DNA of 53,374 nucleotides, from IMG/VR virus record IMGVR_UViG_3300042890_003727, positions 1-53,374 of that record; one strand, 5' to 3'. Both the position numbers and the translations under genes were made by a program. Below, one piece after another: positions 1-53,374 of the stretch (its first letter is position 1; each line of letters opens with the position of its first letter). Origin of the DNA: a virus. The notes beneath the pieces were generated by a model. The model had not been told where the DNA came from and ran no database searches. It saw only the letters and a program-made list of their open reading frames with translations.

Positions 1-1
1 A

Positions 2-796
2 AACGCTGCTAACTCCGCTAAGAACCTTCTAATCGCATCCGTAAGTGCTTTGGTGCTTACCGTTTCTCCTATTCAGGAATCAACTCTAGTAGCTGAAGGT
101 CCAATCGCTTCCGTTACAGCTACTGCTACAGGTAAGATTACTTTTGTACCTGCTACTGCTCATACTGATGATTCATTTACTGTAGAAGAGTTCTATGCTG
201 ACATTGCTCAGTCAGAAGTTTACACTGGTATGAAAGTAAACAGCTTAGCTGTTCAACTACCTGCTACTGGTTTGACTACTATTGACATTGGTTTTGCTGG
301 TAAGGATATGACCCAGACAGGTACTAGCCAGTACTTTACCTCACCTACTGCTCAGAATACAAATGGTATTTTTGCTGCTGTAAATGGTATCATGCTTGTT
401 GCTGGTCAACCTGTTGCTCTTATTACTTCTGCTGATTTTAGTATCGAACGCGCTACTGAAAATGCTATCTCAGTTGGTTCTAACTCAGTATCAGAAATCT
501 TTACAGGTCGTATCCGTGTTACAGGTAACATGAGTGTTTACTTCCAAGATGCTGCATTCCGTGGCTACTTCGATGATGAGACTCCAGTTTCTGTAATTCT
601 AGCAGTAAGTGCTGATGCAACTTCCGCTTCTAACTTCGTTACCTTTACTCTACCTAAAGTAAAACTAGGTAGCTTTACTAAAGATGATGGTGAACTAGGT
701 GTTGTTGCTTCTACAAGCTTCCAAGCTTTACTAAATGATGTAACTACTGCAGGTCTACCTGCTACTACAATTCAAATTCAGGACTCTGCTGCTTAA
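2..796 (+). CDS. Major tail tube protein (5' partial)
   Basis: The reading frame is open to the left edge of the window, so the true start lies upstream; a TTG at 50 is only an internal codon. About 264 residues are visible, rich in Ala, Thr, Ser and Val with few charges, as in phage tail tube proteins that stack into the tail conduit. The C-terminal part (VFQDAAFRGYFDDETPVS-like stretch, then alternating beta-type residues) resembles the common siphovirus tube fold. It is directly followed by a terminator and then the tail assembly chaperone and tape measure, the classical order of a lambda-type tail module. Function is inferred from composition and position; a capsid decoration role is less likely. 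Confidence 0.8.
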   Translation, partial: NAANSAKNLLIASVSALVLTVSPIQESTLVAEGPIASVTATATGKITFVPATAHTDDSFTVEEFYADIAQSEVYTGMKVNSLAVQLPATGLTTIDIGFAGKDMTQTGTSQYFTSPTAQNTNGIFAAVNGIMLVAGQPVALITSADFSIERATENAISVGSNSVSEIFTGRIRVTGNMSVYFQDAAFRGYFDDETPVSVILAVSADATSASNFVTFTLPKVKLGSFTKDDGELGVVASTSFQALLNDVTTAGLPATTIQIQDSAA

Positions 797-816
797 TAGC
801 AAAGTAACTTGAGAAT

Positions 817-847
817 AAACCCGAGGCTTTATGCTTCGGGTTTTTTT
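817..847 (+). terminator. Rho-independent terminator after tail tube gene
   Basis: AAACCCGA pairs with TCGGGTTT around a short loop and is followed by a run of seven T. It isolates the highly expressed tube gene from the tail assembly genes. Confidence 0.9.
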
Positions 848-858
848 GTTTATGACTC

Positions 859-887
859 TTGATTTTATTTTATATTCGTGCTATAAT
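859..887 (+). promoter_or_regulatory. Sigma70-type promoter for tail assembly genes
   Basis: TTGATT (859-864) and TATAAT (882-887) are separated by 17 bases, with an upstream TG-like extended -10 (GTGC). The -35 and spacer start are identical to the promoter at 13154, so one promoter family serves both the tail and lysis units. Confidence 0.8.
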
Positions 888-917
888 AACTACGTTATTA
901 ACAATTGAAAGGATAAT

Positions 918-1328
918 ATGTCATTAGATTTAGCAAAGACGAACTTAGCGGAAGCTGCAGATGCAGGTTATGAATTTGAACTTAAACTACCCGGAACAGG
1001 TGAAGCTACTGGAGCATTCGTTACTGTACGTGGTGAAATGTCAAAGACTGTAAAGAATTATGCTCGGCAGAAGTTTCGAGAGTATCAATTAAAAGAACAA
1101 CAAGCTAAGCGCAGGGGTAAAGAATCTGATGATTTAACCTTAGAAGAAGCTGAAGAGTTATCAATCGAAACTGCAATTGTTCGCGTTATCGGATGGAGAG
1201 GTATTACCAATGAAGGTAAAGAAGTTCCTTTCACAAAAGAAAATGCAACAAATATTTTTCGTGAACACTCTTGGATTCGTGAACAAGTAATGGAGGAATC
1301 AGCACAACTGCTGAACTTTCGATGCTGA
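918..1328 (+). CDS. Tail assembly chaperone, short (G-like) form
   Basis: This 136-residue charged, helical protein sits between the tube gene and the tape measure gene, the position of lambda gpG. Such proteins coat the tape measure during tail assembly and are absent from the finished virion. The start follows AAAGGATAAT. The frame ends ...LNF-Arg-Cys-stop, and the second half of the gene continues without a start codon in the +1 frame, so a fraction of ribosomes probably change frame at TTT-C (1317-1320) to give a longer GT-like protein. An antisense frame covering 1085-1378 is a shadow. Confidence 0.85.
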   Translation: MSLDLAKTNLAEAADAGYEFELKLPGTGEATGAFVTVRGEMSKTVKNYARQKFREYQLKEQQAKRRGKESDDLTLEEAEELSIETAIVRVIGWRGITNEGKEVPFTKENATNIFREHSWIREQVMEESAQLLNFRC

Positions 1329-1704
1329 ATCGGTAAAGCTTGCTGTTGAGTACGCCAAGCAAGAATTTGATCTATCATCTAGTTTTAAAGATGGAAATAC
1401 TTTAAGAGATCAATTAAAAAACGCATGGCGACAAACTGGTAAGAAACCAAAGCAACTTGAAGAACTCTTGGAGTTACCTCAAAATTGTGAGCATGTTTGG
1501 AAATGGTTTATTGATTTGAACTCAACAAGATCCAGCAATGGATTTTCACCTAATGCAATTACTTATAATGAAATGCATTCTTATTTTAGTTTAATCAACA
1601 TGGTTCCTGAAGAGTGGGAACTTGACTTGATTAAACTTCTAGATAGAACTGCAATGAATCACTTTGCAAAAGAAGCTGATAAGAAAAGCAAAACCAAAAA
1701 CTAA
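1321..1704 (+). CDS. Tail assembly chaperone, T-like extension (via +1 frameshift)
   Basis: This frame is open from just after a stop at 1312-1314 and codes for 127 residues beginning DAESVKLAVEYAKQEFDL. It has no ATG or GTG with a ribosome binding site before its conserved part (WKWFIDLNSTRSSNGFSP...NEMHSY...EEWELDLIKLLDRTAM), which resembles the C-terminal part of siphovirus tail chaperones. It is therefore best read as the T domain of a 261-residue fusion made by +1 slippage of tRNA-Phe from TTT (1317-1319) to TTC (1318-1320), helped by the next zero-frame codon CGA. In lambda the T domain recruits tail tube protein to the tape measure. The direction and efficiency of the shift are inferred. 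Confidence 0.75.
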   Translation, partial: DAESVKLAVEYAKQEFDLSSSFKDGNTLRDQLKNAWRQTGKKPKQLEELLELPQNCEHVWKWFIDLNSTRSSNGFSPNAITYNEMHSYFSLINMVPEEWELDLIKLLDRTAMNHFAKEADKKSKTKN

Positions 1705-1713
1705 ACAAGCAAT

Positions 1714-1732
1714 AGCCCCGTAAGGGGCTTTT
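1714..1732 (+). terminator. Short hairpin terminator before tape measure gene
   Basis: AGCCCC-GTAA-GGGGCT followed by TTTAT. It probably lowers transcription into the tape measure gene relative to the chaperone. Confidence 0.75.
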
Positions 1733-1788
1733 ATCTTTGTGAATTAATTAGTTTATAAAGATAAAATTCCATCACACAGGAGAATAAA

Positions 1789-4700
1789 ATGGATCTAGCA
1801 GAATTAAAATTCGTTGTAAATACGGAAGATTTAGATAATGCAGCAAAGAAGATTGATGCACTAGGCGTAGCCGTAAGTAAAGTTAATAAACCTATAACTC
1901 GTGCAACACTTGACACTGAAAAATTAGCAAAATCTCAAGCTGAAGTAGCAGAATCATCTGCTAAAGCTTCTTTAGCTCAACTTAAACTACAACAGGCACA
2001 AGAAAACTCAACACGAGTAACTGGTAATTCTACTACAGTACTTGAACGCCAGCAGATGATTCTGCAATTCATGACTGATGGTTTCTCAAAGGGTCAAGCT
2101 TCACAATTAGCTTACGCTAAGGCTGCTCGTGCATCTGCTGGTGATCTTGAAGCACTAGGTCAAGTTCTGCAGACACAACGTAAGCTAATGGGTACAGATC
2201 CATTTGATAAAAGCATGGGTGCATTACAAAGCTTACGTAATGAATACACAGTTATCAAAGAAGTGCAAAGGCTTTATAACGCAGAATTAGGCTTGAGTAA
2301 ATCACAGATGGAAAATCTTGCAAAAGAAAAACTTCGTCTAATAGAAAAACTTAAATTAGAAAATGCTTCACTTACCGATATTAAAAACGGTATTATGGAA
2401 TTGAATGCAGCTTATCTAAAGAATGCAAGTGCAGAAAATGCAATAACTACTAATCTTAAAACTAAGCAAAAAGCTACTCTCGATGCTGCAAGAGCTAATG
2501 AGTACATGATCAAAGAATTAGATCGTGTCAATAGATTAACTGAAGAGCAAGGTAATATTACTAGCGCAACAAATAACGCTATTATTAGATTTGATAGAGC
2601 TTTGAAAATGTCAGGTTTGTCAGCGGCTGAACAAATTCCTAGATTAGAAGCTTACAAGAAATCCTTAATGGATATTCAAAAGCAATCCGGTAATAGACAA
2701 GTTGATTATCTTTCACGCGCACTTGGTCCTCAGATTACTGACGTATTCGTTGGTCTTACAACTGGGCAATCTCCACTAATGGTTCTATTGCAACAAGGTG
2801 GTCAGTTGAGGGACCAGTTTGCTCTTGCTGGTGTAGCAGGTAAAGATATGGGTGACATGTTGACCAAAGCAACCTTGGGGATGGTCAGTAGCGTTAAAGA
2901 TGTTGGTATAGCAGTAGGTAGCGCTCTTGTAGGAGCTTTCAATGCTGCAGGTAAATCTGTTTTAAATTTCATAGGTAATATTACAGGTGTTAATTCCGCA
3001 ATTGATAATTTTAAACGCATAGTTGTTTCAAACGGTGAAGTATCTTTTGGATATATTGGAATATTGAATACTATAGGTAAAGCTTTTGTTTCATTAGCTG
3101 CTGTAGGTATTGCTTCTGGAATTGCGGCATTCATCGCATACGGTATAGCTTTAAAACAAGTAATACAAGAAGAATCTGCTCTTTCTAAATCTCTTGCATT
3201 GACAGGTGCTTCATTGGGTGTAACTCAGGATTCAGCATTGCAGTTATCAAAAGAACTTGCTGGCTCTAAAGGAAACGTGGGTTCTTATGTAACCGCTATT
3301 ACTGAACTTGCAAAAGTTGGTGGAGTTACTTCTGATAATCTTAAAACAGTAGCATCGACAATTGTTCAAGTAAGCAGAGTTACAGGAATTAGTGCTGCTG
3401 AATTAGCCAAGAATTTTAGTAAGATTTCTGAGAAACCACTAGAAGGTCTTATTCCTTTTGCCAAAGAACTTGGTACTATAAACATAGAAACTCTAAAACA
3501 GATTGATAACTTGGAAAGAGCAGGTAAGAAAACTGAAGCAGTTAAACTTGCCACTGATGCATACGCTAGTTCATTGAAAGATGCAGCAGACACTATTAGA
3601 AACGACATGGGTTACTTAGAATCCTTTTTCTTTACAATAGGAGAATCTGCAAAATCAATGTGGAATAGTATTCTTAACTTAGGAAGAAAAGAAACTATAA
3701 AGGACAGACTGTCTGAAGCTTTAGGTACTCTTTCTGATTTACAAGCTGGTAAAGGTTTTATGACCAATCAGTATCGTCAAAATTCCATACAAGTTGCTGC
3801 TGCAGCTGTAAGTGGTATATTGGATGAAATCGCGGCAGAACAAAAGCTTGGAGAAACTAAAGCTAAGAATTCAAAAGCTGCTGCTGGTTTACCCAAACAA
3901 CTAAAAGAAAGAAATGAAGCTTTAACTTATTATCAAAACATGATAAAAAGAATTGCTAATATTGAAGCAGAAGCTACGGCAGGAACAACTAGCTTAAATA
4001 CTGCACAAAAAGAAATGGTTAGTTTATTGAACGATCCTGAGTTCATGAAACAAAGTTTACAAGTTCGTCAAAAAGCAATGGCTGATTTAGTTAGTGCAAG
4101 TGCTAAGATTGAACAAAGCAAAGCACTCGAAGCTTACAATAAAATAATGAAGAGTGTTGTCGATATAGAAATCGAAGCTATTGCTGCAGGAAATGATTTA
4201 AATAAAGCTGAAAAAGAAAGATTAAAACTTGCTTCTGATCCTGCTTATTTAGCACGTAGTGATGCTGAGAAGAAGAATATACAAGCTAGTCTTGATAGAG
4301 CAAGTGCAGTAATTGATGAAGTTTCTGTAGAAAAGGATTTACTCAAAGCTATTGAAGACAGCACAAAAGCTTATAATGATAAACAAGTAGCTAGCTATGA
4401 TTTAGGTATTACTTCGCGTGAAGCATCAAATGAAGCCACCCGTGCTGCAATAATGGAAGGTCAAGCTTTAGATTATCAAAGTAGCATTCTGTCAAAAACC
4501 GAACGCGAAAGAAATAAACTTTTAAAAGTTCGTCAAGTTGAATTAGAACTTCAGAAAGAAATTCTTGATCTTGATAAAAAAGTAGGATTGAGTGCTGTTG
4601 ATAGAGAAAACTTAAAAGCTGAAGCTGCAACGAGAGCAGCTATTAAACTTGCAAACGTAAATAAAACTATAAACTACGAAGATGACTTAGCAAGAGTTCA

Positions 4701-5331
4701 AGCATACGGTTCTGCTTTTGAAAATGTCTTTACAGGTATGGCTGATGCTATTGTTGAATTTGCTAAAACTGGTAAGCTCAACTTCAAAGATCTTATTGAT
4801 AACATGATTGCTGATATTCTTAGGTTTGAACTAAGAAAACAAGCTACTTCAATGTTTGAAGGATTTGGTGGTTCTGTAGGTATTATGAAATCTATTGTTC
4901 AGGCTTTTACAGGTACTCCTATTTCACTTAACGCCGCTGGTAACGTATTTGGTACTTCAGGTATTCAAGCATTTGCCAAAGGTGGATCTTTCACCAATAG
5001 CATTGTGGATAGCCCTACCATGTTCAAGTTCGCTAAAGGAACAGGTCTAATGGGTGAAGCAGGCCCAGAAGCCATTATGCCGCTTCGTAGAGGTGCTGAT
5101 GGCTCTCTAGGGGTTGTTGCTGGTGGCGGTGGTTCTAACGTGTCTGTGCAGGTTATAAACAACAGCAATGCTCAAGCAACTACAAATGAAACTACTGATT
5201 CAAAAGGTAATCGAAAGATTGAAGTTGTAATCGGTGACATGACTGCAGGAGAAATTTCTCGCAGTGGTAGTGCTTCACAGAAATCATTGAAATCAACATT
5301 TGGCATACAGACGCAATTAATTAGGAGATAA
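1789..5331 (+). CDS. Tail tape measure protein (lambda gpH family)
   Basis: At 1180 residues it is the longest helical protein of the tail module; it sets tail length and is passed through the tube during DNA ejection. The start follows CACAGGAGAATAAA. The N-terminal third is charged coiled coil. The segment RALGPQITDVFVGLTTGQSP (about residues 305-325) is characteristic of lambda-family tape measures. Hydrophobic stretches near residues 365-455 could insert in the host membrane. A C-terminal GKLNFKDLIDNMIADILRFE segment and a final GLMGEAGPEAIMPLRRG motif are typical of the family. Using the usual ratio of about 0.15 nm per residue, the tail would be near 170-180 nm. Confidence 0.93.
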   Translation: MDLAELKFVVNTEDLDNAAKKIDALGVAVSKVNKPITRATLDTEKLAKSQAEVAESSAKASLAQLKLQQAQENSTRVTGNSTTVLERQQMILQFMTDGFSKGQASQLAYAKAARASAGDLEALGQVLQTQRKLMGTDPFDKSMGALQSLRNEYTVIKEVQRLYNAELGLSKSQMENLAKEKLRLIEKLKLENASLTDIKNGIMELNAAYLKNASAENAITTNLKTKQKATLDAARANEYMIKELDRVNRLTEEQGNITSATNNAIIRFDRALKMSGLSAAEQIPRLEAYKKSLMDIQKQSGNRQVDYLSRALGPQITDVFVGLTTGQSPLMVLLQQGGQLRDQFALAGVAGKDMGDMLTKATLGMVSSVKDVGIAVGSALVGAFNAAGKSVLNFIGNITGVNSAIDNFKRIVVSNGEVSFGYIGILNTIGKAFVSLAAVGIASGIAAFIAYGIALKQVIQEESALSKSLALTGASLGVTQDSALQLSKELAGSKGNVGSYVTAITELAKVGGVTSDNLKTVASTIVQVSRVTGISAAELAKNFSKISEKPLEGLIPFAKELGTINIETLKQIDNLERAGKKTEAVKLATDAYASSLKDAADTIRNDMGYLESFFFTIGESAKSMWNSILNLGRKETIKDRLSEALGTLSDLQAGKGFMTNQYRQNSIQVAAAAVSGILDEIAAEQKLGETKAKNSKAAAGLPKQLKERNEALTYYQNMIKRIANIEAEATAGTTSLNTAQKEMVSLLNDPEFMKQSLQVRQKAMADLVSASAKIEQSKALEAYNKIMKSVVDIEIEAIAAGNDLNKAEKERLKLASDPAYLARSDAEKKNIQASLDRASAVIDEVSVEKDLLKAIEDSTKAYNDKQVASYDLGITSREASNEATRAAIMEGQALDYQSSILSKTERERNKLLKVRQVELELQKEILDLDKKVGLSAVDRENLKAEAATRAAIKLANVNKTINYEDDLARVQAYGSAFENVFTGMADAIVEFAKTGKLNFKDLIDNMIADILRFELRKQATSMFEGFGGSVGIMKSIVQAFTGTPISLNAAGNVFGTSGIQAFAKGGSFTNSIVDSPTMFKFAKGTGLMGEAGPEAIMPLRRGADGSLGVVAGGGGSNVSVQVINNSNAQATTNETTDSKGNRKIEVVIGDMTAGEISRSGSASQKSLKSTFGIQTQLIRR

Positions 5332-5333
5332 AA

Positions 5334-5693
5334 ATGGCTTATACTTGGCCCGGATCATTACCCCAGAAACCACTATCTAACTATTCTGAAACTACTGGTG
5401 TATTGGTTATCAGGACACAACCAGATGTAGGTCCAGCTAAAATGCGTAGGAGAGGTCAGCGCCCTGATACTCTAAGTGTTCAATACGATATGAGTACTGC
5501 TCAAGTACAAACACTTAGAGATTTTATTCAAGATGATCTGCTTGGGACAATTCGTTTTGAGTTTCCTCATCCTAGAACTGGTTCAGTTGTAGAGGTAAGA
5601 GTTATACCACAAGGCGATGGTGCCATGTTTACAACCTCTTATCTACTACCTGGATATTGGCAAGTTTCTTTGCAATTGGAGGTGCTACCTTGA
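5334..5693 (+). CDS. Minor tail protein, lambda gpM-like
   Basis: This 119-residue protein begins two bases after the tape measure stop, with AGGAGATAAAA before its ATG. The N-terminus (WPGSLPQKPLSNYSET) and the PAKMRRRGQRPDTLSV block are typical of a family of small distal-tail proteins found next to tape measure genes in lambda-like phages. It probably forms part of the tail tip complex joining the tape measure C-terminus to the baseplate hub. The call rests on position and recognisable family pattern. Confidence 0.75.
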   Translation: MAYTWPGSLPQKPLSNYSETTGVLVIRTQPDVGPAKMRRRGQRPDTLSVQYDMSTAQVQTLRDFIQDDLLGTIRFEFPHPRTGSVVEVRVIPQGDGAMFTTSYLLPGYWQVSLQLEVLP

Positions 5694-6214
5694 GTCGATT
5701 AAGTTCAATGTCACCAAATGCACTGAAGGCAGTATTTTCACCTGATTCAGATGATGATATGATTATTCTGCTAACAGTGTACGATCCATTAGATGATTCG
5801 AAAGTGCTTGCTAGACTTGCAGATGGTTTTACTAAAAGGATTTCACAAACGGATGAAGAAGTTATATACGGTATAACCAGTAATTATTTTGATTACATGT
5901 TCATACCTATGGAAATATCTTTGCCTTCTGAAGATGAAGCACAAGCGCCTCGTTGCTCAATTGTAATGCATGATGTTACAGGGTACTTGACTCCAATAAT
6001 CAGAAAAGATATAACTGCTCCACCAAAGATTAAACTGGAATTGGTTCTGAGTAAATCGCCTGATGAAGTAGAAGTATCATTCAGTGACTTCTATATTAAT
6101 GCTTTTACTTATAATTCAGATTCTGTTACTGCTGAATTAGCCATGACGGATTATGAACGAGAGCCTTTCCCAAAAGATAGTTTTACTCCTAAGTATTTCC
6201 CTGGTATGTTTTAA
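5690..6214 (+). CDS. Minor tail protein with DUF1833-like domain (lambda gpL analogue)
   Basis: The most likely start is the TTG at 5690, which overlaps the previous stop codon (TTGA) and follows TTGGAGGTGCTACC, giving 174 residues; an earlier in-frame TTG at 5657 lies inside the upstream gene and lacks a ribosome binding site. The protein matches the pattern of DUF1833 tail proteins: an SPNALKAVFSP start, a middle beta-rich part and a PKDSFTPKYFPGMF end. In related phages this family occupies the gpL position between gpM and gpK and contributes to the tail tip hub. No catalytic residues are apparent. Confidence 0.75.
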   Translation: MSRLSSMSPNALKAVFSPDSDDDMIILLTVYDPLDDSKVLARLADGFTKRISQTDEEVIYGITSNYFDYMFIPMEISLPSEDEAQAPRCSIVMHDVTGYLTPIIRKDITAPPKIKLELVLSKSPDEVEVSFSDFYINAFTYNSDSVTAELAMTDYEREPFPKDSFTPKYFPGMF

Positions 6215-6224
6215 AGGAATATAA

Positions 6225-9200
6225 ATGAATTTTGAAAAATATGTAGGTATTCCTTATCTCAAGAAGGGAAGGGATATTGAAGGTTTAGACTGCTATGGTC
6301 TTGTTAGATTAATCTACAAGAATGAACTCAATATTGATCTACCAAGTTTTACTTCTGACTACTCTGCTGGCGACAATGAAAGAATCGAGGAATTGATTGC
6401 TCAGTACAAAGAAGGTTGGGAAGAAGTACAAGAACCTGTTGTTGGTGATATTATTGTTTTCAAAGTCATGGGTCAAGAGGCGCACGTAGGATTAATAGTT
6501 AGTCCTGGGTACTTTATTCATTGTCGTGAAAATCAAGATAGTGCAATCGAATCACTGAATTCTCATAAATGGAATAGAAGAATTACAGGTTTCTTCAGAT
6601 ACTCCGAGAAAAATAACGCATTATTAAATACAGTACCTCATCCACTTAAGACAGAAAGATATACTGTTCCAGTTATACCCGGAACAACTGTTACTGAATT
6701 AGTTGAAAATATTAGTTCCAAGTACAATGTAGCTTGTGAATTAAAAAGTAGAATAAGTATCTTAATTAATACTCGTTTAATCAATCAAGAAGATTGGTCA
6801 AGTACTATTATTAATACTGGTGATGTAATTGAATACAGAGCAGTTCCAACAGGTTCTACAGGAAGATTACTTGCTGTTTTAGCAATTGCTTATTTTGCTC
6901 CTATTCTAGCAAATCAAGCAGCAGGTGCATTCTTCACTGCTGCAGGTGGCGTAGGTGGTGGTGTAACTGCTTTTAGTGTAGGCGCAGTATACACAGCAGC
7001 TTATGCTGCTACCATTTTAGTTGGTACAGCACTAGTTAATGCTATCGCTCCTATTAGACCTCCTACTGATGCATCTGCTAATCAGAAAGATCCAGGTTCT
7101 GCTGAGAGGCAATTGATGGTAAATGGTGGCTCAAATAGAGCAAACCCTTATGGTTCAATTCCTGTAGTCTTGGGTAAAGTTAGAATGACACCTTTACTCG
7201 GTGCAAATAACTATCTTACTTATGAGAATGAAAGAGACAGTTTTGTTTCAATGCTTTTGATCTGGGGATATGGTCCTTTAGATATAGATACTTCAACTTA
7301 TAGGATAGGAGAAATTCCGTTAACATCCTACACTGACTATGAAAAGGTTGATTTGCATAGAAAAACAGAACCTACATCAACTGAGTTAAATGCATTCAAT
7401 GCTATTTATGGAAATGATGTTACTCCAGTTACTGTTTCAACTGAATTAGCATGCGAAGGAAATCCTGAAACTTCAGTAACTCCTGGCCCTTTTCTACAAG
7501 CTGCAACTAGCGATGTTGTTGATAGTGCTACAGTAGCTTTGCATTTCCCTCAAGGTCTTCGTAAGATTAAAACTAAAGGTGATGGTGCAGGTGAATCATA
7601 TGCTACTGCTGTAAGTTTTAGAGTTGAATACTCAGTAGATAACGGTGCAAATTGGTTACTGCAAGAAGTCCTGTCAATTGGTGGTGATGCACCCAAGAAA
7701 GATGGATTTACTTTTACCAGAACTTATAAATTTCCTTCTAGACCATCAAGTATGATTATGAAGGTTAGGAGAGAAACTGGTGATAATGCAGAAGATAGTC
7801 CTAATTATAGATATTATTTTACTTCCGTATTACAGAGCGTTACTTTTACAAGAAATGCAAGACCTGCAGTTGATCCTTTAAATTCTAAAATAGCAAAGAC
7901 TGCTTTTAAAATTAAAGCAACAGATCAGCTAAACGGAAGAGTAGAGGGTTTGAGTGCAGTGGTTCAAACATGGTGCAAGAAGTGGAATGGTTCTGCGTGG
8001 GTGGATGGTGCTACAAGCAATCCCGCTGCTTTATTCAGATACGTTTTAGAGCATCCAGCTAATCCTAGAAAAATTACAGATGCAAGTTTGCAAATTAACC
8101 TAACTCAATTGCAGGAGTTTTATAATTACTGCGAATCAAAAGGTTTTGAATACAACTCAGTATTAGGTGAAGCAAGAAGTATATTAGAAGTTCTAAGAGA
8201 TATCTGCGCTGCTGGTAGGGCAAGTCCTGCACTTATTGATGGTAAGTGGACAGTAATTATTGATAAAGCAAGGGACAATGTTGTTCAGCATTTTAGCCCT
8301 CACAATAGCTGGGGATTTGAAGGAACAAAGAGTCTTCCTAAGAAACCAGATGGTTTAAGAATCACCTATTTTGATCAGGATAAAAACTATCAAGAAAGCG
8401 AAATAATCGTTTACGATATTGATAAGGATGAGAATAATTCTTCTTTATTTGAAAGCATAAGCCTTCCCGGTGTTACTAAAAAATCCTTAGTCATTGATCA
8501 TGCTAAATGGCATATGGCTCAGATTAAGCTAAGACCAGAAGTATATACACTGAATGTAGACATTGAATATCTAGTTTGTAATAGAGGTGATTGGGTTAAG
8601 GTTTCTCATGATGTACCAATGTGGGGAATCGGTAGTGGTAGAATTAAACAAAGAGTATCAAGTACTAAGTTAATTCTCGATGAAGAAATGCCAATGCAAG
8701 CCAATTTAGCTTATACTATTCGTTTTAGAAATAAACTAGGTGGCTCTGTTGCAGTAAATGCAGTTCCCAAAGTATCCGATGGTTATTATTCGGAAATTGA
8801 TTTATTAACTAGCGTAACTACAGATGATGCTGACGTAGGAGATTTATTCTTATTTGGTGAATTAAATAATGAATCCCAGGATCTTGTAGTATTAAGTGTA
8901 GAACCATCAACTAATAAATCCGCAAGATTAGTTCTTGTTGATTATGCTATAACAGATGAATATAATATATTTACTGACTATATATCACTGAGTTCTTCTA
9001 CTGTATTTGAATCACAAATTACTCTACCTGCTGTATTGCAGGTGGAAAACTTCAAAACTAATACTCCGAATATTACTGGATTTGTTAGCGATGAATCCGT
9101 AATGGAAAGAGTATCCAAAGGTGTTTACAGATATAATATTAATATGTCTTATGTGAATGCTCAGAGTTTACCATTAATTACGGAAAGTGTAGAAGTTCAA

Positions 9201-11150
9201 TATGATTTATTTTCTGCGACAACTTCTGTTAATACAAAATCAATATTTGTGCCTTACCAAAAAGGTTCTGCTCAAATAGCTGACGTAAAAGAAGGTGAGA
9301 CATATAAGATAAGAGCGCGTTATATTGGAAGAAATGGTAAGGTAGGTATTTGGTCTTCTTATAGTAATCATACTGTAATTGGTAAAAGTAATCCACCTTC
9401 TGATGTTACTGTATTTACAGCAAGTTCTGATAGATCAAGTGGACAACTTCTTTTAAGCTGGCAATCAAATCCTGAGCTTGATGTTTATACATATGAAGTA
9501 AGAACTCAAAATGCTAACTGGGGTTCTAATGATGCTTTTAGAATCTTCTACGGTGATGCAAATAGATGCTTCACTAAGTTTATTACAAATGGTTCAGCAT
9601 CTTTTTATATAAAAGCTATTGATAGCGCAGGTAATTTCAGCACAAATAGCACACAAGTTTCCTATAGCTCACAAACTGTACCGAACATTACAGAGATAAG
9701 GCATTCATTTGCTGATACTGCTCTTACTAGTGCAACGGTTACATTAGAGTGGGATGAAGTTACAAGTTCTGAATTTGGTATAGATTACTACGAAGTATCT
9801 TATGATTCAGTTCTAGTTACTGTAAAAGGAAATACTATTACGTTACCTGCTGATTGGCTTGGTGAAAGAATATTTACAATAAAAACAGTTAATATTCATG
9901 GTAAGAAATCTTCTGGTTATTCTGATGATGTTTTCAAAGCTGTACCTAATCCCCCAACTAATGTAAAAACTCAAGTTGTGGACAACACAGTGATGCTTTA
10001 TTGGAACCTACCAATAAGAACATCTTTACCGATTGATCACATACTAATCAAGAAAGGTTCTTCTTGGGAAACTGCTGAACCTCTTGGTGATAAAAAAGGT
10101 GAGTTCACTACAGTTAATGAAAGCACTGGTGGTAACTTTACTTATTGGTTAGTGGCTGTAGATACTGAAGGTGTAGAAAGTGCTCCTGTTTCTGTTACTA
10201 CATTAGTTGCTGAGCCACCTGACTTCGTGTTTCATGAGCAATTTGTCAGTAGCTTTTCAGGTACTAAATCATCTGCTGCTTTTGACGGTACAGTACTAGC
10301 TCTACCCGTAAACACTACTGAAACTTTTCAGCAGCACTTTGCAAGTAGATTATGGAATAGTCCACAAGATCAGATTAATGCTGGTTATCCAATCTTTATT
10401 CAACCTACAGGTGGTGCAGGTTACTATGAAGAAGTCTTTGATTTCGGACAACCTCTAGCTTCCAGTAGAGTTCTATTGAACTTCACAGGTAGAGTGCTTG
10501 CAGGTGTACCTATAGTTACTCCAAAAATTAGTCTTTCTCTTGACAATTCAACTTATGTGGATTATGATGGAGTTACTGATGTATTTGGTTTAAACTTTCG
10601 ATATGTAAAGATTAGGATTTCTGTAGATGAAGTATCGGAGGTGGGTGTATACATAGCCTTGTATGAAATTTCTCAACTTACAGTTAGACTTGATGCTAAA
10701 CTTAAAAATGATGCAGGTAATGTAGACGCTCTGTCAACAGATACTCTAGGTACTATTGTGAACTTCAATAAGGAGTTTATTGATGTACAAAGTATAACAG
10801 TATCACCTTCTGCGACAACTGCTGTTATTCCAGTATATGATATCAAAGATGAATTTGTTTCTGGTGCGTATACTGTAAGTTCTAGTACTAGTATTTGCAC
10901 AGTTATAATATTTGATCACGGTCTTATAACTGGTCAAAAAGTAAAATTATTTATTAACTCAGGTTCTGGTGTACCGGGTATTTATACCATTCTAAGTCAC
11001 GGAACAAATACTTTTACTGTAAGTATGGCAACACCGACAAACGCAAGTGGTAGCTGCTCAATGTATCCTCAATCTTTTAGAGTTTACTTATTCAACAATT
11101 CTGGCACAAGAGTAAGCGCAAATACTTCTTGGTCTATTAAAGGATATTAA
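6225..11150 (+). CDS. Tail tip fusion: NlpC/P60 peptidase + gpI-like + host-specificity J-like
   Basis: One 1641-residue frame combines functions that lambda encodes in genes K, I and J. Residues 1-130 are an NlpC/P60 cysteine peptidase domain with Cys23 (GLDCYG), His87 (EAHVGL) and His99, likely cutting peptidoglycan during entry; the JAMM domain of lambda gpK is absent. Residues about 145-290 hold a ubiquitin-like gpI segment followed by a Gly/Ala-rich hydrophobic stretch (ILANQAAGAFFTAAGGVGGG). The rest resembles gpJ: a phage-tail hub part (NPYGSIPVVLGKVRMTP) and fibronectin type III-like repeats around residues 1050-1330, with a variable C-terminus that probably binds the host receptor. 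The start follows AAAGGAATATAA. The fusion is the unusual point. Confidence 0.88.
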   Translation: MNFEKYVGIPYLKKGRDIEGLDCYGLVRLIYKNELNIDLPSFTSDYSAGDNERIEELIAQYKEGWEEVQEPVVGDIIVFKVMGQEAHVGLIVSPGYFIHCRENQDSAIESLNSHKWNRRITGFFRYSEKNNALLNTVPHPLKTERYTVPVIPGTTVTELVENISSKYNVACELKSRISILINTRLINQEDWSSTIINTGDVIEYRAVPTGSTGRLLAVLAIAYFAPILANQAAGAFFTAAGGVGGGVTAFSVGAVYTAAYAATILVGTALVNAIAPIRPPTDASANQKDPGSAERQLMVNGGSNRANPYGSIPVVLGKVRMTPLLGANNYLTYENERDSFVSMLLIWGYGPLDIDTSTYRIGEIPLTSYTDYEKVDLHRKTEPTSTELNAFNAIYGNDVTPVTVSTELACEGNPETSVTPGPFLQAATSDVVDSATVALHFPQGLRKIKTKGDGAGESYATAVSFRVEYSVDNGANWLLQEVLSIGGDAPKKDGFTFTRTYKFPSRPSSMIMKVRRETGDNAEDSPNYRYYFTSVLQSVTFTRNARPAVDPLNSKIAKTAFKIKATDQLNGRVEGLSAVVQTWCKKWNGSAWVDGATSNPAALFRYVLEHPANPRKITDASLQINLTQLQEFYNYCESKGFEYNSVLGEARSILEVLRDICAAGRASPALIDGKWTVIIDKARDNVVQHFSPHNSWGFEGTKSLPKKPDGLRITYFDQDKNYQESEIIVYDIDKDENNSSLFESISLPGVTKKSLVIDHAKWHMAQIKLRPEVYTLNVDIEYLVCNRGDWVKVSHDVPMWGIGSGRIKQRVSSTKLILDEEMPMQANLAYTIRFRNKLGGSVAVNAVPKVSDGYYSEIDLLTSVTTDDADVGDLFLFGELNNESQDLVVLSVEPSTNKSARLVLVDYAITDEYNIFTDYISLSSSTVFESQITLPAVLQVENFKTNTPNITGFVSDESVMERVSKGVYRYNINMSYVNAQSLPLITESVEVQYDLFSATTSVNTKSIFVPYQKGSAQIADVKEGETYKIRARYIGRNGKVGIWSSYSNHTVIGKSNPPSDVTVFTASSDRSSGQLLLSWQSNPELDVYTYEVRTQNANWGSNDAFRIFYGDANRCFTKFITNGSASFYIKAIDSAGNFSTNSTQVSYSSQTVPNITEIRHSFADTALTSATVTLEWDEVTSSEFGIDYYEVSYDSVLVTVKGNTITLPADWLGERIFTIKTVNIHGKKSSGYSDDVFKAVPNPPTNVKTQVVDNTVMLYWNLPIRTSLPIDHILIKKGSSWETAEPLGDKKGEFTTVNESTGGNFTYWLVAVDTEGVESAPVSVTTLVAEPPDFVFHEQFVSSFSGTKSSAAFDGTVLALPVNTTETFQQHFASRLWNSPQDQINAGYPIFIQPTGGAGYYEEVFDFGQPLASSRVLLNFTGRVLAGVPIVTPKISLSLDNSTYVDYDGVTDVFGLNFRYVKIRISVDEVSEVGVYIALYEISQLTVRLDAKLKNDAGNVDALSTDTLGTIVNFNKEFIDVQSITVSPSATTAVIPVYDIKDEFVSGAYTVSSSTSICTVIIFDHGLITGQKVKLFINSGSGVPGIYTILSHGTNTFTVSMATPTNASGSCSMYPQSFRVYLFNNSGTRVSANTSWSIKGY

Positions 11151-11153
11151 AAT

Positions 11154-12533
11154 ATGGCGAATCATTTACAGCCTACTTTAACAAGTACTTATTCAAACTT
11201 CGTATCTGAGATGGATGCTCGTTTTGATGATCTTGCTTTTCAGCTTGATCCTGCTGTTACTACAGCAACTAACGTGCCAACTAATTCAATCAGATGGAGT
11301 AGTGCTTCTAACAAGTGGCAAAAATATAACGGTTCTGCATGGAATGATTTAGCAACTACTTATGCAATTTCTATTTCAGGCAATGCAGCTACTGCTACAA
11401 ATGGTGTTGTTACTACAGGTACTTATATCAATCCATCTTGGATTACTCAACTTGCGGGATCTAAAATAAGTGGTGCGATTACAGGTAATGCCGGTACTGC
11501 TAGTAAATTAGAAACACCTAGAAATATCAATGGTGTAGCTTTTGATGGGTCTGCTGCAATTTCTGTGAACCTGGGTAATTCTCTTACCTTCAATAACGGT
11601 GGTGCAGGTTCAGCATCTGGTATTGCGTTTAATGGAGATACTGCTACAACAATTAGTTATAATTCAGTTGGTGCTCCAAGTATAAGTGGAGCAAATGCTA
11701 CTGGTACTTGGTCAATTAGTATTTCAGGGTCTTCTGCTAGTACAACAGGTAATGCAGCATCAGCTACAAACCTAGCTGGTGGTGCTGCAGGTAGGATACC
11801 ATTCCAAGGTGGTGTTGGTACAACTGGTTTTACTACTGTTGGAACTTCAGGACAAGTGCTTATATCAAATGGTGCAGGCCCACCCACATGGTTTTCCAAA
11901 GCTAGTACAAATACAGTAAGTACTATTGTACAAAGAGATGCATCCGGTAATTTTGCTGCAGGTACTATTACGGCAACTACGTTTAGCGGTGCAATGTCTT
12001 CCACTTCCACTGCTACAACTCAAACTGCAGGTGACAACAGCACCAAGATTGCTACTACTGCATTCGTGCAATCTGCTCTTGGTGGTGGTCCAACTGGACT
12101 TACTGCTGGTACTAACTACGCAATTTATCCATATTTTGGTATAACACCTGTTTCACCAAATTCAACAATGGGAAGTGCTGGTGTTGGTAATCAAATTGTA
12201 ACATCATCTTATACGTTAGTTGGTGGTAAATTAATCATTAATTGCACAGGTACGGTGCGAGTGTTTTTTACATCTTGGTATGTTGTTGATGGATATGGTC
12301 AGGCATCTAATGGATATTCTAGGGTTTACAAAAATGGCGTAGCAGTAGGAACAGAAATTGGTGGTGGTAACTTTACTACTGGTTCATTTGACATAGCTGT
12401 TGTTCCCGGTGATGTTTTTCAATTATATGCTAGGTCTAATGCAGGAACATACTATTTGGCAAACGCAATTGGTGCTGTTATAGGAACTGCTACAACATAT
12501 CCTCAGTTTACTCTAGGTCAAAGTTATTCATAA
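11154..12533 (+). CDS. Tail fiber / receptor-binding protein
   Basis: This 459-residue protein follows the J-like gene by three bases. Its N-terminus (residues 1-60) includes SIRWSSASNKWQKYNGSAWNDLATTYAIS, a short motif common in tail fiber shafts. The middle is a low-complexity repeat of G-N-A-x-T-A-T and I-S-G-S units, as expected for a trimeric beta-helical shaft. The last ~110 residues (from about GTNYAIYPYFG) are richer in aromatic residues and probably form the globular binding tip. Antisense frames at 11657-12071 reflect the low-complexity composition. Confidence 0.85.
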   Translation: MANHLQPTLTSTYSNFVSEMDARFDDLAFQLDPAVTTATNVPTNSIRWSSASNKWQKYNGSAWNDLATTYAISISGNAATATNGVVTTGTYINPSWITQLAGSKISGAITGNAGTASKLETPRNINGVAFDGSAAISVNLGNSLTFNNGGAGSASGIAFNGDTATTISYNSVGAPSISGANATGTWSISISGSSASTTGNAASATNLAGGAAGRIPFQGGVGTTGFTTVGTSGQVLISNGAGPPTWFSKASTNTVSTIVQRDASGNFAAGTITATTFSGAMSSTSTATTQTAGDNSTKIATTAFVQSALGGGPTGLTAGTNYAIYPYFGITPVSPNSTMGSAGVGNQIVTSSYTLVGGKLIINCTGTVRVFFTSWYVVDGYGQASNGYSRVYKNGVAVGTEIGGGNFTTGSFDIAVVPGDVFQLYARSNAGTYYLANAIGAVIGTATTYPQFTLGQSYS

Positions 12534-12544
12534 GGTTTATACAT

Positions 12545-12790
12545 ATGTATTTTATTTCACTTACTCCTGAAAATCGCGTTCTCAATGTCTATAATGAAAA
12601 TGTCTGGTTAGACGAAGGCGTTGTAGTTTATGCATTACGAGAAGAGGACTTTCAAGCTATCTGGGCTTCTGGTAAAAACGGAGATTGGGTTTATAACAAT
12701 GATGCACAAAGAATTGTTTATGACCCTGAGCCTATTCCTGTAAAGTCAGCAAATGCACCTTCTGGTGAGATTCCTCAACAAGTACTATGA
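12545..12790 (+). CDS. Small protein after tail fiber, possible fiber-associated protein
   Basis: An 81-residue protein with no recognised domain, rich in aromatic residues (WLDEGVVVYALREEDF, NGDWVYNNDAQRIVYD). It lies directly after the fiber gene and its stop overlaps the next start by four bases (ATGA at 12787). Position suggests a fiber assembly or tip-associated role, but sequence alone does not show this. Confidence 0.7.
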   Translation: MYFISLTPENRVLNVYNENVWLDEGVVVYALREEDFQAIWASGKNGDWVYNNDAQRIVYDPEPIPVKSANAPSGEIPQQVL

Positions 12791-13146
12791 GTGAACCCGT
12801 AGTACACATAGGTTGTGTAGCCAATCTTTATAGTCGCATGATGCATTTTAAAAACGCAGGTGATATAGAGATTGGTCATACTCATGCTTTTGATCACTTG
12901 ACTTTACTTGCTAAAGGTAAGCTTAAAGTTACGGTTGAAGGCGTATCTACTGAATTTACTGCTCCAAATATGATTTATATTAAAGCAGATAAAGTTCATG
13001 AACTTGAAGCCTTGACTTCTGAAACTGTTGCTTATTGCATTCATGCTTTAAGAACTGATAATGAAACAGGTGACATTTTAGATCCAAGCATGATTCCACA
13101 AGGAGTTAATCCAATGAGTCTTGCTGACAAAATAGCAATCGGATAA
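12787..13146 (+). CDS. Cupin-fold protein
   Basis: This 119-residue protein shows a cupin-type beta-barrel pattern: GHTHAFDHLTLLAKGKLKV provides two metal-binding His residues (HTH) and a following Gly-rich strand, with a second motif around residues 75-85 (KADKVHELEAL, including another His). Cupins of this size are seen in several phage genomes between tail and lysis genes; their role is unknown and a substrate cannot be named. It is translationally coupled to the upstream gene through ATGA. Confidence 0.75.
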   Translation: MSEPVVHIGCVANLYSRMMHFKNAGDIEIGHTHAFDHLTLLAKGKLKVTVEGVSTEFTAPNMIYIKADKVHELEALTSETVAYCIHALRTDNETGDILDPSMIPQGVNPMSLADKIAIG

Positions 13147-13153
13147 ATCAACC

Positions 13154-13182
13154 TTGATTTTATTTTAATTGCATGATATAAT
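13154..13182 (+). promoter_or_regulatory. Promoter upstream of lysis cassette
   Basis: TTGATT (13154-13159) and TATAAT (13177-13182) are 17 bases apart. The first 15 bases (CTTGATTTTATTTTA) are identical to the promoter near 859. The predicted transcript starts about six bases before a strong hairpin terminator. Confidence 0.8.
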
Positions 13183-13194
13183 TATATCTATTAC

Positions 13195-13228
13195 GGCTGG
13201 CCTTTAATTAGGCTGGCCTTTATTTTTT
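13195..13228 (+). terminator. Terminator hairpin in leader of lysis cassette
   Basis: GGCTGGCCT and AGGCTGGCC look like a direct repeat but pair as a 9-bp stem with two G-U wobbles around a TTAATT loop, followed by TTTATTTTTTCTT. It would end transcripts from the tail genes and also nearly all transcripts from the promoter immediately upstream. Confidence 0.8.
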
Positions 13229-13249
13229 CTTATTAAGGCGAATTATAAT

Positions 13250-13477
13250 ATGTCAGTAGAATCTCATGGCGCATTTGATGCAACAATGGCGGCAATCGGA
13301 AGCAAAGCAACATATACAGGAGCTACCACAAGTATTTTAGGATGGGTTATGTCTTCAGAATTTGGCATATTAATCGGTATTGTTCTGGGTGTAGGAGGTT
13401 TTGCAGTTAATTGGTACTACAAATACAAGCAGGATAAAAGAGAACAAGAGCTTCATACTCAGCGAATGAAAGGCTAA
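13250..13477 (+). CDS. Pinholin-like holin (S21-type)
   Basis: A 75-residue protein with a small-residue-rich N-terminal segment (residues ~10-33), one strong membrane segment (ILIGIVLGVGGFAVNWYY, ~40-57) and a charged C-terminal tail (KYKQDKREQELHTQR). Layout and tail resemble the phage 21 pinholin, in which the first segment leaves the membrane before small holes form. A pinholin is the expected partner of the SAR endolysin encoded next. The start follows TAAGGCGAATTATAAT. Assignment as holin is firm from context; pinholin subtype is inference. Confidence 0.85.
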   Translation: MSVESHGAFDATMAAIGSKATYTGATTSILGWVMSSEFGILIGIVLGVGGFAVNWYYKYKQDKREQELHTQRMKG

Positions 13478-13478
13478 G

Positions 13479-13952
13479 ATGATTGATCGCAAAACAATAG
13501 CAGCACTAACCCTTAGTGCATCTGCACTTATAACTATGGCGATAACCGAAGGTTATAGAGGTGATGCTTACATCCCTGTGCCTGGAGATGTGCCTACAAT
13601 CGGTTTTGGGACGACTTCTAACCTCGATGGTAGTCCTGTACTACTAGGGCAGAGAACTAGCCCAGAAAAGGCTTTAAAACGCCTTGGTGAAGATGTAGAG
13701 AGATTTGAAACTGCTGTTAAGACTTGCGCCCCAGTTCCTTTGCATCAATATGAATTCGATGCTTATGTTTCTATTACTTACAACATAGGTGGAAACGCTT
13801 TTTGTAAAAGCACTATGGCTAAGAAACTTAACCAATTTGATTACGAAGCAGCTTGTAAAGAAATTCTTCGTTGGGATAAGTTTCAGGGAAAGCCTCTCAA
13901 GGGTTTAACTGCACGTAGGCATGAAGAATATCAAACTTGCATAGGTAAATAA
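13479..13952 (+). CDS. Endolysin, SAR-type lysozyme (GH24)
   Basis: A 157-residue T4/P21-type lysozyme that cleaves the glycan strands of peptidoglycan. The N-terminal stretch (TIAALTLSASALITMAI, residues 6-22) is weakly hydrophobic and rich in small residues, the signature of a signal-anchor-release segment that exports the enzyme through Sec. The catalytic Glu24 (ITEGYRG) follows immediately, and Asp37 and Thr40 lie in PGDVPTIGFGTT. It overlaps Rz by one base and follows the holin by one base. Confidence 0.92.
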   Translation: MIDRKTIAALTLSASALITMAITEGYRGDAYIPVPGDVPTIGFGTTSNLDGSPVLLGQRTSPEKALKRLGEDVERFETAVKTCAPVPLHQYEFDAYVSITYNIGGNAFCKSTMAKKLNQFDYEAACKEILRWDKFQGKPLKGLTARRHEEYQTCIGK

Positions 13953-14437
13953 TGAAATTACAACTCTGGCAGATTAAAATTTTAATTGCAATTACAGTTC
14001 TGATGAGTGCTATCTTTTGGCACAAGTACGAAGTTAAACTTGCTGTAAACAATGCAGTTGCTGTGCAAAAAGCTGAATATAATAAACTCATAGATGAGGT
14101 AAAATTAAAAAGCTCAGAAACTGAAAGTCAATTAAATAAACAAGTTTTAAACATGGAGGTTAAAAAGAATGCTGAGATTAAAAATCTTGATCGCAAGTAC
14201 ACTTCTATTGTTGACAGCTTGCGCCAGCGTCAAGAAAGAAGTACCGCAAGTAATACTACCGGAAATACCTGCAATCCAGAAAGCCCCAAAGGAGCTACTG
14301 GAGCAGAATTATATAGAGAAGATGCAAAATTTCTTATCGGGTTCGCTAGAGATACCGAAGAATTAAAGATTAGTTTAAATCAGTGCTACTCTCAGTACGA
14401 TGCCTTAAAAGATAGTTTAGAAAAATTTAAGAAATAA
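13952..14437 (+). CDS. Rz-like inner-membrane spanin
   Basis: A 161-residue protein with one N-terminal membrane anchor (residues ~4-23, LWQIKILIAITVLMSAIFW) and a long charged coiled coil in the periplasm. With Rz1 it bridges the envelope and disrupts the outer membrane at the end of lysis. It shares one base with the endolysin stop (TAATG) and carries Rz1 embedded in another frame. Confidence 0.9.
   Translation: MKLQLWQIKILIAITVLMSAIFWHKYEVKLAVNNAVAVQKAEYNKLIDEVKLKSSETESQLNKQVLNMEVKKNAEIKNLDRKYTSIVDSLRQRQERSTASNTTGNTCNPESPKGATGAELYREDAKFLIGFARDTEELKISLNQCYSQYDALKDSLEKFKK
14169..14366 (+). CDS. Rz1-like outer-membrane lipoprotein spanin (embedded)
   Basis: A 65-residue frame fully inside the Rz gene. 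It begins with a lipoprotein signal (MLRLKILIASTLLLLTAC) whose lipobox cysteine is Cys18, followed by a proline-rich segment (PQVILPEIPAIQKAP), exactly as in Rz1 proteins. The start follows CATGGAGGTTAAAAAGA. Embedded Rz/Rz1 architecture is known from lambda. Confidence 0.9.
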   Translation: MLRLKILIASTLLLLTACASVKKEVPQVILPEIPAIQKAPKELLEQNYIEKMQNFLSGSLEIPKN

Positions 14438-14485
14438 AAATACCCCGTAAGATCCTTGGTTGGAACTTACGGGGTTTTCTTTTGT
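14438..14485. terminator. Bidirectional terminator between convergent lysis and nucleotide operons
   Basis: ACCCCGTAAG (14442-14451) pairs with CTTACGGGGT (14466-14475). T-rich tracts lie on both sides (TTTTCTTTT rightward; TATTTTTATTT on the other strand), so it stops Rz transcription and the leftward operon alike. Confidence 0.9.
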
Positions 14486-14491
14486 CTGTAC

Positions 14492-14740
14492 TTATTGCAA
14501 CTGCAAGAATTCTTTTAGTTGCTCAGGAGTTACATAACCAGATTTACGTTTCATAACTACATTATCGTCAATCAAAAGCAGTGTAGGTACACCTCTGATT
14601 GCATAATGAATAGTAGATACTGGATCTTCATCTATATCAATAATATTAACTGGAATTTCCAACTCCATACTTTTTAAAGTTTTCTTGAGTTGCTGGCAAG
14701 GGTTGCACCAACTGGCGCTATAAATAACTAGATTTTTCAT
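14492..14740 (-). CDS. Thioredoxin/glutaredoxin-like protein
   Basis: An 82-residue thioredoxin-fold protein with the redox motif WCNPC (Cys12, Cys15) and a cis-proline at Val-Pro-Thr near residue 52. It lies 12 bases downstream of nrdA on the same strand, so it most likely reduces the active-site disulfide of the phage ribonucleotide reductase. It is shorter than host thioredoxin (about 108 residues), as usual for phage versions. Confidence 0.9.
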   Translation of the reverse strand: MKNLVIYSASWCNPCQQLKKTLKSMELEIPVNIIDIDEDPVSTIHYAIRGVPTLLLIDDNVVMKRKSGYVTPEQLKEFLQLQ

Positions 14741-14752
14741 TAGTTTCCTTTC

Positions 14753-16447
14753 TTATTGACAAGCTTCGCATTCACCTTTACTGGCTTGAACACCAGCTTG
14801 AGTATAAATATAATAAAGTGCTAGGATGTTTGGATCACGGAAAGCATCAGCATGCACTTCAGCAATCCAAGCTGGATCTTCATCTGCTGAAAAGAACAAG
14901 TTAAGTGACTGCCACTGGTCAATATACATGCTACGAGCAGAAGCCAATCTTAGCACAGCTTTTTGATTGATTTCAAATGCAGTTTTAAATACTTGCTTTT
15001 CTTCATCAGTTAACCAACTTACATGCTGCACAGAGCCTTGCTTATCTGTAATTTCTTGAACGTGTTTCTTGGTGTAAACATCTTTCTTTTTCATTAGCTC
15101 AAGTAGTACAGGATTCAAACGATCAATCTCACCTGCAGAAGTAGTTTGATTATAACTCATAGCAGGGTCTGGATTGATACCTTCAGATACACCACCCATT
15201 AGCAATGCAGTTGATTTGGTAGGTGCAATAGCAATCAAATGCGTATTACGAATACCATAACCTTTGCACCATTCGGGTTCACCTAAGATTACAGCCATTT
15301 CTTTACTAGCAGTTTGTGCATGGTTCCAAATGACTGATTGAATCTCTTGGCTTAATCTATGTGCATCAAAGCCTTCAAACGGTAGCATCTCTTGCATAAA
15401 CAATGTATGAATACCACATAGACCCAAACCCAACGCTCTACTCTTCTTAGTGAATCGTACAGCTTTTTCTAGACCTCGGATACCTTCTGCTCTTTCTACG
15501 AACTCCGAAGCTACACAATCCAAGAAAATAGTTGCCCAATAAGGTGCATCAGTATAAATCCATTCTCTGTACTTAGCTGCATTCATTGAAGATAGCACAC
15601 AAGTATAAGTATGTTCATCGTCATTGAAAAGCATAATCTCAGAGCATAGCTGCGAGTTATTAATCTTTAAACCACGATCAGTGTAAGTAATTGGTCGCTT
15701 AGCATTTGCTTTGTCAATAAAGAAGAAATAGCCTTTGCCTGTTACCATTTTAATCTTCATAGCTTTTTGGAATCTTTGCAAAGCTTCTTGATCATTGCTT
15801 TCTAGCTTGTCAATAAAACTCTGACGAATAGTCCATCCTGCATTTAAATCATCCGGTTCTGATAAGATATGATCAGAGATTTCATTAAAATCACCGTGTT
15901 CAATATCTAAGTAAAATGCCCACGCACCTCTACGTGCAGTACCTTGTGCAATATTACGCATTGCATTAACGTGCTCTTTAATAACAGGAAGAACTCCACT
16001 TGCCTTACCGCCTACACTGATATTAGAACCACGAGGGCGAATAGAGCTTAAATCAGTGGCTGTACCAAAGCCGTACTTGGTCAACATGGCTACTTCATGC
16101 AAGTTGCTGTAGAAACCGTCCACAGAGTCATCTACGATGGTTCCTGAGCATGATACAGGCATTCCACGGGTTGTTCCCATGTTAGCTAGTACAGGAGTGC
16201 TGGGAGATAACCAACCGTTCCAGAGCAGATTAAAGAACTCTGCTTCAGCTTCAGGAAGCATAGGAACATGCTTTGCTGCAGTATAGGCTATCCTCTCAAA
16301 CTGACCCCGGACAGAACGACCTCCGGTTTTATATTCGTATTTATCCTTGAACATTTGATACCCAGCAGTTGTATACCACTCAGGAACCATACCCTGCTCT
16401 TGTAACTTCTTGCGTTCTGCGCTTAGTTCTTTATAAATATTACTCAT
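14753..16447 (-). CDS. nrdA: Ribonucleoside-diphosphate reductase alpha subunit
   Basis: Class I large subunit, 564 residues from the ATG at 16447, which overlaps the nrdB stop; an upstream extension to 16477 lies inside nrdB. Cys100 (MPVSCSG) and Cys283 (YTCVLSS) are the likely substrate-reducing pair and Cys268 with Glu270 (QLCSEI) the radical site. PTKSTALLMGGVSEG is the nucleotide-binding loop near residue 410. The C-terminal CEACQ is the CxxC that passes electrons from thioredoxin. Compared with E. coli NrdA (761 residues) the N-terminal ATP-cone is missing, so overall dATP inhibition is not expected. The Asn usually two residues before the radical Cys is Gln here. Confidence 0.95.
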   Translation of the reverse strand: MSNIYKELSAERKKLQEQGMVPEWYTTAGYQMFKDKYEYKTGGRSVRGQFERIAYTAAKHVPMLPEAEAEFFNLLWNGWLSPSTPVLANMGTTRGMPVSCSGTIVDDSVDGFYSNLHEVAMLTKYGFGTATDLSSIRPRGSNISVGGKASGVLPVIKEHVNAMRNIAQGTARRGAWAFYLDIEHGDFNEISDHILSEPDDLNAGWTIRQSFIDKLESNDQEALQRFQKAMKIKMVTGKGYFFFIDKANAKRPITYTDRGLKINNSQLCSEIMLFNDDEHTYTCVLSSMNAAKYREWIYTDAPYWATIFLDCVASEFVERAEGIRGLEKAVRFTKKSRALGLGLCGIHTLFMQEMLPFEGFDAHRLSQEIQSVIWNHAQTASKEMAVILGEPEWCKGYGIRNTHLIAIAPTKSTALLMGGVSEGINPDPAMSYNQTTSAGEIDRLNPVLLELMKKKDVYTKKHVQEITDKQGSVQHVSWLTDEEKQVFKTAFEINQKAVLRLASARSMYIDQWQSLNLFFSADEDPAWIAEVHADAFRDPNILALYYIYTQAGVQASKGECEACQ

Positions 16448-17432
16448 TAGTTTCTTTCTTCCATATAAAATCAGCACTATCCCAACTGCGATGATACTGA
16501 TTACCTAAGCCACTGAAAAAGTCATTAAAGGTGTAGTCATTGATACCTTTATAAAACCAAGAAGAAATTGGATTGTAACCAACATCGTATTCTTTTGCAA
16601 AACCTAACTGCTTCAAGCATTCATTTACTCTTGACTGCACGAAGTTCTCTAGTTGATGAGCAGTAATACCTTTAATATCACCTTGTTCAAATAACTTGGC
16701 AATAATCTGGCACTCATGATCATACAATGTTTTGGCTACTTCACGAACTTGTTTCTCAATATTTACTTTACGTGCATTAAACTCTTCAGTTGATAACTCA
16801 GCTTTCAGTTGCTCAAGCTTGTACTTGAATGCCCAAGCTCCACCTGTCGAATGCATGTTCTCATCACGAACTGAGAAGTTAATACCTCTTACAATGTTCA
16901 TTAGTTTATTTTTACCTTGAGACTGATAGTGCTTTAAGAACGCAAAGGAAGAATAAAGAATAACTCCTTCGACCATTGAGAAAGCTGCTAAGGAAATCAA
17001 ATCGTCAGGATGGTCAATGATTTCACCAATGTGATCAACCCTTTGTTTAAGTACAGGATCATTTAGATAAGAGGTATAAAACTCAGGTGTGTCGATGTGC
17101 AATAGTTGATTGATCTTGTTATAAAAAGGAGCATGTACTGCTAGTTCAAACATGGAGAATACAGAAGCCATTCTGTGAAACTCTGCTGCATTAAACATGT
17201 TCTTAAATCTTCCACCCCAGTATTCAGATCCTGCATGTGTTTCATAAATGCTGAATAACTTCAGCGTAGTGATAACTGCATGTTTTTCAGCAGGTGTGAA
17301 ATTGACTAACACATCTTGAATATCTTTTTCTACTTTAATCTCGTCAGGTAGCCAAAAAACCTTCAACTGCTGGTCTGCAAATTCTACTGGTTCATGTCTT
17401 TCGTTAATTGGCAACAAGTGCTTTTCTAGCAT
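16440..17432 (-). CDS. nrdB: Ribonucleoside-diphosphate reductase beta subunit
   Basis: A 330-residue ferritin-like protein that generates the radical for NrdA. Probable metal ligands are Glu64, Glu96, His100, Glu155, Glu191 and His194 (second motif ENMH), with Tyr104 at the radical position (HAPFY). The first Glu-His pair is spaced ELAVH (four positions) rather than the usual E-x-x-H. The start codon overlaps the stop of the preceding gene (TAATG) and the 3' end overlaps nrdA. Confidence 0.93.
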   Translation of the reverse strand: MLEKHLLPINERHEPVEFADQQLKVFWLPDEIKVEKDIQDVLVNFTPAEKHAVITTLKLFSIYETHAGSEYWGGRFKNMFNAAEFHRMASVFSMFELAVHAPFYNKINQLLHIDTPEFYTSYLNDPVLKQRVDHIGEIIDHPDDLISLAAFSMVEGVILYSSFAFLKHYQSQGKNKLMNIVRGINFSVRDENMHSTGGAWAFKYKLEQLKAELSTEEFNARKVNIEKQVREVAKTLYDHECQIIAKLFEQGDIKGITAHQLENFVQSRVNECLKQLGFAKEYDVGYNPISSWFYKGINDYTFNDFFSGLGNQYHRSWDSADFIWKKETNE

Positions 17433-17845
17433 TATTCTTCCTCTGTAATTTTACTGTATTTATCTCTTGCTTCTAATAGCGCCTGAGTATCTTCTGTTAG
17501 GTACTTGCTGCGATATAAATCTTCAAGAATCTTACTTCCGCTTGCTTTATCAATTGCTTCTCTACTGGCATAACCACCCTCTATCCAGTTTCTGTCAATT
17601 CTTTCTTGTCCAACCCATCGGCTGCAAACTACAATTTCATTTAGTCTATTGCGATGCTGCAAACCATCTTGTCGTTGGTAAGGTTTATTAATATCCATTC
17701 CTAGTTTAAATAGTAATTCAGTAAACATTTCTGTTTCTTCTTCAAACTGAAAGGAGTAGTCAGGAAGAATTTTAGAAATTTCTGATTCTGAAATAATGCA
17801 TAGAGCAACAATTGCACTAGGACGTAGGGGTTTTGTTTTGATCAT
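17432..17845 (-). CDS. Conserved phage hypothetical protein upstream of nrdB
   Basis: A 137-residue protein of unknown function starting MIKTKPLRPSAIVALC, chosen because AAGGAGTATTT precedes this ATG and the promoter -10 at 17874 lies just upstream; a longer frame reaching 17917 would begin upstream of the promoter. It is charged and helical, with a W-G-Q-E-R and NWIEGGYASREA segment. It overlaps nrdB by one base and is therefore probably coupled to it. Confidence 0.8.
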   Translation of the reverse strand: MIKTKPLRPSAIVALCIISESEISKILPDYSFQFEEETEMFTELLFKLGMDINKPYQRQDGLQHRNRLNEIVVCSRWVGQERIDRNWIEGGYASREAIDKASGSKILEDLYRSKYLTEDTQALLEARDKYSKITEEE

Positions 17846-17873
17846 AAATACTCCTTGGAAAGCGGAACTAACG

Positions 17874-17902
17874 ATTATATCACGGGGTTTGAGGGTAATC
17901 AA
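17874..17902 (-). promoter_or_regulatory. Leftward promoter for nrd operon
   Basis: On the minus strand TTGATT (17902-17897) and TATAAT (17879-17874) are separated by 17 bases. It sits inside the 3' end of a small upstream gene and drives the 17845 gene, nrdB, nrdA and thioredoxin. Confidence 0.8.
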
Positions 17903-18026
17903 GGTTGTTGTTTGCAAAAAATAATTTACTTGTCTTATACATTTTAATCATTTTTATCGCACAATAACCAAGAAGTAAAACCTCAAGAATAACAAATATA
18001 TTTAAAATAATTAGCAGTGTTATCAT
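17880..18026 (-). CDS. Small membrane protein, 48 residues
   Basis: The ATG at 18026 overlaps the stop of the pyrophosphohydrolase gene (ATGA). The product begins MITLLIILNIFVILEVLLLG, one strong membrane segment, followed by a basic stretch (KMIKMYKTSK). No homologue is recognised. The coupling and membrane pattern support a real gene; the promoter for the nrd operon overlaps its 3' end. Confidence 0.55.
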   Translation of the reverse strand: MITLLIILNIFVILEVLLLGYCAIKMIKMYKTSKLFFANNNLDYPQTP

Positions 18027-18418
18027 TTTTTAACTTTCAAATCAGGGTTAAGCATGAACTCAAGTAAAAACATTGCGTTTACAGCCACTGCTGCTAGGTG
18101 AGGCATATTTGGTGAAGAACTATCTGCATCATATATTTCACCCTTCCTGTGAGCTTCTAGATGCCTGTAAAGAGCATCCAGATACCTTTGTTCAGCATTG
18201 GGTACTTTCTTCCAGTTATCTCTTTCCTTGTACTTCTTTAAACCAATTGTAAGATTTCTTGCGATTTCTTCCAAAGCGTATGAAGGTATCAGACTGTACT
18301 GCAGTTTATCCTCATCGTACTTTGTACCGGGAACTTGTCTTAAAATTCCTTCATCGTCTGCATTTGTTATAGAATAATTCTTAATATCTTCTGTTATTGA
18401 TCTATTAAAAGTAATCAT
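18023..18418 (-). CDS. dATP/dGTP diphosphohydrolase-like protein (formerly DUF5664)
   Basis: A 131-residue protein matching a widespread phage family: KYDEDKLQYSLIPSYALEEIARNL, then KKYKERDNW, RYLDALYRHLEAH, and a final PHLAAVAVNAMFLLEF helix. The family is related to MazG-type all-alpha NTP pyrophosphohydrolases and includes MazZ of 2-aminoadenine phages, but most members belong to ordinary phages. It probably trims the purine dNTP pool. It sits beside a second all-alpha pyrophosphatase. The start follows GGAGTTAATTT. Confidence 0.8.
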   Translation of the reverse strand: MITFNRSITEDIKNYSITNADDEGILRQVPGTKYDEDKLQYSLIPSYALEEIARNLTIGLKKYKERDNWKKVPNAEQRYLDALYRHLEAHRKGEIYDADSSSPNMPHLAAVAVNAMFLLEFMLNPDLKVKK

Positions 18419-18421
18419 AAA

Positions 18422-18952
18422 TTAACTCCAGTTTTCTGATGAAAGATTAGAAATATCGAAATCTTTAAAACCCTCAATGTTAGGTAAACAATCTTTCAGG
18501 TCATTGCTTACGAAATTACTAGGTTTACGAATCTTATCGTTAGAATCTTTGATTACAAATACATCATATTCTGAATTATATGAAACTTTAACATCAATAT
18601 CTTGTTTGTCATACATTTCTGCAGTTTCAATAGCCAATGCTTCAGTAATAGGATATTTACTGTGATTATTTTCTGCAGTTGTTAGCATTGCTTTACTTAC
18701 ATCAAAACCTAAGTTTTTTAGTTTCTGCAGCATCCCTAAAGTAGTTACAAGAACATCAATAGTTCCATCTAGTACTTCTTCTAGATCATTCTTAGCTAAA
18801 CCTATACGAGTTTCCCTTAGTTCTTCTTCAATTAGATAATATTGCCTGCATAAGTCTTTGTGCGTAGTTTTTTCATCTTTTCCAGCAATGGAATTAAAAG
18901 CATCGCAATCTATTTGAAAATCAGCAATGTTATAGTCATCAACAATAATCAT
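18422..18952 (-). CDS. MazG-like nucleotide pyrophosphohydrolase
   Basis: A 176-residue protein whose first 100 residues show the all-alpha NTP pyrophosphatase pattern: LIEEELRET with the EExxE-type Mg2+ cluster, then EEVLDGTIDVLVTTLGMLQKLG providing the second acidic cluster. The C-terminal 70 residues are an extra beta-rich tail. It likely hydrolyses a non-canonical or alarmone-type nucleotide. A very strong ribosome binding site (AAAGGAGGAATA) precedes the ATG. Confidence 0.8.
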   Translation of the reverse strand: MIIVDDYNIADFQIDCDAFNSIAGKDEKTTHKDLCRQYYLIEEELRETRIGLAKNDLEEVLDGTIDVLVTTLGMLQKLKNLGFDVSKAMLTTAENNHSKYPITEALAIETAEMYDKQDIDVKVSYNSEYDVFVIKDSNDKIRKPSNFVSNDLKDCLPNIEGFKDFDISNLSSENWS

Positions 18953-18973
18953 TATTCCTCCTTTTATTCACTA

Positions 18974-19006
18974 ACAAAAAAATCCCGAAGCACGAAGCCT
19001 CGGGAG
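18974..19006 (-). terminator. Leftward terminator after exonuclease gene
   Basis: On the minus strand TCCCGA and TCGGGA pair around GGCTTCGTGCT and are followed by TTTTTTT. Confidence 0.85.
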
Positions 19007-19018
19007 AATTATATCAAA

Positions 19019-19960
19019 TTATCGAGCAGTTACCAAGAGGTTGGCTCGTTTTTCTTTGCAATTTATTACATTCCTTGTTCGACTACGATGACCGCAATCA
19101 TTGCAAATGACTTCCATGAATTCAGACACTGGTGTAAACACTGAGTTACCTGTAGGATGAATCTCTGCACTACCGCATACAGGACAACGGTGAAGATCAT
19201 CCTCATGGTAATGACCTGCATTTGGTGGTCGAGTATCAAAGGCACGAAGCTTCATGTAAACTCTTTCAAGTAAAACTACATCTTGTTCATTGTAAGTAAC
19301 CATATTTTCCAAAGCTTGCTCATCACCTTGCATGCAACGAATCCACAAAGAGATTCCTGTTGTTTCAGCTTTACGACCTACGTTAAGATAGTTTCCTAAA
19401 GAGTCAAGTTTGTTGCTATTGAACCTTAGTCCTTTTGCAATCTGCAAAGTATCTAGTACCTTTACAGTTTTAGGTGGAGGCATTGAATGCGAGATTAACC
19501 TAGTTTTAAACAAAGGTACATCAAACCTTACTGCATTATGAGCTACTACAACATCTGCTTCTTCGAAAGCATCATACAGAGCGCATACGATCCTGCAGTC
19601 ATCACCACGGATTGCTTCTTCTGGAGTAAGTACAATCCTTGTAACTGATTTATCACCTAGATATTTCCAGCAAGCCGATAGTAAGAATCCACCTTCTCGT
19701 AGCACTGATTCTGTACCAATGTTTTGTTTCCATCGACCAAAGGTTGCAACAATACTTGGTGTGCTTTCAAGATCAAAGAATAGAATCCTTGCTCCTTCTT
19801 TCTTATCTTCAACAGTTACTTCTTCGTCATCAACTAGTCTGTTAATAATATCATTTACTGTTGACTTACCAATTCCCAAGAGACTGGCAATTGATCGACT
19901 AGATAAACCATCTGAGTTTAAGGTAATTACCTTTTCAATAACTTCTTGTGAGTGCTTCAT
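19019..19960 (-). CDS. DnaQ-like 3'-5' exonuclease with HTH and zinc ribbon
   Basis: A 313-residue three-part protein. Residues ~1-45 are a helix-turn-helix (SRSIASLLGIGKSTVNDIINRL). Residues ~55-235 are an RNase H-fold DEDD exonuclease with Asp63 and Glu65 (FFDLEST), AHNAVRFDVP and YNEQDVVLLERVY as the remaining acidic motifs. The C-terminus carries a CxxC...CxxC zinc ribbon (RCPVCGS and CNDCGHRS). This architecture is common in phage replication clusters and is probably used in recombination or nucleotide recycling. Its start overlaps the preceding stop (ATGA). Confidence 0.88.
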   Translation of the reverse strand: MKHSQEVIEKVITLNSDGLSSRSIASLLGIGKSTVNDIINRLVDDEEVTVEDKKEGARILFFDLESTPSIVATFGRWKQNIGTESVLREGGFLLSACWKYLGDKSVTRIVLTPEEAIRGDDCRIVCALYDAFEEADVVVAHNAVRFDVPLFKTRLISHSMPPPKTVKVLDTLQIAKGLRFNSNKLDSLGNYLNVGRKAETTGISLWIRCMQGDEQALENMVTYNEQDVVLLERVYMKLRAFDTRPPNAGHYHEDDLHRCPVCGSAEIHPTGNSVFTPVSEFMEVICNDCGHRSRTRNVINCKEKRANLLVTAR

Positions 19961-20142
19961 TCAATATTACCTTCCGTAACTTTACAATCGTCTTTATATA
20001 TCCAATTTAAAGAATTGAATACACCGTCTTTTTCTCTTGTCCAATAGGATTTATCGTCAATAAATTTCACAATAAACTCTTCACCGACATGTGCATTGTA
20101 CCACAGAATTTGGTCGCTGCACTTGATTACTTTAATTTTCAT
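19957..20142 (-). CDS. Conserved small phage protein, 61 residues
   Basis: A 61-residue protein (KVIKCSDQILWYNAHVGEEFIVKF...DDCKV) of a type often seen next to replication genes in phages; function unknown, predicted beta-rich (SH3-like size). TAGGAGAAATAAGAA precedes the ATG, and its stop overlaps the exonuclease start. The promoter at 20169-20197 lies just upstream. Confidence 0.8.
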   Translation of the reverse strand: MKIKVIKCSDQILWYNAHVGEEFIVKFIDDKSYWTREKDGVFNSLNWIYKDDCKVTEGNIE

Positions 20143-20635
20143 TTCTTATTTCTCCTATGAAGTTGCGAAGTATATCATAACTGTAGTCTCTTGTCAAGAT
20201 TGCCTTTTGAAAAGACTTCTTTCTTTCCGATGCATTTTTAGCTGAAGCTATTTGCATTTTATTTAGCATTTTATCTTTGTCAGCTTCTTTCAGTTTATTG
20301 AACTCGGTGTTTATCTTTTTAATCCAACCATTGTGGTAAGGATTCTTGCTAAAGTCCTGTTCAAGATAATCCGCTAAGTTTCTAAGTATATCAGGTAAAG
20401 GTTTATCTGTTAACCACATCAAGCATCTTTTATAAGCATTGAAGCACAACCCTTCAAAGGCATTGGATTGCCTATGCAAAGCTGCTCTGCAATGCTGCGT
20501 AGTATGATCATGATCGCAAACAGAATCCTTTGGTAAAATCTTTTCTTTTAAAATCGGATCAATACCTTGTTGTTCTTGATATAACTTTTCTTTTTCTTTT
20601 TTAATATCAGCAGCAGTGTATAAACTTCTAGTCAT
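20132..20635 (-). CDS. Recombination endonuclease VII-like nuclease
   Basis: A 167-residue protein with the His-Me finger core of T4 endonuclease VII: CDHDHTTQHCRAALHRQSNAFEG (residues ~40-62), where the DHDH supplies catalytic residues. T4 endonuclease VII resolves branched DNA before packaging. The first CxxC of the zinc site is not obvious, so metal binding may be reduced. It overlaps the next gene by 11 bases. Confidence 0.82.
   Translation of the reverse strand: MTRSLYTAADIKKEKEKLYQEQQGIDPILKEKILPKDSVCDHDHTTQHCRAALHRQSNAFEGLCFNAYKRCLMWLTDKPLPDILRNLADYLEQDFSKNPYHNGWIKKINTEFNKLKEADKDKMLNKMQIASAKNASERKKSFQKAILTRDYSYDILRNFIGEIRNEN
20169..20197 (-). promoter_or_regulatory. Leftward promoter inside endonuclease VII gene
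   Basis: Minus strand TTGACA (20197-20192), 17-base spacer, TATACT (20174-20169). A near-consensus promoter that would drive the 61-residue gene and the exonuclease gene. Confidence 0.8.
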
Positions 20636-20804
20636 TGGTTTTACTCTGCAGAATTAATGATTCCAAATAAGCTATCCTATCTGCTGCTTCTTCTAATAAA
20701 TCAGAAATCCTATCTGGTTTATTTTCTTGCACTGATTTACGATCTTTTATATTTCTTCTTATTTCGGATCTTTTTCTTAGTCTATAAATTAAGGATTCAT
20801 GCAT
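20628..20804 (-). CDS. Small coiled-coil protein, 58 residues
   Basis: The frame starts MHESLIYRLRKRSEIRRNIK inside the 3' end of the upstream nuclease gene and ends overlapping the start of endonuclease VII. The C-terminal DLLEEAADRIAYLESLI is a pattern seen in many small phage proteins. It fills what would otherwise be the only gap in this operon. Function unknown. Confidence 0.65.
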   Translation of the reverse strand: MHESLIYRLRKRSEIRRNIKDRKSVQENKPDRISDLLEEAADRIAYLESLILQSKTND

Positions 20805-21775
20805 TTGGCTGACAATCCTCTTGAGTTTAAAAAGTCCAGAATATTACTCTGATCATCTTTGCTTCGTTTCATGTAAGCGCATCGCCAATACAGATCAAGC
20901 ATTGTACTCCAATTGGCTTTGTTCTTTTTACCGTGGCAATCAAGATACCAGAACTCGTCAGGGTACAGGAGCTTGAATTCATTGAGCATGATATCCACTA
21001 CCTCTTGCTCTGTTTGAGCGCCTTCTAGAGCCTTCATAGCCTTTGCAGGACCGTACTTCACGCATGACAACTCATAACCACAATAAGTATCTGCAGCATC
21101 ACCTGCGAGTGCTTGAAACGCTAAGAACTTTAAACCATTACCTTTGATGGAAGTTTTCTGCTTTCGTAGCTCACCAACATCAGGTATAAGCTCAAGCTTC
21201 CAAACCTCTTGTGTCCAATCCAATATACTGACACCTTGACTTTGATAAGAATCCTTATCTACAGTTGCAATTATTGGTATGTTACCTTTTTCTAATTCTT
21301 CATAAGCTCTTATTGTAACAATGTCATCTGTTTCAATTTCTTTAACTAACTTAGCACCCCACTGCTTTGTAAGATACTTTCTTGAATCCTGTAAATGAAT
21401 GGGTTTGATTGAATCAGATCTATTGTTCTTGTAAGGACTTGGTAAAGGTAACTTATGTCTGAAAGTTTCACCTGAACCTAAATACAACTCAATGGAATCG
21501 CACCATGTAAACTCCTGAAGTTTTTCAATTGATCGCTTCATTGTAGCTAGAGCTAGACTAAATTCCTTTGGTGTCTGAACATCTTCAAAAGAATAATCCT
21601 CTGCTTTGTATTCAAAGCCTTTGCTCTTGAGTAAATTCTTAAGTTCAGTTCTGTTATCAAATTCTTTTTCTCTTCCTGATTTTAAATGCTTTACAATTAC
21701 TGTTCTTTTTTCTGCAGCAGCAGCATGTCTATAGGCAATTAAATCAGCATCAACTATTAATATCTTTTTTGCCAT
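20789..21775 (-). CDS. 5'-3' exonuclease / FEN-like nuclease
   Basis: A 328-residue PIN/FEN-type nuclease starting MAKKILIVDADLIAYRHAA (AAGGAAAAT precedes the ATG; an earlier frame start at 21826 lies in the neighbouring gene and terminator). Acidic metal-binding residues are Asp9 and Asp11, ETDDIVTI, ATVDKDSY and GDAADTY, the last marking the helix-hairpin-helix region. In phages such enzymes remove RNA primers and flaps during lagging-strand synthesis, like T4 RNase H. Confidence 0.85.
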   Translation of the reverse strand: MAKKILIVDADLIAYRHAAAAEKRTVIVKHLKSGREKEFDNRTELKNLLKSKGFEYKAEDYSFEDVQTPKEFSLALATMKRSIEKLQEFTWCDSIELYLGSGETFRHKLPLPSPYKNNRSDSIKPIHLQDSRKYLTKQWGAKLVKEIETDDIVTIRAYEELEKGNIPIIATVDKDSYQSQGVSILDWTQEVWKLELIPDVGELRKQKTSIKGNGLKFLAFQALAGDAADTYCGYELSCVKYGPAKAMKALEGAQTEQEVVDIMLNEFKLLYPDEFWYLDCHGKKNKANWSTMLDLYWRCAYMKRSKDDQSNILDFLNSRGLSAKCMNP

Positions 21776-21783
21776 ATTTTCCT

Positions 21784-21818
21784 TAAAAGAAAACCCGAAG
21801 GATTTCTCCCTCGGGTCT
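21784..21818 (-). terminator. Leftward terminator before FEN-like gene
   Basis: Minus strand ACCCGAGGG and CCTTCGGGT pair around GAGAAAT and are followed by TTTCTTTT. Confidence 0.8.
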
Positions 21819-21822
21819 TTGA

Positions 21823-22041
21823 TCAACTACGACTTACTTCAATTGCTTTGATAATCTCGTCTGATTTTTCTTTTAACTCATCTACCTTACCTTTTACAAT
21901 AGCTTTTGCTACTGCACTAATAATGCTTGCATCAAGATCACTTTCTTTTGCTTCGTCTTTAACTTCTTTAATTTCTTCAGCTAAAGACTGCTCCTGAGTA
22001 TATAGTCGAACGAGTTTTGCAATTGCTTCTTTTTGATTCAT
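21823..22041 (-). CDS. Small helical protein with GapR-like pattern
   Basis: A 72-residue helical protein. The block LAEEIKEVKDEAKESDLDASIISAVAKAI resembles the core of GapR/DUF2312 DNA-binding proteins (helix with IKEV-x-x-EAK then a DxxII helix). If homologous it would bind overtwisted DNA ahead of forks, fitting its place between the nuclease and SSB genes; this is an inference. AAAAAGGATTAAA precedes the ATG. Confidence 0.7.
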   Translation of the reverse strand: MNQKEAIAKLVRLYTQEQSLAEEIKEVKDEAKESDLDASIISAVAKAIVKGKVDELKEKSDEIIKAIEVSRS

Positions 22042-22042
22042 T

Positions 22043-22252
22043 TTAATCCTTTTTATTAATAACTGATTTACTCAACCATGTGGCATTAAGCACAATAACT
22101 GCTAACCAATTCCAAAAATTATAAGGAATTGCAAGCACTGGAAAGAGAGAATTTAAAGCCCACAGAATTGCTAGTGGTCCAAAAATAAAGATTAAAACAC
22201 AAATTGTTATTAAAAACAAGATGCTGATAATATCTGTTGTACTTTTAGTCAT
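22043..22252 (-). CDS. Small two-helix membrane protein
   Basis: A 69-residue protein from the ATG at 22252 (MTKSTTDIIS); a TTG at 22279 would add nine residues. Two membrane segments (ISILFLITICVLIFIFGPLAI and a shorter one near NWLAVIVLNATW). No function recognised. It lies between SSB and the GapR-like gene. Confidence 0.7.
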   Translation of the reverse strand: MTKSTTDIISILFLITICVLIFIFGPLAILWALNSLFPVLAIPYNFWNWLAVIVLNATWLSKSVINKKD

Positions 22253-22275
22253 AATTGTGTTTGGTTTCCTTGATT

Positions 22276-22878
22276 TCAAAATGGCACATCCTCTTCTTCA
22301 TCTAACTGCACCTTTGCCTTTGCTTTAGGTTTAGCTTTCGCTTCAGTTTTAGCAGCAGGTGCCGCAGAACCAAATTCTTCACCGGGATTGTACTTGCTAC
22401 CACTACCTTCAGTTTTAACGTATTCAACTAAGTCAGTAATTAGAATGTTTTTAAGTCGAGCAACATTTCCTTTTGCCATTTCCCAAACATCAACACTCAT
22501 TGCACCTTTTGAACCATTACCAACTAGCACCGTAGAAGTAACATCCTTATGTTCACCATCTTCAGGTACAAGGATTTTTGGTTGATAGATATCAGGAACA
22601 TCTTCACCGTTACCCAGCTTTGTGTTTTTACGAAGAGTAATAACGTATTGTTTTTTAGCACTTGGGTTTGGTGCTGGTGTTTTATACTTTGCTTCAAATT
22701 CAGAAGTTTTTACTGCAGTCGCAGGTTGTTTAGGGTAGTCTTCATTCCAAGCATCTGCTGTATCTTCATCCACAGCAATAGACGCTTTCCATTCCTTACC
22801 TTTAGTTTTTTCAAAGCAGTCAACGGGGTTTTGAACTTGTACAAAAAGTAAAGTTCCTTCAAGTTTGCGAATAGGCAT
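22276..22878 (-). CDS. Single-stranded DNA-binding protein (T7 gp2.5-like)
   Basis: A 200-residue protein from the ATG at 22878 (TTGGAGGAAATT precedes it). An OB-fold-like N-terminal part is followed by a Lys/Ala-rich linker (KTEAKAKPKAKAK) and a strongly acidic tail ending LDEEEDVPF, the hallmark of phage SSBs that use the tail to contact polymerase and helicase. It has its own consensus promoter. Confidence 0.87.
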   Translation of the reverse strand: MPIRKLEGTLLFVQVQNPVDCFEKTKGKEWKASIAVDEDTADAWNEDYPKQPATAVKTSEFEAKYKTPAPNPSAKKQYVITLRKNTKLGNGEDVPDIYQPKILVPEDGEHKDVTSTVLVGNGSKGAMSVDVWEMAKGNVARLKNILITDLVEYVKTEGSGSKYNPGEEFGSAAPAAKTEAKAKPKAKAKVQLDEEEDVPF

Positions 22879-22939
22879 AATTTCCTCCAAAAGTGTTTCC
22901 AAAAGTTTACTACTTAACACAAGTAGCCAGTGTTTAATG

Positions 22940-22968
22940 ATTATACAACAGATTGACTTTCATGTCAA
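22940..22968 (-). promoter_or_regulatory. Consensus leftward promoter for SSB gene
   Basis: Minus strand TTGACA (22968-22963), 17-base spacer, TATAAT (22945-22940): a perfect sigma70 consensus. Confidence 0.9.
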
Positions 22969-22969
22969 T
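22952..22969. promoter_or_regulatory. Inverted repeat overlapping SSB promoter -35 (operator candidate)
   Basis: ATTGAC-NNNNNN-GTCAAT is a perfect 6-bp inverted repeat that covers the -35 box and the start of the spacer. A dimeric repressor bound there would block RNA polymerase. No repressor gene is identified. Confidence 0.45.
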
Positions 22970-22978
22970 AGTTATTTG

Positions 22979-23055
22979 TGGTGAAATCGACAGGACTTGA
23001 ACCTGTAACCAATGGATTATGAGTCCACTGCTCTAACCAATTGAGCTACAATTCC
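22979..23055 (-). tRNA. tRNA with CAT anticodon (Ile2 or elongator Met)
   Basis: A complete 77-nt cloverleaf: acceptor GGAATTG/CGATTTC, D-arm TAGCTCAATTGGTTAGAGCA, anticodon loop CTCATAA, T-arm ACAGGTTCAAGTCCTGT, discriminator A and an encoded CCA. The anticodon CAT can belong to Met or to the Ile2 type whose C34 becomes lysidine and reads ATA. The variable region TTGGTT and T-arm look closer to Ile2 as I remember it, and ATA is a frequent phage codon, so Ile2 is favoured. Confidence 0.93.
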
Positions 23056-23059
23056 TTAT

Positions 23060-23416
23060 TTATACTTCAACGTATTCAGTCCTTAATACTTCTTTTGGTT
23101 TTACAAAAAACCAATCGGTGTATTCAGAACCATTATATGATTGATACCAACCATTGAATTTAACATAAAGAAAATTAGATTCTTCAGCGCCTGTGAATTT
23201 ATAAACTGACCAGTATTGATCACCCATACCTTCACCACCAAAGCATTCTGTGTGTTCAAATGCAATATTATTTTCACGCAGTTTATTTTTAAATTCAATT
23301 ACTTCTTCACTATCCCATTTACTATCTTCATTTCCAATCTCTGAACCAAAAAATTGATTTAAGATATCAGAATCTGCGTTTGATAGAAGTTCTTTGATTT
23401 TATCTTTTAACATCAT
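23060..23416 (-). CDS. Conserved phage hypothetical protein, 118 residues
   Basis: An acidic protein with an N-terminal helix (LKDKIKELLSNADSDI) and a beta-rich aromatic C-terminal half (YWSVYKFTGAEESNFLYVKFNGWYQSYNGSEYTDWFFVKP). The same aromatic pattern ending appears in many phage proteins of unknown role. AAAGGAAATACAA precedes the ATG; the stop lies five bases before the tRNA 5' end. Confidence 0.8.
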   Translation of the reverse strand: MMLKDKIKELLSNADSDILNQFFGSEIGNEDSKWDSEEVIEFKNKLRENNIAFEHTECFGGEGMGDQYWSVYKFTGAEESNFLYVKFNGWYQSYNGSEYTDWFFVKPKEVLRTEYVEV

Positions 23417-23427
23417 TTGTATTTCCT

Positions 23428-23943
23428 TTAAATTGAATAGTTTTTAAATGTCTGGCAAGTAACTTGCAGCATTCTAACAAAATGCCAATGAGAAAATTCC
23501 GTATTATTATAAGACGAATAATTGCAATTAATACGAATATAACCACCGGATTGATAATTGCTCAAATCTTTTACAGCAAGAACTACATAAGTAGGATAAT
23601 CACTAAGATCACATATTGCAACAATATTATCATTATAAGTGCTGTTATGAAAATCATTATCAAAAGAAGCAGAGTTGTACTCTACTTTAAAATCATAACT
23701 TTCTAAGTATTCATTCATATCATAAATAAAATCCGTATCTACTTTATGCCCTGTTACATGTTTGGCAAATGTTTCGTGATTTTCTTTGACGTACTTGTCA
23801 AAAACAAGCTTAAATCTTTGTTCCCAAACAAGTTTTTTCTGCAGTTCTTTAATTTTTTCTTCTGATTCTTTTCTAATCTTTTCAATCTCTTGTTCAACTG
23901 TCATTTGCAATTGAATTGCTGGAGCTTTAGCTTTAGTTACCAT
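23428..23943 (-). CDS. Hypothetical protein with N-terminal coiled coil, 171 residues
   Basis: Residues ~12-45 form a charged coiled coil (VEQEIEKIRKESEEKIKELQKKL); the C-terminal half is rich in Tyr, Asn and Ser and ends in a beta-type segment (GGYIRINCNYSSYN...HWHFVRML) that resembles the C-terminal half of the 118-residue neighbour. The two may be related by duplication. Function unknown. Confidence 0.75.
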   Translation of the reverse strand: MVTKAKAPAIQLQMTVEQEIEKIRKESEEKIKELQKKLVWEQRFKLVFDKYVKENHETFAKHVTGHKVDTDFIYDMNEYLESYDFKVEYNSASFDNDFHNSTYNDNIVAICDLSDYPTYVVLAVKDLSNYQSGGYIRINCNYSSYNNTEFSHWHFVRMLQVTCQTFKNYSI

Positions 23944-24742
23944 TGTTTAGTTCCTTTCTTATGTTTTCAAACTTTGTCTTGCAAAATAATTCATTTACTT
24001 CTGGATAATAATCAATTGCATGATCTCTAAACCAACCGCTGCAAAGAGTAGTGCAGATTTTATCAATTGCCTTAAGATATGAATGCCTTACTGAATACTC
24101 CCAATTCCTTGGAACTAAGAATCTTTCAATTGCAATAACACTTGCTTCTTCAGCAACGCATTTAGTTTTATCTTCCAATGATAACTTATCCCAAAGATCG
24201 CGTTCGCACCATGCTTTACTCGGATCACTCTGAAGGCGAGTATACAATGGTTTGTCATAGTAAGCAACAATCTCATGCAAATAATCATGATCGTATTTTT
24301 TAACAACATAATCATCAAAGAAATCCTGCACGGATTTATTTAGCTTTGGATAACCTTGTGGAAATTCTTTCATGGTTAACTCAATGCGCTTTTGTAAAAA
24401 GGCTTCGATTTCATCATTATAATTTTGTCTCTTATAAGGAATCATTTGCCTGTGATAATGCGTAATGTGCTTTTGAAAGCTAATGTTTCTCCACAAGTGA
24501 CTTCGCTTAACTGCAGATAAGCCCCAAGGGTTTACAACATGCAGTTCAATACCTTTGAAATCAATTACGCAATCATCTCTTGTAAATCTTTCAAGATCAG
24601 CATTGTTCAATAAACAGGGTCTATGCCACTCAGCACCTTCAATTGGTTCTGTGCTAATAATATCCCAATCTGTATTGCTTGAAATTTTCATTTTAGAATT
24701 CCAGAAATTAAGTGCCCTAGAACCAATTAGCATTGCTTTCAT
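23933..24742 (-). CDS. Putative nucleotidyltransferase-fold protein
   Basis: A 269-residue protein starting MKAMLIGSRALNFW, selected because CAGGAGTAATA precedes this ATG; the longer open frame to 24844 runs through the tRNA-Arg gene and is not coding. GSRA followed by DWDII (residues ~7-35) is the pol-beta nucleotidyltransferase motif GS...DxD. Related phage proteins exist but their substrates are unknown. Because it lies between two tRNA genes, action on tRNA or another RNA is an attractive guess only. Confidence 0.72.
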   Translation of the reverse strand: MKAMLIGSRALNFWNSKMKISSNTDWDIISTEPIEGAEWHRPCLLNNADLERFTRDDCVIDFKGIELHVVNPWGLSAVKRSHLWRNISFQKHITHYHRQMIPYKRQNYNDEIEAFLQKRIELTMKEFPQGYPKLNKSVQDFFDDYVVKKYDHDYLHEIVAYYDKPLYTRLQSDPSKAWCERDLWDKLSLEDKTKCVAEEASVIAIERFLVPRNWEYSVRHSYLKAIDKICTTLCSGWFRDHAIDYYPEVNELFCKTKFENIRKELNNGN

Positions 24743-24761
24743 TATTACTCCTGATTTAAAC

Positions 24762-24838
24762 TGGTGCGCCCTGAGAGATTCGAACTCCCGACATGCGGTG
24801 TAGAAGACCGCTGCTCTATCCAACTGAGCTAAGGGCGC
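24762..24838 (-). tRNA. tRNA-Arg (anticodon TCT)
   Basis: A complete 77-nt cloverleaf: acceptor GCGCCCT/AGGGCGC, D-arm TAGCTCAGTTGGATAGAGCA, anticodon stem GCGGT/ACCGC with loop CTTCTAC, T-arm CGGGAGTTCGAATCTCTC, discriminator A and encoded CCA. It reads AGA (and AGG), codons used often in this genome and usually rare in GC-richer bacterial hosts. Confidence 0.95.
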
Positions 24839-24846
24839 ATGCATGA

Positions 24847-24876
24847 ATTATACATCGGATTCTTCGTTCTGATCAA
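24847..24876 (-). promoter_or_regulatory. Promoter for tRNA-Arg
   Basis: Minus strand TTGATC (24876-24871), 18-base spacer, TATAAT (24852-24847). The -10 box ends eight bases before the mature tRNA 5' end, so transcription would start almost at the tRNA. Confidence 0.75.
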
Positions 24877-25015
24877 CTTTTCTCAAAATATTTTCTTTTA
24901 TGTCCAGCCAAGCCAACAAGTTCAGATCACTCTTTGGCATGCTCATGCTGGATCTTAGCACACCTTCATCCCATTGTTGTAAAGTTTTGTATTCATCGCA
25001 GTATTTGTAATGCAT
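24848..25015 (-). CDS. Small protein after DNA polymerase, 55 residues
   Basis: The ATG at 25015 follows GAAAGGTGCT and lies 14 bases after the polymerase stop. The acidic product (MHYKYCDEYKTLQQWDEGVL...) has no recognised domain. Its 3' end contains the tRNA-Arg promoter. Confidence 0.68.
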   Translation of the reverse strand: MHYKYCDEYKTLQQWDEGVLRSSMSMPKSDLNLLAWLDIKENILRKVDQNEESDV

Positions 25016-25029
25016 AGCACCTTTCGTTG

Positions 25030-27207
25030 TCAGCGGATCACAAGCTTCTCGGCTTCTTGCACGTAGTACTCAAAGTCAAGGTCTGAATCAAAGTCCTTCA
25101 TGTTGTTGCATGTTTTGACTTTCCATGATGTATCAATACCAAGCCTTCTATCTGAGTCGTCTTCATTTGTTTCCAATGCTGGCATGAGCTTTATCAGCTT
25201 GCCACCAGATGCTGAAGGGTAATACCTGCAGATGTTTTGCTGCTGGATTACTCTACCATCTTCGAATTCTAGCACAAGTTTTGAACTACGTGGAACTTTT
25301 GTTCTTAGCATGAAGTCAAAGATGTTTCCTGCATTGAAGTGCTGCTCAATAAACTGCCTTGTGCTTATGCCAGTGGTCATGCTAGCTTCTGCTGCCATAG
25401 GAATGACAAGTGCTGATTGATTTTGATGCCAACCTAAACCCTCGTACTGATAAGCTCCTTTGCGTTTAGTCTTTCCATTTGTATAAACAGCAATGTAATT
25501 ATTTACATCACGAATAATCATCTTGGAATAATCAACGAATTCAAGTTCTAGCTTTACATCTTTTTGCCACTGATCACAAATATCTTTGTACTGCTGTTCG
25601 CTTTCTCTGAGCATTGCAACTGTCAATCCATCTGTATTTAATTGCACAAGCCTAAGTGACTCAATACTTAGCAAGCGATCTGCAAGCATCAACAAAGACA
25701 ACTGACCATTGATAGTGATCGACATTGTGAACTTAGGATCATAGAACACAGAGAACTTATCATTGCTCTTGCCATAAGTGCCATTGAGTGCAAGTTTAAG
25801 CATTGCATTTTCTGCAGTATTCTTAGCGTAGGACTTTCGCTGCACGTACATATCTTGATAAATATCACAGAACTTTTCACCAAGATGCTCAGGATAAATC
25901 CTGTTTGAAATAGCAATATTTGGATACATAGAACTTACGTCAGCATCCCTGAGCATGTAGCTCTTTGTTTCCTTAACGATCTTTTCACTCAAGGATGCAT
26001 GCACACCACCTACTCCAAAATCAATCCTATAGCCATCTACAAGCACGTTTAGAGTCTCGGCATACCTGTAGCAACCCCAATAGGATTTCTTCGGTATACG
26101 GGCTTTCTTTTGCTTCTTTGTGAAGTCAGGTGATCCGTCTTCATCAAGAGGGTATTCCATTACATGATTACCTTGTGCATCAAACAAGTACTCAGTAGCT
26201 TTTAGCTCTTGTTCTTCAACCCATCCTAGAGGATACTGCTTGAGAAATAACTTAAGCTCTGCGTCATCTGGTTTGCTTTTAAACTTCTTTCGTTTAATAT
26301 CAAGCTGAGCGTACTTAGCTACATTACCAAGTCTGTGCTCTTCAATCTCGGAGAAAACACCTTTTGTTTCAGTAATTACTTGCTCACCAAACCATTCATA
26401 GATTGCTTGAAACTCAGGTCTTGTAAAGCTGTAGTAATTAAACAAGCAGTCTTTAATCGCAATGCTATCTCGCTTGGTTTGCTTAATAACTTTTTTACCA
26501 TCTTTGTGAGTATGTAAAGCAACACCTGCTTTTTCTAGCTCAATTTGAAAATACTCAGCACCAATCTTAGTATCATCAGCGTTAGTAAAGTCCTTGTCTA
26601 GTTTCTTGCTTAGATCATCCCTGAAAGAAATCTGATTTTCTGATTCGTTATAAAAAGCAAGAGTGCAAGCAACATCATGCTCGTTGTAGGATTTAATCCT
26701 ATCAAGCTTTTCATCATCAAGTTGTTCTTCAATATCATAAGGAAGATCTTCAATATTGTCCAGGCGCATATTAAACTCAAGCATCTTCAAACCAGTGGCT
26801 TTTGCTTTGTTATTAAAATGCCAGATGCGATAAAGGTCAACTTGCTTTATGTACTCATCTGCAGTTTTTACTGTATAGCCAAAACCATCGTTTTTAAAAC
26901 TATCAATCTGCCTTTGTGCCCATTGAAATACTTTAGCAGCCAGAGCTTTACCTGTCTTTGGTAAAACATCTCGGTTTTCAATAAGCTTGTGAATGATGGG
27001 ATAGTCAAACCCACAGGAGTTAAAACCCACAAGGCGATGATCATTTTCATGAAGATAGTCAAGGCATGCCAAGATGCGATCTACTTCATTGATGCGGCTG
27101 GAAACCTCAAAAGTCTTCTTGAACTTAGCATCTGCACGGATGATGCTGAAGGTAAACGCATGCTTGTATGTCTCAATGTCCCAAATCCAGTCTTTTGTTC
27201 GATCCAT
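25030..27207 (-). CDS. Family B-type DNA polymerase with 3'-5' exonuclease
   Basis: A 725-residue replicative polymerase starting MDRTKDWIWDIET (TTGGAGGAAAGC precedes the ATG). The N-terminus is a proofreading exonuclease: WDIET (DxE), VGFNSCGFDYP and YNEHDV. The polymerase part carries motif A DADVSSMYPN, motif B KLALNGTYGKS and motif C LNTDG, the family B pattern (DxxSLYP, KxxxNxxYG, DTD), with Asn-Thr-Asp-Gly in place of the common Asp-Thr-Asp-Ser. It is compact and shows no obvious terminal-protein insertions. It works with the T7-type primase-helicase encoded upstream, a mixed pairing. Confidence 0.9.
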   Translation of the reverse strand: MDRTKDWIWDIETYKHAFTFSIIRADAKFKKTFEVSSRINEVDRILACLDYLHENDHRLVGFNSCGFDYPIIHKLIENRDVLPKTGKALAAKVFQWAQRQIDSFKNDGFGYTVKTADEYIKQVDLYRIWHFNNKAKATGLKMLEFNMRLDNIEDLPYDIEEQLDDEKLDRIKSYNEHDVACTLAFYNESENQISFRDDLSKKLDKDFTNADDTKIGAEYFQIELEKAGVALHTHKDGKKVIKQTKRDSIAIKDCLFNYYSFTRPEFQAIYEWFGEQVITETKGVFSEIEEHRLGNVAKYAQLDIKRKKFKSKPDDAELKLFLKQYPLGWVEEQELKATEYLFDAQGNHVMEYPLDEDGSPDFTKKQKKARIPKKSYWGCYRYAETLNVLVDGYRIDFGVGGVHASLSEKIVKETKSYMLRDADVSSMYPNIAISNRIYPEHLGEKFCDIYQDMYVQRKSYAKNTAENAMLKLALNGTYGKSNDKFSVFYDPKFTMSITINGQLSLLMLADRLLSIESLRLVQLNTDGLTVAMLRESEQQYKDICDQWQKDVKLELEFVDYSKMIIRDVNNYIAVYTNGKTKRKGAYQYEGLGWHQNQSALVIPMAAEASMTTGISTRQFIEQHFNAGNIFDFMLRTKVPRSSKLVLEFEDGRVIQQQNICRYYPSASGGKLIKLMPALETNEDDSDRRLGIDTSWKVKTCNNMKDFDSDLDFEYYVQEAEKLVIR

Positions 27208-27221
27208 GCTTTCCTCCAAAT

Positions 27222-27253
27222 AAACAAGCCCCAAGTCTATCACAACTTGGGGC
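27222..27253 (-). terminator. Leftward terminator after primase-helicase gene
   Basis: Minus strand GCCCCAAGT and ACTTGGGGC form a 9-bp stem with loop TGTGATAG, followed by TTGTTT. The stem sequence also contains the promoter elements listed at 27234-27262. Confidence 0.85.
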
Positions 27254-27262
27254 CAAAGTCAA
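27234..27262 (-). promoter_or_regulatory. Leftward promoter for DNA polymerase overlapping a terminator
   Basis: Minus strand TTGACT (27262-27257), 17-base spacer, TAGACT (27239-27234). The spacer and -10 are built from the terminator stem, so termination of upstream transcripts and initiation for the polymerase gene share the same bases. Confidence 0.65.
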
Positions 27263-27272
27263 CGATCTGTGA

Positions 27273-28991
27273 TCAATGACTGTTCAACCAGTCATCTAAG
27301 TTGTGCAAGGTATGCGTGGAGTTATCGTAGTAAATAAAACCAGCAGGACCAGTTAGACCACATACTCGATTTTTTGTTACGCTAATTTCTGTGCTGTTTC
27401 TAACGACCTGATCATCTGCCATTTTATCTCGTTTGAGTAAAATATTTGCTGAAGCTGATTTAATAATAGTGCTAGAACCCATGATGTTCTGTTCACTATC
27501 TGCACCATTTTGACCAGCAGGTGTTTTACGCATATGATTAATAAAGATGAAAGTAATGCCGTGGCTTTTAATAAAACCCTTAGCCCACTTCATAAACTCA
27601 GCTTGTTCTTCATTGGATAAACCATCTAGAATATCCTGAAGAGGATCAAGCACGATTACTTTTGCACCACAAGCAGATACCAGTTCTTCAACAGTATCTT
27701 GAATCTCTTCAATGCTACCATCACGATTATCTAGCAGATAAAATCTTGAATCACCATCTTCTTTAATGGTAAGTTCTTTTGCTTTTTCAATAACCTTATC
27801 TGTGCTTAGATAAGCAATCTTTTCATCTTGGCTTTCAATCAAAGCAAGTTTCTTTTCAAGATGTCTTGATAGAAGTACTTCACCGTATTGACCTGCATCT
27901 AGTTCCATAGAAACAATACCTACAGTATGAGGTGAATTAAAAATCCAGTAGTAAATCAACTCATTGACAAGTGTAGTTTTACCAACACCTGTATCTGCTG
28001 CGATATTAACAATATGACCAAGAGGCATTCCACCTACAAATAACTCATTTAGTTTTTGCATAAAAGGTGGAAATGGAATTTTAGCAACCACAGACTGACC
28101 CATGATTCTATCATACAGATTACTTGATGCAAGAACTCCAACTGGTACTTGTTTTTTAGCTGAATAAAAATCACTAATGAATGCGTCATCTTCGGCTTTC
28201 TCAAGATATTCGTTAGCATCTTTATACCGCATTGGCATAATTTTAACTTTACCTTTTGGTAGAACTTTTAAAATCTGTTCAGTAGCAGTTTGTCCAGCCT
28301 TATCATTATCGTAAGAGATAATAATATTATCAAACGAATCAAAGAATCTAAACTGAGCAGCAATTTGCTTGTGAGAATTTGCACCTGTAGTTGGACTAAC
28401 AACTGCTGTTTCAAAACCCCAACCTTTTTTCTCATTGTACTCAGAAAGCATTTGATAAGCTGACAATGCGTCAAGTTCACCTTCAGTAATTATGATGTAC
28501 TTACCACCTCGGTTGAATTTAAACTGCATGAATAATTCGCAGTCAGCACCAGTTCTACCTTTGGAGTAAAAGTTCTTAGGTACTTCACGAATCTTGTAAC
28601 CAACAAGCTGACCATCCTGTGTGCAAGGATAGTACTGCTCAATAACTTCATCTGACTCTTCTGAGTAAGAATGCCTGACACCAAACTTAGTGTAGATACT
28701 ATCATCAATAGAACGAAAGCCATTTGCCTTTACTGAAGTGCGGGATTTAATATCCTGATTCTCTTCTGGTGAAATAGCAGGTTTGGTGCTTGGTTTAACT
28801 TCCATGTTTTCTGATTCCTTTTTAATACCTGATCTTACTTTTGATGACTTCTTTGAGTTTTGTTCAATGAACTCATTCGATGGTACTGTATGTTCGCAAA
28901 CAAAACAGTGAGAAGAATCATCAGCATAAATTGCTTTACCATCTGAACTACCGCATTTATCACAACTTGTATGCCTGATAAAATTCGCCAT
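27273..28991 (-). CDS. Bifunctional DNA primase-helicase (T7 gp4-like)
   Basis: A 572-residue replisome motor. The N-terminal zinc-binding domain has Cys10, Cys13, Cys29 and Cys32. A TOPRIM primase core follows, with IITEGELDAL and ISYDNDKAG as metal-binding motifs (residues ~165-235). The C-terminal RecA-fold helicase shows Walker A DTGVGKTT near residue 325 and Walker B VIVLDPLQD near residue 450, plus a later FINHMRK motif typical of the T7 family. AAGGAGTTAA precedes the ATG. Confidence 0.93.
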   Translation of the reverse strand: MANFIRHTSCDKCGSSDGKAIYADDSSHCFVCEHTVPSNEFIEQNSKKSSKVRSGIKKESENMEVKPSTKPAISPEENQDIKSRTSVKANGFRSIDDSIYTKFGVRHSYSEESDEVIEQYYPCTQDGQLVGYKIREVPKNFYSKGRTGADCELFMQFKFNRGGKYIIITEGELDALSAYQMLSEYNEKKGWGFETAVVSPTTGANSHKQIAAQFRFFDSFDNIIISYDNDKAGQTATEQILKVLPKGKVKIMPMRYKDANEYLEKAEDDAFISDFYSAKKQVPVGVLASSNLYDRIMGQSVVAKIPFPPFMQKLNELFVGGMPLGHIVNIAADTGVGKTTLVNELIYYWIFNSPHTVGIVSMELDAGQYGEVLLSRHLEKKLALIESQDEKIAYLSTDKVIEKAKELTIKEDGDSRFYLLDNRDGSIEEIQDTVEELVSACGAKVIVLDPLQDILDGLSNEEQAEFMKWAKGFIKSHGITFIFINHMRKTPAGQNGADSEQNIMGSSTIIKSASANILLKRDKMADDQVVRNSTEISVTKNRVCGLTGPAGFIYYDNSTHTLHNLDDWLNSH

Positions 28992-29006
28992 TTAACTCCT
29001 TATAGT

Positions 29007-30032
29007 TTATTCGTTCTTAAGCAACCAAGAGTTTGAAATTGCTTTAAAGCTTCGATAATCAACGCTGTTGCTCTTAAATACAAGACCTTCTCGCTGGCAA
29101 GTATTCAATTGCGATTTACCTTCAGCTTGCTCAAGGATTCCAGCAATGCTTTCACCAACTAGCGAAATGCTTTCAGCTAGGATAGGTACGTGGTTTAATC
29201 CAAGACGCTCACAGGCAGCTTTAAGCTGAATTGGCAGCAAGTATCGCCCTGTGGAGGTATTGTACATATCGTAAACATAAAAGTCAAGCTGACGTTTGTA
29301 TGAATTGCCTTGGATACCTTCACCAATCATCTCACCTTGGATTGCCATGCCTAGCATAGTATTTCGGCGCATGACACCTTCAACATCGTATTTCCTAGCT
29401 ACTTTCCAAAAGCTGTTTACTTCGTCTTCCTTCAAGTCCAAATTACGTGAGCATACGTGAAATACTCCTTCTGCATCTAGATAGAAAGTGCAAGATGAAC
29501 CATCTAGCTTTTCAGTAATTGACCAGTCATCATCTTGATATTCATTATTGAATTGTTTTACAATATTTTGAATTCGCTCCTGATCTGTCTTTGGTACTAG
29601 CGCAGGAAAATTACCTCGGGCCATACCAGCGAGTTGAGCATTCATTGGCTTTTCCCACTTGATGATACAAAGCTCTTGTGTTACATCTTCACCTTCTTTT
29701 ACCATTGATTCAATATTGGAGTTATCTGCCAATGCAGTTAATCCCAGCAACAAACCTTGTGATAATTGACCACGTAGTTTTACAGTACGCAGGCGCTCAC
29801 CCTTTACACCTTCAAATACACGAGGTTCTTTATCTTTAGATAGAAAAGGTGCAAGCTCTGTAGGAACCCATGAATCAATTTCTAGGTAAATAGCAAGAGA
29901 ACCTGCACTGAACTCGCCTTTCTTTACTACAACTTTCCAGCCATCAACTACAGCTACTTCAATTGCATCAGCGCCCTCAATAGCTTCAATAGCTGAGATT
30001 TTACGGATTGTTGCAAGTTTACGTTCTGTCAT
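29007..30032 (-). CDS. RNA ligase, Rnl5 (DraRnl)-like
   Basis: A 341-residue ATP-dependent ligase starting MTERKLATIRKISAIEAIEGADAI, chosen because AAAAGGAAAACAA precedes this ATG; the longer open frame to 30152 overlaps a separate small gene. An N-terminal OB-like domain (~residues 1-125) precedes the nucleotidyltransferase core, the order of Deinococcus radiodurans RNA ligase. Lys175 in EKLDGSS is the adenylated lysine, with EMIGEG, EGLVFKS and SFKAIS as later motifs. These enzymes seal nicks with a 3'-OH RNA end in duplexes. Confidence 0.87.
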   Translation of the reverse strand: MTERKLATIRKISAIEAIEGADAIEVAVVDGWKVVVKKGEFSAGSLAIYLEIDSWVPTELAPFLSKDKEPRVFEGVKGERLRTVKLRGQLSQGLLLGLTALADNSNIESMVKEGEDVTQELCIIKWEKPMNAQLAGMARGNFPALVPKTDQERIQNIVKQFNNEYQDDDWSITEKLDGSSCTFYLDAEGVFHVCSRNLDLKEDEVNSFWKVARKYDVEGVMRRNTMLGMAIQGEMIGEGIQGNSYKRQLDFYVYDMYNTSTGRYLLPIQLKAACERLGLNHVPILAESISLVGESIAGILEQAEGKSQLNTCQREGLVFKSNSVDYRSFKAISNSWLLKNE

Positions 30033-30201
30033 TTGTTTTCCTTTTAAAATATAATTTTGTAAAATAAGAAGTTGAAGCCATTGATAGGTTTGAATAAATA
30101 GTACCGAAAGACAAAAACATAATAAGTCCATCAAATACTTCACATAAACCAATTAGCATTAGTTCGTACTTCCTGAGTCTACTACCTGATTTTCTAAGCA
30201 T
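30019..30201 (-). CDS. Small membrane protein, 60 residues
   Basis: ATG preceded by TAGGAGTAATT. The product has a basic N-terminus and one membrane segment (LMLIGLCEVFDGLIMFLSFG). It overlaps the RNA ligase start by 14 bases, consistent with coupling. Function unknown. Confidence 0.7.
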   Translation of the reverse strand: MLRKSGSRLRKYELMLIGLCEVFDGLIMFLSFGTIYSNLSMASTSYFTKLYFKRKTNDRT

Positions 30202-30228
30202 AATTACTCCTATGTTTCCGTCAAAATA

Positions 30229-31134
30229 TCACAAATCATCTTTGTGCCGAATACCAACCAGCACAGGAAATCTCGGGACACTGTAGCCATTACCTACATC
30301 AAAGTACTTTACCTTTGCTAGCTTGCCTTTGAGTTCGTTGCGCTCAAGCCATAGTTTAGCACGAAGATCATCGGTAAAACCACTTCCGCAAGTAAAAATC
30401 AGACCTTTTTCTGTCTCCAAGATCAAAGCCCCCATTGTATCCAGGGGTATCATTCCAGCTTTAGCAGTGCTGCGTTCAGTTCGACCTAGCTCATTTGTCT
30501 TTGCTTCATTTGAATTATGATACTTTGGCTCATACCCAATGATAAGAAATTCTTTATCTACAAAGCGTTTAACCTTTTGTAGTTCTGGTGTTTTAGTTCC
30601 AGACCTTCCGCATTTGTATTTACCGCATGCATCTCGTAGCATAATACCTTCAGCACCTTGAGCAAGCATCTTAGCTTCAAACTCTTCAATATCTACTAAG
30701 TTATTAACAGGATAATGCTCAAGTAGTTTTACTCTATCTGGTAAAGCACCAAAATCATTAAGTTGCTCAAGTCCTGCAAATCTAAATCTCCAATAAGAAA
30801 AATTAGCATATTCATCAAAGATCCAGAATGCGAAGTCAGGAGTACCATCTTGTCGCATTACACCGCTTGTGCTTTGATTAAACACATCAGGAGCGTTTTT
30901 ATCACCTACGATAAGCTCACCATCAACACCTTCAAGAACCTCGGCATGCTGCTTGAAATAAGCCTGAATAGAAGCATTAGGGATTGGCTTTAGACTGCGA
31001 GAGTAACCTACACCACCAAATACAATGCATCGAATACCATCAAGCTTTTCAGACATGTAAAGATTTTCTGGTTGTACTTTTACTTTACTTTGCTCAATTG
31101 CAAGCAAAGGTTTAAAACCATCAGGAATAGCCAT
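30229..31134 (-). CDS. ATP-dependent DNA ligase
   Basis: A 301-residue ligase starting MAIPDGFKPLLAIEQ (TTGGAGGCATCATCTT precedes the ATG). Lys30 in SEKLDGIR is the adenylation site; GVDGELIVG is motif III, AEGIMLRD motif IV and LQKVKRF motif V, followed by a C-terminal OB-fold (LAKVKYFDVGNGYSVPRFPVLVGIR). It lacks an N-terminal DNA-binding domain, as in T7-sized ligases. It seals Okazaki fragments and repair nicks. Confidence 0.92.
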   Translation of the reverse strand: MAIPDGFKPLLAIEQSKVKVQPENLYMSEKLDGIRCIVFGGVGYSRSLKPIPNASIQAYFKQHAEVLEGVDGELIVGDKNAPDVFNQSTSGVMRQDGTPDFAFWIFDEYANFSYWRFRFAGLEQLNDFGALPDRVKLLEHYPVNNLVDIEEFEAKMLAQGAEGIMLRDACGKYKCGRSGTKTPELQKVKRFVDKEFLIIGYEPKYHNSNEAKTNELGRTERSTAKAGMIPLDTMGALILETEKGLIFTCGSGFTDDLRAKLWLERNELKGKLAKVKYFDVGNGYSVPRFPVLVGIRHKDDL

Positions 31135-31459
31135 AAGATGATGCCTCCAAAATTTCTTTAAGTTTAATACTAATATTTCCAAGATGAAGAAGACGATCAT
31201 TTTCATCCAGAAATCCACCTAGAAATGGTTCATCTACATAATCATAAGAGTATATAACTTTACCACCTACATCTGGAATACTGCAATATAAATGCCCGTA
31301 TCGTAATCTAACATATGCAACTTGATATATTGAAGCATCTGCAGCAAAATAAATTACATCATACTGCTCAGGACAAGCAGGGCATGTACCTATAAATGCG
31401 AAATCATTAAACATATAATCAGGTTCATTATATAAAAATTCACCAACATATGGAATCAT
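31121..31459 (-). CDS. Conserved phage hypothetical protein, 112 residues
   Basis: Aromatic and acidic protein with an unpaired CPAC motif (GTCPACPEQYDVIYFAADASIYQV). AAAGGAGAGAT precedes the ATG; its 3' end overlaps the ligase start. Function unknown. Confidence 0.75.
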   Translation of the reverse strand: MIPYVGEFLYNEPDYMFNDFAFIGTCPACPEQYDVIYFAADASIYQVAYVRLRYGHLYCSIPDVGGKVIYSYDYVDEPFLGGFLDENDRLLHLGNISIKLKEILEASSYGYS

Positions 31460-31647
31460 ATCTCTCCTTTGTTTTCTGATATTTCAATACAAGCTGCACT
31501 AATTCTAGTAACATCTTGTTTTTGTCTTAGTTCAACAATGTTTTGTCTTACTACTGAATTGCACAATGATTCTGAAGTAATAACAGGAGAAACCATAAAA
31601 CCGCACTCAAGTGAAGTGAAGCAAACAAATATAATAGCTAAAAACAT
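31456..31647 (-). CDS. Small exported protein, 63 residues
   Basis: A signal-peptide-like start (MFLAIIFVCFTSLECGF) is followed by a short periplasmic domain with two cysteines (SESLCNSVVRQ, RISAACIE) that could form a disulfide. Similar small secreted proteins occur in other phages; role unknown. Its stop overlaps the next start (ATGA at 31456-31459). Confidence 0.7.
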   Translation of the reverse strand: MFLAIIFVCFTSLECGFMVSPVITSESLCNSVVRQNIVELRQKQDVTRISAACIEISENKGEI

Positions 31648-31787
31648 TAATTAGCCTTAACTACAGAAAGTATCATATTAATACCTTGAATAACTTGCAT
31701 TTGCTGCATTGGGTCTAACTGATGCCAAGCTCTTCCATCACCGAACTTAGAAGATACCTGCTTCCAGAAAATTTCTACATTACTCAT
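31647..31787 (-). CDS. Small protein, 46 residues
   Basis: ATG at 31787 preceded by GGAAGGTGGAGT. The product is MSNVEIFWKQVSSKFGDGRA...QMQVIQGINMILSVVKAN. Both ends overlap neighbouring genes (ATGA and TAATG), which strongly supports translation. Resembles small uncharacterised phage proteins with an FW...W...Q pattern. Confidence 0.8.
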   Translation of the reverse strand: MSNVEIFWKQVSSKFGDGRAWHQLDPMQQMQVIQGINMILSVVKAN

Positions 31788-32203
31788 ACTCCACCTTCCT
31801 TTCTTGAACAACGATAATTTAACTCTTTTTTAAATAACTCCTCAACATAAGTATCCTTTATGTGATCTTGAGTTTTTAAAATATTCTCAATGTGGTTTGT
31901 AGCCATATCGCACAAAGCAATGTATATACCTTTAGGTGCATGCTCTTGATTTAAACCGTATGATTTCCACATGAATACAAATCTAATTTTATTTTCAAAT
32001 GAATCATTGAGATAAACATTTAAATCCTCGGCATTAACTATATTTAATGATCTACGGATATAATCATTGCCACCATCAACAATGTATATTTCAGAAGTAA
32101 CTTTATCTTTATGCTCTTTGTAATCATGCCTGTGATAACTTCGCAAGTAAGTACCATCTGGAGTCATGATAGCATTTCTAATAATTATGTCTTCATCTTG
32201 CAT
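31784..32203 (-). CDS. Conserved phage hypothetical protein, 139 residues
   Basis: Begins MQDEDIIIRNAIMTPDGTYLRSYHRHDYKEH; a beta-rich N-terminal half is followed by a helical C-terminus with two basic patches. Linked to both neighbours by overlapping stop and start codons. Function unknown. Confidence 0.75.
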   Translation of the reverse strand: MQDEDIIIRNAIMTPDGTYLRSYHRHDYKEHKDKVTSEIYIVDGGNDYIRRSLNIVNAEDLNVYLNDSFENKIRFVFMWKSYGLNQEHAPKGIYIALCDMATNHIENILKTQDHIKDTYVEELFKKELNYRCSRKEGGV

Positions 32204-32364
32204 TACTTTTTAATCCTTGGGTTAATGATTACGCTGGGGCTCTTTCGCATCTCTACCATGTGCCACATTGCGTCAGTGCGGCTGCATGAGTAGGATTTTT
32301 CAACAAGTGTACCATCCTTTTTGACTTCTTGCCAAAGAATTTTACAATCTTTTATTTTTTGCAT
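32203..32364 (-). CDS. Small protein, 53 residues
   Basis: ATG at 32364 overlaps the upstream stop (TGATG) and the stop overlaps the next ATG (TAATG). Product MQKIKDCKILWQEVKKDGTLVEKSYSCSRTDAMWHMVEM..., no domain recognised. Overlaps at both ends are the main evidence. Confidence 0.72.
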   Translation of the reverse strand: MQKIKDCKILWQEVKKDGTLVEKSYSCSRTDAMWHMVEMRKSPSVIINPRIKK

Positions 32365-32597
32365 CAGTACTCCATGTCAGAAATTGTTGCTGGCTTATAG
32401 ATGGTGTTGCGTGTCTCAATGCAACCATCCTCGTCTTTTTTCACTATCGCTGAAGTTCTCACGTTGTTTGCACTACCCAAAGCAGGATGGTCAACTACGA
32501 AGTCAAGGTGAGCAACCTCAATGTCTTCATTGTACAACCATTTTTCAATTCTAGCTTTACCTAGATATAAAACTACTGGTTTGTTACTGTTAGTCAT
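32364..32597 (-). CDS. First gene of leftward operon, hypothetical, 77 residues
   Basis: Begins MTNSNKPVVLYLGKARIEKWLYN, preceded by AAAGGAGTTAAATT. A basic/acidic mixed small protein with no recognised domain. As the first gene after the main leftward promoter it is an early gene candidate. Confidence 0.75.
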   Translation of the reverse strand: MTNSNKPVVLYLGKARIEKWLYNEDIEVAHLDFVVDHPALGSANNVRTSAIVKKDEDGCIETRNTIYKPATISDMEY

Positions 32598-32720
32598 AAT
32601 TTAACTCCTTTAATTAATTAGTTAGTAGTAAAAATCTTAGATAATTCTTAGATTTTAATTCCTGAGTTTGTCATCCGTCGCTTGTCCCTCCGCGCTGCCC
32701 CCGCAGCCCCGTTGCTACGA

Positions 32721-32748
32721 ATTGTACACGTTAAGAGCATCTTGTCAA
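32721..32748 (-). promoter_or_regulatory. Main leftward promoter of divergent hub
   Basis: Minus strand TTGACA (32748-32743), 16-base spacer, TACAAT (32726-32721). The ~115-nt leader below it contains a GC-rich hairpin (GCTGC-GGGG-GCAGC near 32690-32705), unlike the AT-rich surroundings. Confidence 0.8.
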
Positions 32749-32782
32749 GCACTTTTTGCAAAAAATTTTTACACCCAGGGGC

Positions 32783-32810
32783 TTGCTTTCTTTGAAATCC
32801 GTGCTATAGT
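32783..32810 (+). promoter_or_regulatory. Main rightward promoter of divergent hub
   Basis: TTGCTT (32783-32788), 16-base spacer, GTGC-TATAGT extended -10 (32805-32810), followed by a TCTTCACAACAACTTGGAGG leader. It is the first member of a promoter family repeated down the rightward arm. Confidence 0.75.
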
Positions 32811-32841
32811 CTCGTCTTCACAACAACTTGGAGGAACCAGC

Positions 32842-33261
32842 ATGATGCTAAAGCAAGAATTCAACTCTATTGTAAAGCGACTTGAGCTTGACAGCGAAAG
32901 AGATCTCTATCTAGCTGAGATTGTATGGGAAAAATGCGAAGCTGTTCATGGCATGCGAGGCACACAGACACCTGCTCTTCTAAAGAAGCCACCCGTTGAC
33001 CTGAGCAATGACAAAGAGCTTAGCAGATCAGAGCTTCAGTTCTTGACAGGATTTCTTCGTGACATTCAGCACATCGGTTACAATTCCGTTTATGCACTTA
33101 AGCAAGACATTCGAGATGAATGGGAAAGGTGCGATTCAGAAAATAAAGATTCTTACAAAAATTTTAAGGAGTTAAATAAGCTAAGAACATTGCACAGGGC
33201 TGTAAAAAAACAAATGAACAAACTTTCTCTAATTCAGAATAAACTAAAGAAAATTCGATAA
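32842..33261 (+). CDS. Hypothetical protein, first gene of rightward operon
   Basis: A 139-residue helical protein from the ATG at 32842, placed seven bases after GGAGG; the longer open frame to 32668 would run back through the promoter. The C-terminal 35 residues are a basic coiled coil (LHRAVKKQMNKLSLIQNKLKKIR). Its stop overlaps the next ATG. Function unknown. Confidence 0.78.
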   Translation: MMLKQEFNSIVKRLELDSERDLYLAEIVWEKCEAVHGMRGTQTPALLKKPPVDLSNDKELSRSELQFLTGFLRDIQHIGYNSVYALKQDIRDEWERCDSENKDSYKNFKELNKLRTLHRAVKKQMNKLSLIQNKLKKIR

Positions 33262-33608
33262 TGAAACCAAAAAAGCGTTATACTATTGTTGCCACATGCT
33301 TTGATCGAAAAGGAAGAGTAATTGGTTCAGGAGTAAATGAGTATCACAGAAGTCATCCTTTAATGCAGGAGTTTGCTATTAAAGCAGGTGAGTCAGAAGA
33401 TAAGATTTACAGGCATGCCGAATTCAATGCGGTCCTTTCTTCAGGTAGAAAAGATGTGCATTCAATCCTAGTGCAACGCTTTCACATAAATGGAGATATG
33501 GCTAATGCAATGCCTTGTCCAACATGCCAAGGAATGCTAAGGTCATTTGGTGTTAAAATAGTTCGTTATACAACTGATGAAGGAATTAAAGAATATGAAA
33601 TTACCTAA
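33261..33608 (+). CDS. Cytidine/deoxycytidylate deaminase-like protein
   Basis: A 115-residue zinc-dependent deaminase fold: His52-Ala-Glu54 (RHAEFNAVL) and PCPTC (Cys86, Cys89) supply the zinc ligands and catalytic Glu. It is smaller and less canonical than the deaminase encoded at 33866, so the substrate could be a nucleoside, a nucleotide or RNA. Confidence 0.8.
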   Translation: MKPKKRYTIVATCFDRKGRVIGSGVNEYHRSHPLMQEFAIKAGESEDKIYRHAEFNAVLSSGRKDVHSILVQRFHINGDMANAMPCPTCQGMLRSFGVKIVRYTTDEGIKEYEIT

Positions 33609-33873
33609 ATTTTACAATCCATTTAAACCACACATTGTGGAGTTTGAAAGTTCTAAATTTGCTGTACGTAAATGGGACAATTTCGGATGGGTTTATAAAG
33701 AACACACAACATACGAGAAAGAAACTCGTATCTCATGGTGGATGGACTATGGTTGTGCTCAAAGATGGTGCTTTGTTGATTCATTGCAAGAAGCAGTTGC
33801 TTTACTTAATAAAACTTGGGATAAAAATAAAGAAAAGATCAACAGCATGAAAGTGGTAGAAGTTCATGGCTGA
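33595..33873 (+). CDS. Hypothetical protein, 92 residues
   Basis: Starts MKLPKFYNPFKPHIVEFESSKFAVRKWDNFGWVY within the 3' end of the deaminase gene and overlaps the next gene by eight bases. Strongly aromatic (WWMDYGCAQRWCFVDS). No domain recognised. Confidence 0.75.
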   Translation: MKLPKFYNPFKPHIVEFESSKFAVRKWDNFGWVYKEHTTYEKETRISWWMDYGCAQRWCFVDSLQEAVALLNKTWDKNKEKINSMKVVEVHG

Positions 33874-34318
33874 TCAAATAGAACTTGATGGAATTTACAT
33901 GGGAACAGCATTTCTTCATGCAATGCTTTCAAAAGCCACCAGAGCTAAGGTAGGAGCCGTTTTAGTAACTGAGCAAGGGGTGACACTCACTGGCTTCAAT
34001 GGAACGCCTACAGGTCGTCCTAATGAATGCGAGTACGAAGTTCATTATGTTCAAGATGAATTTCCTACCATGCTTACTAAAGAAGAAGTCATTCATGCTG
34101 AACTTAATTGCATAATGAAAGCTGCTAGGGAAGGTATAAGTTGCATCAACGCTTCAGTTTATGTTACACTTAGCCCTTGTGTAAGATGCAGTGCAATGCT
34201 GATACAAGCAGGCGTAAAACGAGTTGTGTATTTTGATACATATAGAAACACAGAAGGTATTGAGCTTTTAAAAGATGCAGGTGTAATTGTGGAAAATTAC
34301 TCCATGCAACATAAGTAA
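33866..34318 (+). CDS. dCMP deaminase
   Basis: A 150-residue enzyme converting dCMP to dUMP for thymidylate synthesis. Zinc ligands His77 (HAELN, with catalytic Glu79), Cys105 and Cys108 (SPCVRCSAML); FNGTPTGRPN is the substrate-binding loop typical of the family. It feeds the ThyX enzyme encoded 3 kb downstream. Confidence 0.92.
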   Translation: MADQIELDGIYMGTAFLHAMLSKATRAKVGAVLVTEQGVTLTGFNGTPTGRPNECEYEVHYVQDEFPTMLTKEEVIHAELNCIMKAAREGISCINASVYVTLSPCVRCSAMLIQAGVKRVVYFDTYRNTEGIELLKDAGVIVENYSMQHK

Positions 34319-34323
34319 TAAAT

Positions 34324-34725
34324 ATGCTTTCACTTTATTTAATTCGTGGACTTCCGGGTTCTGGTAAATCCAGCTTTGCTAGTACTTTAAAAAACTACGG
34401 TGTAGTGGATGAAGTATTCGAAGCAGATGATTTCTTTACTTCAATATCTGGTGTTTATAATTATGATTCTTCAAAAATCAAAGATGCTCATGCAATATGC
34501 AAAATGAATACCAGATATTTTCTATCACAAGGGCAGTCTGTAGCAGTATCTAATACTACAACAACTGAGTTTGAAGTAGGTGCTTATGAAATGATAGCAA
34601 TTGAATTCAATGCTAAGTTGATAAGCGCAGTTATCGAAAATAGGCATGGCAACTCAAGTATTCATGATGTACCAAATGATGTAGTTCAAAAAATGAAAAA
34701 TAGGTTTTCAATAAAATTATGCTAA
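34324..34725 (+). CDS. Polynucleotide kinase-like P-loop protein
   Basis: A 133-residue kinase domain with Walker A GLPGSGKSS (residues 9-17), the EADDFF lid/acid motif and SNTTTTEFE, the pattern of Pnk/N4BP2-type 5'-OH polynucleotide kinases. It lacks the phosphatase domain of T4 Pnkp. Its stop overlaps the RNA ligase start, so the pair probably acts together in RNA repair. Confidence 0.85.
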   Translation: MLSLYLIRGLPGSGKSSFASTLKNYGVVDEVFEADDFFTSISGVYNYDSSKIKDAHAICKMNTRYFLSQGQSVAVSNTTTTEFEVGAYEMIAIEFNAKLISAVIENRHGNSSIHDVPNDVVQKMKNRFSIKLC

Positions 34726-35594
34726 ACACTTATGATCAGCAAATCAATTTAGTAAATCGTGGATTAGCTATTTTGAAAAACGATGGTAAATACACCACTT
34801 TTAAATACTCACGTAAAGCCATGTATGATTACTTGTGGTACAAAGAACCTCAACTTAAGGAGTGCAGAGGTCATGTGTATGAGAACGATACGAAAAAACT
34901 TGTTCAGGCAGCACCAACAAAATGCTTCAATTATCTTGAGCGCCATCATTGGAGTCACCTACCATTAGATACTCCAGTTGAAATGCATAAGAAAATCAAT
35001 GGTTATATGGCTTGCGCTACAATGCACAATGGTGAACTAGTTGTAAGCACTACAGGTACAACTACAAGCGAATATGCAAAGTGGGCTAGGGAGTTATTAA
35101 ATAGTGATTACAAATTGCATAAGATGCTTGCACCAGATATTACTACACTGTTCGAAGTTATAGTACCGCAAGATCCTCATATTGTGCAAGAACGCGAAGG
35201 TTTGCATTTGCTTGGTATGCGTGAAAAAAATACAGGTAAATTTCATCCTCTAGGTGACTTCACTCATTGTACTCTTAAGCAAGCAATTTCAATTGCAACA
35301 GAAGATCGTGGTGAAGGTTTTATGATATATCCAATGCTACCTACTGGTCGTTATGATTATAACAATTGCTGCAAACTAAAAAGTCTTTACTACGTAGATA
35401 AGAAAAAATTGATGCGTATGACAGCAAAGAACATAGAACTGATGTATACTCGGACAGCAAATGCTTTTGATTATCTTGGTCTATCAGAAGTGTGGAAGTT
35501 TGCACCTAATCTGATAATTGAACATCATTCGAAAGAGGCTTGGTGCAACATGACAGATCAGCAACGAAGAAAGTTTTTAGAATACATAGAATAA
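34719..35594 (+). CDS. RNA ligase, T4 Rnl1/tRNA-ligase-like
   Basis: A 291-residue nucleotidyltransferase. Motif I is K92-I-N-G95 (MHKKINGYM) with Asn where T4 Rnl1 has Asp; KxNG is known from fungal tRNA ligases. KECRGHVYE precedes it, FEVIVPQ is motif IIIa-like, GEGFMIY motif IV and KLKS motif V, so the active site appears intact. The adjacent kinase suggests sealing of broken tRNA after 5' phosphorylation. It starts seven bases inside the kinase gene. Confidence 0.87.
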   Translation: MLNTYDQQINLVNRGLAILKNDGKYTTFKYSRKAMYDYLWYKEPQLKECRGHVYENDTKKLVQAAPTKCFNYLERHHWSHLPLDTPVEMHKKINGYMACATMHNGELVVSTTGTTTSEYAKWARELLNSDYKLHKMLAPDITTLFEVIVPQDPHIVQEREGLHLLGMREKNTGKFHPLGDFTHCTLKQAISIATEDRGEGFMIYPMLPTGRYDYNNCCKLKSLYYVDKKKLMRMTAKNIELMYTRTANAFDYLGLSEVWKFAPNLIIEHHSKEAWCNMTDQQRRKFLEYIE

Positions 35595-35603
35595 GGAATA
35601 AAA

Positions 35604-35792
35604 GTGCAAGGTCATAATTTCAGTAAAACATTGCATGCAAAAGGTATGTTTGTTTATTGCGCTAGATGCGGATTAGTTAGACTAGGCAATCGTGCAACAG
35701 AAAAGCAAGTAAATAAATCCTGCATAGGGTTACGTGAGCTTGAAGATGAAGAATATCTTAGACTTAGCAATATGATTAAAGGTAGAAAATGA
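35604..35792 (+). CDS. Small zinc-ribbon-like protein, 62 residues
   Basis: GTG start at 35604 after AAGGAATAAAA. The product contains a CARCG knuckle (MFVYCARCGLVRLGN) and a later Cys (NKSCIG), a pattern repeated in many small phage proteins of unknown function. Confidence 0.75.
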   Translation: MQGHNFSKTLHAKGMFVYCARCGLVRLGNRATEKQVNKSCIGLRELEDEEYLRLSNMIKGRK

Positions 35793-36139
35793 AAAATAAA
35801 ACTCAAAAAGTTTATGCCGTGTGGTCAAACACTGATCTAACAGAAGGTCGTGGATATGAATACGCAAAGTATATTTGTTGGAACGAAGCAACTGCTATTC
35901 GTTTATCAAAAGGTGCTTATACAATGGGTAGCGATGCTCGTGTCAGAGAAATTGAACTAATCTTTCATAATAATTACTGGTGTGGTCCTGTGCTTATTCA
36001 TAGTCCAAATGCTGCAGATAATGAAATAGAAAAAACACTGGAATTAAAACGCAAAGCAGCACAAGCAAAAGCTGATGCTATTTTAAAAGCACAAAATTTA
36101 GGTTTATCTGCAGAAGATGTTGCTGCATTGAAAGGTTGA
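35789..36139 (+). CDS. Conserved phage hypothetical protein, 116 residues
   Basis: N-terminal half beta-rich (KVYAVWSNTDLTEGRGYEYAKYIC) and C-terminal Lys/Ala-rich helix (KRKAAQAKADAILKAQNLGLSAEDVAALKG). Coupled by ATGA to the upstream gene. Function unknown. Confidence 0.75.
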   Translation: MKNKTQKVYAVWSNTDLTEGRGYEYAKYICWNEATAIRLSKGAYTMGSDARVREIELIFHNNYWCGPVLIHSPNAADNEIEKTLELKRKAAQAKADAILKAQNLGLSAEDVAALKG

Positions 36140-36143
36140 TCAA

Positions 36144-36317
36144 ATGAAAACCAAGAAATTATGGATTGTTTATTGGGAAGACAATCGAAATGGTAATTCT
36201 GAATTTGTAGAATTGTGGTCTACAGAACAGTTAGCACAGGCTGCTGCAGAAAAATACGAAGAATCACATGCTGGTGTTCTAACTTTTACATACGAAGAAA
36301 TTGAGTTAATGAAATGA
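36144..36317 (+). CDS. Small protein, 57 residues
   Basis: ATG at 36144 after AAAGGTTGATCA. The product (MKTKKLWIVYWEDNRNGNSEF...FTYEEIELMK) overlaps the next gene by ATGA. No domain recognised; placement and coupling support it. Confidence 0.78.
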   Translation: MKTKKLWIVYWEDNRNGNSEFVELWSTEQLAQAAAEKYEESHAGVLTFTYEEIELMK

Positions 36318-36889
36318 AAATATTCACCAGTGATTTGCATTTTGGGCATAAAAGAATTGTGGAATTTACTAATCGTTCTAAGGAATGCTTATCTCAAGAA
36401 AACCACGACAGATGGTTAATTGATTTATGGTACACAGAAGTATCAGCAGGTGATACCGTTTATCATCTAGGTGATTTCTCATTCTTTAGTAAATACGATG
36501 ATGTAGCCAATGTAGTTAGTAAACTAAAAGGTCAAAAGATTTTTATCAAAGGTAATCATGATAGAAGAGATCATTTTGATCAATTAGTAAAAGATAATCT
36601 TATTGAAGCATGGTATGATTATAAAGAAATCAAAATAGCAAATTTCTCTGTTGCGTTATTTCACTTTCCTATTGCATCGTGGCATAAACAATCCTCTGGT
36701 TCTTGGCATTTACATGGGCACTGTCATGGAAATTTCAAGGATTCTAAAGGTAAAATGCTTGACGTAGGTATTGATTCGGTATATAATATGCATGGAAAGC
36801 ACAAATTTTTAGATGAACATCAGATTAAATACATGATGGAATTCACGCCAATATATCTAGCAGATGAACACAGAAAGGATTTAAGTTGA
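36314..36889 (+). CDS. Metallophosphoesterase
   Basis: A 191-residue calcineurin-like phosphoesterase with all five motifs: SDLHFGH, LGDFS, KGNHDRR, FHFPI and HGHCHG, which bind two metal ions. Close homologues are usually annotated as phage metallophosphoesterases of unknown substrate; proximity to Pnk and RNA ligase makes an RNA 2',3'-cyclic phosphate role conceivable. Confidence 0.87.
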   Translation: MKIFTSDLHFGHKRIVEFTNRSKECLSQENHDRWLIDLWYTEVSAGDTVYHLGDFSFFSKYDDVANVVSKLKGQKIFIKGNHDRRDHFDQLVKDNLIEAWYDYKEIKIANFSVALFHFPIASWHKQSSGSWHLHGHCHGNFKDSKGKMLDVGIDSVYNMHGKHKFLDEHQIKYMMEFTPIYLADEHRKDLS

Positions 36890-37524
36890 AAGTAAAATTA
36901 GTAGGATATACTCAACCGAGTAAAGAGTTTATTGAGGACTTTAAAACCGCAAAAGAGTTAGTTGCTTATTGCGCCAGGGTTAGTAATCCAAGTAATCAGT
37001 TGAATAGCGAAACAGCAGATAAGTTACTTAATTATTTGAGTAAACATAAGCATTGGTCGCCGTTTGAAATGGCTTCAGCTACCTTAGAAATTGAAACTAC
37101 TAGAGATATCGCTAGGCAGTTCTTGCGCCACCGTAGCTTTTCTTTTCAGGAGTTCAGCCAGCGATACGCTGATCCAACAAAAGACCTTGAGTTTGTTATT
37201 CGTGAAGCTCGTCTGCAGGATACTAAAAATCGTCAGAACTCAATTGAAACAGAAAACCTTGCACTACAAAGCTTTTGGGAAAACTACCAAAGGAAAGTAA
37301 TTCAGCATGCCACCGATGCATACACATGGGCTATTGAAAATGGTATTGCTAAAGAGCAAGCTAGATGCGTATTACCAGAAGGTAATACAGGTTCTAGACT
37401 GTATGTTAATGGTACAATTCGTAGTTGGATTCACTACATTGAAGTACGTAGCGATGAATCAACTCAGAAAGAGCATCGTTTGCTAGCTCAGGAAATCGCC
37501 AAGGCTATAAAGGAAATCTTTTAA
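36886..37524 (+). CDS. thyX: Flavin-dependent thymidylate synthase
   Basis: A 212-residue ThyX with the signature RHRSFSFQEFSQR (residues 81-93), i.e. RHRxxSxxxxSxR, which binds FAD and dUMP. It starts with TTG at 36886, overlapping the previous stop (TTGA). It makes dTMP from dUMP with methylene-tetrahydrofolate and supports AT-rich DNA synthesis. Confidence 0.95.
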   Translation: MKVKLVGYTQPSKEFIEDFKTAKELVAYCARVSNPSNQLNSETADKLLNYLSKHKHWSPFEMASATLEIETTRDIARQFLRHRSFSFQEFSQRYADPTKDLEFVIREARLQDTKNRQNSIETENLALQSFWENYQRKVIQHATDAYTWAIENGIAKEQARCVLPEGNTGSRLYVNGTIRSWIHYIEVRSDESTQKEHRLLAQEIAKAIKEIF

Positions 37525-37934
37525 TGAAATACGAAAAAGTGAAAAAAGAAGTGCATTATAAAAGTGCTAGTTATAAGCAGTTAGTTAAAAATATCTCAAT
37601 AAGTTCTGGTTATAATTTATACGAAGTGCAAGATGTTCTTAATCACTTTATCGGTCATACTCAGCAAATGCTAGCTGAAGGTCATAGGGTGAAGATTTAT
37701 GGTATCGGTGTGATAGATCTTCACAAAATGAAGGTAAAAAAAGTTCTGAACAACAGGGAAATAAGCTATACTACATGTCGTCTGTCACTTTCGACGGATA
37801 AACCGATGATGAGATTTTTAAAGGAGAACTACCTTGCAACAGACCCCTGCACCAAAGAACTGGCCCTTTCCGATTCACAACTCTCAGAGGACACCGGAGA
37901 GTCAGAAGTTGCTAGACAACAAGAACTTTTCTGA
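37524..37934 (+). CDS. HU/IHF-like DNA-binding protein
   Basis: A 136-residue protein whose residues ~15-90 follow the HU pattern: two helices (YKQLVKNISISSGYNLYEVQDVLNHFIGHTQQML) and the GHRVKIYGIGVIDLHKMK strand pair. The C-terminal tail is acidic. It starts at the ThyX stop (TAATG). It may organise phage DNA or act at the origin. Confidence 0.75.
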   Translation: MKYEKVKKEVHYKSASYKQLVKNISISSGYNLYEVQDVLNHFIGHTQQMLAEGHRVKIYGIGVIDLHKMKVKKVLNNREISYTTCRLSLSTDKPMMRFLKENYLATDPCTKELALSDSQLSEDTGESEVARQQELF

Positions 37935-37986
37935 GAATAAACCAAAAACAATTGACTTGAGTGACTGCGAAGAAGCTCTACTTTAA
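37834..37986 (+). CDS. Possible 50-residue protein overlapping HU-like gene
   Basis: TTG at 37834 lies seven bases after AAAGGAG, in a frame different from the HU-like gene. The product (MQQTPAPKNWPFPIHNSQ...) resembles short Pro-rich phage proteins and ends just before the next gene. Both frames cannot be judged by sequence alone; the ribosome binding site favours translation. Confidence 0.5.
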   Translation: MQQTPAPKNWPFPIHNSQRTPESQKLLDNKNFSENKPKTIDLSDCEEALL

Positions 37987-37994
37987 AGGCACAG

Positions 37995-38429
37995 ATGCAA
38001 GATTATGTAGTTAGCGTAGAAGAAGTTCTTAACAATAAAAGTTTACCATCTTGGATATATAAATGCGCTTTTGAATTACAAGTTCAATCATATTTACCAA
38101 CAGGTGAATTCTTTGAAAAATTAGATGACGAAGAACTTCTGCATTTAAAAGAATGCGCTGAGAAAATAAGAACCAAGGATTTTACTAGTTTTGAAATCAA
38201 TGACATAGAGTCACAAAAGAATCTACAAAATCTTTGCTTGCTTTGTTTTCTATTAGCTCTTGGTGAAGGTATTGCTGAAATTAATCCAGAGGCATTATCT
38301 TCTATGCTTGAGTCACTTTTTATGCTAATAGCAATTGATGGAATGCATAGAAATAATATATTGCAAGCAATTCGTAAGAATTATTCTTTGTTGGATTCAA
38401 CTAATCCTGTTGTAAAGGGGAAGAAATGA
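37995..38429 (+). CDS. Hypothetical helical protein, 144 residues
   Basis: Almost entirely helical, with a hydrophobic core segment (NLCLLCFLLALGEGIAEI) too interrupted to be a clear membrane anchor. AAAGGCACAG precedes the ATG; ATGA overlap with the next gene. Function unknown. Confidence 0.75.
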   Translation: MQDYVVSVEEVLNNKSLPSWIYKCAFELQVQSYLPTGEFFEKLDDEELLHLKECAEKIRTKDFTSFEINDIESQKNLQNLCLLCFLLALGEGIAEINPEALSSMLESLFMLIAIDGMHRNNILQAIRKNYSLLDSTNPVVKGKK

Positions 38430-38902
38430 AAGTAAATATTGGTAAATATCCTAAAACTGGTTCATTAAGAAAAGTATCAGTAAAAATTGATTCTTATGAT
38501 ACGTGGAGTGCAGATCATACATTAGCGTTAATTATTACTCCATTATTGGAGAAGATAAAAGAAAAAAAGTACGGCGCTCCTTTGGTTGATGATGACGATG
38601 TACCTGATGAATTAAAATCAACTTCTGCTGATAAAAAAGAACATGAATGGGATACGGACAGTAATCATTTTAAACGCTGGGATTGGGTATTGGATGAAAT
38701 GATTTACGCTATGCGTGAAATATCAGAAGATAATCCCGGTCAGCATAAATTCTTTGATGATTCTGATTTTATAGAATCTGACAATCTTTTTGATCAGCTT
38801 GACAAAATGAAGGTTGATATTGAAGGTTTAGATGCATATCATGCAAGAATTCGAAATGCATGCAAATTATTTGGTAAGTACTTTCAATCTCTTTGGAGTT
38901 AA
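38426..38902 (+). CDS. Conserved phage hypothetical protein, 158 residues
   Basis: Belongs to a recognisable phage family: IDSYDTWSADHTLALIITPLLEKIKEKKYGAP, VDDDDVPDELKST, HFKRWDWVLDEMIYAM. Acidic, no catalytic motif known. Members occur widely in myo- and siphoviruses as proteins of unknown function. Confidence 0.82.
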   Translation: MKVNIGKYPKTGSLRKVSVKIDSYDTWSADHTLALIITPLLEKIKEKKYGAPLVDDDDVPDELKSTSADKKEHEWDTDSNHFKRWDWVLDEMIYAMREISEDNPGQHKFFDDSDFIESDNLFDQLDKMKVDIEGLDAYHARIRNACKLFGKYFQSLWS

Positions 38903-38904
38903 TC

Positions 38905-39051
38905 ATGCCTAAGAAATTAAAAGAAATTGATACTACTTTAAATAATTACGATGATGACGTTGAGTTCTTATCTAAGAAAGAAGAAAAAGAAATTCTTTAC
39001 TGCTTAGAAAGTTATAATCAATTTAATAATGAAAGAATTAACCATGATTAA
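38905..39051 (+). CDS. Small acidic protein, 48 residues
   Basis: ATG after TTGGAGTTAATC. Product MPKKLKEIDTTLNNYDDDVEF..., charged and helical. Overlaps the following start. Function unknown. Confidence 0.75.
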   Translation: MPKKLKEIDTTLNNYDDDVEFLSKKEEKEILYCLESYNQFNNERINHD

Positions 39052-39211
39052 AGAAGAGTTTAATCGATCTTTGATAAAACTAGTTCATGAAGCTAACGCA
39101 AATGAATTACCGATAGATGATGTGTTTGAAGTGCTAAATGCACAGCGAATTATTGCAGAAACAATTCTTCGCCTTAGTATAGAAAAAGCTTATAAAGAAA
39201 GGTTTGTATAA
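39044..39211 (+). CDS. Small helical protein, 55 residues
   Basis: Start chosen at ATG 39044 (MIKEEFNRSLIKLVHEANANELP); an in-frame ATG at 39029 is possible. Helical, with EVLNAQRIIAETILRLSIEKA. Its stop overlaps the next ATG (TAATG). Confidence 0.7.
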   Translation: MIKEEFNRSLIKLVHEANANELPIDDVFEVLNAQRIIAETILRLSIEKAYKERFV

Positions 39212-39354
39212 TGAAATACGTGGTAAAATGGAACAATGGATACTGGAAGGTATTCGATCAGGTCAGTTACAGCGATGCAATGCTTTGCAATCTTAAAAGC
39301 GAAGCAGAAAGTCAGTGCAAGCGATTGAACTCTCAGGAAAAGCGAAAAGCTTAA
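39211..39354 (+). CDS. Small protein, 47 residues
   Basis: Product MKYVVKWNNGYWKVFDQVSY... preceded by AAAGAAAGGTTTGTATA. Beta N-terminus then a charged helix. Ends ten bases before a terminator. Function unknown. Confidence 0.72.
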   Translation: MKYVVKWNNGYWKVFDQVSYSDAMLCNLKSEAESQCKRLNSQEKRKA

Positions 39355-39363
39355 AAACATATT

Positions 39364-39396
39364 TCTCACAGGGTCTTTTACCTTGTGGGATTTTTT
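39364..39396 (+). terminator. Terminator fused to next promoter
   Basis: TCTCACA-GG pairs with CC-TTGTGGGA (one bulge) and is followed by TTTTTT, which runs directly into the extended -10 at 39402. Confidence 0.8.
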
Positions 39397-39401
39397 AGTG
39401 C

Positions 39402-39407
39402 TATACT
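39402..39407 (+). promoter_or_regulatory. Promoter (extended -10) with CAACAGGAG leader
   Basis: AGTGC-TATACT extended -10; the -35 is weak (TTACCT at 18 bases). The leader CTCACCAACCAACAGGAG provides the ribosome binding site of the gene at 39438. Second member of the rightward promoter family. Confidence 0.7.
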
Positions 39408-39437
39408 ACATGCTCACCAACCAACAGGAGTCTTAAG

Positions 39438-39644
39438 ATGACAGAAGATGCAGAAAAGTCAGTATTTGTTAGCAGCAAAGAATACGAAGTTCTAATCCTT
39501 CGTAACGCTTGCTTTAAACAACTTTATGATGTAGTTCGTGTTGATTTCTTTAAAGAAGAAATTGAGTATTTGGCTAAAGGTATTGATTTTGTGGATGCGG
39601 TAGTTATTGTTGAGGAATTTGAAAATGAAATCGAACATGCGTGA
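39438..39644 (+). CDS. Small acidic protein, 68 residues
   Basis: ATG after CAACAGGAGTCTTAAG. Product with helical, acidic C-terminus (FFKEEIEYLAKGIDFVDAVVIVEEFENEIE). Overlaps the next start. Function unknown. Confidence 0.72.
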   Translation: MTEDAEKSVFVSSKEYEVLILRNACFKQLYDVVRVDFFKEEIEYLAKGIDFVDAVVIVEEFENEIEHA

Positions 39645-39792
39645 TTTTTTTGCACAATGCAATAAGGATGAACTGCGTAAGTTTCGTAAAGAACGCGATG
39701 ATGAAAATCTAGCGGATCAGAATCGGCGCAAAGAAAAGAAAAAACAAAAGTACATTGATGAAAGACGCAAACAAAAACGCAATGAAGTATAG
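39625..39792 (+). CDS. Small highly charged basic protein, 55 residues
   Basis: MKSNMRDFFAQCNKDELRKFRKERDDENL... followed by alternating Arg/Lys/Glu, a single charged helix that may bind nucleic acid. GAGGAATTTGAAA precedes the ATG; an earlier TTG at 39607 is less likely. Overlaps the hydrolase start. Confidence 0.68.
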   Translation: MKSNMRDFFAQCNKDELRKFRKERDDENLADQNRRKEKKKQKYIDERRKQKRNEV

Positions 39793-40312
39793 ATTACTTC
39801 TAGTATTTGTTTTAATCTCAAGTATTTTTATCACTGCTTATTTATTCAAGTTAACTCTTGAAGAAAAGATTAGGATAGAAATGCTTGAGGAATTTAAACA
39901 AAAAGAAAAACAATGCATTGCTACAGCTTTGTATCACGAAGCTAGAGGTGAAGGTGAGCTTGGTATGAAGGCTGTAGCTAATGTTATTCATAATAGATAT
40001 AATCATCCTAAGTATCCTAGTACTTATTGCGGAGTCATTAATCAGCATAAGCAGTTTAGTTATACTCTGGAGAAAAAACCAATAGGTAATGATTTGAAAG
40101 CATCTTTGATTATTTCAGATGCAAATAAAAAAGCTTATGATAAGGCTGAAGAAATTGCTGATGATTTAGTGCAAGATAACTTCAAGGGATTTTTACCTAG
40201 TAATGCACTTCATTATGCTACTACTAGAGTAAAAAATTACTGGACTAGAAGTAAACATGTAGTAATGCAAATTGGTAATCATAAATTCTATGCTGAAAAG
40301 GAAAAGAAATGA
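39782..40312 (+). CDS. Cell wall hydrolase, SleB/CwlJ-like, membrane anchored
   Basis: A 176-residue protein with an N-terminal membrane segment (LLLVFVLISSIFITAYLF, residues ~5-22) and a SleB-type hydrolase domain: ALYHEARGEGELGMKAVANVIHNR (catalytic Glu53), then YCGVINQHKQFSY and ALHYAT. These cleave peptidoglycan glycan strands. It is encoded 26 kb from the lysis cassette, which suggests a role other than late lysis. Start chosen at ATG 39782, overlapping the preceding stop. Confidence 0.85.
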   Translation: MKYRLLLVFVLISSIFITAYLFKLTLEEKIRIEMLEEFKQKEKQCIATALYHEARGEGELGMKAVANVIHNRYNHPKYPSTYCGVINQHKQFSYTLEKKPIGNDLKASLIISDANKKAYDKAEEIADDLVQDNFKGFLPSNALHYATTRVKNYWTRSKHVVMQIGNHKFYAEKEKK

Positions 40313-41850
40313 ATGATCGTGATATTATGCAGCAGGTGCTGTCTGCGGTTGAATGGATTGCCAAACAACGTACTGGGGGCATGATCCAGCGTAAAGCAAC
40401 TGAAGTCATCACCGCACTGCGCGAGAGGCTGGCACAGCCAGAGCAGGAGCCTGTGGCGATTGCCTTGAATACAGGAACAAAGCAAGGTGTGAAGTGGCTG
40501 AAAAACGTAGAGCATGGTGAGAACCTTTACACCACCCCACCCGCAGCACAGCCAGCACAGCATCCGGTAGCGTTTGTAAACGCTGACCACTTGCAAGGCT
40601 TGACATTGGGGCATTACGGATACGCTGAAATTTACACAGATGAATCGCAAGGGCGAGTACCCCTCTACACCACCGCACCTGCAGCACCAATGACTGAGTT
40701 TGAAGAAGCTGTAGCTGCTTGCGACAACACGCTGCATTATGCTATTGACTATTGGCAAGACAGGGCGATGAAGGCAGAGGCACTGCTAACGCAGCCAGAA
40801 CTAACCAACCAATGCGGTGAAACCTGCGAGAGAGCCAAGTTGTGTGCAACCTGTGGGGGAATGCTTTCGCAGCCAGAGAAGCAGGCCGTGGCGATTGATT
40901 GGGACACCAAAACTGATACGCCCATCATGGGCTACACCGCCCCACCCGCAGCACTCACGCAGGAGCCTGTGGCGTGGATGTACCAATGCACCGCAGATAA
41001 CTCAAGGCCGGTGCTTTTACATCAAAAACAAAATTGGGCAGAAAGCGGTACAGGACTTTGGGTGGAATCACCCCTCTACACCACCGCACCTGCAGCAGTG
41101 CAGGAGCCTGTGGCGTATGAGTACGGCGATGAATTGTATTGGCACACAAACCCTGCACTGAACGATTACATCCGAGACAACGGGAAGGCTTTGGTTTATG
41201 CCACCACACCCGCAGCAGCGCAGCGCACATGGGTTGGGCTGACGGATGAGGAAGAAGATGCGGCGTCTTTACGCCCAAGCCATCGAAGCCAAACTCAAGG
41301 AGCTAAACAAATGACAAACAAACTGAACAAAATGTGGGCAGCACTAGCTGCTTATCAACCCCAAGCCGATGCCGCAGGGCATGGAAAATCTTGGGCGCGG
41401 ATGTGCAGTGAGAGGACTGCTGCTTCTGCTGATGCTGCTGCTGATGCTGCTGCTACAGCTTATGATGATGCTGCTGACGCTGCTTATGCTGCTGCTTATG
41501 CTGCTTATGCTGCTAATGCTGCTGCTGCTGAGTGGTCGTGTAAGGCGATTGATCGCATTAACAAAGTGCTCAAAATACAGCCAGCACCCGCAGCACCTGT
41601 GCAGGAGCCTCGCGGGTATCAATGGCTTGATACATCAGTGTTCCGTAAAAAACTGCCGGAAAACGCCGAGCCTGATGCGTGGAATGCCCTCTACACCACA
41701 CCACCCGCAGCACAGCCAGAACGCGATCTGATACGCCGAATGCAGGGGCAGATTGAGAGGCTTCAAGCGGCACTACATACGCTGCCTGACCGTGGACTTT
41801 CCGCGATGGTAGCCGGTCAGTTGCAAGCAGCACCAACAAATAAGCAATGA
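40309..41850 (+). CDS. Modular QEPVA/YTTPPAA repeat protein, probable two-gene fusion
   Basis: A 513-residue frame made of about seven units with QEPVA-type starts and PLYTTPPAAQ-type ends, separated by variable segments; a CERAKLCATCGG zinc-knuckle-like segment lies near residue 180. Base composition is clearly GC-richer than the neighbours and codon use differs, suggesting transfer. Such repeat proteins are known in phages and prophages of Betaproteobacteria; function unknown. The C-terminal third from Met335 looks like a second gene (see internal start at 41311). The centre (residues ~365-405) is Ala-rich from a GCT/GAT repeat tract. Confidence 0.78.
   Translation: MNDRDIMQQVLSAVEWIAKQRTGGMIQRKATEVITALRERLAQPEQEPVAIALNTGTKQGVKWLKNVEHGENLYTTPPAAQPAQHPVAFVNADHLQGLTLGHYGYAEIYTDESQGRVPLYTTAPAAPMTEFEEAVAACDNTLHYAIDYWQDRAMKAEALLTQPELTNQCGETCERAKLCATCGGMLSQPEKQAVAIDWDTKTDTPIMGYTAPPAALTQEPVAWMYQCTADNSRPVLLHQKQNWAESGTGLWVESPLYTTAPAAVQEPVAYEYGDELYWHTNPALNDYIRDNGKALVYATTPAAAQRTWVGLTDEEEDAASLRPSHRSQTQGAKQMTNKLNKMWAALAAYQPQADAAGHGKSWARMCSERTAASADAAADAAATAYDDAADAAYAAAYAAYAANAAAAEWSCKAIDRINKVLKIQPAPAAPVQEPRGYQWLDTSVFRKKLPENAEPDAWNALYTTPPAAQPERDLIRRMQGQIERLQAALHTLPDRGLSAMVAGQLQAAPTNKQ
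41311..41850 (+). other. Internal start: ancestral second gene within the repeat protein
   Basis: ATG 41311 is preceded by CAAGGAGCTAAACAA (good ribosome binding site) and overlaps a TGA (41312-41314) that ends a different frame coding RLYAQAIEAKLKELNK from 41264. That peptide is the usual C-terminus of the upstream repeat family, so the upstream gene probably lost its proper ending by a small frameshift and now reads into this gene. Separate translation from 41311 (179 residues, Ala/Asp/Tyr-rich helix then PAAP repeats) remains likely. Confidence 0.6.
41402..41530 (+). repeat. GCT/GAT/TAT trinucleotide-like tract
   Basis: About 130 bases of GCTGCTGATGCTGCT-type repeats coding Ala, Asp and Tyr. 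Length variation by slippage would keep the reading frame. Confidence 0.85.
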
Positions 41851-42056
41851 TACGCTGGTTAGGTACAATTACTTACCTCATCAGCATGGTTCTTACTTCT
41901 TTAAATATTTATCCAATCAACCTAGTTTTTGGTGCAATCGGTGCTATACTGTGGTGCTTGGCTGGCTTGCAGTACAGAGACAATGCATTGATTGTTGGTG
42001 AAGTTGCATCTAGCGCAATTTATATTTTTGGTTTAATTGCATGGAGTTTAAAATGA
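41847..42056 (+). CDS. Two-helix membrane protein (DUF6552-like pattern)
   Basis: A 69-residue protein with two or three membrane segments (WLGTITYLISMVLTSLNIYPINLVFGAIGAILWCLAGL and AIYIFGLIAWSL). The RWLGT...TSLNIYP...W pattern is common in phage membrane proteins of unknown function. ATGA overlap with the repeat protein. Confidence 0.78.
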   Translation: MIRWLGTITYLISMVLTSLNIYPINLVFGAIGAILWCLAGLQYRDNALIVGEVASSAIYIFGLIAWSLK

Positions 42057-42319
42057 CTGAAATGACTGAAATGACTAAAATGAACGAAAGAATTCAAGAA
42101 CTTGCTGAACGGGCTTTTCATGAAACCGCTTTGTATGGTGGTAAACAAGGTGAGAAAGGTTTTGACCAACGATACAGCGAAAAGTTCGCCGAGCTAATTG
42201 TTGGTCATGCTACGGAATGTGTGCGTGATGTTCTTCGTGATGAAAATTCAGAGTTGAGTTATGCTGCGGCAACACAGGTTCAGAATCGTATTAAAGAGTT
42301 TTTTGGAGTTGAAGAATGA
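42041..42319 (+). CDS. MNERI...FAELIV...FGVEE paralog 1, 92 residues
   Basis: First of eight related small proteins: an MNERIQEL helix, a variable insert, KFAELIVGH, a helix with Cys, and IKEFFGVEE at the end. The most probable start is ATG 42053 or the in-frame MNERI at 42080. The final codons form the junction GGAGTTGAAGAATGA that carries the next gene's ribosome binding site and ATG. Function unknown; helical, probably a small adaptor. Confidence 0.78.
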   Translation: MEFKMTEMTEMTKMNERIQELAERAFHETALYGGKQGEKGFDQRYSEKFAELIVGHATECVRDVLRDENSELSYAAATQVQNRIKEFFGVEE

Positions 42320-42522
42320 ACGAACGAATTAAGAAACTTATTGAACAAGCCACTAGCATTGAGTACGGTGCAGATAATGGTTTTGACCGTGTGACTTTTG
42401 ATAAAGAGAAGTTTGCTGCTTTGGTTATAAAAGAATGCAGTGAGTATCTTTGGCATTATGAACCTGAATGGTATTACACCAAAGAAAACAAAATGTTTGA
42501 ATTTTTCGGAGTTAAAGAATGA
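42316..42522 (+). CDS. MNERI/FGVKE paralog 2, 68 residues
   Basis: MNERIKKLIEQATSIEYG...EKFAALVIKECSEYLW...FEFFGVKE. Same three-block layout as its paralogs, with FAALVIKEC for FAELIVREC. Starts inside the junction repeat at 42305 and ends in the copy at 42508. Confidence 0.78.
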   Translation: MNERIKKLIEQATSIEYGADNGFDRVTFDKEKFAALVIKECSEYLWHYEPEWYYTKENKMFEFFGVKE

Positions 42523-42722
42523 AGATAGAAACAGTAACAATGGATCGTGAATTTCCATTTTGGGTTGTTGCTGAATATAAACCGGGCAAGCGAGTTACTA
42601 AAGATATGATAACTTTTGATACTAACCGTCCGGATGTTCATGTAAACAAGTATGGCGTGGTACTATTCTATAATACTGATACGGCACTGATGTTGTTGGA
42701 AAAAGATTTCGGAGTTGAATAA
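42519..42722 (+). CDS. Small unrelated cassette protein, 67 residues
   Basis: A beta-rich protein (MKIETVTMDREFPFWVVAEYKPGKRVTK) not related to the MNERI family, yet ending DFGVE from the same junction DNA. It shows that the repeat can cap different genes. Confidence 0.75.
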   Translation: MKIETVTMDREFPFWVVAEYKPGKRVTKDMITFDTNRPDVHVNKYGVVLFYNTDTALMLLEKDFGVE

Positions 42723-42859
42723 TGAACGAACTATTAAATCTACTGTTTACCCAGCGTGATCAATTTTCTGCAATAGAATTTGAGTTCTTGGTTAAGTTGA
42801 TTGAAGATGGTACTATTGTTTCTTTTGAAGAACTTGCAGAATATGGAGTTGAAGAATGA
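42722..42859 (+). CDS. Small cassette protein, 45 residues
   Basis: MNELLNLLFTQRDQFSAIEF...EELAEYGVEE, with an MNE start and GVEE end from the junction repeat but a shortened middle lacking FAELIV. It may be a deletion derivative of the MNERI family. Confidence 0.72.
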   Translation: MNELLNLLFTQRDQFSAIEFEFLVKLIEDGTIVSFEELAEYGVEE

Positions 42860-42933
42860 TTTATGTTGTAACTGCTTTCAATGCAATCATTGTGTTGTTT
42901 CTGTTGTACCTATTGGTATTCCATTGTAAATGA
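42856..42933 (+). CDS. 25-residue membrane miniprotein
   Basis: ATG inside the junction repeat (42845) and stop just before another copy. MIYVVTAFNAIIVLFLLYLL is one membrane segment followed by VFHCK. Flanking repeats and ribosome binding site support translation. Confidence 0.6.
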   Translation: MIYVVTAFNAIIVLFLLYLLVFHCK

Positions 42934-42947
42934 GGAGTTGAAGAATA

Positions 42948-43103
42948 ATGTGGCAAATCTATAGAAAGCGACCAGACGGCACTCACTTGGATATCTGTGG
43001 TGAGTACTTTGACACCGAGCAAGAAGCCCAGGAACGTGCCGAGTATCTGGATGATGCATGGTTAGCAATGGGTGATTATCATTGGGTGAAGGAAGTAATA
43101 TGA
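42948..43103 (+). CDS. Small cassette protein, 51 residues
   Basis: ATG follows GGAGTTGAAGAATA. MWQIYRKRPDGTHLDICGEYFDTEQEAQERAEYLDD is a beta-beta-helix pattern frequent in small phage proteins. GC-richer codons than neighbours. Overlaps the next ATG. Confidence 0.72.
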   Translation: MWQIYRKRPDGTHLDICGEYFDTEQEAQERAEYLDDAWLAMGDYHWVKEVI

Positions 43104-43318
43104 ACGAACGAATTAAAGCATTAGCCGTCGAAGCAGACTTCATGCTTTGTGAGGACGATCACTTTTACAGCGAGGGCCATTCACAAAAAATTACCAAACA
43201 ACTACAAAAGCTCGCCGAGTTGATTGTTGGGGAATGTGCTGAAGTTGCTAATGCACATGACTGTAATCATTCTGGCAATGATGGTGCAATTTTGAATTAT
43301 TTCGGAGTTAAAGAATGA
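43100..43318 (+). CDS. MNERI/FGVKE paralog 3, 72 residues
   Basis: MNERIKALAVEADFMLCEDDHFY...LAELIVGECAEVANAHDC...LNYFGVKE. GAAGGAAGTAAT precedes the ATG; an upstream in-frame start at 43082 is inside the previous gene. Confidence 0.78.
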   Translation: MNERIKALAVEADFMLCEDDHFYSEGHSQKITKQLQKLAELIVGECAEVANAHDCNHSGNDGAILNYFGVKE

Positions 43319-43557
43319 AAACAATTTACAAATATACTCTAGATGGGTCGGTGTATATACCACAAGGCTCGACCGTTGTGCAAGTTGGTGTCCAGGATGG
43401 ACTTTACTGCATATGGGCTGCGGTTGATACTGATGCTCCTGTCGAAGAACGGGTTTTTGTTGTAGTCGGCACAGGTAGCGAGTTAAGTGACAATATGGTC
43501 CATGTTGGTACTGTGTTCGAGAATCCATTTGTATGGCATATTATGGAGTTAATATGA
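43315..43557 (+). CDS. Conserved phage protein (KTIYKY family), 80 residues
   Basis: Recognisable small beta protein: MKTIYKYTLDG, VQVGVQDGLYCIWAAVDTDAP, FVVVGTGSEL, HVGTVF. Widespread in phages, function unknown (DUF7352-like). Sits between two MNERI paralogs and starts in a junction repeat. Confidence 0.82.
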   Translation: MKTIYKYTLDGSVYIPQGSTVVQVGVQDGLYCIWAAVDTDAPVEERVFVVVGTGSELSDNMVHVGTVFENPFVWHIMELI

Positions 43558-43784
43558 ACGAACGAATTAAAGAACTGGTTGAGCAGGCTACTCCAAGACC
43601 TTACCGATCACAAGGCTTCGGTGGGGAACCGACACACATCTATCCAGGAACCCTTGACCAAGTAAAGTTCGCTGAGTTGATTGTTAGGGAATGTGTTGAG
43701 ATTTGTGATAATACAATTAGTGATTTGGATGGTTGGTATGCTGCTTGTAAACAGATTAGGGAACATTTCGGAGTTGAATCATGA
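43554..43784 (+). CDS. MNERI/FGVES paralog 4, 76 residues
   Basis: MNERIKELVEQATPRPYRSQG...VKFAELIVRECVEICDNT...IREHFGVES, the clearest family member. Junction repeat on both sides. Confidence 0.8.
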   Translation: MNERIKELVEQATPRPYRSQGFGGEPTHIYPGTLDQVKFAELIVRECVEICDNTISDLDGWYAACKQIREHFGVES

Positions 43785-44002
43785 ACATAGATAAAAGCGC
43801 AATATTCTCGCAATGTGTCTACGATGTAGATAATCGGTATGTTGATTTAAGGATTGAGCCTACCTTTGGTGATTCGTTCATGCTTATTATGACGGATGCA
43901 TCCGATGAGGAAGAATCCAACACCGAGATTGAACTCTTTCTCACAAAAGAAAATTTAAAAATTATAATTGACCGTTTGACTGAGGTTTTGAATAATGAAT
44001 GA
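43781..44002 (+). CDS. Small acidic cassette protein, 73 residues
   Basis: MNIDKSAIFSQCVYDVDNRYVDLRI..., beta-rich then a helix (KENLKIIIDRLTEVLNNE). Coupled to the upstream gene via ATGA in the junction repeat. Function unknown. Confidence 0.73.
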   Translation: MNIDKSAIFSQCVYDVDNRYVDLRIEPTFGDSFMLIMTDASDEEESNTEIELFLTKENLKIIIDRLTEVLNNE

Positions 44003-44315
44003 AATAATTAAAGAACTTGCAAATCAATGCGGATTTAGAAGTAATCCTGATATATATGATCGTAATCAATCATTTGATATTCCAAAGTTTGCTGAGTTAA
44101 TTGTTCAGGAATGTATCGGCATCGTTAAGCAAAGATGGATTAATCCTGACGAAGATGTAATCGCCGAAGAAATTAAACAACATTTCGGAGTTGAAGAACT
44201 GAAAAAAGTTGCACCTAAGTCTAGATGTAGTGTATGTGGTACAACTGAAAATGTAAAGTATATGGGCGGCTATCAACCTTACCTATGTGATTCAGAAGAT
44301 TGTATTCCGTTTTAA
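43995..44315 (+). CDS. MNERI paralog 5 fused to a zinc-ribbon tail, 106 residues
   Basis: MNEIIKELANQCGFRS...PKFAELIVQECIGIV...IKQHFGVEE reads on into LKKVAPKSRCSVCGTTENVKYMGG...LCDSEDC, a four-cysteine zinc-ribbon-like tail. The junction GAATGA is changed to GAACTGA, one extra base that removes the stop. A further junction copy follows the gene at 44316. Confidence 0.8.
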   Translation: MNEIIKELANQCGFRSNPDIYDRNQSFDIPKFAELIVQECIGIVKQRWINPDEDVIAEEIKQHFGVEELKKVAPKSRCSVCGTTENVKYMGGYQPYLCDSEDCIPF

Positions 44316-44350
44316 GGAGTTGAAGAATAACCACACAACTTAGTCAACTA

Positions 44351-44380
44351 TTGTTTTTTCTTAAAAAACTGTGCTATACT
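44351..44380 (+). promoter_or_regulatory. Promoter with GCAACAAGGAG leader
   Basis: TTGTTT (44351-44356), 18-base spacer, GTGC-TATACT (44375-44380), leader CATCATCGCAACAAGGAG. Rightward promoter family. Confidence 0.75.
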
Positions 44381-44406
44381 TGCATCATCGCAACAAGGAG
44401 AGCATC

Positions 44407-44601
44407 ATGGGATACAAAGTAATCGCAGACAAGACAGAGATGGACATCATGCGCGTGAAGTACAGCCAGCGAGAAGGTCTTGAAGGACCATTTAACTTCT
44501 ACGGTAGGGTTCTTTACTACGACAACAAAGAAGGTCAGTACTACGATCCTACTACGGATTTCTACGTAGAACAAAGTGAAATGAATGAGCTTCTTAAGTA
44601 A
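44407..44601 (+). CDS. Small protein, 64 residues
   Basis: MGYKVIADKTEMDIMRVKYSQREG... chosen at ATG 44407 after AAGGAGAGCATC; the longer frame begins inside the promoter. Aromatic (FNFYGRVLYYDNKEGQYYDP), function unknown. Confidence 0.75.
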   Translation: MGYKVIADKTEMDIMRVKYSQREGLEGPFNFYGRVLYYDNKEGQYYDPTTDFYVEQSEMNELLK

Positions 44602-44610
44602 GGAAATGAA

Positions 44611-45000
44611 ATGCCTAAACTCCTGATAAAAACACAAATTTATGAAAACTACGGTTATCGCTGGAAAGCCAAAGGTGATTCTGATTATGTAATTAAGAAT
44701 TTTGATTTTAGCGCCAATGAAACTAATTTAATTGTAAGTAAGATTCGTTCAAGGATTGAATACAGCAATGATTCTTTTATTGAAAAGATTATTGACTGGA
44801 AAATAGTTCCTGATGAGTATCTTACTGAGTTTGAACAAAGTCAGTTGGATTATGAAGGCTTTATTAAATATAGTCCTGTGGAGTTGTTCCTTGATAATTT
44901 AGGGTATTTCACAGAAGATTGGGAACCTTCAGATGAATGGTTCAGGGAGCAAGCTGGATACAATAACCCTAAAAATCACTCAGGTATTGTTTTTCCTTAA
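44611..45000 (+). CDS. Conserved phage hypothetical protein, 129 residues
   Basis: MPKLLIKTQIYENYGYRWKAKGDSDYVIKNFD..., a phage family with WKAKGDSDY near the N-terminus; C-terminal half acidic with ELFLDNLGYFTEDWEP. AAGGAAATGAA precedes the ATG. Function unknown. Confidence 0.78.
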   Translation: MPKLLIKTQIYENYGYRWKAKGDSDYVIKNFDFSANETNLIVSKIRSRIEYSNDSFIEKIIDWKIVPDEYLTEFEQSQLDYEGFIKYSPVELFLDNLGYFTEDWEPSDEWFREQAGYNNPKNHSGIVFP

Positions 45001-45015
45001 AAATCCTGCTACAAT
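44987..45015 (+). promoter_or_regulatory. Promoter with CATCAACACAGAAGG leader
   Basis: TTGTTT (44987-44992), 17-base spacer, CTGC-TACAAT (45010-45015). The -35 lies in the end of the upstream gene. Rightward promoter family. Confidence 0.72.
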
Positions 45016-45042
45016 GACTGCTCATCAACACAGAAGGTCTTC

Positions 45043-45246
45043 ATGATAAAATACTACAGTGAAAAAGTTCGCAAGGTAAAGGAAGGTAGCATCATTACAA
45101 TCCAAATCTTGAAGAATGAAGAGTGGGTTAAGTACTGGTCAACTGATGAAAGGAGCAATGATTATGCTTATTCAGAATCTACCAAAGTAGCAAGTAACTT
45201 GATATCAACAATGAGTTCCGTTAATTCAGCTAATAAACAAAACTAA
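45043..45246 (+). CDS. Small basic protein, 67 residues
   Basis: MIKYYSEKVRKVKEGSIITIQILKNEEWVKYW..., beta-rich N-terminus with a Ser-rich tail. AGAAGGTCTTC precedes the ATG. Function unknown. Confidence 0.7.
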   Translation: MIKYYSEKVRKVKEGSIITIQILKNEEWVKYWSTDERSNDYAYSESTKVASNLISTMSSVNSANKQN

Positions 45247-45258
45247 GATTGGTTTATA

Positions 45259-45711
45259 ATGAAAATTAAAGTTAACCTAATTGATCCTATCTCTGCAGGT
45301 AAATTCTCTGAAGAAGAGAACAGGGATTGCTCTGTACGTGCATTGGCAAATGCTGCTGATATTGATTATGATGAAGCTCATGATTTACTTGCTTATCATG
45401 GAAGACCTGATAAAAGAGGTGTTGATCATAAAACACTTATGAGTGCTTATAGAGATGCAGGGTTTACTAAGATTAAAACTTTTGGTACTACCAAGATGGC
45501 TTGGCATTTTAACTTTAATTACAAAGATATTATTGAATCAAAAGAAAAAGGTATTACGCTGGATAACTTCTGCAAGAAATACAACAAAGGAAGATTTATT
45601 GTTGTATACGCTGGGCATGCTCTTGCTGTTGTCAATGGTAGCATAATTGACAAATTTTCAAATCTTGCCAACAAGCGCGTGACTGTAGCTTTTGCTAAAA
45701 GTTGGAAATAA
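45259..45711 (+). CDS. Putative papain-like cysteine peptidase
   Basis: A 150-residue protein with Cys24 (NRDCSVRALANA) at the start of a helix, His120 (YAGHALAVVNG) and Asp131 (SIID), the Cys-His-Asp order and spacing of small papain/C39-like peptidases found in phages. Whether it is active is unknown; a role in modifying a host protein is possible. Confidence 0.65.
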   Translation: MKIKVNLIDPISAGKFSEEENRDCSVRALANAADIDYDEAHDLLAYHGRPDKRGVDHKTLMSAYRDAGFTKIKTFGTTKMAWHFNFNYKDIIESKEKGITLDNFCKKYNKGRFIVVYAGHALAVVNGSIIDKFSNLANKRVTVAFAKSWK

Positions 45712-45754
45712 CCCTTCGGTTTAGTCAACTACAGGCACAACGTAATTTTTCTGC

Positions 45755-45760
45755 TATAAT
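45755..45760 (+). promoter_or_regulatory. Promoter with TTCAACAACTTCAAAGG leader
   Basis: CTGC-TATAAT extended -10 with a weak -35 region; leader CTTCAACAACTTCAAAGG. Rightward promoter family. Confidence 0.7.
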
Positions 45761-45792
45761 TTAACCTTCAACAACTTCAAAGGAATTTAAAA

Positions 45793-46059
45793 ATGATTTA
45801 CTCCAAGTCCCTCGCTAGCATCATCGACAACAGCAATGGCAAAATGCTCACCGTTACGTTCATCAAGAAAGACGGTACTGAGCGAGTTCTAAACGGTCGT
45901 ATTGGTGTAACAAAGTACATCAAAGGTGCTGGCACTAAAAATAAACCAGATGAGTTCATCAGCATTTATGATGTTCAAGCAAAAGGATATCGAAGTGTAA
46001 ATCGCAGCACTATTGTTGCTGTTCGATCTGCAGGTATTGAAGCTTTTGCTGTGAGGTAA
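45793..46059 (+). CDS. SH3-like beta-barrel protein, 88 residues
   Basis: MLTVTFIKKDGTERVLNGRIGVTKYIKGAG...FISIYDVQAKGYRSVNRSTIVAVRSAG matches a common phage family described as SH3 beta-barrel proteins, of unknown function. Own promoter and AAAGGAATTTAAAA ribosome binding site suggest strong early expression. Confidence 0.8.
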   Translation: MIYSKSLASIIDNSNGKMLTVTFIKKDGTERVLNGRIGVTKYIKGAGTKNKPDEFISIYDVQAKGYRSVNRSTIVAVRSAGIEAFAVR

Positions 46060-46065
46060 TAAAGC

Positions 46066-46287
46066 ATGAGTCGAAGCATTATTCAAATGGCGCTGGATGC
46101 TGGGTTTGAATCCAACTCCTTGGGAATGACTTACACAAGTGGGAGGCTTTCCGACTTGCTTGAATGCTTTGCTGCGCTTATCCGTGCAGATGAGCGATAT
46201 CAAGCTCAGGAGCGCGTGGTTGACTTGTTTGCAGATATGGAAGACCCTTATTTACCAGACATTGTTGCTGCGATTATGGGGAAATAA
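46066..46287 (+). CDS. Small helical protein, 73 residues
   Basis: MSRSIIQMALDAGFESNSLGMTYTSGRLSDLLECFAALIRADERYQAQERV. The xxAxxAGF...LxxFAALIRADER layout is similar to the MNERI family core but without the junction ending. Function unknown. Confidence 0.73.
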   Translation: MSRSIIQMALDAGFESNSLGMTYTSGRLSDLLECFAALIRADERYQAQERVVDLFADMEDPYLPDIVAAIMGK

Positions 46288-46334
46288 TGTCTGACTTTTT
46301 TACTCAGGTTATTTTCCTTCTTTGTAATTTGTGC

Positions 46335-46340
46335 TACAAT
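46335..46340 (+). promoter_or_regulatory. Promoter with CCAAACAACAGGAG leader
   Basis: GTGC-TACAAT extended -10; -35 poor. Leader TTTTCCAAACAACAGGAG. Rightward promoter family. Confidence 0.7.
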
Positions 46341-46367
46341 AAGTTTTCCAAACAACAGGAGTCACTG

Positions 46368-46721
46368 ATGCTAGAACTTCAAGAAATTTATATGCAAGCG
46401 GTTAATGCTGGTCTTAAAGCAGTATCTGAACTGGAAGTACAACCAATGGTAGTTATTGATGAAGATAGGAAATTTTCTTATTTTGTTTCAGATGGAGCAT
46501 GTGGATTTGCATGGATTCAGATTAAGCCAGCAAATAGCAAGTTTGTAAAATATTTGAAAGAGCAAGGTATTGGCAGGAAGTCAATATATGAAGCAGGTTA
46601 TAGAATCGGTGTATCTGAATTTAATCAAAGCTTGCAGAAGAAAGAAGCTTATGCTAATGCATTTGCTGAAGTACTTCAAAAGCACGGCATCAATGCTGTT
46701 TCTAACTCACGCATGGATTAA
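46368..46721 (+). CDS. Conserved phage hypothetical protein, 117 residues
   Basis: Starts MLELQEIYMQAVNAGLKAVSELE after CAGGAGTCACTG; the longer open frame to 46287 runs through the promoter. The block FVSDGACGFAWIQIKPANSKFVKYLKEQGIG and the final SRMD are typical of a phage family of unknown function. Confidence 0.8.
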   Translation: MLELQEIYMQAVNAGLKAVSELEVQPMVVIDEDRKFSYFVSDGACGFAWIQIKPANSKFVKYLKEQGIGRKSIYEAGYRIGVSEFNQSLQKKEAYANAFAEVLQKHGINAVSNSRMD

Positions 46722-46723
46722 TT

Positions 46724-46936
46724 ATGAATAAAATAATTCAAGAACTGATCCAGCAGTCAATGGTTGAATATCAATTTCAGAATCGTTTTAGTCCAGAGAA
46801 GTTTGCCGAATTAATTGTGCGTGAATGTGCTAGAATTGTCAGTAATACTAACTTGGAAGATGTTGATGGTGGAGATAGTGCTGTGCTAGGGGCCGCCCGA
46901 GAACAGATTTTAGAACATTTCGGAGTTGAAGAATGA
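46724..46936 (+). CDS. MNERI/FGVEE paralog 6, 70 residues
   Basis: MNKIIQELIQQSMVEYQF...EKFAELIVRECARIVSNT...ILEHFGVEE. Ends in the junction repeat at 46922. Confidence 0.8.
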   Translation: MNKIIQELIQQSMVEYQFQNRFSPEKFAELIVRECARIVSNTNLEDVDGGDSAVLGAAREQILEHFGVEE

Positions 46937-47079
46937 AATTCAAATTTGAAATGAGCGATGCTTGGGACGACGACTACATCATCGTCATAGAAGCCAAAAC
47001 TGAGAAAGAAGCGTGGCACATTGCCACGATGATCGATGACGATGCGGTGCCAGATAAACTACTCGGAGTTGAAGAATGA
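46933..47079 (+). CDS. Small acidic cassette protein, 48 residues
   Basis: MKFKFEMSDAWDDDYIIVIEAKTEKEAWHIATMIDDD...LLGVEE, beta-beta-helix with a GVEE end from the junction repeat. ATG also lies in a junction copy. Confidence 0.75.
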   Translation: MKFKFEMSDAWDDDYIIVIEAKTEKEAWHIATMIDDDAVPDKLLGVEE

Positions 47080-47282
47080 ACGAACGAATTCGAGAGCTTC
47101 TGTTACAGGCTACCACCCTTAACGGCCCATTCATAAGGTTTAAAGTTGACCAAGAGAAATTCGCCGAGTTGATTGTTAGGGAATGCGCTGGAGTATGTGA
47201 AGACTATCGTGGTACTGAGTGGGGTAAAGCTGCTGAGTGCATTGGTGACAGCATTAAAGAGCATTTTGGAGTTGAAGAATGA
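47076..47282 (+). CDS. MNERI/FGVEE paralog 7, 68 residues
   Basis: MNERIRELLLQATTLNG...EKFAELIVRECAGVCEDY...IKEHFGVEE, bounded by exact junction copies at 47065 and 47268. Confidence 0.8.
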   Translation: MNERIRELLLQATTLNGPFIRFKVDQEKFAELIVRECAGVCEDYRGTEWGKAAECIGDSIKEHFGVEE

Positions 47283-47446
47283 AATTGATTTTATCATTAT
47301 TTACAACATACATTGTAGCATTCACAGTTACTTATGGGCATTCCTATCATCAAGTTGGTTCAGCACTTGCTGTACACAAAGCGATTGGAGCATTCATTTC
47401 ATCAATGTTCTGGCCTCTTTATTGGTCTGTTCAAGTATGGAAATAG
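47279..47446 (+). CDS. Small membrane protein, 55 residues
   Basis: ATG in the junction repeat. MKLILSLFTTYIVAFTVTYGH and IGAFISSMFWPLYWSVQ are two membrane segments. Followed by another junction-like repeat (47446). Function unknown. Confidence 0.7.
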   Translation: MKLILSLFTTYIVAFTVTYGHSYHQVGSALAVHKAIGAFISSMFWPLYWSVQVWK

Positions 47447-47456
47447 GAGTTAAAAA

Positions 47457-47627
47457 ATGAACGATGAAATAAAATTGCCAGTTGAAGTACGGTTAGTGGT
47501 GAGAGATAGAGCTGTGGAACTAGATGATACTCACGAATTGCTAAATCATTTACAGGATATTGTAAATGAATGGTATTGGAAATATGTTCCTACTATCCCA
47601 TGCAGTGTAGTGTCTAAAGGTCGATGA
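47457..47627 (+). CDS. Small protein, 56 residues
   Basis: MNDEIKLPVEVRLVVRDRAVELDDTHELLNHLQDIVNEWYWKY..., preceded by GGAGTTAAAAA. Overlaps the next start (ATGATG). Function unknown. Confidence 0.7.
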   Translation: MNDEIKLPVEVRLVVRDRAVELDDTHELLNHLQDIVNEWYWKYVPTIPCSVVSKGR

Positions 47628-47926
47628 TGAACGAACAAATCAAACTACTTGCTGAACAAGCTGGCTTTGTACTCTGGAAAGATGAGGATTATAATCCTGG
47701 GGATATTATTGATTGGAGTTCTCGTTACGATAATGAACTTCAAAAGTTCTCAGAATTACTTATAGCAAAATGCATTGAAATATGCAACAAGGTATCACAA
47801 GATGCTGATATTAAAACCAAGAATAAGTTCTTAACTGAAGCTGGTATTGTACTTCATGAAGGTATATGGGCAGGTGCTAAAGATTGCCAGTGCAGTATCA
47901 AAAATTATTTTGAAAGTGAGCAATAA
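47624..47926 (+). CDS. MNERI-family paralog 8, divergent, 100 residues
   Basis: MMNEQIKLLAEQAGFVLWKDEDY...LQKFSELLIAKCIEICNKV...SIKNYFESEQ. The three blocks are present but the C-terminal GVEE is replaced by ESEQ, and no junction repeat follows. A longer insert separates blocks 2 and 3. Confidence 0.75.
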   Translation: MMNEQIKLLAEQAGFVLWKDEDYNPGDIIDWSSRYDNELQKFSELLIAKCIEICNKVSQDADIKTKNKFLTEAGIVLHEGIWAGAKDCQCSIKNYFESEQ

Positions 47927-48109
47927 ATGCTAAATCAAAAAGTAGATGGTGTACCTGTAATATTTGAGCATGAAATAACTGCTTTGTTTCGTGATGCTCC
48001 AGTTACTTACAATTATTACAGCGTTGAAAAAACAACAGAAGTATTAAAAAACCTAAAATCATTAGGTAAGAAATTCATTCATAAAGTTAGTATTTATAAC
48101 CTTCATTGA
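47927..48109 (+). CDS. Small protein, 60 residues
   Basis: MLNQKVDGVPVIFEHEITALFRDAP...; starts immediately after the previous stop with only a weak ribosome binding site, so coupled translation is likely. Function unknown. Confidence 0.65.
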   Translation: MLNQKVDGVPVIFEHEITALFRDAPVTYNYYSVEKTTEVLKNLKSLGKKFIHKVSIYNLH

Positions 48110-48128
48110 TATCACTAAGGAGAATAGT

Positions 48129-48326
48129 ATGCAAATTGAGTTCGTAAAAGAAAATGCAGATGGTAGCGCAGTTTATACCTTTGACATGACACCAGAAGAG
48201 AAAAATAGCCTAGTGCTATATGGTATCAAATGCGCTTTAGAAAACGCAGCTAAAGAAGCTGAGACATGGAACCCTGAGAACTTGCCAGAAGATAGCGAAG
48301 AGATTCACGCTGGGTTGAGTGACTAA
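48129..48326 (+). CDS. Small acidic protein, 65 residues
   Basis: ATG after CTAAGGAGAATAGT. YTFDMTPEEKNSLVLYGIKCALENAAKEAE is a pattern seen in other small phage proteins. Function unknown. Confidence 0.73.
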   Translation: MQIEFVKENADGSAVYTFDMTPEEKNSLVLYGIKCALENAAKEAETWNPENLPEDSEEIHAGLSD

Positions 48327-48350
48327 ACGATTAAGAATAAAGACCTTTGA

Positions 48351-48383
48351 GTCCCTGTGGGTATATCCTGCAGGGACTTTTTT
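48351..48383 (+). terminator. Terminator abutting next promoter
   Basis: GTCCCTG and CAGGGAC pair around a 13-base loop and are followed by TTTTTT; the next -10 begins five bases later. Confidence 0.85.
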
Positions 48384-48387
48384 GTTG

Positions 48388-48393
48388 TATACT
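48388..48393 (+). promoter_or_regulatory. Promoter with TTCAACAACAGCATTAGGAG leader
   Basis: TTG-TATACT -10 directly after the terminator T-run; leader CTTCAACAACAGCATTAGGAG. Rightward promoter family. Confidence 0.7.
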
Positions 48394-48424
48394 TGAGGCT
48401 TCAACAACAGCATTAGGAGTTTTT

Positions 48425-48787
48425 ATGAAAGTTGCAGTTTACTTTAATCTTCGCAAGAAAACCTTCAGCGTTAAAGCACTGCAGGGTATTAACAAAGGTC
48501 GAGTGATTATTCATTCCGATGATGTTGTGATTGAAAATGCTGAGTTCAAGGTTTCACAAGCTGGTCGCAATCGGGTGCTGCAAGAAAAGCGCAAGAACGT
48601 GCATGCTTATGTAGTTGGTGAGTTGAAGTCAACCGTGCATCAGGCTTGTATTGCAGATGAAAAAATCACGTATAATCCATACCTGTACAGCACCTTTGTT
48701 ACAAGCTGCAACAAGACAGCAGTGCATAATGCAAAAGAAGTTTTTATGATTTGCAGGGATAAAAAAGCTGCAATTTTTGCGCGTTGA
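48425..48787 (+). CDS. Conserved phage hypothetical protein, 120 residues
   Basis: MKVAVYFNLRKKTFSVKALQGINKGRVI...FKVSQAGRNRVLQEKRKNVHAYVVGEL belongs to a well-populated phage family; basic, predicted nucleic-acid-binding, function unknown. The start follows TTAGGAGTTTTT; an upstream extension to 48347 would read through the terminator. Confidence 0.82.
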   Translation: MKVAVYFNLRKKTFSVKALQGINKGRVIIHSDDVVIENAEFKVSQAGRNRVLQEKRKNVHAYVVGELKSTVHQACIADEKITYNPYLYSTFVTSCNKTAVHNAKEVFMICRDKKAAIFAR

Positions 48788-48800
48788 TATAAATACGTGA

Positions 48801-48806
48801 TACAAT
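48801..48806 (+). promoter_or_regulatory. Promoter with TCTTCAACAACAGGAG leader
   Basis: GTGA-TACAAT extended -10, overlapping the end of the upstream gene region; leader TCTTCAACAACAGGAG is the family consensus. Confidence 0.7.
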
Positions 48807-48830
48807 AAGTCTTCAACAACAGGAGTTCTC

Positions 48831-49136
48831 ATGAAAACATACAAGTTCTACGCTGACCCCGGACATGGCTGGCTTGCAGTCAAGATCAGTGAGTTGATGA
48901 ATCTTGGTATCATTACGCAGATCAGCACATACAGCTACATGAAAGGCAGCACAGCTTATCTTGAGGAAGACTGCGATGCAGCTTTGTTCTTCAATGCTTA
49001 CAAAGACAAGCATGGTAGTGAACCTAAGCATAACTACAGCCATGCAAACAAGCGCAGTCCTATTCGCAGCTACGACAGCTACAATAGGAACAAGGCAGTG
49101 GATTTTGCTCTCACGGAAATGAAACAAGGAGTTTAA
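48831..49136 (+). CDS. Conserved phage hypothetical protein (YADPGHGWL family), 101 residues
   Basis: KFYADPGHGWLAVKISELMNLGI and YLEEDCDAALFFNAYK are the conserved parts of a widespread small phage family of unknown function. Strong own promoter. Confidence 0.83.
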   Translation: MKTYKFYADPGHGWLAVKISELMNLGIITQISTYSYMKGSTAYLEEDCDAALFFNAYKDKHGSEPKHNYSHANKRSPIRSYDSYNRNKAVDFALTEMKQGV

Positions 49137-49138
49137 TC

Positions 49139-49570
49139 ATGGCACATGTATCTGAAGAAGTTATTGCTAAAGCTCGTACTGCTCTCAAAGTTCTGAATAA
49201 AGAATTTGGAGTAAAGTCCACCCTTAGTGGTAAAGGTGGCAGCACTTTGCATTTGACTATTGCAGAAGGTAGGATTGATTTTATTGCTAATTACTTGCAG
49301 AACATAAATGATAAACGCGCTCAGTATTATTATGATACTGATTGGATTATTGATTCAGTTACAAAAAAACAAAACATCGGCGTGAATCATTATCATCTTG
49401 ATAGTTTATTTTCTGGTATTGCATTGGAATATCTGGAGAAAGCTAAAGAGATCATGCATGCAGATCATTGGGATAAATCAGATATCATGACTGATTATTT
49501 TTACTGCGCTTATTACGTCAATATGAGTATTGGTCGCTGGAATAAACCCTACAGGTATTTGCTTGGTTGA
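49139..49570 (+). CDS. LPD29-like protein, 143 residues
   Basis: The protein carries the pattern GVKSTLSGKGGSTLHLTIAEG, VNHYHLDSLFSG and DIMTDYF...YYVNMSIGRWNKPY, which I recognise as the large polyvalent protein-associated domain 29, found in mobile elements, usually as part of giant polyproteins. Here it stands alone. CAAGGAGTTTAATC precedes the ATG. It is the last gene before the putative origin. Confidence 0.8.
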   Translation: MAHVSEEVIAKARTALKVLNKEFGVKSTLSGKGGSTLHLTIAEGRIDFIANYLQNINDKRAQYYYDTDWIIDSVTKKQNIGVNHYHLDSLFSGIALEYLEKAKEIMHADHWDKSDIMTDYFYCAYYVNMSIGRWNKPYRYLLG

Positions 49571-49596
49571 TTAGAAATAAAATTAATTCAAAAATC

Positions 49597-49635
49597 CATA
49601 GCCCCTTTCGGAATAAAAATCCGCGAGGGGTATTT
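49597..49635 (+). terminator. Terminator closing the rightward accessory arm
   Basis: CCCCT...CGGA pairs with TCCG...AGGGG (internal loop) and is followed by TATTTT. Confidence 0.7.
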
Positions 49636-49641
49636 TCATTC

Positions 49642-49701
49642 AAAAAGCCGTTTGGGGTTTTAGCTCAAAAAGCCGCGATGCTCTTTATTTTTAAAAAGCC
49701 G
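49642..49701. repeat. Three AAAAAGCCG direct repeats at 25-26-bp spacing
   Basis: AAAAAGCCG begins at 49642, 49667 and 49693; copies 1 and 3 continue as (T/C)TTGGGG. They lie between the terminator and the palindromes of the origin-like region. Confidence 0.75.
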
Positions 49702-49754
49702 CTTGGGGGTTCATGCAAATAAAATGACTTAGAATAGTCGGTTTTTCGGCCCAA

Positions 49755-49789
49755 CCTACCAGTAGGTAGGCTACCTATCAGTTGGTAGG
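49755..49789. repeat. Two 16-bp palindromes CCTAYCAGTWGGTAGG
   Basis: CCTACCAGTAGGTAGG at 49755-49770 and CCTATCAGTTGGTAGG at 49774-49789, spaced 19 bases start to start (nearly two helical turns). Likely binding sites of a dimeric protein. Confidence 0.8.
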
Positions 49790-49790
49790 T

Positions 49791-49910
49791 GACTAGACCG
49801 TTCAGTCACAATCTGAACTGTTCAGTCAGAGACTAGACCGTTCAGTATAATTATGACCCTTCAGTCACAATTTGAACTCATCAGTCACAAAATAGACCGT
49901 TCAGTCAGAA
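49791..49910. repeat. Six iterons of about 20 bp
   Basis: Consensus GACTAGACCGTTCAGTCACA. The TTCAGT (or ATCAGT) core starts at 49801, 49821, 49841, 49860, 49880 and 49900, i.e. one face of the helix at two-turn spacing. Copies 1, 3 and 6 share AGACCGTTCAGT exactly. Confidence 0.85.
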
Positions 49911-49916
49911 AATAAG

Positions 49917-50045
49917 TTATGCACAGAATATTCACAGATTATGCACATATCCACAGGCAAGCAATTATCATGCCTGACTTATTCACAGGTTCTCAGTCTT
50001 ATATAAGACTAAAATTGTGCATAACCTTCACTGCAGTGTGAATAA
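49917..50045. promoter_or_regulatory. Cluster of DnaA-box-like sites
   Basis: TTATGCACA at 49917 and 49939, ATATTCACA at 49928, ATATCCACA at 49947, TTATTCACA at 49979, and on the other strand TTATGCACA (50016-50024) and TTATTCACA (50037-50045). All fit TTATNCACA within one base. Confidence 0.75.
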
Positions 50046-50281
50046 CATTTTTATAGGGGATAGGCTTAGAACGCGAGAAAATGCCCCAAAATCGGTTTAA
50101 ATCACTGGCATGATAATTGTCTGGCATGAATTTTGCTCTTCGCGTGCGTGCGCATGCATTATTTATAATGAGTATAAATTGAAAACAAAGGTTTACATAG
50201 GGTTTGTCCCTATGCAAATAATTCAATTGTGGTAACGAAACAACACATTTACCGATAGAATAGACACCATGCACTGATCGA

Positions 50282-50324
50282 GGTGCTACCCCATAGGGTA
50301 AACCCTATAGCACCAAAGTGGTGC
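50282..50324 (+). promoter_or_regulatory. Mutually exclusive hairpins
   Basis: GGTGCT (50282-50287) and ATAGGGT pair with ACCCTATAGCACC up to 50314; alternatively GCACC (50310-50314) pairs with GGTGC (50320-50324). The two folds share bases and cannot coexist, as in attenuators or riboswitches, but no T-run follows. Confidence 0.5.
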
Positions 50325-50362
50325 GCGTTCGTTAAAAATTAATATAAGCTAAAATATCATAT

Positions 50363-50408
50363 TATAACCATATATTAATTATGTGGTTATAGTAGGGTGA
50401 TTTTACCC
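50363..50408 (+). promoter_or_regulatory. Two-hairpin RNA leader, copy 1
   Basis: Stem 1 TATAACCA/TGGTTATA (50363-50370, 50384-50391; three further inner pairs), then three bases, then hairpin 2 GGGT-GATTTT-ACCC (50395-50408). The next gene starts 22 bases later. Confidence 0.75.
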
Positions 50409-50430
50409 GGTTTTGATAATGAGATTCAAA

Positions 50431-50571
50431 ATGAAAATATGGTTCTACGCTCAAATTGACGAAAAGAATGCTAGGTTTTCAACTGCAATTAAAGCAATTA
50501 ATAAAATGCATGCATTAATTGAATTTAAGAATAAATATCCTCATGCAATTGAAATTCAAATTCAGGAATAA
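50431..50571 (+). CDS. Small protein, 46 residues
   Basis: MKIWFYAQIDEKNARFSTAIKAINKMHALIEFKNKYPHAIE...; an in-frame ATG at 50419 would add four residues, but 50431 keeps the ~20-base distance to the RNA hairpin seen at the other copies. Beta strand then helix. Function unknown. Confidence 0.65.
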   Translation: MKIWFYAQIDEKNARFSTAIKAINKMHALIEFKNKYPHAIEIQIQE

Positions 50572-50575
50572 TCAA

Positions 50576-50740
50576 ATGACAAATGAAGAAATTAAACAAG
50601 CAATTGCACATTATCAGTTGGAGTATATAACTACAATCGCAATTGATAGTATGGATTATGATAAACTAAGTTTGATTATTGCACTTGCCACCGGAAGAGT
50701 GGCAACATCACAAAACATTTTAGAACTTGTATGTTTATAA
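50576..50740 (+). CDS. Small helical protein, 54 residues
   Basis: MTNEEIKQAIAHYQLEYITTIAIDSMDYDKLSLIIALATGR... from ATG 50576 after CAGGAATAATCAA; the longer frame to 50519 lies in the upstream gene. Function unknown. Confidence 0.7.
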   Translation: MTNEEIKQAIAHYQLEYITTIAIDSMDYDKLSLIIALATGRVATSQNILELVCL

Positions 50741-50757
50741 TTTGATTGAGTTTTATA

Positions 50758-50820
50758 ATGCTTAAACTAAATATCATTATGTGGTTTGTCATTATGCCGA
50801 TACTGGCATACTATAATTAA
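50758..50820 (+). CDS. Possible 20-residue membrane peptide
   Basis: MLKLNIIMWFVIMPILAYYN, hydrophobic throughout, following TGAGTTTTATA. Too short to be certain; its end overlaps an inverted repeat (TATGCC-GATACT-GGCATA) and a TATAAT that may form the next promoter. Confidence 0.3.
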   Translation: MLKLNIIMWFVIMPILAYYN

Positions 50821-50830
50821 ATCAACAGAT

Positions 50831-50877
50831 TATAACCCTTGAATAATATCAGGGGTTATAGTCGGGTGATTTTACCC
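50831..50877 (+). promoter_or_regulatory. Two-hairpin RNA leader, copy 2
   Basis: Stem 1 TATAACCC/GGGTTATA (50831-50838, 50853-50860), three bases, hairpin 2 GGGT-GATTTT-ACCC (50864-50877). Gene start 22 bases later. Confidence 0.8.
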
Positions 50878-50899
50878 GGAATTGATATAGGTTAATATC

Positions 50900-51130
50900 A
50901 TGGCAAAATTCGAGAAAATCAAAGGTGTTTATTCTTTCGATGATATCTCAGAGAACAGTAAACCCGGACAATGGTTTATTGATAATGGTAGCATAAGAGC
51001 ACAGTATTTAGGTAGGACAAAATCAGGAACTATTGTAATGAATTATAAAAAGTATATTGGCAAAATTGACTTTCCGCATATGCTTGCAAATCATCATTTA
51101 CGGCAGTTTGCCATTAAATATTCTAAGTAA
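50900..51130 (+). CDS. Small basic protein, 76 residues
   Basis: MAKFEKIKGVYSFDDISENSKPGQWFIDNGSIRAQYLGRTKSGTIVMNYKKY..., a beta-rich basic protein with no recognised family. Single-gene unit between leader copies 2 and 3. Confidence 0.75.
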   Translation: MAKFEKIKGVYSFDDISENSKPGQWFIDNGSIRAQYLGRTKSGTIVMNYKKYIGKIDFPHMLANHHLRQFAIKYSK

Positions 51131-51144
51131 TAATTAAAATCTTC

Positions 51145-51193
51145 GCATAATATCTTAGATTAACTCTAGGGTATTATGCGGCTGATTTTAGCC
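51145..51193 (+). promoter_or_regulatory. Two-hairpin RNA leader, copy 3
   Basis: Stem 1 GCATAATATCTTAGA / TCTAGGGTATTATGC (15 pairs with two G-U, loop TTAAC, 51145-51179), directly followed by GGCT-GATTTT-AGCC (51180-51193). Hairpin 2 differs from copies 1-2 by a compensated pair change. Confidence 0.85.
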
Positions 51194-51213
51194 GAATCAT
51201 TGAAAGTATAAAA

Positions 51214-51426
51214 ATGCGCCTTATTTCCACAATTAATAAAGCCGTTGGATTTTCTGCCAAAGTATACTATAACTCTGAGTTGTCAGAGTATACTGTAAAA
51301 TACTATCAGGGAAAAGATACTATGCATGAGGGTACATGGTATTATTCAAATGATAAACAAGATGCTATTAATACGGCGCACCATGAGCTTAATTACATGG
51401 CAAATAATAATGCTTTGGCAGATTAA
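51214..51426 (+). CDS. Small protein, 70 residues
   Basis: MRLISTINKAVGFSAKVYYNSELSEYTVKYYQGKDTMHEGTWYYS..., beta N-terminal part and a helix (DAINTAHHELNYMA). Resembles small plasmid/phage proteins in layout; function unknown. Confidence 0.75.
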   Translation: MRLISTINKAVGFSAKVYYNSELSEYTVKYYQGKDTMHEGTWYYSNDKQDAINTAHHELNYMANNNALAD

Positions 51427-51441
51427 CTAAGGAATAATATC

Positions 51442-51675
51442 ATGATAATCGCAATATATAATCACGAATATGGAAATGATGTACGGGTATTTTCAAGTAT
51501 TGAAAGTGCATTAAACTGGAGAAATGAAATAGCTAATGATTATTGGAATGAGCATTATTACAATGATATTAAACCCGATAATGATATTGGGGCTTATTAT
51601 TTTGCAAATATGACAGATAATTCAGGGTTTTGTGAATCATTTGAGATAATCGAAAATGTTATCATTGAGGATTAA
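51442..51675 (+). CDS. Small acidic protein, 77 residues
   Basis: MIIAIYNHEYGNDVRVFSSIESALNWRNEIANDYWNEHYYND..., beta-helix-type with many aromatic residues. CTAAGGAATAATATC precedes the ATG. Function unknown. Confidence 0.75.
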   Translation: MIIAIYNHEYGNDVRVFSSIESALNWRNEIANDYWNEHYYNDIKPDNDIGAYYFANMTDNSGFCESFEIIENVIIED

Positions 51676-51677
51676 TT

Positions 51678-51881
51678 ATGTATAATCAAGTAAGTAAACT
51701 GTATTTTTATGATTATATCGGAAAAAAGGATGTAATAATTGAAGTACAAAAAGAGCGCAATTGTTATATTAGCTATTTTAAAATGAGGGGATTAGATAAA
51801 GTAATAGGTTATATTCAAAATCAAAATCAAATGATTAAAGAAGATAATCATTATTTTCTTATATTACCTATGAGTAGGTAA
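51678..51881 (+). CDS. Small protein, 67 residues
   Basis: MYNQVSKLYFYDYIGKKDVIIEVQKERNCYISYF..., preceded by GAGGATTAATT two bases after the previous stop. The 3' end forms an inverted repeat TTACCT-ATGAGT-AGGTAA. Function unknown. Confidence 0.72.
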   Translation: MYNQVSKLYFYDYIGKKDVIIEVQKERNCYISYFKMRGLDKVIGYIQNQNQMIKEDNHYFLILPMSR

Positions 51882-51902
51882 TCACTCAAACTAGTAAATT
51901 CC

Positions 51903-51952
51903 GATAATATCTTAGAATAACTCTAGGGTATTATCTGGATGATATTAATTCC
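51903..51952 (+). promoter_or_regulatory. Two-hairpin RNA leader, copy 4
   Basis: Stem 1 GATAATATCTTAGA / TCTAGGGTATTATC (51903-51935, loop ATAAC) followed by a looser hairpin 2 (GGAT-GATATTA-ATTCC, with a bulge). The stem 1 core is identical to copy 3 while its outer pairs differ and still match. Confidence 0.75.
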
Positions 51953-51984
51953 AATATCACCAAACCAAAATCAGGATTATGATT

Positions 51985-52743
51985 ATGTCATGCACTGCAA
52001 AATCAACGGCTTATACAGGGTTTAAATCAGATAATCTGCTATCAATTAGCAGTGATGCTAAAACTAGTAAGGGTGAGAAACTGGGTTTTCTAACGGGTAT
52101 ATTATATCTCGCACCATACAAAACTATTCCCCTATATAATACTTGCCCTATGGCTGAAATAGCCGGGTGTAATATTGCATGCTTATATACTGCAGGACGT
52201 GGGGCTTATAGTAGTGTTCAAAATGCAAGAGTTAATAAGACTAAATGGTATTATCAAGACAGACAATCATTTATGAATCAGTTAGTAAAGAATATTAAAA
52301 CCCTCATCAAGAAAGCACATAAACAAAATCTAATTCCCCTTATTAGATTAAATGGAACATCAGATATTAAATGGGAAAGAATAATGCTGCAATATAATGG
52401 TGAACACTATGATAACATAATGCAATTATTCCCTGATGTTCAATTCTATGATTATACTAAGATAGTAAATCGAGATAATATCCCATGCAATTATGACTTG
52501 ACATTTAGTTATTCAGGAAAGCCTGAGTTTAGTAAATACGTTAACATGGCAGTAAATAAGGGTATGAGAATCGCGGCAGTATTTAGGGATAAAAAGAATA
52601 TCCCCGATAACTTCATGGGGCTTTCAGTAGTCAATGGGGATAATTCAGACATAAGGCACCTAGATAATCAGGGTGTAATTGTTGCACTTTACGCAAAAGG
52701 TAAAGCACGAAAAGACAATTCCGGTTTTGTTATTAATAACTAA
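51985..52743 (+). CDS. GP88 / DUF7227-like protein
   Basis: A 252-residue protein from ATG 51985 (CAGGATTATGATT gives proper spacing; ATG 51979 is too close). It follows the pattern of the mycobacteriophage gp88 family: SSDAKTSKGEKLGFLTGILYLAP, TCPMAEIAGCNIACLYTAGRG, ARVNKTKWYYQDR, PLIRLNGTSDIKWER, LTFSYSG and GDNSDIRHLD. Three conserved cysteines (Cys54, Cys62, Cys66; CX7CX3C) suggest a metal or Fe-S site. Members occur in phages, plasmids and mobile elements with no established function. Confidence 0.82.
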   Translation: MSCTAKSTAYTGFKSDNLLSISSDAKTSKGEKLGFLTGILYLAPYKTIPLYNTCPMAEIAGCNIACLYTAGRGAYSSVQNARVNKTKWYYQDRQSFMNQLVKNIKTLIKKAHKQNLIPLIRLNGTSDIKWERIMLQYNGEHYDNIMQLFPDVQFYDYTKIVNRDNIPCNYDLTFSYSGKPEFSKYVNMAVNKGMRIAAVFRDKKNIPDNFMGLSVVNGDNSDIRHLDNQGVIVALYAKGKARKDNSGFVINN

Positions 52744-52760
52744 ATAAAGGAGTTATTACT

Positions 52761-52880
52761 ATGCAAAAGCTAATTATTATCTCGTGCATTATCATGGCTT
52801 TTTATGCATTATTGTGGTTAGTATGCATTTTTGTATGCATGCTAGCAGCCGCAAGAGCTAGGATTCAAGCCAGAATCTAA
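52761..52880 (+). CDS. Small membrane protein, 39 residues
   Basis: ATG after AAAGGAGTTATTACT, 17 bases after the GP88-like gene. One membrane segment (IIISCIIMAFYALLWLVCIFVCML) then a basic tail (RARIQARI). Followed by a strong terminator. Confidence 0.72.
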   Translation: MQKLIIISCIIMAFYALLWLVCIFVCMLAAARARIQARI

Positions 52881-52900
52881 CGCTAACAAACCACCAGCAA

Positions 52901-52935
52901 AGCCCCTAGAATCAAATCTAGGGGCTTTTCTTTTT
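52901..52935 (+). terminator. Strong terminator after GP88 operon
   Basis: AGCCCCTAGA-ATCAAA-TCTAGGGGCT, a perfect 10-bp stem, followed by TTTCTTTTT. Confidence 0.93.
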
Positions 52936-53374
52936 GGGTTGATGCAATGCCATGCATCCGGGAAATTCAAGCCCATAAGCGATTCTAGGGGCTTGTATCC
53001 GATAGGGTTTGAGGGTTCAATGCATGGGCTTTCATGCGATAGGCATGCATCGGGTTAATGCATGGGCTTGGATCCATGAGCTAATCGAAGGCTTAACTGA
53101 CGCGCCACTGACGTAACGCAGGCATTATCCCGACTAATAATATATGACAATATATAATATGACAAAATAAAATCGCCTCACTACGTTCGGGTTAATACCT
53201 TCAAGCAATAATCAATATAATATAAACCCGAAATATTAAAACCTAATACCATTACTAGGCTAGCGCATGGTTAACGTGATATTTTAAAATCCTGCAGTAT
53301 AACTACAGGGTAACACGCTGGGCTATCAAGCACCCTTGACTTACAGCAAAGCTATAACCCTACCGGCATATGAC
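52936..53374. other. Non-coding repeat-rich right end
   Basis: No gene of credible length is seen. The first part repeats ATGCATGGGCTT (around 53020 and 53060), GATTCTAGGGGCTTG and GATAGGGTTTGAGGG, partly copied from the preceding terminator. A 53140-53240 segment is very AT-rich with ATATGACA repeats. Near 53276-53340 a stretch (CGTG...TAACTACAGGGTAACACG) resembles a degenerate copy of the two-hairpin leader. Confidence 0.6.

Follow-up and report, generated by a model that had tools for sequence, protein, structure and literature searches.

A covarying two-hairpin RNA element between small genes of freshwater phages related to Limnohabitans phage DC31

Why does a phage genome carry the same pair of RNA hairpins four times in quick succession, each time ahead of a different gene and with stems of different sequence? 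We investigated this question in an IMG/VR virus record of 53,374 bases (positions 1 to 53,374; henceforth the window) by comparing the four copies with one another, with homologous copies in related phages and with known RNA elements located between or ahead of phage genes. The window elements, genes and cluster-head and terminator signals described below are on the plus strand.

A family of adjacent hairpins with changing sequence

Each copy comprises a long hairpin (hairpin 1) followed by a small one (hairpin 2), a two-hairpin structure which we refer to as fold A. As the original prediction stated, four copies are present, with their two hairpins together occupying positions 50360–50408, 50828–50877, 51145–51193 and 51903–51952. 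Specifically, hairpin 1 is a stem of 15 bp in copy 1 (50360–50394) and copy 2 (50828–50863), of 15–16 bp in copy 3 (51145–51179) and of 14 bp in copy 4 (51903–51935). Hairpin 2 reads GGGT GATTTT ACCC in copies 1 and 2 (50395–50408 and 50864–50877) and GGCT GATTTT AGCC in copy 3 (51180–51193), and is degenerate in copy 4 (GGATGATATTAATTCC, 51937–51952), where the loop region is GATATT; the loop GATTTT, described as typical of most copies, is therefore found in three out of four. The two hairpins are indeed adjacent, and the gap between them, given earlier as 0–3 bases, is 0–1 nt when counted from the outermost pairs. The stem changes quoted between copies are compensatory as described, and the element does lie about 20 bases ahead of each start, with 20–26 nt between hairpin 2 and the start codon in the window. 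All four copies are much more stably folded than their dinucleotide shuffles, with z-scores of -4.2, -5.9, -5.3 and -5.4 for copies 1 to 4, respectively.

The closest named relative of the window is Limnohabitans phage DC31 (PQ492658.1), a phage isolated on Limnohabitans sp. DCL3, which carries three copies in a syntenic cluster (minus strand of the DC31 record, with the first G of hairpin 2 near positions 19346, 19001 and 18466). A covariance model (R1) built from these seven copies (four from the window and three from DC31; 97.7% of cells paired in the seed alignment, covariation score 0.624 versus 0.261) detected the element in independent phages, the lowest E-values being around 1e-13. It identified more copies in IMG/VR phages to which neighbouring genes or DNA patterns had led, along with diverged ones in contigs L040, L053, L050 and L019, bringing the total to 47 distinct elements in about 20 phage contigs (i.e., the window, DC31 and their IMG/VR relatives). 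None of 4227 Rfam families gave a match above the gathering threshold, and the paper describing DC31 mentions no hairpin, promoter or terminator. The two-hairpin element is a real, undescribed and well-supported RNA family in freshwater phages related to Limnohabitans phage DC31.

We assessed fold A in an alignment of 42 distinct copies (A6), in which 89.5% of cells pair (part of the unpaired hairpin 1 cells being alignment slips in four copies), 15 of 19 pairs change on both sides and 171 cells carry double changes. The covariation score was 0.581, compared with 0.218 ± 0.015 in shuffled alignments and at most 0.214 when pairing partners were slid. Across the family, hairpin 1 is a perfect helix of 10–16 bp (14–16 bp in the window), and hairpin 2 is a 14-nt structure with the pattern GGNU RAYWUY RN'CC. 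The first two pairs of hairpin 2 are almost invariant and hence uninformative on pairing; the third, N-N', is AU in 16 copies, GC in 13, CG in 10 and UA in 4, with no mismatch in 43 copies, and the U of GGNU faces G in 22 copies and A in 21. In two copies (L165:2393 and L190:3115), hairpin 2 contains an inserted segment and is lengthened to about 7 bp, which adds support for hairpin 2 pairing. The original prediction had made its case for selection on RNA structure depend on the existence of homologues with compensatory changes; such homologues exist, and we regard the existence of fold A as practically certain. A third strand, in which GATAATC behind hairpin 2 would pair with the 3' arm of hairpin 1, was rejected because it does not track the changes in that arm.

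The element is always found on the coding strand, in the same orientation as neighbouring genes; its start lies 5–24 nt behind a stop codon, and the gap from the end of hairpin 2 to the next start is usually about 17–28 nt. Most of the well-covered contigs have 2–5 copies, which form one cluster per genome with none elsewhere in those genomes. Given that orientation and place are kept and that there is only one cluster, we rejected a REP-like repeat or mobile palindrome. The spread of the element is modular: the genes downstream belong to at least nine unrelated families, with the automatic choice of start uncertain in several cases. The gp88 gene query and most of a second gp88-like family led to phages without the element, meaning that the element does not travel with the gp88 protein. 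In Ghunavirus phages, a relative of another gene of the cluster (gene B, see below) is found at the first-gene position and the element is absent.

Several pattern searches mainly returned chance matches. Scanning viral contigs for GGGTGATTTTACCC yielded more than 100 stretches, nearly all of them chance and real only in L019, L040, L050 and L053; new matches to TACACTA...GGTGATTTTACC were chance hits within coding sequence; and exact hairpin 2 patterns reached new contigs at E-values of 0.06 or worse, which we took as chance. An element-like stretch at L188:1084 was too diverged and was left out of the count. Separately, the metagenomic phage contig L053 contains a Group I intron (602–906) and an int-alpA RNA (2367–2432).

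A probable alternative fold formed with the 5' flank

The original prediction described the two hairpins correctly and overlooked two features, namely a boxA-like site at the head of the cluster and a second, alternative fold. Directly upstream of hairpin 1 lie 10–12 nt that are complementary to hairpin 2. In the window, the flanks of copy 1 (GCTAAAATATCA, 50348–50359; UAAAAU/AUUUUA) and copy 2 (ATTAAATCAACA, 50816–50827) are complementary to their own hairpin 2 loops, the latter flank beginning at the stop codon that ends a hydrophobic peptide of 20 aa. In copy 3 (ATTAAAATCTTC, 51133–51144) AAAATC is fully complementary to GATTTT, and in copy 4 (AGTAAATTCC region, 51891–51902) the complementarity is weak. 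The AAAATC-GATTTT pair is also found in L040, and flank and loop form AGTATT-AATACT in L160 and AAAATT-AATTTT in L156; in L053 and L050, the flank GTAGAGTTAC pairs with GTGATTTTAC of hairpin 2. Although their sequence differs, the diverged relatives L053, L050, L019, L040 and L185 have retained both the layout in three parts and the pairing of the flank.

The resulting structure, fold B, is one imperfect hairpin of about 56–60 nt with 18–28 bp in 44 copies (mostly 21–28 bp), interrupted by a bulge or a small internal loop where hairpin 1 adjoins hairpin 2. All six loop bases and the closing bases of hairpin 2 are used in fold B, so folds A and B are mutually exclusive. We also considered an H-type pseudoknot between the flank and an intact hairpin 2, and rejected it since all six loop bases are paired and none is left to cross the helix.

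We quantified flank pairing with tests that are not tree-aware and that related AT-rich sequences tend to inflate: the mean duplex energy of each flank with its own loop was -2.43 kcal/mol, compared with -1.34 ± 0.19 kcal/mol when loops and flanks were permuted (0 of 5000 permutations), and the longest flank pairing run, taking the better of two registers, was 6.7 versus 5.7 (0 of 5000). The same permutation test applied to stretches farther upstream and downstream gave p-values of 0.63, 0.38 and 0.94. Grouping the flank-loop pairing by loop type gave p = 0.03, and shuffling only the flanks in 22 diverse cluster representatives gave a combined Fisher p of 4e-6. Covariation at a fixed register showed a modest excess (0.177 versus 0.149 in shuffles), which is small because two registers are in use. 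In local folding, fold B was more stable than fold A by 2.4 kcal/mol on average, and in longer context the ensemble was nearly balanced (about 0.38 fold A and 0.56 fold B). Copies 1 and 2 of the window favour fold A, and the minimum free energy structure of copy 3 is the long-hairpin fold. Taken as a whole, fold B is very probably real and has statistical support, albeit weaker than that of fold A, and the element can apparently change between two hairpins and one long hairpin.

The gene cluster and its transcript

At the head of the cluster we found a -10-like TAGAAT (50256–50261; a consensus match only, and the counterpart of TATAAT in relatives) and, about 20 nt upstream of copy 1, a boxA-like site (GTTCGTTAAAAATTAA, 50327–50342) which is conserved at the cluster head in relatives. 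The -10-like box and the boxA-like site (GTTC(T/G)TTAA(A/C)AATT or close) precede the first gene in the window and in seven relatives, and the boxA probably serves NusB/S10 antitermination of an early phage operon. In the window (50256–50342), in L001 (8990–9085) and in L158, L160–L164 and L165, a small hairpin accompanies the -10-like box and the boxA at the head, the boxA (GTTCTTTAAAAATTGAGAG or a variant of it) being of the rrn type; the first genes of Ghunavirus KNP (L145:732) are likewise preceded by a boxA (CTCTTTAACAA). In L001 (9081–9112), L158 and L161–L164, the first gene is preceded by a plain hairpin of 11–12 bp, at the place that a full two-hairpin element occupies in the window and L165. 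Just upstream of the cluster (window 49790–50035; L001 8390–8740) there are iteron-like repeats (GTTCAGTCA) and DnaA-box-like repeats (TTATCCACA/TTATGCACA), a region that is likely a replication origin.

Copy 1 is followed by a small gene (MKIWFYAQ..., 50431–50571) and by a second one without an element of its own (50576–50740). An unannotated but conserved peptide of about 20–30 aa that contains a hydrophobic stretch (MLKLNIIMWFVIMPILAYYN / MDSTDKLMIKINVIIWFMVCPLISYLV) is encoded at 50757–50820 in the window and at 9490–9573 in L001. Gene A (50900–51130; 76 aa, with a PGQWF motif), which follows copy 2, has a relative behind the same element in L040 and another in L053. Gene B (51214–51426; 70 aa, phrog_7884) has relatives in DC31, in IMG/VR phages and among the first genes of Ghunavirus, and L053 combines relatives of genes A and B within one cluster. 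The location of gene B in the first gene block of these T7-like Pseudomonas phages suggests a role in host take-over. Two small genes without an element (51442–51675 and 51678–51881) precede copy 4, behind which lies a gp88-family gene (PF17338; 51979–52743). The cluster ends with a strong intrinsic terminator-like hairpin (52899–52928); the terminator-like stretch around it (AAAGCCCCTAGAATC...TCTAGGGGCTTT, 52881–52931) has a third complementary copy of its arm 67 nt downstream (52981–52994).

The copies had been described as heading four short operons. We found no terminator or promoter signature dividing them, which makes one polycistronic transcript more likely. Specifically, no convincing intrinsic terminator was found between the window copies. 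A terminator scan flagged three hairpins (hairpin 1 in copies 2 and 3, hairpin 2 in copy 1), solely on account of the AUUUU loop or of nearby Ts. An intrinsic terminator or attenuator would combine a G+C-rich hairpin with a U run behind it, a form that the hairpins lack, and in the aligned copies there is no U run after either of them. The flanks resemble a -10 box (mean 4.8 of 6 matches, versus 4.3 in shuffled flanks), but there is no enrichment of a -35 signal at the sigma-70 spacing of 16–18 nt (1.4–1.6 matches, equal to other spacings), and separate sigma-70 promoters at the copies are unlikely. Without a -35 signature and without a terminator between copies, the arrangement fits read-through. 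We thus infer that the cluster is one boxA-led transcript with internal elements, probably an early phage transcript.

Possible functions and known systems

What the element does probably involves cutting or otherwise managing this shared mRNA. Our working model, which we put forward tentatively, is that it acts in cis within one polycistronic transcript, at the boundaries between its genes, and that host RNase III cuts fold B near the junction of hairpins 1 and 2, in a way resembling the processing of T7 early mRNA. A cut at the junction would yield pieces of about 45–47 and 11–14 nt. The downstream gene would then carry hairpin 2 as a protective 5'-terminal hairpin, and the upstream gene would retain a structured 3' end. 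Release of hairpin 2 at a new 5' end would also explain why it is conserved as a hairpin even though fold B consumes it. No RNase III gene was found in the window, so a host enzyme must be assumed. What counts against processing is that a pure RNase III site would not require such strict conservation of hairpin 2, unless the proposed role after cleavage is right; the modest covariation excess of the flank pairing and the preference of window copies 1 and 2 for fold A also weigh against it.

Several other explanations have to be considered. In one, the element regulates translation: hairpin 2, with its loop of roughly RAUWUY, could serve an RNA-binding protein as its operator, or a switch formed by the flank and hairpin 2 could respond to the ribosome that completes the upstream gene and so couple the translation of neighbouring genes. 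The constant distance to the start (usually 17–28 nt), the stop codon at or inside the flank, the conserved loop and GG/CC pairs of hairpin 2 and the near balance of the two folds all speak for regulation of this kind; yet, as judged by reading the sequences of the copies, neither fold consistently covers the ribosome binding site, no gene for an RNA-binding regulator was recognised nearby and the distance from stop codon to flank varies from 5 to 24 nt, which leaves this explanation doubtful though worth serious consideration. A protein-free version, in which a ribosome finishing the upstream gene would mask the flank and convert the long hairpin into two, such that how well its neighbour is translated would decide the processing, stability or translation of each small phage gene, strikes us as quite improbable. 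It is also unlikely, if slightly less so, that the element is a passive stabiliser or insulator whose hairpins protect 3' and 5' ends or stop ribosomes from reading through between genes: this would suit stable stems of freely exchanged sequence at intergenic cistron boundaries, but would leave both the conserved flank complementarity and the strict GGNU/RN'CC and loop pattern unexplained.

The remaining two explanations concern transcription. RNA-only antitermination of the HK022 put type, to which the element had originally been likened, could account for a pair of adjacent hairpins in a phage transcript and for the location of copy 1 about 100 nt behind a promoter-like site; however, a boxA already stands at the cluster head, several copies lie within 1.5 kb with no terminators between them, and neither the anatomy nor a model search agrees with putRNA (see below), making this very unlikely. 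We give hardly any credence to a DNA element, i.e., a promoter or operator palindrome ahead of each operon. Hairpin 1 is palindromic and the flank is -10-like as noted, but the -35 signal is missing and the arms exchange sequence with compensation, of which protein-binding palindromes have no need.

The element represents a phage RNA family that is new and covaries very strongly, and its presence in the isolated phage DC31 as well as in metagenomes makes it directly testable. If the processing model is true, phages unrelated to T7 have evolved intercistronic cut-and-cap elements of their own; if instead the switch model is true, the element would be a modular, translation-coupled RNA device reused before many unrelated genes.

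Known systems share some of its properties. In 5'-terminal mRNA-stabilising hairpins of the ompA type, a stable hairpin lies shortly before the ribosome binding site. The element likewise has a stable hairpin close ahead of this site, but is intercistronic and has a complementary flank. With rrn-type boxA antitermination leaders the cluster shares the boxA-like site at its head, in the window and in relatives, whereas the two-hairpin elements themselves have no boxA. The putL and putR RNAs of HK022, which bind the zinc-binding domain of RNA polymerase and suppress terminators, are similar in having two neighbouring stem-loops in a phage transcript. By cryo-EM, however, putRNA measures about 73 nt and both of its stem-loops are long and irregular: stem I contains a bulge and a triplex, stem II has non-canonical pairs, and one put copy acts over at least 10 kb (PMC9378689). 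By contrast, the element has a perfect first stem, a 14-nt hairpin 2 (in 42 aligned copies) and an alternative long-hairpin fold, and its 2–5 copies lie within about 1.5 kb and are not separated by intrinsic terminators. The R1 model found no match in HK022 positions 22000–31000 up to E-values of 5 and 10, and classing the element as a put RNA is not supported.

Finally, the RNase III sites of T7 (R0.3, R0.5, R1, R1.1 and R1.3) resemble the element in lying between co-transcribed small phage genes, behind a stop codon and about 20 nt before a start, although the single transcript is in our case a presumed one. They form a near-continuous helix of about 20 bp or more, often with an internal loop, a form which the element adopts in fold B, one of its two folds. 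R1.1, for example, is a 60-nt hairpin with an asymmetric internal loop between early genes, and is cut into 47 and 13 nt (PMC6121014); overall, the T7 intergenic sites fold to sizes and at positions similar to those of fold B. The element has no sequence or model similarity to these sites and differs from them in its conserved second, alternative hairpin and its perfect upper stems of 13–16 bp, and its cleavage is a proposal.
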